DNA of 35,832 bases, taken from an uncultured Lachnospiraceae bacterium. Lineage in GTDB: Bacteria > Bacillota > Clostridia > Lachnospirales > Lachnospiraceae. Under the pieces are notes generated by a model. It saw nothing but the letters and a program-made list of their open reading frames with translations. It was not told where the DNA came from and made no database searches. The stretch's first letter is position 1. Each line of letters begins with the position of its first letter. Of this stretch, positions 1 to 35,832 are shown piece by piece. The stretch lies in assembly GCA_946531495.1 (NCBI GenBank), contig CAMNAQ010000005.1:1-35832 (forward strand). The letters are read 5' to 3'. Position numbers and translations under genes: made by a program.

Positions 1-356
1 TAAACACTCGCCTTCATCTGATCTTCAACCTTACGAACATATTCAACCGGATAATTGCAGAATTCAGCAATCATTTCTACTGTTTTTCCATTTTTAAGCA
101 TGTCTTCAATAACATCGACATGTCCTTCTTCACGACCTTCCTCGAGGCCTTCTTTACGGCTCAGTTCTTTTTCCCAATCTATCCTGTCCCCGAATGTCAT
201 ATAATTACCCCTCACCTCCGGATTCTGGCGCACGTTACTGACGTATTTATCTAGTTCTCTGGTAGCATCGTCAACCGCGGAGCTTTCCTTGCTATCCTGC
301 ATGTATTTTAGCATATTCCGTATGCTCTCGCTACCGATTATCGTATTTACAATCAT
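1..356 (-). pseudogene. C-terminal remnant of an Rpn-type (PD-(D/E)XK) nuclease/transposase, cut by window edge
   Basis: Reading from ATG at 356 to the window edge gives 118 codons with no stop; the true end lies outside. The peptide resembles only the tail of Rpn-family proteins: a helical stretch (SIRNMLKYMQDS), the motif NPEVRGNYMTFGDR, then charged repeats KEGLEEGREEGH and a short end helix. The N-terminal nuclease domain (about 200 residues in the family) is absent. The frame upstream is blocked by the preceding gene, which ends 8 bases before this ATG. Rpn proteins are recombination-promoting nucleases or toxin-like effectors, so this piece should be inactive. It could instead be a short expressed protein; a TTG overlapping the upstream stop is in frame. 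Confidence 0.55.
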
Positions 357-364
357 GGCGGCAA

Positions 365-1567
365 TCAAACAGTATTATACCTCACCAGTCTGCATGCTAT
401 CTGCCAGCTGGTTAAGCCTACTGTGGTAGATAGTCTTTCTGCCAGAATATCAACAAGTTCACCGTTAAGTATGCTTATTCCATCTTCTGTTGAAACGACC
501 ACATAGCATTTGGAATCCTTCAGGATCTCACTGTAGAGAGTGTCGGGATCGTTCAGATTGCTGCCCGATATAAATTCGAACTCACGGGAATCGTCTATAC
601 GTTTACGGATCATTTTTGATACAGATCTGCACTCTTCGTCGGAATATTCTCTTCCATCTTTTGAGAGTATATAGATGTACCTGGTCATTCCCTTTTCGGA
701 CAGGTATTCTTTATACTTCTCATCACGTTCGGGATCACGGCCTTTCGTTTCAATACTCGGTACGGGTCTTGATTGAAACCGCTTATCCTCTGAATACTTA
801 AGCGGCATGAATACTATAAGATCCCATATCCATGTTGCTCTTGTTGAGATAAGCAATGACGGATCAGGCTTTCCGAGAAGTGTCTCATCCCAGAGTTTCG
901 CTTCACTGATTCCGTAATTAATCCAGTGTCCGCCCGGACTTCCGTCCACTTCTTTCACATGATATATGCCATAACTTTCAACATTAAGGTACTCGTCATA
1001 ACAGATGCTCATCAGATGCTTTACAAGCATTCTGTCAGTGGAAAACTGCTTTCGGCAGTATTCCTCAGGCTTAGAGAGCCACTTGTCGTAATATTCTCCT
1101 TCACCGATATTCCTGTAGATATCCTCAACAGGAGTGTTGGCGAATGTATTCTTAAGCTGATCGGCAGGTGAAGCAACGGCATCAGCGTTATGTTTCATCA
1201 GTGGATAGGCAAGCAGTCTGATGGCCCTGACATTCAGACATCCGTCATACGATGCTTTTTCATAAAGGCTGGTCAGCATATCACGGATATATCCGTTGTC
1301 TTCACTGACACCGATAGTATCCAGATAGTACTTGCTGCCATATCCGGATCTGAAGAATTCAGTATCATTCTCAGTCAATGCATCTTCTTTCCCAGAGGCC
1401 TGATACAGCCTCTGCATGACGTCCTTATCCGCAGTGAATGTGATCCCGGAAAAATCATCTATCGTAAGATCAAGAAAGTCCCGCATCATTTTACTGATGC
1501 GGAAGCCTTCAAAATCGCCACCATCTCCGAAACTTATGTGATTTATAAATTGATCAAAATCAGTCAT
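365..1567 (-). CDS. hypothetical protein, 400 aa, no recognised family
   Basis: I do not recognise this protein. It is soluble, acidic and without a signal peptide or membrane segment. Residues about 250-260 read WDLIVFMPLKYS, followed by a charged helical part and a C-terminal alpha/beta-looking section (CYVVVSTEDGISILNG). The start lies only 6 bases after the stop of the esterase gene and has no clear Shine-Dalgarno sequence, so translation may be coupled to that gene. The last about 20 residues, next to the nuclease remnant, could be altered if a deletion joined the two genes. The coding frame itself is long and well supported. Confidence 0.6.
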   Translation of the reverse strand: MTDFDQFINHISFGDGGDFEGFRISKMMRDFLDLTIDDFSGITFTADKDVMQRLYQASGKEDALTENDTEFFRSGYGSKYYLDTIGVSEDNGYIRDMLTSLYEKASYDGCLNVRAIRLLAYPLMKHNADAVASPADQLKNTFANTPVEDIYRNIGEGEYYDKWLSKPEEYCRKQFSTDRMLVKHLMSICYDEYLNVESYGIYHVKEVDGSPGGHWINYGISEAKLWDETLLGKPDPSLLISTRATWIWDLIVFMPLKYSEDKRFQSRPVPSIETKGRDPERDEKYKEYLSEKGMTRYIYILSKDGREYSDEECRSVSKMIRKRIDDSREFEFISGSNLNDPDTLYSEILKDSKCYVVVSTEDGISILNGELVDILAERLSTTVGLTSWQIACRLVRYNTV

Positions 1568-1573
1568 GGATTA

Positions 1574-2419
1574 TTATTTAAAGAATATCTGTAAAGCATG
1601 ATACAGATCCAGCTGCCATGCTTTCATGTCATGAACGCCACCGGGGATAAGATAGAAATCGTAATTGGTTCCGGGTTTGATCTGAGGACACTGAGGAAGT
1701 ACTTTTTCCATAATGTCCTTTTGCTCTGCATAGGCGATATCAGCATCTCCGTTACAGCAGAACATAAATTTGAGGGGCAGACCTTTCTTCTCACCATCAG
1801 CCAGAGTCTCGCAGATACGCTTAACTTCCACTTCATGATCACCCTTGGGGCCGCTGCATCCGGAGAAGGGACCATACCATGCGAAGAGATCATAATTGTT
1901 ATAAAGACCTGCTCTGTATGTAGTCATTGATCCGAGTGATAATCCTGCTATTGCTCTGTGATCTCTTGTAGCGATGAGATTCTCTGCTGAAACATCACCT
2001 AATGCATATGTACTGTAATGTCTCTCCACAGCAGGGATCAGATCATTACGAAGTTCAAGATAGAAATGCTCCGTAACATACTCTGCATTCTGATCGATCT
2101 CAGGCATTCTGTAATATGTCGGAGTAACGATGATGCATGGATCGCATATACCGTCTGCAATCATGTTGTCAAGAATGGTAACGGTATCGGGGAATGTCTT
2201 AAACCACCAGTCCTCATTAACACCGCCGCCATGAAGCAGATACAGGATATCGTATTTCTTTTCACTATCATATTCGTAGGGAAGATATACCCACGCTCCC
2301 TTATGTAAAGGCTGGTTATCCTCCTCATAGGTGAAGGTATCGTATTCGAATCTTTCAACATTACCGGCTTTACCGGCTTCCTTTAGCATCTCCGCCGGCA
2401 TTTCATAAACATATTCCAT
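1574..2419 (-). CDS. CE1-type alpha/beta-hydrolase esterase (feruloyl/acetyl-xylan esterase-like)
   Basis: A 281-aa serine hydrolase related to esterase D/enterochelin esterase and CE1 feruloyl esterases. An oxyanion segment LLHGGG lies at about 61-66, the nucleophile elbow GLSLG has Ser161, the acid is probably Asp225 or Asp227 in NGDAD, and the catalytic histidine is His263 in GGVHD. There is no signal peptide, so it should act in the cytoplasm, for example on imported acylated oligosaccharides. The start is set at ATG 2419 because GGAGG lies 5 bases before it; a TTG four codons upstream falls on the ribosome binding site. It follows the large protease-fusion gene by 57 bases and precedes the hypothetical 400-aa gene. 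The natural substrate cannot be read from sequence. Confidence 0.85.
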   Translation of the reverse strand: MEYVYEMPAEMLKEAGKAGNVERFEYDTFTYEEDNQPLHKGAWVYLPYEYDSEKKYDILYLLHGGGVNEDWWFKTFPDTVTILDNMIADGICDPCIIVTPTYYRMPEIDQNAEYVTEHFYLELRNDLIPAVERHYSTYALGDVSAENLIATRDHRAIAGLSLGSMTTYRAGLYNNYDLFAWYGPFSGCSGPKGDHEVEVKRICETLADGEKKGLPLKFMFCCNGDADIAYAEQKDIMEKVLPQCPQIKPGTNYDFYLIPGGVHDMKAWQLDLYHALQIFFK

Positions 2420-2476
2420 AACAGCCTCCAATCCTTATGTATTACAACTAACAATTATTTATTCTTTTATAAGATA

Positions 2477-5400
2477 CTACAGTCCAAGTATCTCCTTCAT
2501 CTCGTCGGTATCGAGTCTTGATCTGTCGATGAGAGCGTCAGCAAGTTTCTTAACCTTGGACTTATTCTTGGCGATGATATCGATGGTGATATCAAGTTCG
2601 CGCTTCATGATCTCGTTAAGCTTGTCCACGTATTTTTCCGCAAGGGGAGACTTCATGATCATATCCATCGAGAGTGTGGGAAGGAATCCTTCCTCCATTC
2701 CGAAGTGGCATATGATGTTCTCTGCGATTATCGTTGCATACTCGAGGTCGTTGGATGCGCCTGTTGTAAGTCCGCCATCCGGTTCGGCCTCGAACACTAT
2801 CTCCGAAGCACGGCCCGCAAGTTTGATGCGCATGAGCTTAATGAGTTCCTGCTTGGAATATCCTGCCAGGGTCTCATCAACCTTCTGACGCACAAGTCCA
2901 AGATATCCTCCGCGTGCGATGATGGTTGCATACTCGGGTATGAAGCGGTTGCTCTTTCCGTCGTTGCATTCGAATCCCAGGAATGCATGTCCTGCCTCGT
3001 GAAGAGCTGTGGTCATGATGTGATCGGGTGAATATTTCTTCGCTTCTCCGTATATGGTCTCTTCGAAGCATGTGGTAAGCAGCTCGATTGTGACAGGCTC
3101 ACCGTTCTCCGCTGCCCTGCTTATTCCGAGTATCAGGACGTTCTCCATCTCTGCAAGAGAATTGCCTGCGGTAAGGTCTGCAAAGGATCCGATATCCCTG
3201 GAGGTCAGTCCGTCAAGATTATAGGTCCTGCCGTGAAGGTCTGACTTTCTCTGCTCCATGAACGCAACACGGTCCTTTCTCGATGGCATCTTCATATAGA
3301 CCTTACGTGTAAAGCGTCTGAGCAGTGCCGGATCAAGGTAGATATTCTGCTGTCCGAGGTCCGGTGCCTCTCCTGCATTGGTTGCTGCGATAACGAACAC
3401 AGGTTTATCACTTCCTGAGAAGCCATCCATTGCGGTGAGCAGTTCCTTGAGGATCGGATTACCCATGTTCTGAGCGATTGCTTCTATCTCATCGATGAAC
3501 ACAACACTGGGTGCATATTTTCTTGCAAGGGCAAATACTTCAGATACCCTTCTGGAACCATCAGCAAACTGGCTTCCGGGAATTGAAATGAACGGACAGT
3601 CAGCTTCGCATGCAAGGGCCTTCGCGAGCATTGTCTTACCTGTTCCGGGAGGTCCGTACATGAGCATTCCACGTGATACCTGGCGTCCGGATTTCTTGAA
3701 CAGTTTCGGGTCCTTGAGGAACTGCACGAAGTGTCTGAGTTCTTCCTTGGCTCCGTCCGCACCTATTACGCGGTCGAATCCGCCCTTATTTCTTTCTTCA
3801 TCGTCTATGAAGATCTCCTGTGCTTCCGCATCCATTCCGCGGACAAGCTTGATATCTGTCATGCAGAGGTCTATCACAACAGCGGGATCTCCCTTATTTT
3901 CCCTGGTGGCGTGACTCATATCGAAGCCTACCGTCTTACCCTTGGATGTGATCTCATCGAATTTTCTCTCAAGGAACAGTTCATATGCGAAGCTCTTCAG
4001 GAGCGATGTTCTCTGCTGCCTGTTATTCATCTCGGAAAAATACAGTACGTCCTTAACTCCGAGATTCCTAAGATCCTGAAGATCAGAAAATCCAAGGGAA
4101 TGAGTCTTCCTTCCCTTGTTGATCTCCATGCAAAATACGGGCGGCATCAGTTCCTGTGATGTGATCCATTCGAGAACTTCCATCCCCTTGGTGTGGGCAT
4201 AACCGATACCGCTCAGTTCTTCATCCTTGCTTCTTCTGCGGGTTCCTCTCATGTAAGGATCTATCAGAACAGCATCTATTTCGTGATCCATCACCTGGCG
4301 TGAGATGTAGTCCTTGTAATCGTCCTTCTTTTTCTCCGCATATACATGGTAGAGTCTGTAATGATCTGATTTATGTTCGAACACGTTGTTGTAATCTGCC
4401 TGATTACAGACAACGAGGATATTAGCCTTTCTGTCGGGAACAGTGAGTTCATTGGCGAGGGCTTCATCAGCAACCCTGAATGAAGCACTGAGCTGTGCAT
4501 CCGGCTTTGATACTGCCTTCAGGTCACTCTTACTCTCACTCATTCTCTCCGAGACACGGTATATGGACTCAACTATGAATGCCCTGCTCCTTGCAGAAGC
4601 TACTCTGGCATCGAGTCCGCGGCCCATATGGTAAAGAAATATGTAGGGAAGCACTGATTCGTCAAAACTGACACTGATGCCGGTTTTTTCCTGAACTATA
4701 TCTGCACCTTCCTTCATGCCACGCTTGATGATGGGGACGAGCTTTGCAGGATTAATGTGATCGAATCCCACGATATTGCCCTTAGCCATACGGGAAAGAA
4801 TCTCAGCCGGGATTCTCACACCCTTTTCGTTGTACTTCTCATCACCGAGTGCATCGATGAGTGTTTTTTCCGGAAGGGACGAAAGAGGAATGCCATCCTT
4901 CTCCTCGTAGAATTTCCTGCCGGCATTGGTTGTAAAAATGACAATGGTGTTCCTGAAGTCGACATCCTTCTGTGTGCAGATGTCTCTTAACACACCTCCC
5001 TCAAGGATTGAGAGGAAGAGGTGGATGGTATTGGTGTGAGCCTTCTCTATCTCATCAAATATCAGAATGGCGTTATCATGTCCCTCGACATATTCGGTGA
5101 GGTCTCCGGGCTTGGCATTTTTCCATGTGGGCTCGAATCCTATAAGGCCGTGGAAACTGGAATCTCCGGCATATTCGTTCATCTGGAAGAATTTTACCGG
5201 ACGGTCCATATACTTGCCTGCGGTGCTTGCGAGGAAAGTCTTACCGACTCCGGGAGGGCCTACGAAGAGGAATACCGATCTGGGTGAATCTGATGTTGTG
5301 TTATCCTTGAATTCTCCATTGAAAAGACCCTGAAGGATCTTCCTGACAGCCGCATCCTGGCAGATCACTTCACCGGCTATCTTCTTCCTGAGTTCCATAT

Positions 5401-6100
5401 ATTCATTGGTCAGGTCAGCGAAGGTGCGAACATGTTCCTCGGTCTTTTTGTTTGTGAGAATGTAGTTGATACAGAATTTGACGAGGCTGTAGATGTTGAT
5501 GACATCGGTGCTCTTCTTCGTGGCGGGAAAAGCAAGGAATTGCTCAAGTGCCTTGCAGAATCTCTTATCATCACCGTTGGTTATCTTCCAGCGCAGGTAG
5601 GCTTCAAGATTTTGGGCAATATCAGATATCTGATCGATCGTGGAATCATACTTGGTGTTCTTCTGCATGTTCCCAACCTGACCGAAGAGCTTGATAAGAT
5701 ATCGGAGCAGTTCCGCATGCTGATTCGCGGAAGCGTCCTGGCGCATTTCTTCATATGCGACACCGCTCTGTTTAACAGAGGGGTGCTGGGCAAGTCTGAA
5801 GAATTTCTCTTCTCTCTTGTTAAGATTCCATTCGGGATCGTCATCCCCTTCAAAAACGTGGTCTTCTGTTTCCTCCAATACGGTAAATGCGTCATTGAGG
5901 ATGACGGATTTGAGATATCCTTCACATATGAGTTCAGGGCAAAGTACTCTGTCAGGGGGATAATTTGACGAATGATCCTGAAGTCCGTTTCCAAAATAAA
6001 TGTTCTGATTGAACATCACGATACTCAGTCCCAGGAGTTCCCATACGGGCGGAGTGGTGTTATATCTGTACTTGTCGTACCATGTTTTGAATACTGACAT
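2477..6100 (-). CDS. Clp-type AAA+ / receiver-like / FtsH-type AAA+ zinc-protease fusion, 1207 aa
   Basis: Domains in order: an unrecognised N-terminal region (1-240); a Clp D2-like AAA+ module (about 245-520) with Walker A GPPGVGKT (281-288), Walker B FDEIEKAH and sensor-2-like RGLDARVA; a receiver-like domain (about 558-690) with a possible phosphoacceptor Asp614 but without the usual acidic pair and final lysine; an FtsH-like AAA+ module (about 770-1010) with GPPGTGKT (816-823) and VVFIDE (866-871); and an M41 peptidase (about 1015-1207) with HEAGH (1034-1038) and third ligand Asp1118 in GASNDLEYAT. FtsH membrane helices are absent, so it should be cytosolic. Both pore loops are changed: the FtsH FVGVG segment is missing (GSQFADGSRR) and the Clp GYVG segment reads PTWKNAKPG. 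The start ATG 6100 has GGAG six bases upstream; an upstream in-frame extension lacks one. It is probably a regulated ATP-dependent protease. Confidence 0.85.
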   Translation of the reverse strand: MSVFKTWYDKYRYNTTPPVWELLGLSIVMFNQNIYFGNGLQDHSSNYPPDRVLCPELICEGYLKSVILNDAFTVLEETEDHVFEGDDDPEWNLNKREEKFFRLAQHPSVKQSGVAYEEMRQDASANQHAELLRYLIKLFGQVGNMQKNTKYDSTIDQISDIAQNLEAYLRWKITNGDDKRFCKALEQFLAFPATKKSTDVINIYSLVKFCINYILTNKKTEEHVRTFADLTNEYMELRKKIAGEVICQDAAVRKILQGLFNGEFKDNTTSDSPRSVFLFVGPPGVGKTFLASTAGKYMDRPVKFFQMNEYAGDSSFHGLIGFEPTWKNAKPGDLTEYVEGHDNAILIFDEIEKAHTNTIHLFLSILEGGVLRDICTQKDVDFRNTIVIFTTNAGRKFYEEKDGIPLSSLPEKTLIDALGDEKYNEKGVRIPAEILSRMAKGNIVGFDHINPAKLVPIIKRGMKEGADIVQEKTGISVSFDESVLPYIFLYHMGRGLDARVASARSRAFIVESIYRVSERMSESKSDLKAVSKPDAQLSASFRVADEALANELTVPDRKANILVVCNQADYNNVFEHKSDHYRLYHVYAEKKKDDYKDYISRQVMDHEIDAVLIDPYMRGTRRRSKDEELSGIGYAHTKGMEVLEWITSQELMPPVFCMEINKGRKTHSLGFSDLQDLRNLGVKDVLYFSEMNNRQQRTSLLKSFAYELFLERKFDEITSKGKTVGFDMSHATRENKGDPAVVIDLCMTDIKLVRGMDAEAQEIFIDDEERNKGGFDRVIGADGAKEELRHFVQFLKDPKLFKKSGRQVSRGMLMYGPPGTGKTMLAKALACEADCPFISIPGSQFADGSRRVSEVFALARKYAPSVVFIDEIEAIAQNMGNPILKELLTAMDGFSGSDKPVFVIAATNAGEAPDLGQQNIYLDPALLRRFTRKVYMKMPSRKDRVAFMEQRKSDLHGRTYNLDGLTSRDIGSFADLTAGNSLAEMENVLILGISRAAENGEPVTIELLTTCFEETIYGEAKKYSPDHIMTTALHEAGHAFLGFECNDGKSNRFIPEYATIIARGGYLGLVRQKVDETLAGYSKQELIKLMRIKLAGRASEIVFEAEPDGGLTTGASNDLEYATIIAENIICHFGMEEGFLPTLSMDMIMKSPLAEKYVDKLNEIMKRELDITIDIIAKNKSKVKKLADALIDRSRLDTDEMKEILGL

Positions 6101-6180
6101 ATTCTGCTCCTTTGAAGATGAATTATTAGAAATGTGGTCTGCACAGGTTAGTAGCACAGAGTCTTAAGAGCGGCGACAAG

Positions 6181-6206
6181 AGTGTGGATCATGGTTAGCC
6201 CACACT
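6181..6206 (-). other. stem-loop at the predicted 5' end of the protease-fusion transcript
   Basis: Arms AGTGTGG (6181-6187) and CCACACT (6200-6206) pair over 7 bp with a 12-base loop. They lie just downstream of the predicted -10 box, so the mRNA would begin with or next to this hairpin. No T-run follows it, so it is not a terminator. It may stabilise the mRNA or bind a regulator. Confidence 0.45.
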
Positions 6207-6211
6207 TTTCT

Positions 6212-6240
6212 ATTATACGCCAAATACCGCTTGTTGTCTT
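6212..6240 (-). promoter_or_regulatory. sigma-A-type promoter of the protease-fusion gene
   Basis: On the minus strand a perfect TATAAT (6217-6212) lies 17 bp downstream of AAGACA (6240-6235), which matches TTGACA at four positions. The start codon at 6100 is about 105 bases further on, giving a leader of about 100 nt that contains one stem-loop. Confidence 0.6.
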
Positions 6241-6284
6241 TATTGCGGAGAGATTTAAAAGGAGGATCCTTAATATTATTTCCG

Positions 6285-6320
6285 GGAAAAAACGAGCCAC
6301 CCAAGAGGATGGCTCGTTTT
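6285..6320 (-). terminator. intrinsic terminator after hicA
   Basis: Perfect 9-bp stem AACGAGCCA (6291-6299) / TGGCTCGTT (6310-6318) with a 10-base loop. On the minus strand the stem is followed by TTTTTT. It lies 13 bases after the hicA stop and separates hicBA from the protease-fusion promoter. Confidence 0.85.
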
Positions 6321-6332
6321 CTTATATGGAAA

Positions 6333-6557
6333 TCATTTCAAGTAATCCATAAGCATATCTACGGAAAAATCCGCTTGTTCAAGAATACTTTTCAGAGTTC
6401 CTACTTTTAAATCCTTGTGATGAATAGGAACAATAACAATTCTTACCCCATTTGTGAATTTAGCGTGACTTCCTTTTTGCTTTTCCAACCAAAAGCCAGC
6501 TTTTTTCAGAGCTCTACACATTTCTTCAGGAGTACATGTAGGGTATTTTGATGGCAT
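6333..6557 (-). CDS. hicA: HicA-type mRNA-interferase toxin
   Basis: A 74-aa protein with the HicA/YcfA double-stranded RNA-binding-like fold: an N-terminal helix (PEEMCRALKKAGF), the conserved GSHAKF segment with the catalytic histidine (His30), a beta strand RIVIVPIH and a C-terminal helix around KVGTLKSILEQ. HicA toxins cleave mRNA during stress when released from HicB. The start is ATG 6557, which has GAGGTG eight bases upstream; a GTG at 6566 lies inside that ribosome binding site. The gene overlaps the end of hicB by 52 bases in another frame, so the two are co-transcribed and probably translationally coupled. A strong terminator follows. Confidence 0.9.
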   Translation of the reverse strand: MPSKYPTCTPEEMCRALKKAGFWLEKQKGSHAKFTNGVRIVIVPIHHKDLKVGTLKSILEQADFSVDMLMDYLK

Positions 6558-6766
6558 TTCACACACACCTCTAAAGAAGTAGTGTACAAGACCTTTCCGG
6601 ATTCGGTATCTGTATTATTGTCTTCATAATACAATTCCAAAGCCTCTTTAAGATTACTGAGGGATTCTTCTATAGTACTACCCTGATCAGCAATACCTGT
6701 CTGAATATCTTTAGCAATATACATATCGTCTTCTTTTGTAATAGCGACAGTGCATATCATATCCAT
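6506..6766 (-). CDS. hicB: HicB-type antitoxin
   Basis: An 86-aa protein with the N-terminal HicB fold: ICTVAITKEDDMYIAKD, then the typical GSTIEESLSNLKEALELYYED helix. It should bind and neutralise HicA. There is no obvious C-terminal ribbon-helix-helix or HTH segment, and its last about 17 residues are encoded inside the hicA region in another frame, so autoregulation may need the HicAB complex. ATG 6766 is preferred over a start at 6811 because GGAGAAGGAG lies directly upstream. The gene order is antitoxin first, toxin second. The pair sits between the protease-fusion gene and a truncated nuclease-like gene, a common place for genome-stabilising modules. Confidence 0.85.
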   Translation of the reverse strand: MDMICTVAITKEDDMYIAKDIQTGIADQGSTIEESLSNLKEALELYYEDNNTDTESGKVLYTTSLEVCVKCHQNTLHVLLKKCVEL

Positions 6767-6893
6767 ACGCTCCTTCTCCTTTCCTTTGATATTCAACAGG
6801 AAAGGAACCATCTTACATTAGGTTCACTTCCCCGGTACATACACACTGGCAGATATCCCCTAATGCTATTTCAGCCAAAATAATCCAAAACCT

Positions 6894-6922
6894 ATTATAT
6901 CCTCATTAACAAGCTTTGCAAA
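6894..6922 (-). promoter_or_regulatory. promoter of hicBA
   Basis: TATAAT (6899-6894) is preceded at 17 bp by TTTGCA (6922-6917) on the minus strand, about 130 bases before the hicB start. A small inverted repeat GAACC/GGTTC (6805-6809, 6821-6825) in the leader could be an operator but is weak. Confidence 0.5.
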
Positions 6923-6943
6923 TCATGGAATTTAGATAATATT

Positions 6944-6971
6944 TTGGAATTACCTACAAATGTAGTAAAAT
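6944..6971 (+). promoter_or_regulatory. plus-strand promoter with palindromic spacer, upstream of the nuclease-like gene
   Basis: TTGGAA (6944-6949), 16 bp, TAAAAT (6966-6971). The spacer contains the perfect palindrome CTACA-AA-TGTAG (6954-6965), placed where a repressor would block RNA polymerase. It is nearly back-to-back with the hicBA promoter. Confidence 0.45.
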
Positions 6972-7019
6972 ATTACGTGATTTGAGTTCTGTAATTGTTA
7001 AGGAAAATGAGGATCCCTT

Positions 7020-7592
7020 ATGTTTCCGTATCTCAGGAAGATTTCAGACTTCATCAGGGACTGCGAGACAGTCAGAAAAGAAATATCCCTTAAGAAATCG
7101 GGTGAGCACCAGTTTGTCACCCTCTATAATCCGCGCAGATCGGATAAGCACTTCACATGCAATCAGAAGTGCGAATCCTGTAAAAACATGCCTGCCGTTG
7201 TCACTCAGCTCATAAGAAATGTTGACGAAGCAAACTGGGGTGGCGACACCTCAAATGGCATCAACTCTGTAGCTTACAGTGAGATCAGGGCATGGTGCCA
7301 GTCAATATGCGTCGCACTGTATGAAGTCCTGAAGCCGCTCGAGAACATGGACCTTGTCATCGGTTTCGAATATTATCTTGAGACCAGGAAAGGCTTCGGC
7401 AAAGACAACAAGAACCACTACCGCGTCGATGTGATGATAGGCGGATACGGTACCAGATTCGGCAAGCCCGAAGGCAGGCTCCTTGTCATGGAACAGAAAC
7501 AGTACGAAGTCGTCCACTGGAAGAACTATCATTTCAAAGAAGACCGAGACGAAGATAACCTGGTAATCTCCTTCTTCTCCCTTTCGTCGTAG
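7020..7592 (+). CDS. PD-(D/E)XK nuclease-like N-terminal fragment, probably truncated
   Basis: A 190-aa protein whose residues about 115-165 carry a nuclease-like pattern: IGFEYYLE, then YRVDVMIGGY, then RLLVMEQKQYE, resembling the E...D...ExK core. The segment SEIRAWCQSI before it recalls the N-terminal nuclease region of DUF2075 (COG3410) helicase-like proteins, which are much longer. Two CxxC pairs (CNQKCESC) occur at about 48-55. The last about 20 residues are read from the antisense of the convergent gene ending at 7529, an overlap of 64 bases, so the original C-terminus is probably lost. GAGGAT lies seven bases before the ATG. The family assignment is tentative. Confidence 0.45.
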   Translation: MFPYLRKISDFIRDCETVRKEISLKKSGEHQFVTLYNPRRSDKHFTCNQKCESCKNMPAVVTQLIRNVDEANWGGDTSNGINSVAYSEIRAWCQSICVALYEVLKPLENMDLVIGFEYYLETRKGFGKDNKNHYRVDVMIGGYGTRFGKPEGRLLVMEQKQYEVVHWKNYHFKEDRDEDNLVISFFSLSS

Positions 7593-8641
7593 GCTTTCAC
7601 CTCCGCCTCTTCTTCGGGTGACAGCGGTGTCACAAAATCATCAGCGTAAGGATTCCATATGCCGGAGCCGTCTTCGAGAACATATTTCTCAAGGAATGTG
7701 CCCCGGCTATCCTTTAGATATTTCAGAGCCTCATCCATCGAATCAAAGAGCATCGTGCTCTGTCCTACCATTATATCCCCGTACGTTTCAATATCGCGGT
7801 TCTCATCATACCAGCTTTCAAAACAGATGACTGCGAAGAAGACGTCACAGGGTTTTCCTTTTCTGTCAGCATAGTTATCAAGAGAACTTTTTGAGCACTT
7901 GCTCCTTCCGGTTATGTAGAGTCCTGCGCCGGTTACCTCATCGAATCCGAGGGGGATATACGCATCGGTTGCATATTCACCGGATGACATAACACCGGAA
8001 TAGAGTCTTTCACAATATTCACGGTATTTTCCGTCAAAGAGTCTGCCGCTCTCTTTACCGAATCTGCTCACATTCTTAACCCGGACAGCACCAATGAACT
8101 CCGTATACTCACTCAGCAGTCTTATGTCATCACCATAGAGACTGTCCGCATCACCCGAGTCCTTCAGGAAGTCATTGATGTTACGGAAGATCAGTTTATC
8201 CTTATACTCACGAAGTCTGGAATCATCTGCGAAGATGGCATCCGCTGCGATCTTCTTATTCTTCGAATCCTCAATAACCTTATCAGTCCAATTTCTTATG
8301 GTACCTGATGATCTTTTGTCATTATCATACAGAGCATAGAGCATTGACAGTGCCTTCAGATGGGACACTTTGCCCGATGCATAAGCAATGGAAAGCGCCT
8401 CCACCATTTGGTACTGATTGGTCCTTCCGAACCTGCCGCATGCAGCAGCAGCGACATCCTCTGCAAGCACCACTGCTCTTTCATCATTGACGCTTTTCAG
8501 ATAGCGGTAGATGAAGCTTTCGTGTCTGGGGTCATCAGAATAAGCACATGCCGAAACAGGCTGCTTAAGTTCCCAGTCTTCTTTAATTGTGGAATAGAGA
8601 TCACGGTAATTTCTGATCTCCCTGTTTCCACCTATTATCAT
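7529..8641 (-). CDS. hypothetical protein, last gene of the ClpP block (370 aa)
   Basis: Not recognised. The protein is soluble and mixed alpha/beta, with a helical N-terminal half rich in Lys/Asp and a C-terminal half with beta-rich segments (DVFFAVICFESWYDENRD) and an acidic helical tail (SPEEEAEVKAYDEREKKE). Its ATG overlaps the preceding stop (ATGA at 8641-8638) and GAGGG lies eight bases upstream, so it is translationally coupled to the 367-aa gene. It ends inside a convergent plus-strand gene, and no terminator is visible after it. By position it belongs to the clpP/coupling-ATPase operon. A structural or adaptor role is possible but unsupported. Confidence 0.6.
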   Translation of the reverse strand: MIIGGNREIRNYRDLYSTIKEDWELKQPVSACAYSDDPRHESFIYRYLKSVNDERAVVLAEDVAAAACGRFGRTNQYQMVEALSIAYASGKVSHLKALSMLYALYDNDKRSSGTIRNWTDKVIEDSKNKKIAADAIFADDSRLREYKDKLIFRNINDFLKDSGDADSLYGDDIRLLSEYTEFIGAVRVKNVSRFGKESGRLFDGKYREYCERLYSGVMSSGEYATDAYIPLGFDEVTGAGLYITGRSKCSKSSLDNYADRKGKPCDVFFAVICFESWYDENRDIETYGDIMVGQSTMLFDSMDEALKYLKDSRGTFLEKYVLEDGSGIWNPYADDFVTPLSPEEEAEVKAYDEREKKEITRLSSSRSSLK

Positions 8642-9741
8642 TTAAGGACCCTCGCACGGAAAACAGCAGACTTTATAGATGCCTCTGCAGAATTGATTGC
8701 CTTGTTCACGAGTCCGTAATTCTTATCAATGGAATATGCGCTGATTCCACTCTCATACAGGAATGCATCAACAAGATGAGTCATATCCTCTTTCATGCGT
8801 GAGAGATCGGCCTTGAAGAAATACTTACGGAAATTCTTATACTCCTGTTCGAACCTTTCCTTATCTCCTATATGCGAACACCATTTGGTAATGGTGCCCA
8901 TCGCAACCTCGAACCTGTGTTGGTCTTCTTTCTCCTGTTCCTCCATTATCTGAAGCATGATCTCAGGATCAGGTTCATTTTCTTCCTCATACAAAAGCTG
9001 TGACTCACTGTCAGGATTGTATCCGAGGTAGTCATCGCTTTCTGAAATCTCATCCTCCATGCGGATCCTGCTCACATGCTCTTCCTCTTCAGCTTCAGCC
9101 TGCTCTTCAGCCTCTGCTTTTTCGACATCAATCTGTGTCAGCAGGTCCATTCCGGGACGTCTTCTGTTGTAGCCCCATTCGAAGGAAGGTGCGAGTTTCT
9201 TATATATACTCTTCTCCCTGTTTGTGTATATCTCATTCAGTTCCTTATCCATAAGGCATCTGTATGAATGAGCCATATAGAACAGGATATCCCTCTGGGT
9301 ATCATCCTCATCTTCCCACGAATGATTCTCATACCATATGAATTCATAGGGATCCTGAAGTACAGGATCTATGTCAGTAAGTTCAATTATGTCCTCGAAC
9401 TTTCTCGCATATCCATACTCAGGAGCAAGCCATTCCGTATAGACATCGGGGCTGACAAGGACACAGTACAGATATGATCTGTACCACTCCCTCTGGTCCT
9501 TTGACAGTTTCTTCTCTCTGCATGTATCAATATATCTGTCCAGAGCATCAAGCATATCCGTGATGACAGAATCGATCCTTTCGGACTCTATCACGCCCTT
9601 TTTATTCTCAATGAACGGATAGACGAATTCAAAATAACCGCTCATTATTCGTCTGATGCGATCGAATTCCGTCTCCAGATTATGCTTTCTGAATTCGACG
9701 ATATTTATAGCGTTTTTGTCGTATTTTCTTGTATTTTTCAT
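8638..9741 (-). CDS. hypothetical acidic protein of the ClpP block (367 aa)
   Basis: Not recognised. Two helical halves are joined by a very acidic low-complexity linker around residues 205-260 (AEAEEQAEAEEEE and later EEENEPDPE). The N-terminal part contains aromatic-rich helices (WYRSYLYCVL, FIWYENHSW). The C-terminal part is helical and basic. No membrane segment or catalytic motif is seen. The start ATG has GGAGGG nine bases upstream and lies 21 bases after the 238-aa gene; its stop overlaps the next start. Such an acidic linker is typical of scaffold or adaptor proteins, but this is only inference. Confidence 0.6.
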   Translation of the reverse strand: MKNTRKYDKNAINIVEFRKHNLETEFDRIRRIMSGYFEFVYPFIENKKGVIESERIDSVITDMLDALDRYIDTCREKKLSKDQREWYRSYLYCVLVSPDVYTEWLAPEYGYARKFEDIIELTDIDPVLQDPYEFIWYENHSWEDEDDTQRDILFYMAHSYRCLMDKELNEIYTNREKSIYKKLAPSFEWGYNRRRPGMDLLTQIDVEKAEAEEQAEAEEEEHVSRIRMEDEISESDDYLGYNPDSESQLLYEEENEPDPEIMLQIMEEQEKEDQHRFEVAMGTITKWCSHIGDKERFEQEYKNFRKYFFKADLSRMKEDMTHLVDAFLYESGISAYSIDKNYGLVNKAINSAEASIKSAVFRARVLK

Positions 9742-9762
9742 GGAAATAACCCTCCGAAAAAA

Positions 9763-10479
9763 CTACACCTGTATTGTAACACGCGGAAACGCCTGTTTAC
9801 CATCGACATTCATCTTCATCATAAGAGGCACTTCGACCATAAGGATCCAGACCCAGCAGCATGCAATGTTTCCGATCATCTCCATTCCGTATTCCCCGTA
9901 TTTCCTTCGGAATGCTTTTTCAATTCCCTTTGGTATATCATCTCTTGTCGGCACTACGATCTCCACAAACCTTCTGCTGAGGCGATACTCATCCTCCCTG
10001 TCTTCCACGACACTCTTGTATGAAGTCTTCAGCACATCACCTATGGTCGGCACAACTCCATTATCTCTTTCCCAGGTCATGGCATCGAGCATGAACCATC
10101 TGTCATATCCTTCCTCTGCACCGGCCGCTTTCATATATTCATCCACAGGCAGATCCAGGAAAGCTTTCATATGCTTACTGATATGAGAAAATGTCAGGGT
10201 CAGGATCGTATCAGCCGGTATATACATGGTGTCGATCGTCTTTTCATATATGCGCTCAACAGCTTCTCCATATGTATGTTCACCGCTTCTCATGCCTGCA
10301 AGTCTTTTGAAATCCGCAACAGTCTGATCCAGGAAGAATCTGTCACCGTCACCCGGATCTATGACCTTATCAAGATCAAGCGAAAATAATTCATCAACTG
10401 TTTTTCGTATGTAGGCAGGGGAATATCCCCTGCCGGACTGTATCTTCTTAAGTCTTTCTTCGAATTTTGTAGTTGCCAT
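9763..10479 (-). CDS. hypothetical protein of the ClpP block (238 aa)
   Basis: Not recognised. Mainly helical, with a basic N-terminus, a middle part containing DTMYIPADTILTLTF and a hydrophobic stretch near the C-terminus (about 200-218, IGNIACCWVWILMVEVPLMM) followed by a short beta-like end. That stretch could be a buried core or a membrane-contacting helix; it is on the short side for a clear transmembrane segment. GGAGG lies five bases before ATG. The gene starts 15 bases after the coupling-ATPase stop, within the same transcription unit as clpP. Confidence 0.6.
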   Translation of the reverse strand: MATTKFEERLKKIQSGRGYSPAYIRKTVDELFSLDLDKVIDPGDGDRFFLDQTVADFKRLAGMRSGEHTYGEAVERIYEKTIDTMYIPADTILTLTFSHISKHMKAFLDLPVDEYMKAAGAEEGYDRWFMLDAMTWERDNGVVPTIGDVLKTSYKSVVEDREDEYRLSRRFVEIVVPTRDDIPKGIEKAFRRKYGEYGMEMIGNIACCWVWILMVEVPLMMKMNVDGKQAFPRVTIQV

Positions 10480-10494
10480 ATCCGCCTCCTGTTA

Positions 10495-11820
10495 TCATTC
10501 CTTCAAAAGGATATCCATTGAATAAGGTTCAACAACATCACAGAGCCTGGGCTTTCCGCCTCTTTCCACGATCCATGCCTTACCGAGTTCAAGGTTCTTG
10601 ACGCTCTCAGGAAGGCATCCGGCTATGTCCGCAACATAATCTGCTGTTTCTGCATCATCCTGTCCGCCTATGAATATCTTGTGATCACAGTTGGACATTA
10701 TCGTTCTCGCATGTGCCTTCTTGTACATCCCTTCAAGCTGTGAGAGGTCCTGAAGTATTATGCTGGTGCTTATCTGTCTGGATCTGATGGTGGAGATGAT
10801 CTTATCGAAGTCAGGGATGAATACGTTATTGGCAAAGTCATCGAGGACTATCCTGACCGGGACCTCAAGTTTGCCGTCCTCATGCGAATCCGCTTCGTTC
10901 ATCAGAGTCTGGAAAAGCTGAGTGTAGAAGATATTGACCATCATGTCCATGGACCTTCTGTTATCGCTGACATTGACGAACACCACAGTCCTTTCTCTGC
11001 CGATATCGGCAAGTCTGATATCGCTCGCATGCTTTGTGAACGGTTCCATCTCATCGAAGGAGAGAATCTCGATTGAGTTGGATACGAACTGCTCTATCGA
11101 GGACCAGGTTTTCTCGCTGGTGAAGATTCCTTTGTATTTCCTGTATGAGCGGTATGCAAAGGAATGGGGATGCTCTTTTCCGAGGAGTTCGAAGAATGAT
11201 ACGCCTGGCCAGTTGCGGTCACGGTTTCCTTCAAAGCACTCTTCGGACAGCTGCTCATATGCACTGATCACCGAATCCATGTTGCGGTCTTCCTCGTCAG
11301 CAGTTTCGAGAACATACGCCATCAGGCTGAGCAGTACGCTCCTTGCGGACAATTCCCAGAAAGGTTCATCATCCTGTCCGTCAGGGATAAGAAGCCTGGC
11401 GATTTCTCTGAGGTCCTGCTGGCTGTATTTTTTTTTCTTAACCTTTTTGCCCTCTTCATCTATGGCCTCGGTCTCATACCATCTGACCTCATCGAGGATA
11501 TTGTAATGAGCAGATCTTTCCGGATGGACGAAGTCGATGCAGACCACCTTAAAGCCCTTCTTTCTGAGGTAATCTCCGTATTTCTTCACCAGAAGTCCCT
11601 TGGTATCTGCGACCACCATGCTGTTCATCAGCCTGATGAGGTTGGGGGTAACATAGCTGCCCGTCTTACCGGCTCCGGATCCTCCGACGATCAGGTCATT
11701 GCCGTTGAGTCTGCTTTTGAAGGAATCCTCGGACACCTCACAGCCCTTGGCAAGAATACGGGTTCCGTACTCTCTGTCAGACATTACATTTGCTGCTTCG
11801 ATCTTGTTTTTCTTCTGCAT
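10495..11820 (-). CDS. VirD4/TraG-like coupling ATPase without membrane domain (441 aa)
   Basis: A RecA/FtsK-fold ATPase of the type IV coupling-protein family, which in conjugation pumps DNA or protein substrates. Walker A GGSGAGKT (46-53) is followed by a VVADTKG segment. Walker B is VLDDFANN (Asp327-Asp328, where the family usually has DE), followed by the diagnostic IRSRQISTSIILQDLSQL part and a CDHKIFIGGQDDAETADYV region. The N-terminal transmembrane helices and large all-alpha domain insertion of VirD4 are absent or reduced. ATG 11820 is chosen because GGAGG stands seven bases upstream; ATG 11826 is too close to it, although it overlaps the clpP stop as ATGA. No relaxase, VirB4 or other secretion genes are near, so a role outside conjugation is likely. 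Confidence 0.85.
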   Translation of the reverse strand: MQKKNKIEAANVMSDREYGTRILAKGCEVSEDSFKSRLNGNDLIVGGSGAGKTGSYVTPNLIRLMNSMVVADTKGLLVKKYGDYLRKKGFKVVCIDFVHPERSAHYNILDEVRWYETEAIDEEGKKVKKKKYSQQDLREIARLLIPDGQDDEPFWELSARSVLLSLMAYVLETADEEDRNMDSVISAYEQLSEECFEGNRDRNWPGVSFFELLGKEHPHSFAYRSYRKYKGIFTSEKTWSSIEQFVSNSIEILSFDEMEPFTKHASDIRLADIGRERTVVFVNVSDNRRSMDMMVNIFYTQLFQTLMNEADSHEDGKLEVPVRIVLDDFANNVFIPDFDKIISTIRSRQISTSIILQDLSQLEGMYKKAHARTIMSNCDHKIFIGGQDDAETADYVADIAGCLPESVKNLELGKAWIVERGGKPRLCDVVEPYSMDILLKE

Positions 11821-11822
11821 GA

Positions 11823-12401
11823 TCATCCCTCCATTAATCCTGTTGCGAGGCCGAAGGTGATAGCTTCTTCGGCAGTGAAATAGGTATCGTGTGCTGTTAC
11901 TTTGTAGATCTCCTTAAGTGACTTGCCGGTGCGTTCGGAAATGATGCTTGCCAGCGACTCCCTGCATCTGTTCAGATCATCGAGCTGTGCCTGAATCTCC
12001 TGTGACTTCATCCCTCCGATATCGTGATTTCCACCGAAGGCAGGATCGTGTATCATGATTTTGCCGTGAGCCATCATTTCTCTCCTGCCTCCTCCGAGGA
12101 ATATGATGGCACCCATGCTCGCACAGGTTCCGACGCATACAGTTCTGATAGGGGACTTAATGAGCTTCATAAGATCGTAGACAGCGAGTCCGTCCTGAAC
12201 ATTACCTCCAGGGCTGTTGATATAGAGTGTGATTTCATCATTGGAGTCCAGGCTGTCCAGATACATGAGTTTGACGATCAGTTCTGCGCATGAATTGTGG
12301 TTCACATCATCTGTAAGAAAGATCATTCTTTTCCTGAGAAGTTCGTCCTCGATCGGAACAGGCTGAATTCCTCTGGATGATTCGAGTATTACATTTGCCA
12401 T
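11823..12401 (-). CDS. clpP: ClpP-type serine peptidase, accessory copy
   Basis: A 192-aa ClpP, the usual length, forming in the family a 14-mer chamber that degrades proteins fed by AAA+ unfoldases. The triad is intact: Ser95 in GTCASMGA, His118 in IMIHDP and Asp172 in HDTYFTAEEA. The segment INSPGG (61-66) is standard; changes from housekeeping ClpP include CAS for AAS and HDP for HQP. The chromosomal clpP normally neighbours tig or clpX; here it heads an operon with a coupling ATPase and three unknown genes, so this is an accessory paralogue. AGGAGG lies just upstream of the ATG. Likely partners are the ClpX-like protein at 15015-16034 and perhaps other AAA+ proteins of the island. Confidence 0.93.
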   Translation of the reverse strand: MANVILESSRGIQPVPIEDELLRKRMIFLTDDVNHNSCAELIVKLMYLDSLDSNDEITLYINSPGGNVQDGLAVYDLMKLIKSPIRTVCVGTCASMGAIIFLGGGRREMMAHGKIMIHDPAFGGNHDIGGMKSQEIQAQLDDLNRCRESLASIISERTGKSLKEIYKVTAHDTYFTAEEAITFGLATGLMEG

Positions 12402-12435
12402 TGCTTTCCTCCTTATAAACTGTTGTTAACGGTTT

Positions 12436-12461
12436 CCGCAGTGGCCCGTTTTCGGGTGCGG
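12436..12461 (-). promoter_or_regulatory. nested stem-loop in the clpP leader, next to a possible -10 box
   Basis: Outer arms CCGCA (12436-12440) / TGCGG (12457-12461) enclose CCCG-TTTT-CGGG (12445-12456). On the minus strand it directly follows a TAAGAT that may be a -10 box (12471-12466); the -35 is weak. The clpP mRNA would then start with this hairpin. Confidence 0.4.
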
Positions 12462-12482
12462 ATCAATCTTACTACGAACGCA

Positions 12483-12513
12483 AAAACACGACGCTGAATT
12501 GGCGTCGTGTTTT
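12483..12513 (-). terminator. intrinsic terminator between the 640-aa gene and clpP
   Basis: A 12-bp perfect stem (12483-12494 with 12502-12513; core ACACGACGC / GCGTCGTGT), seven-base loop, A-run on one side and T-run on the other. It lies 52 bases after the 640-aa gene's stop and ends block B before clpP. Confidence 0.85.
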
Positions 12514-12564
12514 CCAAATTCCCCTTCGGGGTAAGTATGCTGTTTTATCTGCGGATATTCAGGA

Positions 12565-14487
12565 TCATCTTCCACCTGTTATGGTAGACAGGTGTCCCGG
12601 CATATACCCGATGAATGTCTTCTTCAGATCCCTGTCGTAATAATAGTAGATCCTGATCAGGCCTTCCTCGTCCCTTGCACCTACACCTCTCTTGAGGTGC
12701 TTGTCGAGTATAACCGCATCCTTGCGCTTCTTTTCGTCCACAATTCCCTTAGCGATTGCATCATTATAGTAGGATGAGATATTGATGGTGTACTGATCCT
12801 TGTACTTGCTGGTAGCATCACCGACAGGAGCCATTTCTACTCCTGACAGGATGGTTCTGTATTCCTCCTGCAGTTTCTCCCAGTCCTTCTGGTCAATTTC
12901 CTCGCTGTTTACATATCTCGTATATCCTGCGAGATAATGGATCATGTAGTACAGATTGTGGTACGAATCCGAATCAACCCTCCAGGTACAGTCCGAAAGG
13001 CTCCTCTTAGCCTTTTCATGTACGATCAGGCAGTCCGAATAATACTCCTCGATCCAGCTGAGTATATCATCAGCAGAATTTGTGATTGGCATATCAAAAA
13101 GAGCCTCATGACGATCATAGAACTGTTTGAATGTGGAGCCGCCGCTTCTTTTCTTAAGTTCTGCATTTTCTTTTTCGAGTTCATCACATCTCTTTTGGAA
13201 GACGTCGCTGCTCTTATCGTCATGGCTGTTCTCCAGGCTTTCGATGCGCCTGGAAAGTTTTCCGTTCTCGTCCTCGAGCTTCTTTATTTTCTCATTCAGA
13301 TCTTCTATATCGAGCTGACATTCATGCCAGTCTTCATCGCGCAGGATCTCGCAGAACTTAAGATCCCTCTTGGTTTCCTCCAGTTCTTCCCTGCACTGTG
13401 CCAGGGCGCTCCTGAGATCTTCGATGGTAGCGGCATCGCCCGTAAGTCTGTTTATTTTTTCCTGGAAGAAGACATCCCTGAAGAAGATATCACTATCGTA
13501 TCTTATATCGCATCTGCGGAGTTCCAGATCCCTGTCCTCAGAGAATGTTCCGCAGAAGTAATTCCTCTCACTATCAAACGCAAACTTTTCGGCATACTCT
13601 TCTCTGGTGAAATACATGGGAGTCTGACCTAAAAACGCAACCTCACCCTGAAGAATATGATCCATGTACTCCTTGCCATGTTCTGCAAGAAGCTTTCTGA
13701 CGCTTTTCTGAACCTGAATAACGTGACAGAATCCGACACTCGAGTACGCAATCCTGTCGATTATATCATCGCGCTCCGTGGTGGCTATCAGTTCTGCTGC
13801 TTCATCCTCTGATATCAGCAGCACTGGGAGCTTTCTGTTTTCATTAAAGAGAAGGCCCTTTCTGAATTCCTCGCAGGCCATATCGCTCTTTCCATTTACT
13901 TCTATTGCATATCTGCCAAAAGCATAAGCCTTATCGATGCCATGTTCGGTTACGGCAAGTTCATCATCCCATATGGCATCCCTTACAAACTGCGGACGAT
14001 AACCGGGGATGTACATGTCATTGCCGGTATCGTAACCTGCAGTACATTTGATTGCCATGACCACATGATCATCCTCGGGATATACCGCTATCGCAGTACG
14101 GAATGTGGAATCACGTCCCTCGCTGATGGCAATCTCGCTGAGTTCCATGGCCCATTTAGATTCTTTCTCATAATAGGCCAGATGAGGGTGCATTACATTG
14201 TCAGCGCCTATGCCGTTTGTTTTGGTAAGATCGTATGAATCGTACACTTCCGGTGCAAGGATCTTGTTGCTTTTCTTTATGACCGGTACATCCGTTATCT
14301 GCGCCAGGAATTCATCATTGGAACAGCCTGTCTTTTCACCTTCAAGCTTGTTCTTAAGCCATCCGAGGACATAGAATACCAGCTTCTTCTGACAGTGCGT
14401 AACGCTTAAACCTTCCGAAGGATATACGTCCAGAATTGATCTGTAAATGTCTTCATTTTTCTGTAATCTGAGTTTTCTCGGCTGCAT
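12565..14487 (-). CDS. hypothetical coiled-coil protein of the ClpX-like block (640 aa)
   Basis: Not recognised. Three parts are visible: an N-terminal alpha/beta part (1-350) containing YDTGNDMYIPGYRPQFVRDA and a RYAIEVNGK segment; a coiled coil (about 355-445) with heptad-like Leu/Ile spacing (LRSALAQCREELEETKRDL, later LEDENGKLSRRIESLE); and a C-terminal helical domain (450-640) ending in a basic beta segment. AGGAGG lies seven bases before the ATG. The architecture fits a substrate sensor or adaptor that oligomerises through the coil, but no function can be assigned. It follows the small 110-aa gene by 100 bases, with its own possible promoter, and ends at a strong terminator. Confidence 0.65.
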   Translation of the reverse strand: MQPRKLRLQKNEDIYRSILDVYPSEGLSVTHCQKKLVFYVLGWLKNKLEGEKTGCSNDEFLAQITDVPVIKKSNKILAPEVYDSYDLTKTNGIGADNVMHPHLAYYEKESKWAMELSEIAISEGRDSTFRTAIAVYPEDDHVVMAIKCTAGYDTGNDMYIPGYRPQFVRDAIWDDELAVTEHGIDKAYAFGRYAIEVNGKSDMACEEFRKGLLFNENRKLPVLLISEDEAAELIATTERDDIIDRIAYSSVGFCHVIQVQKSVRKLLAEHGKEYMDHILQGEVAFLGQTPMYFTREEYAEKFAFDSERNYFCGTFSEDRDLELRRCDIRYDSDIFFRDVFFQEKINRLTGDAATIEDLRSALAQCREELEETKRDLKFCEILRDEDWHECQLDIEDLNEKIKKLEDENGKLSRRIESLENSHDDKSSDVFQKRCDELEKENAELKKRSGGSTFKQFYDRHEALFDMPITNSADDILSWIEEYYSDCLIVHEKAKRSLSDCTWRVDSDSYHNLYYMIHYLAGYTRYVNSEEIDQKDWEKLQEEYRTILSGVEMAPVGDATSKYKDQYTINISSYYNDAIAKGIVDEKKRKDAVILDKHLKRGVGARDEEGLIRIYYYYDRDLKKTFIGYMPGHLSTITGGR

Positions 14488-14510
14488 GATCCATCCTCCT
14501 GTAGCATAAG

Positions 14511-14553
14511 GTTCTGTTCATAAATTTTCTGAGCAGAACTATTATTAATTGTA
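14511..14553 (-). promoter_or_regulatory. extended -10 promoter and 5' stem-loop before the 640-aa gene
   Basis: On the minus strand TGC-TACAAT (14556-14548) is an extended -10 box with a poor -35. It is followed by a 10-bp stem (14511-14520 with 14530-14539, one wobble pair; GTTCTG/CAGAAC arms) and a nine-base loop, placed at the predicted transcript start. The leader then runs to AGGAGG. No T-run follows, so this is not a terminator. Confidence 0.4.
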
Positions 14554-14587
14554 GCATTTTTTCGGGATTTTTACGAACAAAGCTACT

Positions 14588-14917
14588 TCACGATATGTAT
14601 GTTTCGCTGTCCTTCAACTTCAGATCAACGATCTCCTGCATGGCTCTTGCAAGGAGCATCAGGACATTCATACTGTACTGATCGTCCCACAGCTCGGACA
14701 GGATATTCGCAACTTCCGCTTCGGCAGCAACAGCTTTTTCGGGGATACCATCAAATTCTCCGGCATTCATCTTAAGTGTAAAGCTTACTGTGGGATTCTT
14801 GATGTTCAGGTTGTTCATAACCACTTCCCTGAGCCTGGGCACATCGCTTTCGTGATCAGGCTGGATGTGGATGTGGGTTCCAAGGTAGCTGTTCTTTTTG
14901 TATTCAAGATGCATCAT
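14588..14917 (-). CDS. hypothetical small protein (109 aa) behind the ClpX-like gene
   Basis: Not recognised. It begins with two methionines and a beta-like stretch (LGTHIHIQPDH), continues with a helix (VPRLREVVMNNL), a strand (TVSFTLKM) and ends in a long helix (YSMNVLMLLARAMQEIVDLKL). The start ATG 14917 is chosen because GGAGG lies eight bases upstream; an ATG two codons earlier is only two bases from it. It lies 97 bases after the ClpX-like gene on the same strand. A ClpX-adaptor or antitoxin-like partner would fit its size and place, but nothing in the sequence proves this. Confidence 0.55.
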   Translation of the reverse strand: MMHLEYKKNSYLGTHIHIQPDHESDVPRLREVVMNNLNIKNPTVSFTLKMNAGEFDGIPEKAVAAEAEVANILSELWDDQYSMNVLMLLARAMQEIVDLKLKDSETYIS

Positions 14918-15014
14918 GAGCATGTCCTCCTTTAAAGGGTAGTGTTAGTTGTTGAGTTGCATTGGTTCTCTGAATCAGGCTGTCGGACGATGGTGGCAAG
15001 TCATATGGTCACGT

Positions 15015-16034
15015 TCAGGCAATCTCGAATGTCTTGAGGCGGCTGTCGCTCCACATCATGTCATAGATATATTCGCGGATGGAATTTTTCATACCGCGGA
15101 TACCGAGACCGCTTGAGTAGGCCTTATGAGCAATTTCATCACAGCGCTCACTGCTGATGATTATCGGCATTCCGAACTCTTCCTCAAGTTCATGCACAGG
15201 GCCCTTTACATGATCATCAAGGATCTTGCGGAAAGCTTCTTCAGAGAAAGGATTAAGGTTCACAAGTCTGTGGATCCTGCCGCAGAGTTCGTTGATGCAG
15301 CCTGCCTCGTGGATGTCTTCCATCGTAAGTTCCCTGTCATAGGACTTAGCCTTGGAAAGGCTCGAACCAAAGCCGAGCATGGGACCGGATTCATTTTCAG
15401 CAATCTGTCCTGCCGTTTTCTCGAATGCACCTGCGAACATGAAGCTGATTCCCGAGGTATCGATGGTAGAGAATCTTCTGTCTATATCGGAATCAGGAAC
15501 CCTGAGTTCTCCGCCGTGGATGACCGTGAGGAATTCTGCCTGCACGGTTTCACTGACATTCTCCCGACCGCTGTTTATCTTCGGGGAGAAGAGCTTGTCA
15601 CACTCGTCAAGGAAGATGATGGGCTGAATGCGACCGGAATTCCTGTCAGGAACAGGCACATCGGAAAAGAGTGTTGAGACCTTCTTTCCTCCGGACCAGC
15701 CATCACAGGTGACATTGGAAACATCCCTGATATATACAAGTTCGGGGAACATATCCTTCAGCTTCTCAGCGATGAAGGACTTACCGGAACCGGTGGGGCC
15801 TGCGAGCATTCCGACAAAGCGGTGACCGTGAAGATGCTGATATACCATCATTGCAACTTTCTTGCATGCATCATCCTGATCGATAACAGCCTTCAGAAGC
15901 TCATCCCTGATCTGCACAGGGGTAAGAGCAAGATAGTTATGAGAGCCTGATACCGTAGAGCGGGAAGAAATCCTGTAATCATCGGAATACCAGGGGACAT
16001 ATCTCTGAACGACATGAATGTTGTTATTTTCCAT
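15015..16034 (-). CDS. ClpX-like AAA+ unfoldase with LGF loop (339 aa)
   Basis: An AAA+ protein clearly related to ClpX but without its N-terminal zinc domain. Walker A is GPTGSGKS (79-86), the pore-loop position reads GWSG (112-115) instead of GYVG, and Walker B is IIFLDECDK (139-147). A segment MLGFGSS (219-225) sits where ClpX carries its IGF loop, which docks on ClpP. The arginine-finger region reads CGRIHRL (ClpX: IGRLP), and sensor 2 is GIRGMKNSI (310-318; ClpX GARGLRS). ATG 16034 has GGAGG seven bases upstream, so the longer frame to 16052 is rejected. It should unfold proteins and feed ClpP, most likely the ClpP encoded at 11823-12401. It heads block B and is preceded by a highly folded leader. 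Confidence 0.88.
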   Translation of the reverse strand: MENNNIHVVQRYVPWYSDDYRISSRSTVSGSHNYLALTPVQIRDELLKAVIDQDDACKKVAMMVYQHLHGHRFVGMLAGPTGSGKSFIAEKLKDMFPELVYIRDVSNVTCDGWSGGKKVSTLFSDVPVPDRNSGRIQPIIFLDECDKLFSPKINSGRENVSETVQAEFLTVIHGGELRVPDSDIDRRFSTIDTSGISFMFAGAFEKTAGQIAENESGPMLGFGSSLSKAKSYDRELTMEDIHEAGCINELCGRIHRLVNLNPFSEEAFRKILDDHVKGPVHELEEEFGMPIIISSERCDEIAHKAYSSGLGIRGMKNSIREYIYDMMWSDSRLKTFEIA

Positions 16035-16078
16035 AAGCTGACCTCCTGTCATATGTTAGGTGGTTAATGGGGTACGTC

Positions 16079-16162
16079 CTCTCCCGCCACCAGCCTTGGC
16101 ACGCTCGCCGCTGAATGCGGGTCATGGCTGTGCTTCCCCGGCTGTCGCCCGGGCGGGAGAGC
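16079..16162 (-). ncRNA. strongly structured leader RNA upstream of the ClpX-like gene
   Basis: A perfect 10-bp outer stem CTCTCCCGCC (16079-16088) / GGCGGGAGAG (16153-16162) encloses a GC-rich region with further pairings on the minus strand: a CCGC-ATTCA-GCGG hairpin, a CGG/CCG hairpin, and GCAC/GTGC crossing with CAGCC/GGCTG, which could form a pseudoknot. It is far richer in G+C than its surroundings and lies between a TTGACA-containing stretch (near 16173-16178) and the ribosome binding site at 16041-16045. It could be a cis-regulatory element or a separate small RNA. I cannot match it to a named RNA family. The rest of the 318-base gene-free stretch holds a small GGAAC/GTTCC repeat (16179-16193) and the long hairpin at 16208-16285. 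Confidence 0.5.
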
Positions 16163-16207
16163 GATATTCAGTTGTCAAGGAACTGACCGTTCCGAACAAA
16201 TGAACGC

Positions 16208-16285
16208 AAAAAGGGACCGGTATTTAGATTTTCGATAAATGGGTAGACTTCTAGCCCAAAATCGATTATCTAAATACCGGTCCCT
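16208..16285 (-). terminator. long inverted repeat, probable terminator of block C
   Basis: An 18-bp perfect stem (16212-16229 with 16268-16285, arms begin AGGGACCGG and end CCGGTCCCT) continues through two mismatches into TCGAT/ATCGA, and the loop contains another imperfect stem (GGGTAGA/TCTA-GCCC). On the minus strand TTTTT follows the stem. It lies 67 bases after the uracil-DNA-glycosylase-like gene. It is longer than usual for a terminator and may derive from a small mobile palindrome. Confidence 0.65.
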
Positions 16286-16352
16286 CTTGGATCAGCTTAT
16301 TTTTCTGTTGTGTGAGAAGTATATCCCGACATGACGATCATGTCAACAGATT

Positions 16353-17117
16353 TCACAAAATTTTTTCCCAGTCATGATGAATATCGAACCACTTCTTACT
16401 GCTCCGTCCAAGCGCTCCGATCTGGCGGGGGTGAGCAAGAGGCAGCACATGAATTTCTCTTCCATCTATGATCACAGGAGTAGCTTTTCCATATCCATAC
16501 ATATCGGAATACTCACGAAGGTATCTGTACGGCACTTTACATACACGTCTCAGATACTGGTGGATGGGAACGTCTCCCAGAAGAACAAGAAGTTCTGCCT
16601 GGGATTTCTTCAATTCCTCAGTTATCTCCTTCGCCCTCTTATCGTCGCAGAACAGATATGGCCTGTCAGGAACCGTAACAGGATTAAGTCCATACTTCTT
16701 TATGAGCGGTTCATAATTCTTCGCTATGGTTCTCTGCTGATTGCCATTCAGTCTGGTCTCGGGAAGGCAGTCGCAAAGCCATGCATCATCACGGGTAAAT
16801 CCAAGTGGCTTCAGAATATCCTCATCCAGTACTCTTGCAGAAGGACCGTTAAGATCCTTATCTGTAGGTACAAGCCTGCCAAGCTCCTCAGGAATCCTGA
16901 TCCTGTCAATTATGCTCCTTGCTTCTTCCTGATTTCCATCCCAGAAGATCTTCGGTTCACTAGCAACAGCAAGTGCATTGCAGATAGTCTTTTCATCCTT
17001 TTCCCATCTTGCATGCACAGCACTTGCATATACTCCAAGGACAAACACCTTCTTAGGCGTCTGATCCTGCTGGACCAGTCTATGAACATATTCGCCAAAA
17101 GGATATTGGTATTTCAT
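16353..17117 (-). CDS. uracil-DNA glycosylase-superfamily-like protein (254 aa)
   Basis: The strand-motif order resembles the UDG superfamily: VFVLGVYASAVHARW near residues 24-38 (position of the first catalytic motif), a central LLVLLGDVPIHQYL segment, and a C-terminal HVLPLAHPRQIG that matches the histidine-proline motif of the fold. The usual catalytic Asp/Asn of motif 1 is not evident, so it may bind rather than cleave nucleobases, or act on an unusual base. There is no Fe-S cysteine pattern. GGAG lies seven bases before the ATG. It follows the unrecognised 240-aa gene by 34 bases and is closed by the long hairpin terminator. Its presence suggests that the island interacts with DNA. The assignment is by motif only. 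Confidence 0.55.
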   Translation of the reverse strand: MKYQYPFGEYVHRLVQQDQTPKKVFVLGVYASAVHARWEKDEKTICNALAVASEPKIFWDGNQEEARSIIDRIRIPEELGRLVPTDKDLNGPSARVLDEDILKPLGFTRDDAWLCDCLPETRLNGNQQRTIAKNYEPLIKKYGLNPVTVPDRPYLFCDDKRAKEITEELKKSQAELLVLLGDVPIHQYLRRVCKVPYRYLREYSDMYGYGKATPVIIDGREIHVLPLAHPRQIGALGRSSKKWFDIHHDWEKIL

Positions 17118-17151
17118 AAGTCCGCTCCTTCTTTATCGTCAGGTTATCACA

Positions 17152-17871
17152 TTATCTTAAGGCCTCTGTGATTTTTCCTCCATCCATTCTTATCTGCACG
17201 CGTGAGAAGTTCCCGCTTGCATCGTTCATATCTATATATACATTGGAATCATATGTATCAAGGGTCTCAACAAGATCTCTGATCATCCGCTCATTCCACT
17301 TATTGCCCCGAAGCGTGGGCATCAGTTTCTCCACCTGCTCAGTCAGGTCTGTGTGGCTGTCAATACGTATCCTGAACACCTCTCCAGCATCCATTGATAC
17401 ATTCGCCGCATTGTAACAGATAACAAGCTCATCCTGCCCCCAGTCGCCGCCACTTATATCTCTGTGAATCATATATCCTTCCGTACCAAAGACAAATCTT
17501 CCGCTTGCCCCGGACAACTTCTCTGCGAGGTCTTTCGAAATCGGATAGTCTCCCGCAGCGTTCAGATGTGTCCCGGCAAAGGCAAGCCACTTTTCGGGAT
17601 CTATGATAATCTCATCATCTTTCTCTTTCCAAACGAGATTCCGGATGTGATAACCCTTACGTGTGCTGAAGTATACCATTCTGCACTGATCGGTATCCCT
17701 GACTAAATAGCGTCTGAACTTTCTGGGAGCGATGCGTATCTTCATGCTCCTGCCTTCACGCTTCTCCCTGCCATACAGATGGTCACCGTCAAAGGCAAGA
17801 AGCAGCAGTTCACACTCTCCGCTTTTATCCCACAGATCCGATTCATAAAGCATCTCAATCTTATCAGCCAT
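17152..17871 (-). CDS. hypothetical protein between the CbbX-like and UDG-like genes (239 aa)
   Basis: Not recognised. A soluble, beta-rich protein with segments such as CELLLLAFDGDHLYG and RMVYFSTRKGYHIRN, and a C-terminal half around NAANVSMDAGEVFRIRIDSH, then a helix and a last strand (NVYIDMND). The opening strand-plus-DG motif recalls TerD-like proteins, but I would not assign it. ATG 17871 is taken as start because GGAG is six bases upstream; ATG 17877 and TTG 17883 lie on or before that site. It has its own promoter and is probably co-transcribed with the UDG-like gene. Confidence 0.55.
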   Translation of the reverse strand: MADKIEMLYESDLWDKSGECELLLLAFDGDHLYGREKREGRSMKIRIAPRKFRRYLVRDTDQCRMVYFSTRKGYHIRNLVWKEKDDEIIIDPEKWLAFAGTHLNAAGDYPISKDLAEKLSGASGRFVFGTEGYMIHRDISGGDWGQDELVICYNAANVSMDAGEVFRIRIDSHTDLTEQVEKLMPTLRGNKWNERMIRDLVETLDTYDSNVYIDMNDASGNFSRVQIRMDGGKITEALR

Positions 17872-17934
17872 ATCCATCTCCAATCATCTCAGTGCCCTTA
17901 AACAGCCCCCTAAGCCGTCATGCCATATATCATA

Positions 17935-17963
17935 ATAATATGCCCTTATACAATACAGGTCAA
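17935..17963 (-). promoter_or_regulatory. promoter of the 239-aa / UDG-like gene pair
   Basis: TTGACC (17963-17958), exactly 17 bp, TATTAT (17940-17935) on the minus strand, in the 154-base gap after the CbbX-like gene. The gap also holds a small CCGGG-AA-CCCGG hairpin (18004-18015) just after the upstream stop, without a T-run. Confidence 0.6.
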
Positions 17964-18025
17964 ACCACGAATCATATATCCTCTGTCAGCCTCTCATACT
18001 TATCCGGGAACCCGGCGGCTCATCG

Positions 18026-20089
18026 TCATACCCTGAATCCTATCTGTCTCTTCTCAGGCCTCTTTGCCCCGACTTCACCGGTTTCAAAGTCTTCAGGCAT
18101 CAAAGTCTTCACAACCGATTTCCCAATCCTCTTTCCCTTGTATTCCCTTACTATCCTGTGTGACTGGCTCATTTGGGCCTTCTCGATCAGATTCCGGACA
18201 TACCTGCCGTTTCCAAAATCAGGTACACTGCATGCTCCATCAAGGATTTCCCTGCACACATCCTCTGTACCTTTCCCAAGCTTCAGTCCTCTCTTATGAA
18301 CCATGAGTTCGAGAATCCTGTACAGTTCATCACTGTCATAATCCGGAAATTCAAGATGAAATGCTATCCTGCTCCTGAGTCCCTCATTCCTTGCAAGGAA
18401 CTCTTCCATTTTATCCGGATATCCGGCAAAAATGACTATCGTGTCATTTCTGTGATTCTCCATCTCCTGCACTATTGTGTTGATTGCTTCATCGCCGAAT
18501 GAATGACTGTCATCAACAAGCGAATATGCCTCATCGATAAAGAGCACTCCTCCTCTTGCCATCCTGAAATATCGGCATACATTCTTTGCCGTCCATCCGA
18601 CATACTTTCCGACCAGTTCTGCCCTTCCGCATTCCACAAGATGTCCGCTCTCCAGCACTCCCTCCTTCTTAAGTATCTGTGCAACAAGTCTTGCAACTGT
18701 TGTCTTGGCACTTCCGGGATTACCGGTGAAGATCATATGAAGTGATGCATCTGTACTGTCGAGTCCCATTTTGCTCCTGAGTTTCCGGACAGCTGCAGTA
18801 TCAACAATCTCATCCACAACCTTCTTGATCCCATCTAGTCCGATCATGTTCTGAAGTTCCTGATAGGGCTCGTTCACCGTGACTGACCTGTCAACACTTA
18901 CGGTGGAACATTCTCTGTAGGCTCTGTAGATTCTCTCCTTCAGTCCGCGCCTCACCCACTCGGAATACTTCTCATCAACCTCACCTGCGGTATACTGCTT
19001 CCGTTCGGAAAACAGCGCCCGCACCTTCTTTTCTCCAATCTTATTTCCGTCCCTCATGGCTCTGTAGAGAAAATACTGCACTGCCTCATTTCTTCCTCCA
19101 CAGCCTTCACGGATTTCGATGATATCAAGGGCCTCTGCTATCTTATTGACCATGGCACCGCCAAATCCCTCTTTTTCGGATAAATCAACAAATATGCATA
19201 GGGTTTTCATCTGATGCTTTAGTATCAGCTTTTCATAGAACTCCATAACCCTCTGATAAGATGATGAATAACTTCCGTGATCATCTTCATCTCCTGCCAT
19301 CTCTATTGCGAGAACAGTTCCTTCACCATACTTGAAGATTTTCTCAACATCATGATCATTAAAGCAGTTCTCCGAGATATCCGACAGATAGTTGATCCTC
19401 GATCCGATCAGTCTGCCGTTTGTCATCAGCGCTCCGACAAGCAGTTCTATCATTCCCTTTGCCGCATCCCTGCATGTTACGGAGAGCTTATAATGGACAG
19501 GTATCCCGAAAAAACCTTTCTGATTATCAGGTGAATATATCCTTTCTATCTCTTCGAGCAGGCTTTTATCTCCCATTAGTTCTGCCGCCCTGTTCAGCGC
19601 TTCATACTTCGTGAGGTTTTTCTTTTCGGGAATGATCTCATTAAGATTAAAGTCATTATTGTTAAAGTAATCCACCTGAATATCGAAGTTTCTCCACCTT
19701 GCTATGAATTCATCATCACTTCCCTTTTCTATCCTGTCAGAAAAATTCTGCGCTGAGATTTCTGACACATCCGTCACTTCTCTTACTTCAAGTGCATAGT
19801 TTTTCTCAAGATATCTGCAGACTGTTTCAATGCAGTCCGTTCCTCCGTTACAGGTATCGCTGCATGCCATAACAATGAAAAGTTCACCTGGTATTGCACT
19901 ATAGATCTGAGCAATGATCGTATTGCCATCCCTCCCAAGATTCTTCATGCTCTTATTAGCTCTTTCAATCACGATGCTGAATTCCTTCTCAAAGTTTTCT
20001 GACTGCGGATCCACTGACAGGTGTCTTACAAGCCCATCCCCCTTTACATCCCTGTCCCGGAATAAAATCTTATATTCATAAAAGATCAT
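18026..20089 (-). CDS. CbbX/SpoVK-like AAA+ ATPase with a long N-terminal region (687 aa)
   Basis: The C-terminal part (about 410-645) is a CbbX/SpoVK/EccA-type AAA+ module: IGLDGIKKVV, Walker A GNPGSAKT (456-463, with Ala replacing the usual Gly before Lys), LVGKYVGWTAKN (492-503), Walker B VLFIDEAYSL (515-524), AGYPDKMEEFLARNEGLRSR (555-574) and sensor 2 GNGRYVRNL. In the family such ATPases remodel protein complexes. Residues 1-400 are not recognised; the stretch 255-330 (VLAIEMAG, TLCIFVDLSEKEG) may be a degenerate second nucleotide-binding fold. GGAGG lies seven bases before ATG. It is the first gene of the island, divergent from the regulator at 20209. Confidence 0.82.
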   Translation of the reverse strand: MIFYEYKILFRDRDVKGDGLVRHLSVDPQSENFEKEFSIVIERANKSMKNLGRDGNTIIAQIYSAIPGELFIVMACSDTCNGGTDCIETVCRYLEKNYALEVREVTDVSEISAQNFSDRIEKGSDDEFIARWRNFDIQVDYFNNNDFNLNEIIPEKKNLTKYEALNRAAELMGDKSLLEEIERIYSPDNQKGFFGIPVHYKLSVTCRDAAKGMIELLVGALMTNGRLIGSRINYLSDISENCFNDHDVEKIFKYGEGTVLAIEMAGDEDDHGSYSSSYQRVMEFYEKLILKHQMKTLCIFVDLSEKEGFGGAMVNKIAEALDIIEIREGCGGRNEAVQYFLYRAMRDGNKIGEKKVRALFSERKQYTAGEVDEKYSEWVRRGLKERIYRAYRECSTVSVDRSVTVNEPYQELQNMIGLDGIKKVVDEIVDTAAVRKLRSKMGLDSTDASLHMIFTGNPGSAKTTVARLVAQILKKEGVLESGHLVECGRAELVGKYVGWTAKNVCRYFRMARGGVLFIDEAYSLVDDSHSFGDEAINTIVQEMENHRNDTIVIFAGYPDKMEEFLARNEGLRSRIAFHLEFPDYDSDELYRILELMVHKRGLKLGKGTEDVCREILDGACSVPDFGNGRYVRNLIEKAQMSQSHRIVREYKGKRIGKSVVKTLMPEDFETGEVGAKRPEKRQIGFRV

Positions 20090-20208
20090 GTTCGCACCTC
20101 CTGTTTCTTCGTGTATGGAAAATATACAACACGCGAAAAACGCAGAGTGCCATCTTGGTGGCGAAAGCCTTAAAAAGGTGATAAAATCAGGGTATGAAGG
20201 GATGAAAA
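20090..20208. promoter_or_regulatory. divergent control region between the AAA+ gene and the regulator
   Basis: This 119-base gap must drive both directions. Towards the minus strand a TATATT (20129-20124) is a possible -10 box. Towards the plus strand GATAAAAT (20180-20187) is a possible -10 region. Imperfect inverted sequences CGTGTAT...ATACAACACG (around 20109-20136) could be an operator for the adjacent regulator. The individual boxes are weak; the assignment rests mostly on gene layout. Confidence 0.4.
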
Positions 20209-20898
20209 TTGAGCAATAAAGGGAAAATACTGAGACAGTTGAATATATACTTCAATATCAGAATGACCGAATACCACGGTCCTTCGGAACTCATCAGACG
20301 TTTCGGGATATCTAAAAGAACTCTTCACCGCGACCTTGATGACCTGAGAGAAAGCGGCCTGCTGAAACTGAAATACGACAGGAAGCATGATAACTATATC
20401 CTCAACGATGAGAGCAGTACTGAAATCAGCTCTGATCAATCAGCAAACACTGCAGAAAAGAAATCGGGAAGATCCAAAAAAAGATATACCAAAAAGAACG
20501 CTGCGGATAAAAGAAAAGTCGGAAACAGAAACGAAGATGAAATGATAAGCGCACGCAGGCATCAGCACCTGACACGGCTGTACAGGCTTGGCACTCTGAT
20601 CTTCTCGCTTACTCCGACAGACACAGAAGCGGTGTCGGACTATCTCTATGACCTTGAAATGTATCATTTCTACATTCACGAATTGATGAAGGAAGATCCG
20701 GAGCAATACACTATTGATGAAGCCCCTGATAAACCTGAGCTGCCGGACATCACAGATCTGAAAGCTGAGTACTACTCAATCTTCCCGTATTCAAGTGAAA
20801 GAACAAGACAGAGAGATTTCGAAACCCTGACACGCGCAGGCTTTCCGATACATTACGACAGAAGAATAAAACGATATATTTACGAACCTTACGATTAA
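20209..20898 (+). CDS. transcriptional regulator with two winged-helix-like segments (229 aa)
   Basis: The N-terminal part has a DeoR/HTH_11-like winged helix: SELIRRFGISKRTLHRDLDD, then wing YDRKHDNYIL. The C-terminal part repeats the pattern: SERTRQRDFETLTRAGFPI, then YDRRIKRYIYEP, as in WYL-family regulators, but no WYL ligand domain is present. A basic Lys/Arg-rich linker (about 82-108) lies between. The start is TTG 20209: GGG lies seven bases upstream, a stop blocks the frame six bases before, and the next Met is at residue 19 inside the first helix region. It is the only plus-strand gene beside the island and probably controls it. It ends one base before the convergent gene at 20900. 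Confidence 0.75.
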   Translation: MSNKGKILRQLNIYFNIRMTEYHGPSELIRRFGISKRTLHRDLDDLRESGLLKLKYDRKHDNYILNDESSTEISSDQSANTAEKKSGRSKKRYTKKNAADKRKVGNRNEDEMISARRHQHLTRLYRLGTLIFSLTPTDTEAVSDYLYDLEMYHFYIHELMKEDPEQYTIDEAPDKPELPDITDLKAEYYSIFPYSSERTRQRDFETLTRAGFPIHYDRRIKRYIYEPYD

Positions 20899-20899
20899 C

Positions 20900-22081
20900 T
20901 CAGAACTCTATCCCGCTGACTTTCCACTCGTCATTTATCCTGACGAAATAAAACTTACCATCGGTGATAAGAATCTCCGGCTCCCTGGGGCCCCATTCCA
21001 TGGTCAGATACTGTTCAACCTTAACCTCGCAGTAAAAGGCATCATCACTGTAGCTGATAAAATCAAGTATCTCCGTGCTGTGTATCTCCTCATCAAGATG
21101 CCTTGTAAAGTACGTCAGCCCCGCGTGGGTCATATAATAGAGAAATCTGTTATTTGGAGTAAAGTATCTCCTGAGTTCACTCTCAGGAAGATCACCGGAT
21201 ACAAAGCTTGCATAAGCTGACACAGCCTTTGCGGCATAATTTTCCATTGCCTCTCTGTCCGGACAATCCCTGGGATAATCCACATAATACTTTGAGGCCT
21301 CACTGTCATATACCACCGGAACTTCGCTTCCATCCGCAGCATACGCAGTAACCGTAGGCTCCATATAAAGTCCCTGACATACTCGCTCCGCCATAGGAGG
21401 GACTGAAACATATTCATCGAAAAACTTCTGCGCTTCAGCCTCCTCTTCAATATTTGTAAAAGCAGGATCCGAAAATTCAGTCCCATTGATAAATATGGTT
21501 ATATTCTCAGGTGCTATTACATCCACACTTTTTTCCGCCCTTACAGGCAGGTCAAGCAGGGAAAGATTCCATTTCGGGATATCATCCTCACTTGCCCCCG
21601 GCATAAGATCATATTCCGCTCTTGCAATGGTGCTTTCTCCGGAGCTTATGCTAAACACCGGATGCTCATATGTGCTTTCTCCTCTGACTTCGGAAAAAGA
21701 GACAGGCCCCCGGTCAAGCAGCGGTTCCATATACTCCAGGATCTCATTTTCCGATTCATATATCCCGGCCTCAGGCTTGACCGTAAGCAGATCATATATC
21801 GACGAAACATCCCGTGTTCTGAACAGTATCATCAGATCTTCGGTAATAACCTCAGGTCTTGATGCACGATAATCAGTTTCATACTTATCCAGATAATCGT
21901 AGAACTTTCCAAGAAAAACAGACATCACAATAAGAAGTGCCGCGATCCATGACATCAGAAAAATGCGATACAGCATGGCACCGCGTCGTCTTTTCTTTCC
22001 GTATGCAGTCTGATGCTTCTCCGAAAGTTCTGTGACTTCGGAAATGTCTTCTTCAATTGTGTGCTTCGATTTATCTTTCAT
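20900..22081 (-). CDS. membrane-anchored hypothetical protein, last gene of the addBA operon (393 aa)
   Basis: A charged cytoplasmic N-terminus (1-35) is followed by one transmembrane helix (about 38-60, IFLMSWIAALLIVMSVFLG) and a large extracytoplasmic domain. That domain contains strands such as ITIFINGTEFSD and a C-terminal part ending in INDEWKVSGIEF, which recalls NTF2-like/DUF4878-type folds; this is only a resemblance. There is no catalytic motif. It starts five bases after the stop of the phosphodiester-glycosidase gene, so both are co-expressed and may act together at the cell envelope. Confidence 0.65.
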   Translation of the reverse strand: MKDKSKHTIEEDISEVTELSEKHQTAYGKKRRRGAMLYRIFLMSWIAALLIVMSVFLGKFYDYLDKYETDYRASRPEVITEDLMILFRTRDVSSIYDLLTVKPEAGIYESENEILEYMEPLLDRGPVSFSEVRGESTYEHPVFSISSGESTIARAEYDLMPGASEDDIPKWNLSLLDLPVRAEKSVDVIAPENITIFINGTEFSDPAFTNIEEEAEAQKFFDEYVSVPPMAERVCQGLYMEPTVTAYAADGSEVPVVYDSEASKYYVDYPRDCPDREAMENYAAKAVSAYASFVSGDLPESELRRYFTPNNRFLYYMTHAGLTYFTRHLDEEIHSTEILDFISYSDDAFYCEVKVEQYLTMEWGPREPEILITDGKFYFVRINDEWKVSGIEF

Positions 22082-22086
22082 CCGTG

Positions 22087-23190
22087 TCAGTCTGTCTCAA
22101 GGGGCATAACAACAAAGGCCGTGGGAATACGTCTCGTATCCCTGACAGTTGCATTATCAACAATTATCTCGCCTTCATAAAACATGGTGGATGACATTCC
22201 TCCATCCATATTGGCGGCATTTACGGCACCGTATTCAAGCATTATATCTATAAGATCCGCCATGGTCGCGCCAAGTGAGGAGCTCTTTCTTCCCTCTATA
22301 ACAAGCATGAGTACCGCACCGTCATCGCGCTGTCCTATTGCGGTTCTGGGATTAAGGCCGCCGCCCTCTCCCTGATAGGAAGCAGCATTACCGTTTACAA
22401 CAAGAGCGGGGCCGAAGGTGACCGCATCTCTTATGCCCATATTAAGTGCAGAAGCTGCAGTCATATTTCCCACTATGAAAATATTATCCTCGTTAAAGCC
22501 GTAAACTCCGTAGGTTCTTCCGTCGTTTCCATTTGTACATCTGCCATGAGTGATCACAACGCCCTCAGGCCAGGCACCGCTTCCGAGTCCGTTATTATCC
22601 TCGTATTTTCCGCCGTTGATCCCGGCTACGGCACCGTTATTTTCCACGTGCTGCTGGATAGTCCACCCCATATAACCGTGAGTATAGCTTGGGATCGAAG
22701 ATACAACGACACGTGACGGATCATATACTATCATCATCATTCCGGAATATGTCTCACCGTGAACCTCATGGATCTCTATTCCGTCACTGTCCGGATCGTC
22801 ATATACATAGCCCCCCTCTTCACCTTCTGAGGATGCATCAGTTTCTTCTCCCTCCGAAGCAGACTCCGGATTCGAAGCATCAAAATCAACAAGCGATACA
22901 TCGGTGATCTCTGCGATCTCCTCAGTCCGGTTATTGGCACGGATAGCTTCTATCTCTTCGTCCGTCAGGTAGATCCTTGCAAGTATTCCTCCGGCGCTGG
23001 ATTCCATGACCGATGCAACGAACAGATCCCTGAAGTGGGGTGACGGCCCCTTGTTGATAAGGTATAAAAAAAGATACAATCCCAGTATCAGTACCAGGAT
23101 TGTAAGAAAAAGCCACAGAAAAAAGCGTCCGATATAAATCGCAAGCCTTCTCCAGACAGATATTTTCCCCTCATAAACTGCTCTGCTCAT
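22087..23190 (-). CDS. membrane-anchored phosphodiester glycosidase (NAGPA domain) protein (367 aa)
   Basis: One transmembrane helix (about 20-45) anchors an external NAGPA domain (about 150-367). Visible motifs are GINGGKY, FGPALVVNG, NPRTAIGQ, VIEGRKSSSLGAT and NAANMDGGMSSTMF, which carries the conserved D-G-G near the active site. In the family (uncovering-enzyme-like; also bacterial exopolysaccharide proteins) the domain cleaves GlcNAc-phosphodiesters or related cell-surface glycans. A Ser/Glu-rich low-complexity spacer (about 108-130) separates the domain from the membrane. It lies 42 bases after addA without a terminator, and its ribosome binding site is weak (GGAAGTG is far from ATG), so translation may be low. 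Confidence 0.85.
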   Translation of the reverse strand: MSRAVYEGKISVWRRLAIYIGRFFLWLFLTILVLILGLYLFLYLINKGPSPHFRDLFVASVMESSAGGILARIYLTDEEIEAIRANNRTEEIAEITDVSLVDFDASNPESASEGEETDASSEGEEGGYVYDDPDSDGIEIHEVHGETYSGMMMIVYDPSRVVVSSIPSYTHGYMGWTIQQHVENNGAVAGINGGKYEDNNGLGSGAWPEGVVITHGRCTNGNDGRTYGVYGFNEDNIFIVGNMTAASALNMGIRDAVTFGPALVVNGNAASYQGEGGGLNPRTAIGQRDDGAVLMLVIEGRKSSSLGATMADLIDIMLEYGAVNAANMDGGMSSTMFYEGEIIVDNATVRDTRRIPTAFVVMPLETD

Positions 23191-23232
23191 AAAAATACTA
23201 TATCACTTCCGAACCATTTTTCACACAGGACA

Positions 23233-26200
23233 TTATATTCCGTAATCCATATCCCGCCCAAGCTTAAATGAATACAGCCTCCTTTCGGAAACCTGCATTT
23301 TTTCCAAACTTTCCAGGGCTTCACGGTAATAATCCATCTGTGTCTCATACCTGACCCACAGTTCATCCATCGATGAAACCGCATCCGTTTTATAGTCGAT
23401 AAGTATTATCTTACCCGACTCGATAAAATATGCGTCAATTATTCCCTGGATCATCAGTATCTCATCATCAAGCGCTTTTGAACCGGTATCCCTGTGCTGC
23501 GGATCAAGCAGCCTGGATGCGGGAATACCGAATACAAAGGGCTGCTCTCTGCGAAGATTTCCGGATCTTTCAGCCATCCACATCCTGTATGAAAGCTCGC
23601 TTTGAAGAAAATCAAAGATCTTATATGGATTGACCGCGGCATGCACCTTTGCGGAGATATGACCTGCAAGCTCTTCCTCATCCAGGAATCCTCTTACAGA
23701 TCCGATCACCTTTCCACTGCTCGAAGTTATGAGCTTAAGATACTCATCATATCCGGACGGCACCTTATCAAAAACGCTCATAAGGATCCTGTCCCAGGAA
23801 AGCAGCTGCATTATCCTGTGATAGGCATTACCTCTCTCGGTACCTGATATGCTTATCCTTGTGCCCTTATCTGCAGGCTCCTCATTTTTGCCTTTGTCAT
23901 GTGCTGCAGCATCCGCTTCGTCCGCATCATTCGCTTTGCCTGCTTCATCCGCTTCGCCTGCTTCGTCATAGATCCTGTTTTTACTGATACCCGCAAACAC
24001 AGGAACAGGGATCTCGTCCTCACCATGCTCCATCAGGTCATATGCACCTTCATCCCTTTCAGCCATTGCAGCCATCTTAAGCTCAGAGACAGTTGTCTTG
24101 GTATAGAGGTTTTCAAGATATTTATACGGATACTCATACGAAAACTTCTTCTCCAGAGCTTCCACCGTATTTATATCGGCAAGAGACATATCACCGCCTG
24201 ATGCAAGGGAAAAATCTGTCACGCCTGCTGCCTGGCTTTCCTCTGCCGCCTTTCCGGATCTTTGCAGGTCACCTTGTGTGGCAATACTGATATCAATGAC
24301 ATCCCTTACTTCTTCGCATCCTATAACAGGAAGGATCAGATCAAGATATGTCACCGAGCTCTGGAAATTTCCGAAGGGAAGTCTCTCCATCGGATACTCA
24401 ATGCATTCGTTCAGGGTGGATTCCGCTTCATCCAGGCCGCCGATCATGATAAGCTTCTCCCGCGCTCTTGTCATCGCAACATAAAGAAGCCTCATTTCCT
24501 CCGAGACAAGATCTCTTTTTTTCTTATCGGATACAGCCGCATATCTGAGAGTCCTGACTCTCACACGCTTTTCATCATCAGCATATCTGCATGCCAGGCC
24601 CAGCATATCATCGGAAAGAAGCGGCTTGGATACGTCCATGAAATTGAATTCTTTCCCGAGTCCCGCAAAAATCACAACCGGGAATTCAAGTCCCTTTGAC
24701 TTATGTATTGTCATAAGCCTCACAACATCTGCACTCTCTGATGCCGAGCCCACCTCACCGGAATCGATCTCAAACTTCTGCATATTATCGATATATCTGA
24801 TGAAGTCATTAAGTCCAAGATAACTGGATCTTTCGTAATTAGATGCCATAACAAGGAGCATCCTGACGTTTCCGATCCTGGACTGACCGGCAGGAAGTGC
24901 GCTGCACATCTCGAAATAATGATAATCCGCGGTAATGGTATCAAGGAGCTTTCTTACGGTAAGATATGAACTCATGCTGCGGTATTCTTCAATCCTGTCA
25001 AGAAAGATTGTAAGCTTTTCCTTTAACTCAGGAGATATCTCATTCCCCTCATCCTCATGGGAAACACTTTTTCCGGCAGCCATCATGAGCGCTTCATAAA
25101 AAGGATATTTCTTTCTTCCTGCTCTTATGAGCGCTATCTCATCTTCGCTGAAGCCTCCAAAATAAGAATGCATGACTGCATAAAGCGGAATGTCATCAAG
25201 CGGATTGCTCAGCACCCTTAAAAACTGAAGGAGAATACTTACCTCCGCGGTTCCGAAATACCCGTTCTTCCCCTCTGCATAAAGAGGAATACCCATATCC
25301 GCAAACACCTTTCGGTATACTTCGGTAACGCTGCTTACGCTTCTGCAAAGGATCACAATGTCACCGTAAGAAATATCCCTGAGCCCGGGCTCCTTGCTTC
25401 CGTTATCAAGAACCTTCTGAGTCTTCATCAGATCCCGGATCCTTGATGCAATGATCCTTGCCTCAAGCTCGCTCTTATCAAGCAAGCTGTCCTTTGAAAA
25501 CTTCTTGTCATATACTATAAGCTCGGTTTTGCAGTCTTCGTTTTCCGGATAGACAGCCTTTGCCTTCAGCTGCGCACTTTCATCATATTCTATACCGCCG
25601 TTTTCAAGATGCATTATGCGTTCAAAAACGCGATTGACCGAATCTATAACCTCTTTGCGGCTTCTGAAATTACCCGTCAGATCGATCTCCATTTTGGGCG
25701 GGACCGGAGAATACTCATGCTGCTTTGCGATGAAAAGATCAGGCCTTGCCTGTCTGAAGCTATAAATGCTCTGCTTTACATCTCCTACGGTAAATCTGTC
25801 ATATCTTCCGATGTTTTCAGCTGACACGGCTGTCAGGATCACTTCCTGTACAAGATTGGAATCCTGATATTCATCCACCATCACCTGGGCGAATCTGTTG
25901 CGATACTCGGTTGCGGATTCTGTCGGTTCAATATCAACCACTCCGTTTTTGATCTTATGAGTTGTAAGGATATCAAGTGCATAATGTGACAGATCGGAAA
26001 AATCAACGGAGTGTCTCTTTTTCTTTTCCGCAGAATATGCACTCCTGAATTCGATCGTCAGATCTATGATGGCATTTACGGTATCCCTGCAGCCGTTTAT
26101 ATACCGCACCTGATCCTCAATCGGAAACGAGAAATAGTTCTTATTTAATTTTTCGATCTGCTTCCAGGCTTCATCCCGGAATGCCTTTGCAGGCTCCGAC

Positions 26201-27114
26201 AATTCATCCTTTGCAAGGGCTTCTTCGTCGTTTTTGGGCTTCCTGAGTGCCTTCAGCTTTAATTTATTGGAGGTGATATCATTCATAAGGGCATACATAT
26301 CGGTGAGGGTACCAAGTCCCGCACATGCTGCCAGATCTTCGAATTTATCCCTGTCATCGGCAAATACGATCCCGTAATTTTCCATTATGGGACTGGATTC
26401 ACATATCCTGATAGCAGATTCGATATACCAGAGCGCATATTCGATAAAGCCGTACGAAGCATGCTTAACCTCAGCCTCTATATCCGTTCCGTTCAGATCC
26501 TCAGGCTTTGATACATCATGATCCCTCTTCCTTTCAAGAAGGAATTCATCCGGCCACGGATAGCTGTCAGAGGCTCTGTAAAGCCCCATGATGATATCCT
26601 CGAGAGCCGAATCGTCATTTCCCGGACAAAATGCTTCAACACACTTAACAAATTCAGGCTTTCTTTGTTCATATGCTCTTTCAAGGACATCCCTAAGCAC
26701 ATCCGCTCTGATAAGGGCGGCCTCTCCGTCATCGACAACCCTGAAATCCGGATCCAGTCCTATATCCTGGAAATGATTCCTGATAACGTCAAGGCAGAAT
26801 GAATCGGTGGTAGTGATAAGCGCACGGTGAACAAGGGTCTGTTGTCTTTGAAGATGCTCATTATCCGGATCTTCCTCCAGCATTTCCCCGATCCTTTTGA
26901 GAACCCTTTCCTTCATCTCTGCAGCTGCAGCCTGAGTAAAGGTAACGACAAGTATCCGGTCGATATCAACCGGGTTTTCCTTATCGCATACAAGCGAAAC
27001 TATCCTCTCTACCAAAACAGCAGTCTTTCCGCTTCCTGCGGCAGCGCTTACAAGAAGGCTGGTGTTTCTGGCATTTATTATCCTTGCCTGTTCGGCCGTA
27101 GGCTTAAATACCAT
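23233..27114 (-). CDS. addA: AddA helicase-nuclease subunit
   Basis: A UvrD/Rep-type superfamily 1 helicase fused to a RecB-like nuclease; with AddB it resects double-strand breaks and loads recombination in Firmicutes. Visible motifs: Walker A SAAAGSGKT (Lys30), motif II VDEYQDSN, motif V MTIHKSKGLEFP, motif VI LYVAMTRAREKL, and near the C-terminus the nuclease core GIIDAYF with LIDYKTD. The length of 1293 aa fits AddA. ATG 27114 is used because GGAGGTG lies six bases upstream; it overlaps the end of addB in another frame, so the two are translationally coupled. An Ala/Asp/Glu-rich repeated linker lies before the nuclease domain. Confidence 0.97.
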   Translation of the reverse strand: MVFKPTAEQARIINARNTSLLVSAAAGSGKTAVLVERIVSLVCDKENPVDIDRILVVTFTQAAAAEMKERVLKRIGEMLEEDPDNEHLQRQQTLVHRALITTTDSFCLDVIRNHFQDIGLDPDFRVVDDGEAALIRADVLRDVLERAYEQRKPEFVKCVEAFCPGNDDSALEDIIMGLYRASDSYPWPDEFLLERKRDHDVSKPEDLNGTDIEAEVKHASYGFIEYALWYIESAIRICESSPIMENYGIVFADDRDKFEDLAACAGLGTLTDMYALMNDITSNKLKLKALRKPKNDEEALAKDELSEPAKAFRDEAWKQIEKLNKNYFSFPIEDQVRYINGCRDTVNAIIDLTIEFRSAYSAEKKKRHSVDFSDLSHYALDILTTHKIKNGVVDIEPTESATEYRNRFAQVMVDEYQDSNLVQEVILTAVSAENIGRYDRFTVGDVKQSIYSFRQARPDLFIAKQHEYSPVPPKMEIDLTGNFRSRKEVIDSVNRVFERIMHLENGGIEYDESAQLKAKAVYPENEDCKTELIVYDKKFSKDSLLDKSELEARIIASRIRDLMKTQKVLDNGSKEPGLRDISYGDIVILCRSVSSVTEVYRKVFADMGIPLYAEGKNGYFGTAEVSILLQFLRVLSNPLDDIPLYAVMHSYFGGFSEDEIALIRAGRKKYPFYEALMMAAGKSVSHEDEGNEISPELKEKLTIFLDRIEEYRSMSSYLTVRKLLDTITADYHYFEMCSALPAGQSRIGNVRMLLVMASNYERSSYLGLNDFIRYIDNMQKFEIDSGEVGSASESADVVRLMTIHKSKGLEFPVVIFAGLGKEFNFMDVSKPLLSDDMLGLACRYADDEKRVRVRTLRYAAVSDKKKRDLVSEEMRLLYVAMTRAREKLIMIGGLDEAESTLNECIEYPMERLPFGNFQSSVTYLDLILPVIGCEEVRDVIDISIATQGDLQRSGKAAEESQAAGVTDFSLASGGDMSLADINTVEALEKKFSYEYPYKYLENLYTKTTVSELKMAAMAERDEGAYDLMEHGEDEIPVPVFAGISKNRIYDEAGEADEAGKANDADEADAAAHDKGKNEEPADKGTRISISGTERGNAYHRIMQLLSWDRILMSVFDKVPSGYDEYLKLITSSSGKVIGSVRGFLDEEELAGHISAKVHAAVNPYKIFDFLQSELSYRMWMAERSGNLRREQPFVFGIPASRLLDPQHRDTGSKALDDEILMIQGIIDAYFIESGKIILIDYKTDAVSSMDELWVRYETQMDYYREALESLEKMQVSERRLYSFKLGRDMDYGI
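23903..23967 (-). repeat. short tandem repeat inside addA
   Basis: Degenerate 9/18-bp units related to GCTTCGCCTGCTTCATCC are repeated, encoding an Ala-Asp-Glu-rich linker (DEAGEADEAGKANDADEADA) between helicase and nuclease parts. Copy number could vary between strains. Confidence 0.7.
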
Positions 27115-30100
27115 CTTTTTCACCTCCTTCTTCGCTCGCTTTCTCATCTCCGGACTTATCGTATTTTGCACAGAGCGCACCAATAGCAGCAGTCCTGCTC
27201 ATCTTCTCTTCATCCCTGAATTTATAACCAGGTATTTTTCTGTCAATACCGCATGCAGATTTATACGGGCAGTATTTGCACGTATCATTATACGGAGAGA
27301 TAGAGATCCTTCCGCCTAAGATTTCTTCAGCTTCCGTTTTGGCAACATTTACCGCCTCAGTAAGCATCATATCCATAACTTCCTTACTGAGAACTCTGCT
27401 GACGGATGTGAAGCCTCCGTCTTTTTTTGTTGCCACGTAGAAAAACTCCGATGTTATCTGGGGGGCAAGTCCCTTAAAGGCTTTGTCCAAAAGTGAAAGT
27501 GCTTCTTCGCTTCCAAGCATCTCACCCTTTGGTCTCATCATCTTACGAAGCTCGTTACCCACCTTATCCGAATCGCCCGCATCCTCGAGATCATACATCG
27601 GATCCTGTATCTGAAAATATAGCATGGATGCAGGTTCGGCTTTCATTTCTTCCTTCTCGCTGTACATATAAAGAGGGAGCTGTATCTGCCTTCCGTCCAT
27701 GAGCTTTGCAATATCGATGTCCCTTCCGCTTGATTTAAAATCCATGATCTGGATGTATTTCCCGTTTTCCGTTTTAGCAACATCGATGCGATCGACAATT
27801 CCGGTCATATGTAGCTTTCTGCCATCCTTAAGAGGAAGATCCATGGAATAAAGCTTTTCCGAATCCGCAAATTCAAACATTCCCGCCGAAAGCTGATCCC
27901 TCAAAAAGCAGGCGGAATTGACCACAAGCCTTGCAAATCGCTGTATATTATATTCATTTCTCTTATTATCATAATAAAGAGAAGTGTTATATTCGGCGGC
28001 CGCTTCCATGGCATTTTCAGGAATGACCTTTTCAGCGTATTCATCCGTAAAATTCTTCCATGTAAGACCGTCTTTTTTCAGTTGTTCCGAGAATCTTCTG
28101 ATGATGTCGTGGGTAAGAAGACCTCTGTCAAATGACTGGATCTCGTATGTATCGCCGCGTTCGATCCCGAGCCCGTAGGTGAGGAAAAATCTGTACGGAC
28201 ATCCCGCATAAGTTTCCAGAGAACTTACACTTCCTCTGAGCTCAGATCTGTATAACGATGTCACAGCCTCTTTGGAAAGAGGATTATCCAGATACTTCTT
28301 ATAAACAGCCTCCGTCAGCATCTGTCTGTTTCCGTCAGCATCTCCGATCGCCGAAAACAGAGAGAATGTATCTCTTGAGCTTTCAGAGTTCCCCTGGGAA
28401 TCCGCGTAATCCCTCATCATGACTGCCAGCTCGGAAAGTGCATCCTCCCTTGTACTGACACGTGATACGATGCCTTCCTCTTCAGGAAGGCTCACAAAAG
28501 CCGTATAGGGAAGAAGTTTTTTTATAACGGGGATCAGATACGATGGTCTTACGGATTTCCCATCCGGTTTAACCCGTACATATGAAAGATACAAGCGCTC
28601 CTTCGGCTTACAGATATTCATATACAGGTACTGTCTCTGTATATACATCTTCTGTCTCGGAGTAGGAGAAAGCTCTATTCCCTGTTCAAAAAGATATTCC
28701 CTGTCCAGATCCGAAATGATCCCTTTTCCGGACGTGTCTGCAGGAATATTACCGTCATTGACGCCTGCAAAAAATAGCACCTTAACATTTCCGATCCTGG
28801 ATCTTTCGATATCGCCTATGATGACCCTGTCCACATTTACTGGAAGTCCGGGTATTTTCATTTCAGCGATTCCCGCAGATACCAGCTCAGCGAAATTCTT
28901 CAGACTGACCTCTTCATCTCCGAGAAGAAGCCATATCTTATCAAAGAGTTCTACAAAGAGCTTCCATACGGATGCATATTCCCTGCATCTTGCCTGATCT
29001 CCCTTTTTTTCGAACTCTCTCTTAAGCTGCCTCATTTTGTCCGGAGCATCCATTCCGATCAGGACATCATATAATGCAGCTACATAATTGGCGGCAGTAT
29101 CGGTGCTTTTTGCTCTTTTATCATTCACCTCAAAGGATGAAAAAAGGCCGATCACCTTTCGCCTTATGTTATTGATCTTTTCAAGATATTCGGAGTCTGA
29201 GCGCCTTGAACGTATATTTTTAGTAAATTCCCTGTGCCATGCCCCGTATCCCCTGACGCCTGTCTGTCTGATGTAATTATCCAGAAGATCCGTTTCTTCG
29301 GTGCTTATACCTGTAAGACCTGACTTAAGAAACCTGGTCACTGAAGCCGGAGAATAATCCTCTGCCTGAATCTCAAGAAATGCCTGTACGGCTTCAGCGA
29401 GGGGATCAAGTGTCAGACCGGTCACATTATCTATGAAAAACGGAATCCCGAGAGTTTTAAATTCTCTTTCAAAATACGGAGCATATCCTTCGATATTCCC
29501 GCAAACTATCGCAAAATCCCTGTATTGATACGCTTCCTCAGCAAGGATCTCCCTAAGCTTTACACCGATATGACGGACCTCGGATACGGGATCGGACATC
29601 TCCATTATGTGAACTGAACCAGAATTTTTTCCGGATGAAAACGACCTCTTTTTACGGAAAAGGTTCCTCTCAAGAACGGAAATATCATGATCGGGCAGAG
29701 CTCTCCCGCAGACCTCCGGCTCCTGTACATCCATTCCGTTTTCACCTGCTGACTTGATGAGAGATACAGCTGTTTTGTGAGACAGATAGAATAATTCGTC
29801 ATCGGAAGCAGGTATACGTACATCCTCTCCTTCAGAGCATGTAAGAGTTACGATCATTTCAGAGCATCTTGCCATAAGAGCGGAAATAACCTTCATCTGA
29901 ACGGGAGTAAAACCCGTGAAGCCGTCAAACACTATAACGGAATCCGGGAGAAGCGACGAAGACGGAATAGCCTCGCAAAGTATGTCGAGCTTTTCCTCCC
30001 TGGTGATGTACCTTCCTTCTATGAATCTCTCAAATGCTCCGTAGATCGTCCCTATATCACGGAGCTTGCTCTTAAGTGCTCCCCTTAAGGTGCAGCAGTC

Positions 30101-30532
30101 TGTCAGCATCTCCATCTTATCCGGGGTGATGCCGTATTGCATGAATTCCGAAACAATGCTCTTAACCTCCGAGATCATTCCGGCTGAATCCAGTCTGTTC
30201 CCGAGAACCGTCAATTCGGACTTTACGGATGACGCTACCTTCCTGATCAAAAGGCTCATTCCGGTATCATCAAGAACCGGTATGTCTTCCTGACTTGTTT
30301 CTTCGAGTATCCTGTGCGACAGTCTTGAAAAACCGAGGACATCTATATTCAGAATCCCACCCGTCGGACTTAAGGTAACAAGCGCCTTCTGGGTATTCAT
30401 TGCAGCCTGATCAGGAACTATGAAAAAGAAATTGCGGTTTCTTTCTTCGGCAGCTCTTTTGATCATCTCCTCATATACACTTGTGCTTTTTCCGGACCCT
30501 GAAGGGCCTGTAACAAGTCTAAGTTTACTCAC
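27104..30532 (-). CDS. addB: AddB helicase-like nuclease subunit
   Basis: The partner of AddA: an inactivated-helicase-like protein with a Walker A (GPSGSGKST, residues 9-17) and a C-terminal RecB-type nuclease with MDFKSSG. Four cysteines for the AddB [4Fe-4S] staple are seen: one in YAGCPYRFF before the nuclease and three in CKYCPYKSAC after it. The protein has 1142 aa. The start is GTG 30532, giving MSKLRLVTGPSG as in other AddB proteins, with GGAGA seven bases upstream; a longer frame to 30589 would reach into the promoter. It heads the operon addB-addA-NAGPA-membrane protein. Confidence 0.95.
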   Translation of the reverse strand: MSKLRLVTGPSGSGKSTSVYEEMIKRAAEERNRNFFFIVPDQAAMNTQKALVTLSPTGGILNIDVLGFSRLSHRILEETSQEDIPVLDDTGMSLLIRKVASSVKSELTVLGNRLDSAGMISEVKSIVSEFMQYGITPDKMEMLTDCCTLRGALKSKLRDIGTIYGAFERFIEGRYITREEKLDILCEAIPSSSLLPDSVIVFDGFTGFTPVQMKVISALMARCSEMIVTLTCSEGEDVRIPASDDELFYLSHKTAVSLIKSAGENGMDVQEPEVCGRALPDHDISVLERNLFRKKRSFSSGKNSGSVHIMEMSDPVSEVRHIGVKLREILAEEAYQYRDFAIVCGNIEGYAPYFEREFKTLGIPFFIDNVTGLTLDPLAEAVQAFLEIQAEDYSPASVTRFLKSGLTGISTEETDLLDNYIRQTGVRGYGAWHREFTKNIRSRRSDSEYLEKINNIRRKVIGLFSSFEVNDKRAKSTDTAANYVAALYDVLIGMDAPDKMRQLKREFEKKGDQARCREYASVWKLFVELFDKIWLLLGDEEVSLKNFAELVSAGIAEMKIPGLPVNVDRVIIGDIERSRIGNVKVLFFAGVNDGNIPADTSGKGIISDLDREYLFEQGIELSPTPRQKMYIQRQYLYMNICKPKERLYLSYVRVKPDGKSVRPSYLIPVIKKLLPYTAFVSLPEEEGIVSRVSTREDALSELAVMMRDYADSQGNSESSRDTFSLFSAIGDADGNRQMLTEAVYKKYLDNPLSKEAVTSLYRSELRGSVSSLETYAGCPYRFFLTYGLGIERGDTYEIQSFDRGLLTHDIIRRFSEQLKKDGLTWKNFTDEYAEKVIPENAMEAAAEYNTSLYYDNKRNEYNIQRFARLVVNSACFLRDQLSAGMFEFADSEKLYSMDLPLKDGRKLHMTGIVDRIDVAKTENGKYIQIMDFKSSGRDIDIAKLMDGRQIQLPLYMYSEKEEMKAEPASMLYFQIQDPMYDLEDAGDSDKVGNELRKMMRPKGEMLGSEEALSLLDKAFKGLAPQITSEFFYVATKKDGGFTSVSRVLSKEVMDMMLTEAVNVAKTEAEEILGGRISISPYNDTCKYCPYKSACGIDRKIPGYKFRDEEKMSRTAAIGALCAKYDKSGDEKASEEGGEKDGI

Positions 30533-30590
30533 ATTCGATTCTCCGGGCGATATGCATTTTATGGTCACTTCTGACACGACCACCAACATA

Positions 30591-30611
30591 TTATACTACA
30601 CATTAATGTGT
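30591..30611 (-). promoter_or_regulatory. addB promoter -10 box with adjacent 14-bp palindrome
   Basis: TATAAT (30596-30591 on the minus strand) is immediately preceded by the perfect palindrome ACACATTAATGTGT (30598-30611), which occupies the -10/-35 spacer. No good -35 is present. The palindrome is a plausible operator. It leaves a leader of about 50 bases to the GTG start. Confidence 0.45.
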
Positions 30612-30627
30612 GAAATTTGTCCCACTT

Positions 30628-30664
30628 AAAAATGCCGCGGAAGACAAAATGTTTTCCGCGGCAT
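30628..30664 (-). terminator. intrinsic terminator after gpmI
   Basis: Perfect 11-bp stem ATGCCGCGGAA (30632-30642) / TTCCGCGGCAT (30654-30664), 11-base loop, followed by TTTTT on the minus strand, 33 bases after the gpmI stop. It insulates addB from gpmI. Confidence 0.9.
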
Positions 30665-30696
30665 CATTCAGATCATATCAGGGCACTTCACTCTTT

Positions 30697-32271
30697 TCAG
30701 ATCATGGATGCTTCCCAGCACTCGGGAGCCTTAAGGTTAAGGATGGAAGCTACGGTAGCTGCAACATTTGCAAGTCCGTACTCGCCCTCTTTGATGGTAT
30801 AGGTGTTCTTTTTATCATAGATGATGAAGGGAACGGGGTTGAGGGAGTGAGCGGTACGAACCTGGATCTCACCCTTCTTGTTCTTCTCAAGCATTTCATC
30901 TGCATTACCGTGATCTGCGGTAACAAGAAGAGTTACATTGTACTCGTCGCAGACCTTGATAAGTCTTGAAAGGCCAAGGTCAACCGCCTCAACACCTGTA
31001 ACCGTAGCATCAAAATTGCCGGTATGTCCTACCATGTCTCCGTTGGGGTAGTTGCATCTGATGAAGTCATACTTCTCGGACTTGATAGCCTCGATGACAT
31101 CATCGGTGATCTCAGCGGATTTCATCCAGGGACGCTCATCAAATGAAACGTTGTCGGAAGGGATCTCCTTGAAGGTCTCAAGCTCCTCGCTGAACTTGGA
31201 GCTTCTGTTGCCGTTCCAGAAATAGGTGACATGTCCGTACTTCTGGGTCTCGGAAACAGCGTACTGGCTGAGTCCCGCATTAACAAGAAGCTCTGAAAGG
31301 GTGTTCTTGATCTCAGGGGGATTAACAAGGTAATGAGTGGGGATGTGAAGGTCTCCGTCATACTCAAGCATTCCTGCATAATAGCATCCGAGCTTGGGTC
31401 CTCTGTTGAAGTAACCAAAGTCCTCATAGTCGAATGCCATGGAGATCTCGAGAGCACGGTCACCGCGGAAGTTGAAGAGGATGACGCTGTCTTCCTTCGA
31501 AACAGGTCCTACTGCCTTTCCGTCCTTGGCGATAACAAATGCGGGAAGATCCTGGTCGATGACATCGAGCTCTTTTCTGTATGTCTCGATAGCCTCGGTA
31601 GCATTGTCGAACTGGCGTCCCTCTCCCTTTACGTGGGTGTTCCAGCCAAGCTCTACCATTCCCCAGTTAGCCTGATATCTGTCCATGGTAACCTTCATTC
31701 TTCCGCCGCCGGAAGCGATGATGGCATGGAAGCTGTCATCGGAAAGCTCTGCAAGGCAGTCCTCAAGCTGCTTTACGTACTGAAGAGCGCTTGTTGCGGG
31801 AACGTCACGTCCGTCAAGAAGGATGTGAACGCGTACTTCCTTAACGCCATCCTCCTTAGCTTTCTTGAGCATTACAAGGAGGTGGGAGATGTTGGAATGT
31901 ACGTTTCCGTCGGAAAGAAGTCCGAGGAAGTGAAGTACGGAATCGTTATTCTTAACATTGGCAACAGCCTCTTTCCATGAGTCAGACTCGAACATCTTGC
32001 CGCTCTCGATGGACTCGTTAACGAGCTTTGCACCCTGGGAATAGATCTGTCCGCATCCGAGTGCATTGTGTCCGACCTCGGAGTTACCCATATCATCGTC
32101 AGAGGGAAGACCTACTGCGGTTCCGTGTGCCTTAAGTCTTGTATTGGGGCAGGACTTAAGCATTTCATTGAGGACGGGAGTGTTAGCGGTTGTGACCGCA
32201 TCACCGAGTCCGGTCTTGCTGAAGCCGACTCCGTCCATCACTACCAAAACTACCTGTTTTCTGTTTGTCAT
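30697..32271 (-). CDS. gpmI: 2,3-bisphosphoglycerate-independent phosphoglycerate mutase
   Basis: Interconverts 3- and 2-phosphoglycerate in glycolysis, Mn2+-dependent, cytoplasmic. The protein has 524 aa, as expected. Visible are the metal-binding MDGVG (Asp13), the catalytic Ser64 in MGNSEVGH, a second-domain ILLDGRDVPATS segment, FNFRGDRA, and the C-terminal ADHGNADEM metal ligands. ATG 32271 is taken as start (AAAGG upstream; MTNRKQVVLVVMDG is typical), not the extension to 32295. The gene stands alone between the addB terminator and the flavin reductase-like gene. Confidence 0.96.
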   Translation of the reverse strand: MTNRKQVVLVVMDGVGFSKTGLGDAVTTANTPVLNEMLKSCPNTRLKAHGTAVGLPSDDDMGNSEVGHNALGCGQIYSQGAKLVNESIESGKMFESDSWKEAVANVKNNDSVLHFLGLLSDGNVHSNISHLLVMLKKAKEDGVKEVRVHILLDGRDVPATSALQYVKQLEDCLAELSDDSFHAIIASGGGRMKVTMDRYQANWGMVELGWNTHVKGEGRQFDNATEAIETYRKELDVIDQDLPAFVIAKDGKAVGPVSKEDSVILFNFRGDRALEISMAFDYEDFGYFNRGPKLGCYYAGMLEYDGDLHIPTHYLVNPPEIKNTLSELLVNAGLSQYAVSETQKYGHVTYFWNGNRSSKFSEELETFKEIPSDNVSFDERPWMKSAEITDDVIEAIKSEKYDFIRCNYPNGDMVGHTGNFDATVTGVEAVDLGLSRLIKVCDEYNVTLLVTADHGNADEMLEKNKKGEIQVRTAHSLNPVPFIIYDKKNTYTIKEGEYGLANVAATVASILNLKAPECWEASMI

Positions 32272-32358
32272 TTCTTTACCTTTCTTACAACTCATTCTTT
32301 CTGAATTTACAAAATCAACCTAATAAGTTATTTTCTTACATTTAATGGCATTTTGCAA

Positions 32359-32399
32359 GATGAAACAGGGAAACACCGGAACCGTCCCCCTGTTTCATC
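32359..32399. repeat. REP-like palindrome at the end of the flavin reductase-like gene
   Basis: 12-bp perfect arms GATGAAACAGGG (32359-32370) / CCCTGTTTCATC (32388-32399) around a loop containing GGAACCGTCC. Sequences of the type AAACAGGG-GGACGGTTCC are, to my knowledge, common dispersed palindromes in Firmicutes genomes. It covers the stop codon at 32395-32397. It has no long T-run but may still attenuate transcription. Confidence 0.6.
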
Positions 32400-32970
32400 G
32401 TTTTTGTTTTTTCCTCACAGAGTATCCGAATTTTCCGATCGTATCCGACAGTTTTCTGTATGCTCCGTGTTCATACGCAACAAGGTTACACCTGTCCATA
32501 TGAAAAACACCCTTCTCATCAAGGAATCTGTCTTCAACCGATACGCTTACCACTTCGGCCAGAAACATATCGTGAGTTCCAAGTTCCAAAATCTGTTTTA
32601 CTTTGCATTCGATGCAGACGGGAGCTTCGGCGATAGCAGGTGCACTTACCTTAAAACTCTTTGCGGGAGTAAGTTTAAGTTCCTTGAATTTATCGATCTT
32701 ATTACCGGTGGTGCATCCTGCCTTGTCCAGTGCGTAGGTCAGTTCCTCCGATGGCAGGTTTATGACGAATTCTCCCGTCTCTTTGATCATATGGTAAGAA
32801 TACCTTTCCTTTCTCACCGAGATATAGACCATGGCAGGATCCGAACATACGGTGCCGGTCCAGGCTATGGTGATAATGTTGTTTTTTCCGTTTTTATCCG
32901 TGCAGCTGACCATAACTGCAGGCAGGGGATAAAGGAAGTTGCCGGGTTTGTCGAATTCTATCTTGCTCAT
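32395..32970 (-). CDS. flavin reductase-like FMN-binding protein (flavoredoxin family)
   Basis: A 191-aa protein of the flavin reductase/flavoredoxin split-barrel family, which binds FMN and reduces it or passes electrons. Visible: NFLYPLPAVMVSC near the start, then NIITIAWTGTVCSDPAMVYISVR (flavin-binding loop), YSYHMIKETGEFVINLP, and a HDMFLAEVVSV strand. AAAGGTG lies seven bases before ATG. The gene is monocistronic; the last few codons and the stop lie within a dispersed palindrome, which may have replaced the original C-terminal end (now KKQKR). Confidence 0.88.
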   Translation of the reverse strand: MSKIEFDKPGNFLYPLPAVMVSCTDKNGKNNIITIAWTGTVCSDPAMVYISVRKERYSYHMIKETGEFVINLPSEELTYALDKAGCTTGNKIDKFKELKLTPAKSFKVSAPAIAEAPVCIECKVKQILELGTHDMFLAEVVSVSVEDRFLDEKGVFHMDRCNLVAYEHGAYRKLSDTIGKFGYSVRKKQKR

Positions 32971-33037
32971 TTAATTCACCTTTCCTATCGGGCAATATGA
33001 TATGATACATAGGTTAAAAATGATCTTTTTGACGCAT

Positions 33038-33049
33038 GTATTATAATAC
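33038..33049. promoter_or_regulatory. palindromic -10 element between divergent genes
   Basis: GTATTATAATAC reads TATAAT on both strands and lies between the flavin reductase-like gene (start 32970) and the phosphatase gene (start 33191). No strong -35 is found at 17 bp on either side, so activity in each direction is uncertain. Confidence 0.35.
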
Positions 33050-33069
33050 CATAAAAACGGGCCGGGTTC

Positions 33070-33132
33070 TTTTCATATCTGATCAAGGGTGCAGCCGGAA
33101 AGTCCGGTGAAGCAGTCGGATATCAGATGAAA
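33070..33132 (+). other. folded leader before the histidine phosphatase gene
   Basis: TTTCATATCTGAT (33071-33083) pairs with ATCAGATGAAA (33122-33132) with one or two bulged bases and encloses a CCGGA-AAG-TCCGG hairpin (33095-33107). The GGGTGCAG...GGTGAAGCAG interior looks riboswitch-like but I cannot match it to a known class. Confidence 0.35.
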
Positions 33133-33190
33133 TAAGAATATGGGAATTCATATGCCAAAAGACCATCCGGTGCCAAAGGCAGGAATAAAT

Positions 33191-33751
33191 ATGAGCGGAA
33201 ATCTTTACATAATCAGACACGGAAAAACTGCATGGAATGAAATGCACAAGCTGCAGGGGCAGGTGGATATTCCCTTAAGCGGTGACGGAATAAAGCTGGC
33301 AAAGGAAGCCGCCGCAAAATACAGGGATGTTCATTTTGATATCTGTTACTGCTCTCCACTCAAAAGGGCCTCTGAAACCGCGCAGATTCTTCTTGAAGGC
33401 AAAGATGTACCTGTTCTTTACGACGACAGGCTTAAGGAAATGAATTTTGGCGTATGTGAAGGGATCACGGACTATTTTGACGATAACGGAAGCCCGGTAA
33501 GCGACTTTTTCAACAGGCCGGAAAAATATGACAATCCTCCGGAGGGCGCAGAGAGCATGGATGAACTGTTCAAAAGGACAGGTGATTTCCTGGAGGAGAT
33601 GGTATATCCGGAGCTGGAAAAGGAGAAGGATGTACTCATCGTAGGGCACGGCGCCATGAACTCCGCCATAATCTCACAGATAAAAAAACTCCCCCGCTCA
33701 ATGTTTTGGAGCGAGGGAATTGAAAACTGCGAGCTCAAGAAATTAATGTGA
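33191..33751 (+). CDS. histidine phosphatase family protein (phosphoglycerate mutase-like)
   Basis: A 186-aa histidine phosphatase with the phospho-accepting RHGKT motif near the N-terminus, LQGQVDIPLSGDG, CYCSPLKRASETA (arginine of the pocket), a glutamate in MNFGVCEG and the second histidine in GHGAMNSA. Substrate may be a phosphosugar or nucleotide-derived phosphate; cobalamin phosphatases and small phosphatases share these motifs. ATG 33191 is used (AGGAAT upstream; MSGNLYIIRHGKT is typical) rather than an extension to 33140. The 3' end overlaps the convergent DUF3021 gene by 9 bases, so no separate terminator exists. Confidence 0.9.
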   Translation: MSGNLYIIRHGKTAWNEMHKLQGQVDIPLSGDGIKLAKEAAAKYRDVHFDICYCSPLKRASETAQILLEGKDVPVLYDDRLKEMNFGVCEGITDYFDDNGSPVSDFFNRPEKYDNPPEGAESMDELFKRTGDFLEEMVYPELEKEKDVLIVGHGAMNSAIISQIKKLPRSMFWSEGIENCELKKLM

Positions 33752-34174
33752 TCCCGATTCTTTTCTTTCCTGGATCTCTTTGAGCATCTCCTGCTGCTTC
33801 TTCGCATCATCCCACAGTCTGTAATAATATAATGCGGCTCCGATGATATACGGAATGGTGAACGATCTGAAGAATTCGAACCATCCTCTGGGCGTGACAG
33901 GTCCCCAGAAAAGTGTAGCTATAAGAATTGCACCAGTGCAGAGAGCCAGTGCCATTACGTACTGGATTATTATCATTGCAAGAGGACTGAGCTTTTCGAA
34001 GAACTTGTGGATTGACAGAACAAATACCGCAATGTTACAGAAGATGAACATCATCACGACATTGGCGTTATTCGTCTGGGTGCCCATGATCATGTTTATG
34101 ACGGCACCTGCGACAGAGATTATTGTGTAGGAACAGCACAGTTCAAGGAGATAGCTCTTTATAAATTCTTTCAT
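33743..34174 (-). CDS. DUF3021 family membrane protein
   Basis: A 143-aa protein with four predicted transmembrane helices (about 10-30, 38-56, 65-88 and 102-118) and a charged cytoplasmic tail (DDAKKQQEMLKEIQERKES). DUF3021 proteins usually stand directly behind LytTR-type regulators and are thought to modulate them at the membrane. Here the start overlaps the LytTR stop (ATGA at 34174-34171), so the two form one unit. Confidence 0.85.
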   Translation of the reverse strand: MKEFIKSYLLELCCSYTIISVAGAVINMIMGTQTNNANVVMMFIFCNIAVFVLSIHKFFEKLSPLAMIIIQYVMALALCTGAILIATLFWGPVTPRGWFEFFRSFTIPYIIGAALYYYRLWDDAKKQQEMLKEIQERKESGSH

Positions 34175-34644
34175 TTTCCCATCCTCCTCATCTTCTGTAA
34201 GTAATCATTAAAACTTTTCTTATAACTTCTGTTGATGCATATTCTCTCACCGTTATCAAAGGACAGATATACCTTCATATTGATGTCCGGCTTCAGCTGT
34301 TTTATCTTGTAGATATTCACAAGATTCGATTTGGATACCCTTACAAAACCGTAATTCGATAATTGCTCCTCCACAGATGACAGTGTTGTCATAAGTCTGT
34401 AGACACCGCTTTCTGTATAGGCGTAGAGTTTTCTCTCCACATGGTCGAAGTAATATATCTCTTCCGGATCAAGTATGATCTCTTCTCCGTCGTCAATATC
34501 CTCATCCGCCGGGCGCCCTGTGATAACGGGTCTTTCCGACCTCACAGTATCTATCAGCTGTCTGATCATCGGTCTCATTTCGGTGAAATGGATATCCAGA
34601 TATTCTTCCGTTATCTTCTTGTCTTCAAATAGATTGATCTTCAT
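34171..34644 (-). CDS. LytTR-family DNA-binding regulator
   Basis: A 157-aa protein with a short N-terminal helical part (1-55) without a receiver domain and a LytTR domain at about 58-152. Visible: IYYFDHVERKLYAYTESGVYRLM, then LSSVEEQLSNYGFVRVSKSNLVNI, then LKPDINMKVYLSFDNGERICINRSY, which is the family pattern. LytTR regulators bind pairs of short direct repeats spaced about two helical turns. Together with DUF3021 it forms a one-component-like membrane-linked switch. It starts 24 bases after the hydrolase gene's stop, so it may be co-transcribed with that gene. Confidence 0.9.
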   Translation of the reverse strand: MKINLFEDKKITEEYLDIHFTEMRPMIRQLIDTVRSERPVITGRPADEDIDDGEEIILDPEEIYYFDHVERKLYAYTESGVYRLMTTLSSVEEQLSNYGFVRVSKSNLVNIYKIKQLKPDINMKVYLSFDNGERICINRSYKKSFNDYLQKMRRMGK

Positions 34645-34668
34645 TACGCTTAAATCCGTTATATGCGA

Positions 34669-35637
34669 TCACAGTCCGTATCTTCCGAGGAAATCAGTTA
34701 CCGAATCCATGTAACCATCGGGATCGTCGATCACGCCTTCAATATGTGCACTTTCCACCCTGACAAGTTCTTTTTCATCAGAGCCTATGCTATTGTACAC
34801 TTCCTCGACCTTATCGGGAAGGCATACTTTGTCATTTTCGGAAAGAATGACCATGGTGGGAAGCATGTCATTTTTAACGGCTTCTATGGTATCTCCGTCA
34901 GCATAATCAACCTTATAGAAAAGCTTTGAAGCAATGCCGCTTGTAAAGATAAGGTAATTTGCAACAGGATTATTGAAATCCTCCTCATTGTCACTTCCGG
35001 AAAAGACCGAACGGAGCATGTATTCCATACCGGGTACGGGGGAATCGCATATGACAGCATCAGCCGCACAGATTTCACCTGGCTTTACATTCGATGCATA
35101 CAGCGCTGCCGTCTGGGCGCCCATAGACTGTCCGTGAACTATGACTTCGGAGGCCTTAAGCTCATTCCTTGCATATATGACCATTGCCTCAACATCGAGC
35201 CTTTCATTTATTCCGAAGGTCACATTTTCATCCGCGTTATCCCCGCAGCCTCTCTGATCGATGGCGATAACGTTATATCCTCTTTCGAGATAGCCCTGTG
35301 CAAGAGGATAGGTACATACTCTGTCTCCGCCTGCACCGTGTACGAGGATCACCCATTTATCCGAGTTCTCTCCGGAATGGAACGCGGTTCCGGGAACAAT
35401 ATTTCCATCCTCTGCAGTCACACTGATCTCTGCGCCCGCATATGCCGCATTAAATGCATCGATGTCGTATCCCCACATTTCAAGCTGCATTATGCTGTTA
35501 TTCTTTGTATCACTGTCCTTATTCTGATGCATGACCATGTCGGCTACCGCTTTTCCGATAAGGAACGAACCGATGATCAATGCTGCAGCAAGCACAATGA
35601 GAAGGATTTTTAAGATCTTAGCGATTTTCTTTTTCAT
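34669..35637 (-). CDS. membrane-anchored alpha/beta hydrolase
   Basis: A 322-aa serine hydrolase of the extracellular type with one N-terminal membrane helix (about 9-33, ILLIVLAAALIIGSFLIG) and the catalytic domain outside. Visible: VILVHGAGGDR (oxyanion region), IDQRGCGDN, nucleophile elbow GQSMG (Ser171), acid Asp269 in LSENDKVC and His298 in ESAHIEG. Relatives include BEM46/YqkD-like peptidases or esterases; the substrate is unknown. ATG 35637 is chosen because GGAG lies about nine bases upstream and the following KKKIAKILK is a typical signal-anchor start; the upstream extension to 35748 is not supported. Confidence 0.88.
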   Translation of the reverse strand: MKKKIAKILKILLIVLAAALIIGSFLIGKAVADMVMHQNKDSDTKNNSIMQLEMWGYDIDAFNAAYAGAEISVTAEDGNIVPGTAFHSGENSDKWVILVHGAGGDRVCTYPLAQGYLERGYNVIAIDQRGCGDNADENVTFGINERLDVEAMVIYARNELKASEVIVHGQSMGAQTAALYASNVKPGEICAADAVICDSPVPGMEYMLRSVFSGSDNEEDFNNPVANYLIFTSGIASKLFYKVDYADGDTIEAVKNDMLPTMVILSENDKVCLPDKVEEVYNSIGSDEKELVRVESAHIEGVIDDPDGYMDSVTDFLGRYGL

Positions 35638-35715
35638 TTTTTCACAACTCCTTTTTATTTGCTTTGATGAACATACCTTAGCAGATAAAAAAGAAGCCTG
35701 CGGTCTGATCTGCAC

Positions 35716-35746
35716 AAGTTGCATCCGGAGGTGTATAAGTTGCATC
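35716..35746 (+). repeat. 10-bp direct repeat with 21-bp period
   Basis: AAGTTGCATC occurs at 35716-35725 and again at 35737-35746. The two-turn spacing resembles LytTR-type sites, and the repeat lies about 80-110 bases upstream of the hydrolase start. It could also simply encode KLH twice in the possible plus-strand gene. Confidence 0.4.
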
Positions 35747-35832
35747 ACTCCCTTTGGCTTGACCTTGTTTTCTGCGCCGTCTATCCTCCCGAAGTTGCAG
35801 ACATGTTCTGGCGAAAGGACGGTTCCGTATCA
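35740..35832 (+). CDS. possible start of a plus-strand gene, cut by window edge
   Basis: GGAGGTG at 35727-35733 is followed after six bases by TTG 35740, which opens a frame of 31 codons without stop to the edge (LHHSLWLDLVFCAVYPPEV...). The match of a strong ribosome binding site with an open frame is the only support. No family can be named from so short a piece. Confidence 0.3.
   Translation, partial: MHHSLWLDLVFCAVYPPEVADMFWRKDGSVS

Follow-up and report, generated by a model that had tools for sequence, protein, structure and literature searches.

A ClpP peptidase gene paired with the gene of a soluble VirD4/TraG-like ATPase in a modular island of a Lachnospiraceae bacterium

Many gut Clostridia carry a ClpP peptidase and a soluble VirD4-like motor as a two-gene unit, and in the island described here the partner that constantly accompanies ClpP and co-varies with it is a VirD4/TraG-like ATPase (TraG). 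The pair recurs in both gene orders, its members co-vary, and its TraG has a Walker B signature of its own and lacks the membrane domain. We consider it nearly certain that the two genes form a real functional pair.

The island and its exchangeable modules

The island lies in a stretch of 35,832 nucleotides (the window) from an uncultured Lachnospiraceae bacterium, whose contig ends at window position 1. As the first-pass annotation had described, and as the coordinates confirm, eleven co-oriented minus-strand ORFs (7529–20089) diverge from a single plus-strand regulator (20209–20898). The features are given below, where genes are named by their left ends, G222 and G227 are same-genus genomes, L numbers denote related loci and clusters are groups of neighbouring proteins.

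336..12400, no strand: segment missing from G222 (blastn), beginning exactly at the ClpP start codon
365..2431, minus: 400-aa protein without known family, and putative esterase (Pfam Esterase 42.8 bits, cut-off 22)
2477..6157, minus: fusion protease of 1226 aa, ClpB-type AAA_2 with FtsH-type AAA/M41, HEAGH motif kept
6333..6811, minus: HicB-like gene (Pfam DUF7387 40.9 bits, cut-off 27.9) and a gene that we take to be HicA-like
7020..7592, plus: 190-aa ORF inside the 336..12400 segment, known as an ORF only
7529..8641, minus: 370-aa protein without known family (cluster 11; relatives in L055, L056, L057, L063, L074)
8638..9741, minus: 367-aa protein without known family (cluster 10; relatives in L055, L056, L057, L063, L074)
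9763..10479, minus: 238-aa protein without known family, after TraG (cluster 17; relatives in L055, L056, L057)
10495..11826, minus: soluble VirD4/TraG-like ATPase, 443 aa, anchor-less, Walker B DD (NF045973 299.6 bits)
11823..12401, minus: ClpP peptidase, 192 aa, triad S95/H118/D172 (Pfam CLP_protease 167.6 bits)
12565..14487, minus: 640-aa coiled-coil protein directly upstream of ClpP, C-terminal part HEC-07-like (E=1.7e-16)
14588..14923, minus: small 111-aa protein, companion of the ClpX-like gene, also in L048 (30% identity)
15015..16052, minus: predicted ClpX-like AAA+ unfoldase, 345 aa, LGF loop kept (Pfam AAA_2, NCBIfam clpX)
16353..17117, minus: weakly UDG-superfamily-like protein (Pfam UDG 18.9 bits, cut-off 24.3)
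17152..17883, minus: 243-aa protein, no convincing family, found in G227 and G222
18026..20089, minus: CbbX/SpoVK-like AAA+ ATPase whose N-terminal region spans 400 aa (AAA, AAA_lid_6)
20209..20898, plus: divergent HTH regulator (HTH_11 31.2 bits, cut-off 25), found in G227 and G222

The island reaches the left edge of the window, that is the contig end, with the HicAB-like genes, the ClpB-FtsH fusion protease, the esterase and one more gene, and its portion running from ClpP to gene 365 can be separated from the rest. Six of the eleven island proteins gave no convincing family match in Pfam or NCBIfam, in agreement with the six unrecognised proteins counted at first reading. A Pfam scan of 20 window ORFs (reaching right to 23384, genes 6333 and 7020 excepted) found no integrase, relaxase or secretion channel families, as had also been claimed, and by these genes the island looks like neither a conjugative element nor a prophage.

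The eleven genes had been read together as a possible system; as a fixed set they do not hold up in comparison with two same-genus genomes. In G222 the HTH, CbbX, UDG, ClpX and HEC genes are kept, but nothing remains of the segment that runs from the start of ClpP through gene 365: by blastn, window positions 12401–21995 and 1–335 align with nothing between them, and the ribosome-binding site of ClpP is retained. In G227 the ClpP-TraG pair is kept and other genes replace UDG/ClpX; the UDG-like protein, 98% identical in G222, has no match in the G227 stretch. Since each genome misses a part, the eleven genes do not constitute one fixed system, which is thus ruled out, and the two genomes together show that the island contains exchangeable modules. 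The site itself varies: among seven other same-genus genomes compared around gene 20900, an isomerase-like gene follows it after 99–115 bp in four, one or two other genes follow in two, and an island follows in G222. This variation indicates an accessory island, as first proposed. In G222 a type IV restriction gene is found about 0.15 kb beyond the stretch matching window 1–335, preceded at about 0.8 kb by an HEC-07-like gene; its presence fits a defence-type site, and its position beyond the match to the left end of the window means that the source genome may or may not carry one.

As to the remaining genes, the ClpX-like protein scores above the cut-off for Pfam AAA_2 (37.4 bits versus 27) and below that for NCBIfam clpX (91.7 versus 370.75), so that it is not a ClpX equivalog; in L048 a 54%-identical gene adjoins the relative of the 111-aa protein. 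The second, CbbX-like AAA+ ATPase is borne out by AAA (59.1 bits) and AAA_lid_6 (53.9 bits) scores above the Pfam cut-offs, and falls below the equivalog cut-offs of SpoVK, CbbX and EccA (TIGR02881, 268.6 bits versus 423). The likeness to UDG was seen again, but it is weak and below the cut-off. The HEC-07 match of the coiled-coil protein is best over residues 397–635, and its gene is present in G227 and G222. The fusion protease has no obvious membrane helix, and a 38% relative lies in L077 downstream of a ClpP-less TraG with Walker B DD. Gene 9763 is present in one of 200 family genomes, its own, and the AF2 model of the gene 7529 product is unusable (pLDDT 52.5).

The ClpP-TraG pair across genomes

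The island ClpP is complete, as had been claimed, with its triad kept and a Pfam score far above the cut-off of 20.2 bits, and it scores 148.2 bits against the equivalog TIGR00493 (cut-off 308.6), which makes it a divergent ClpP. In 77 TraG-linked ClpPs the catalytic serine is present in 77, the histidine in 74 and the aspartate in 73. These proteins group separately from the 10 other genomic ClpPs compared (local support 0.869), with a median identity of 40% to the main ClpP of their own genome, and the source genome has two further ClpP genes. The island ClpP is an accessory peptidase, predicted from the kept triad to be catalytically intact.

The TraG gene overlaps that of ClpP by 4 bp, and the identification of its product as VirD4-like holds, with both motor fold and family score present: it exceeds the cut-off (250 bits) of NF045973, the CD1115 conjugation family, and its AF2 model (pLDDT 93.3) has Cag-beta and TrwB as best structural matches, its fold appearing nearer to that of VirD4 than to that of HerA. 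It has no N-terminal membrane anchor (maximal 19-residue hydropathy 1.13). In the ClpP-linked TraGs the motor motifs are kept, the membrane domain is absent, the median length is 434 aa and the residues before the Walker A lysine number a median of 50, versus 150. Walker B reads DD in all 77 TraGs with a ClpP anywhere in the locus, whereas it reads DE in 22/22 long TraGs (>450 aa) hand-picked from 37 loci (L008–L014 and L136–L165); long L148 and L163, outside this choice, also have DE. Local support for separating the DD from the long TraGs is low (0.319). Short length alone is no marker of the pair, since L147, L152 and L215 are short (391–440 aa), carry DE and have no ClpP. With DD in place of DE, hydrolysis might be slow or lost altogether. 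No conserved ClpP-docking tripeptide was recognised by eye in TraG. Plasmid and phage collections contain many TraG matches, every one below 60% identity.

A co-directional ClpP lies within two genes of TraG in 66 of 81 loci fetched by TraG sequence, in a scan that took 80 of 108 relatives and was seeded with TraGs adjoining ClpP (L096 has no TraG ORF in the gene calls). Of the DD TraGs, thirteen lack a ClpP within two genes; among these, L063, L067 and L074 have one farther off in the locus, and the contig end truncates L076. TraG loci were also fetched without requiring ClpP, as two sets of the best match per genome from 30 genomes each (of 32 and 77 matching), with 1.5 kb flanks, beyond which a ClpP would be missed. 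Among 59 examined, 57 were readable (L165 has no TraG ORF, L164 is a fragment with unreadable Walker B; L193 was excluded as the same gene as L157): eight carry DD and all eight lie beside ClpP, versus 0/49 of those with DE. The ClpPs track their TraGs (r=0.74, a value in which shared ancestry of the hosts is not separated out). The ClpX-like gene is present in the window, but its partnership with ClpP is not constant: such genes occur in only 2/81 loci (L064 and L090, both with the pair), and within the genus each occurs without the other, contrary to the notion of a dedicated ClpX.

Genes neighbouring the pairs encode macrodomain proteins, kinase/FHA sets and helicases. Clustering of 120 neighbouring proteins (including four from the window and one from L051) into 80 clusters, with 3000 of 3160 pairs compared profile to profile, yielded only one sound new link, between clusters 61 and 86 (probability 90.6%), and a universal third partner was therefore discarded; the likeness of gene 9763 to these two clusters is faint and unsupported (1.0% and 0.4%). 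By eye, some pairs sit among ICE-like genes (L065–L071, L135). A search of the viral collection gave 75 matching stretches with a single relative, L135, whose contig is laid out like L070/L071. In open-licence literature, searched through titles and the starts of abstracts and exclusive of bioRxiv preprints, we found no description of a ClpP-TraG/VirD4 pair.

Proposed working and alternative explanations

Our best reading, on which we are evenly divided, is a dedicated Clp-type protease with a cytosolic VirD4-family pump as its motor. At the core of the island lies a conserved two-gene module, in which a catalytically intact ClpP of the accessory kind stands beside an anchor-less, cytosolic TraG. 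TraG would form a ring docked on the ClpP barrel; that both proteins form a physical complex is probable. TraG would pull in and unfold selected proteins, in the manner of VirD4 pumps acting on protein substrates of type IV secretion, and deliver them into ClpP for destruction; for this motor function the chances seem to us balanced. The genes around the pair (macrodomain, kinase/FHA, helicases) may control the machine or select its substrates, a role that in the source genome would fall to the coiled-coil HEC-like protein and genes 9763–7529. Here the pair sits among exchangeable modules, of which the ClpX-like and ClpB-FtsH ones are other protein-unfolding or degrading parts.

A second ClpXP, in which ClpP and the ClpX-like unfoldase of the island act together and the rest is cargo, seems to us improbable. 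The [ILV]GF ClpP-docking loop is kept in all six ClpX-like family members examined, and L064 and L090 combine both kinds of gene; the rarity of ClpX-like genes in the related loci speaks against it, as do G227, with ClpP and no ClpX, and G222, with ClpX and no island ClpP. The island ClpX may use a housekeeping ClpP; the source genome has two other ClpP genes. A point against the reading with a VirD4-family motor is that the accessory ClpP could be fed in trans by housekeeping ClpX. Still more improbable than a second ClpXP is that TraG is the decayed remnant of an integrated element's coupling protein, with ClpP either hitchhiking or regulating transfer. The CD1115 family score and the ICE-like surroundings of some pairs favour such a leftover of conjugation, but the motor motifs are kept, with DD throughout the linked TraGs, none of the 49 DE TraGs lies beside ClpP, both gene orders occur, and in L066 the pair lies about 7 kb away from a second TraG, of DE type. 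A HerA-like effector complex is unlikely, though less so: TraG would be a ring that senses or translocates DNA and activates ClpP upon invasion, the motor acting on DNA and ClpP degrading proteins of host or invader.

Returning to the protease with a VirD4-family motor, a role in defence or mobile-element control is plausible, one in stress is possible, and a defence-type role in particular is possible, if somewhat doubtful. We tentatively propose an energy-dependent compartmental protease of a new class, in which ClpP would be driven, in place of an AAA+ unfoldase, by a soluble VirD4-type pump (FtsK-HerA superfamily) descended from the motor of conjugation/type IV secretion. The pump would thread proteins into the chamber under the control of exchangeable sensors (macrodomain, kinase/FHA or coiled-coil modules), and the protease would act across Clostridia as an effector of defence or element control. 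If so, a motor of secretion/conjugation can take on the supply of a protease, which would tie conjugation machinery to defence or protein quality control. The two-gene system is small enough for direct reconstitution, and an anchor-less TraG with Walker B DD and a ClpP neighbour provides a signature for re-annotating genes named as conjugation proteins.

Comparison with known systems

The PADLOC comparison suggested by the first-pass annotation was carried out, and no known system covers the set: ten window proteins (genes 7529, 14588 and 17152 being outside the scan) gave partial or generic domain matches and no complete system, and among eight proteins of related loci the one full-length match is the G222 restriction gene, the rest being partial or generic. 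The protein upstream of ClpP resembles HEC-07 in its C-terminal part, but matches only partly. With the VirD4/TrwB/TraG coupling proteins of the CD1115 family the island TraG shares fold, motor motifs and a score above the family cut-off; it differs in being anchor-less, in having Walker B DD instead of DE and in its ClpP neighbour, and no relaxase or secretion channel was found among the window ORFs scanned. In SIR2-HerA, DUF4297-HerA and HerA-NurA, some of which are antiphage systems, a ring of the FtsK-HerA superfamily is paired with an enzyme in an operon. The island likewise pairs an ATPase of this superfamily with an enzyme, but the motor fold appears nearer VirD4, and a peptidase takes the place of the nuclease or NADase. 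Like ClpXP, ClpAP and ClpCP, the island has a triad-intact ClpP beside an ATPase of the ring-forming kind. To our knowledge, all known energy-supplying ClpP partners are AAA+ Clp ATPases; no such ATPase is a conserved gene partner of the island-type ClpP, although the window itself has a ClpX-like gene, and its constant ATPase neighbour is instead a RecA-like pump of the VirD4/TraG type.

Recurrence of ClpP beside TraG

ORF calls on the window bear out the eleven minus-strand genes and divergent regulator (HTH) described in the first-pass annotation; of the families that it named, ClpP, the VirD4/TraG-like ATPase (TraG), the ClpX-like AAA+ and the CbbX/SpoVK-like AAA+ proteins stand, as do six proteins without convincing family, but the UDG match is sub-threshold. 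Leftward the island runs on to window position 1, the end of the contig, with plus-strand ORF 7020 (uncharacterised), HicAB-like genes, a ClpB-FtsH fusion protease, an esterase and one more uncharacterised gene. The genome (75% complete, 167 contigs) carries two further ClpP genes and two further ClpX-type matches. The features central here are:

11823-12401, minus strand: ClpP
10495-11826, minus strand: TraG, a soluble VirD4/TraG-like ATPase
2477-6157, minus strand: 1226-aa fusion of ClpB-type AAA_2, FtsH-type AAA and M41 peptidase, HEAGH kept

A profile of four TraGs first found beside ClpP (window, genome G227 and two G200 loci) was scanned against genome and viral collections, the best 80 of 108 genome matches and one viral contig giving 81 loci; the query was TraG alone, without ClpP, although its seeds were ClpP-linked. 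A same-strand ClpP lies within two genes of TraG in 66 of the 81. At distances of up to 500 bp, 65 loci show 66 neighbour relations, ordered ClpP-TraG in 59 (nine with a 4-bp overlap) and TraG-ClpP in 7, and pairing persists in 50/65 loci after 85% dereplication with three seed loci excluded. Within the genus, 6 of 31 genomes have the pair, namely the window's own, G227, G200 (two loci), G211, G220 and G224, a 248-aa gene separating ClpP from TraG in the last.

A distinct Walker B in the TraG lineage

Control TraG loci were chosen regardless of ClpP from 60 Lachnospiraceae genomes by NF045973, and from 398 phylum genomes by profile A3, which derives from ClpP-linked TraGs and so biases this sample, unlike the former, towards the linked kind; 30 loci per sample, one per genome and best first, gave 59 distinct and 57 readable loci. 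All 8 control TraGs with a DD Walker B (415-450 aa, own locus included) have ClpP inside 1.5 kb, whereas none of the 49 DE TraGs does over the same distance (Fisher p=6e-10, 57 loci). Short DE TraG ORFs without ClpP also occur (L147, 440 aa; L152, 391 aa; L215, 425 aa), and the marker is therefore Walker B and not length. Fourteen scan loci have a TraG ORF with no ClpP within two genes; since 13 of these are DD, the exception being L133 (DE, 589 aa), DD marks a TraG lineage that usually, though not always, has ClpP as a neighbour. A tree of 139 TraGs contains a split, with low support (0.319), that sets 80 linked and 10 unlinked DD proteins against 48 long-type ones and L133.

A modular island with variable company

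The island is accessory and modular. Its flanking gene 20900 is matched in 16/31 genus genomes, and its surroundings were compared in seven besides our own: in four (L184, L185, L186, L189) a gene that we take to be isomerase-like follows after 99-115 bp, in L187 and L188 one or two other genes intervene, and G222 has an island at this site. G222 has HTH, CbbX, the 243-aa protein 17152, UDG, ClpX (100% identical as protein), the 111-aa protein 14588 and the 640-aa coiled-coil protein HEC, with 92.5% nucleotide identity over window 12680-21995, and lacks window 336-12400, a segment that reaches from the start codon of ClpP past gene 365. This segment was most likely lost by G222, as judged from its flanks lying 185 bp apart and the retained ClpP ribosome-binding site. 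Immediately past the part matching window 1-335, a type IV restriction gene follows in G222 (PADLOC mREase_IV, E=1.7e-200), and the window's genome may carry it too, beyond its contig end. A distant HEC relative (23%) in G078 (L228:3417-9497, L183:946-4333) keeps the company of HEC in G222, near a gene presumably resembling this restriction gene and a presumed NUDIX-like gene.

G227 has HTH, CbbX, 17152, HEC, ClpP, TraG, 9763, 8638 and 7529, with UDG, ClpX and 14588 replaced by two genes (L045:6197-8481) encoding 306 aa (NERD match, sub-threshold) and 455 aa (metallo-beta-lactamase with RMMBL domain); this position would thus be an exchange slot inside one operon. In another genus (L048) ClpX-like and 14588-like genes stand side by side, and the surrounding 20 kb match neither ClpP nor TraG. 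The [ILV]GF loop is kept in 6/6 ClpX-like members examined, and the window protein may partner any ClpP in the cell. Elsewhere, a ClpX-like gene (L051) adjoins what we take to be PP2C-, HTH- and kinase-like genes, and G278 has two relatives (L050, L052), one presumably near a CRISPR-like array with Cas1-, Cas2-, reverse-transcriptase- and cytosine methyltransferase-like genes, the other near presumed PARG-, HAD- and phosphoesterase-like genes.

Outside the pair, the neighbourhood varies across the 81 loci, the labels that follow for macrodomain (L126), kinase, FHA, helicase and PARG being Pfam- or PADLOC-checked in one member each and extended by similarity. A macrodomain protein, its C-terminal half presumably HTH-like, immediately precedes ClpP in 11 (L087, L093, L107, L108, L109, L111, L116, L119, L123, L126, L130); kinases (cluster 6) occur in 8, FHA (cluster 8) and a helicase cluster in 7 each, 8638-like and 7529-like genes in 5, PARG in 3 and ClpX-like genes in 2. 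PARG, TIR-like and phosphoesterase-like genes lie near other pairs, and with the macrodomain hint at an ADP-ribose link. HTH, FHA and two Ser/Thr kinases (single members Pfam-checked, others by similarity or eye) accompany the pair or a ClpP-less DD TraG in L053, L085, L090, L110, L125, L131 and L191.

The fusion protease, in which inspection found no obvious membrane helix, is rare (2/200 family genomes at E<=1e-60, own included; the G013 relative, L227, has 1613 aa). In L077 (Pseudobutyrivibrio), the fifth gene past a ClpP-less DD TraG encodes a relative (38%), and a 260-aa FtsH-like piece lies near another such TraG in L078, a hint that the protease, too, is part of the TraG network.

TraG as a candidate motor

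For the pair, the pairing, both gene orders, co-variation and an intact peptidase triad are established, and for linked TraG, motor motifs, absence of an anchor and the distinct Walker B. We propose that a TraG ring would sit on ClpP, unfold proteins and feed them in, a natural role given that pumps of the VirD4 family, Cag-beta and the coupling complex of Legionella among them, act on proteins. Housekeeping ClpX could instead supply the accessory ClpP in trans; in 73 of the 81 loci, no ClpX-, CbbX-, FtsH- or ClpB-like gene was found in the stretch around TraG, which leaves TraG as the one likely dedicated motor in those loci. The change from DE to DD may tune hydrolysis.

In searches of open-licence papers, none of the titles and abstract openings listed describes a ClpP-VirD4/TraG pair; as NCBIfam calls the window TraG a conjugation protein, this naming may have hidden the pattern. 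We place the pair among the Clp-type proteases, with an uncommon candidate motor; proof of the motor model would make it categorically new.
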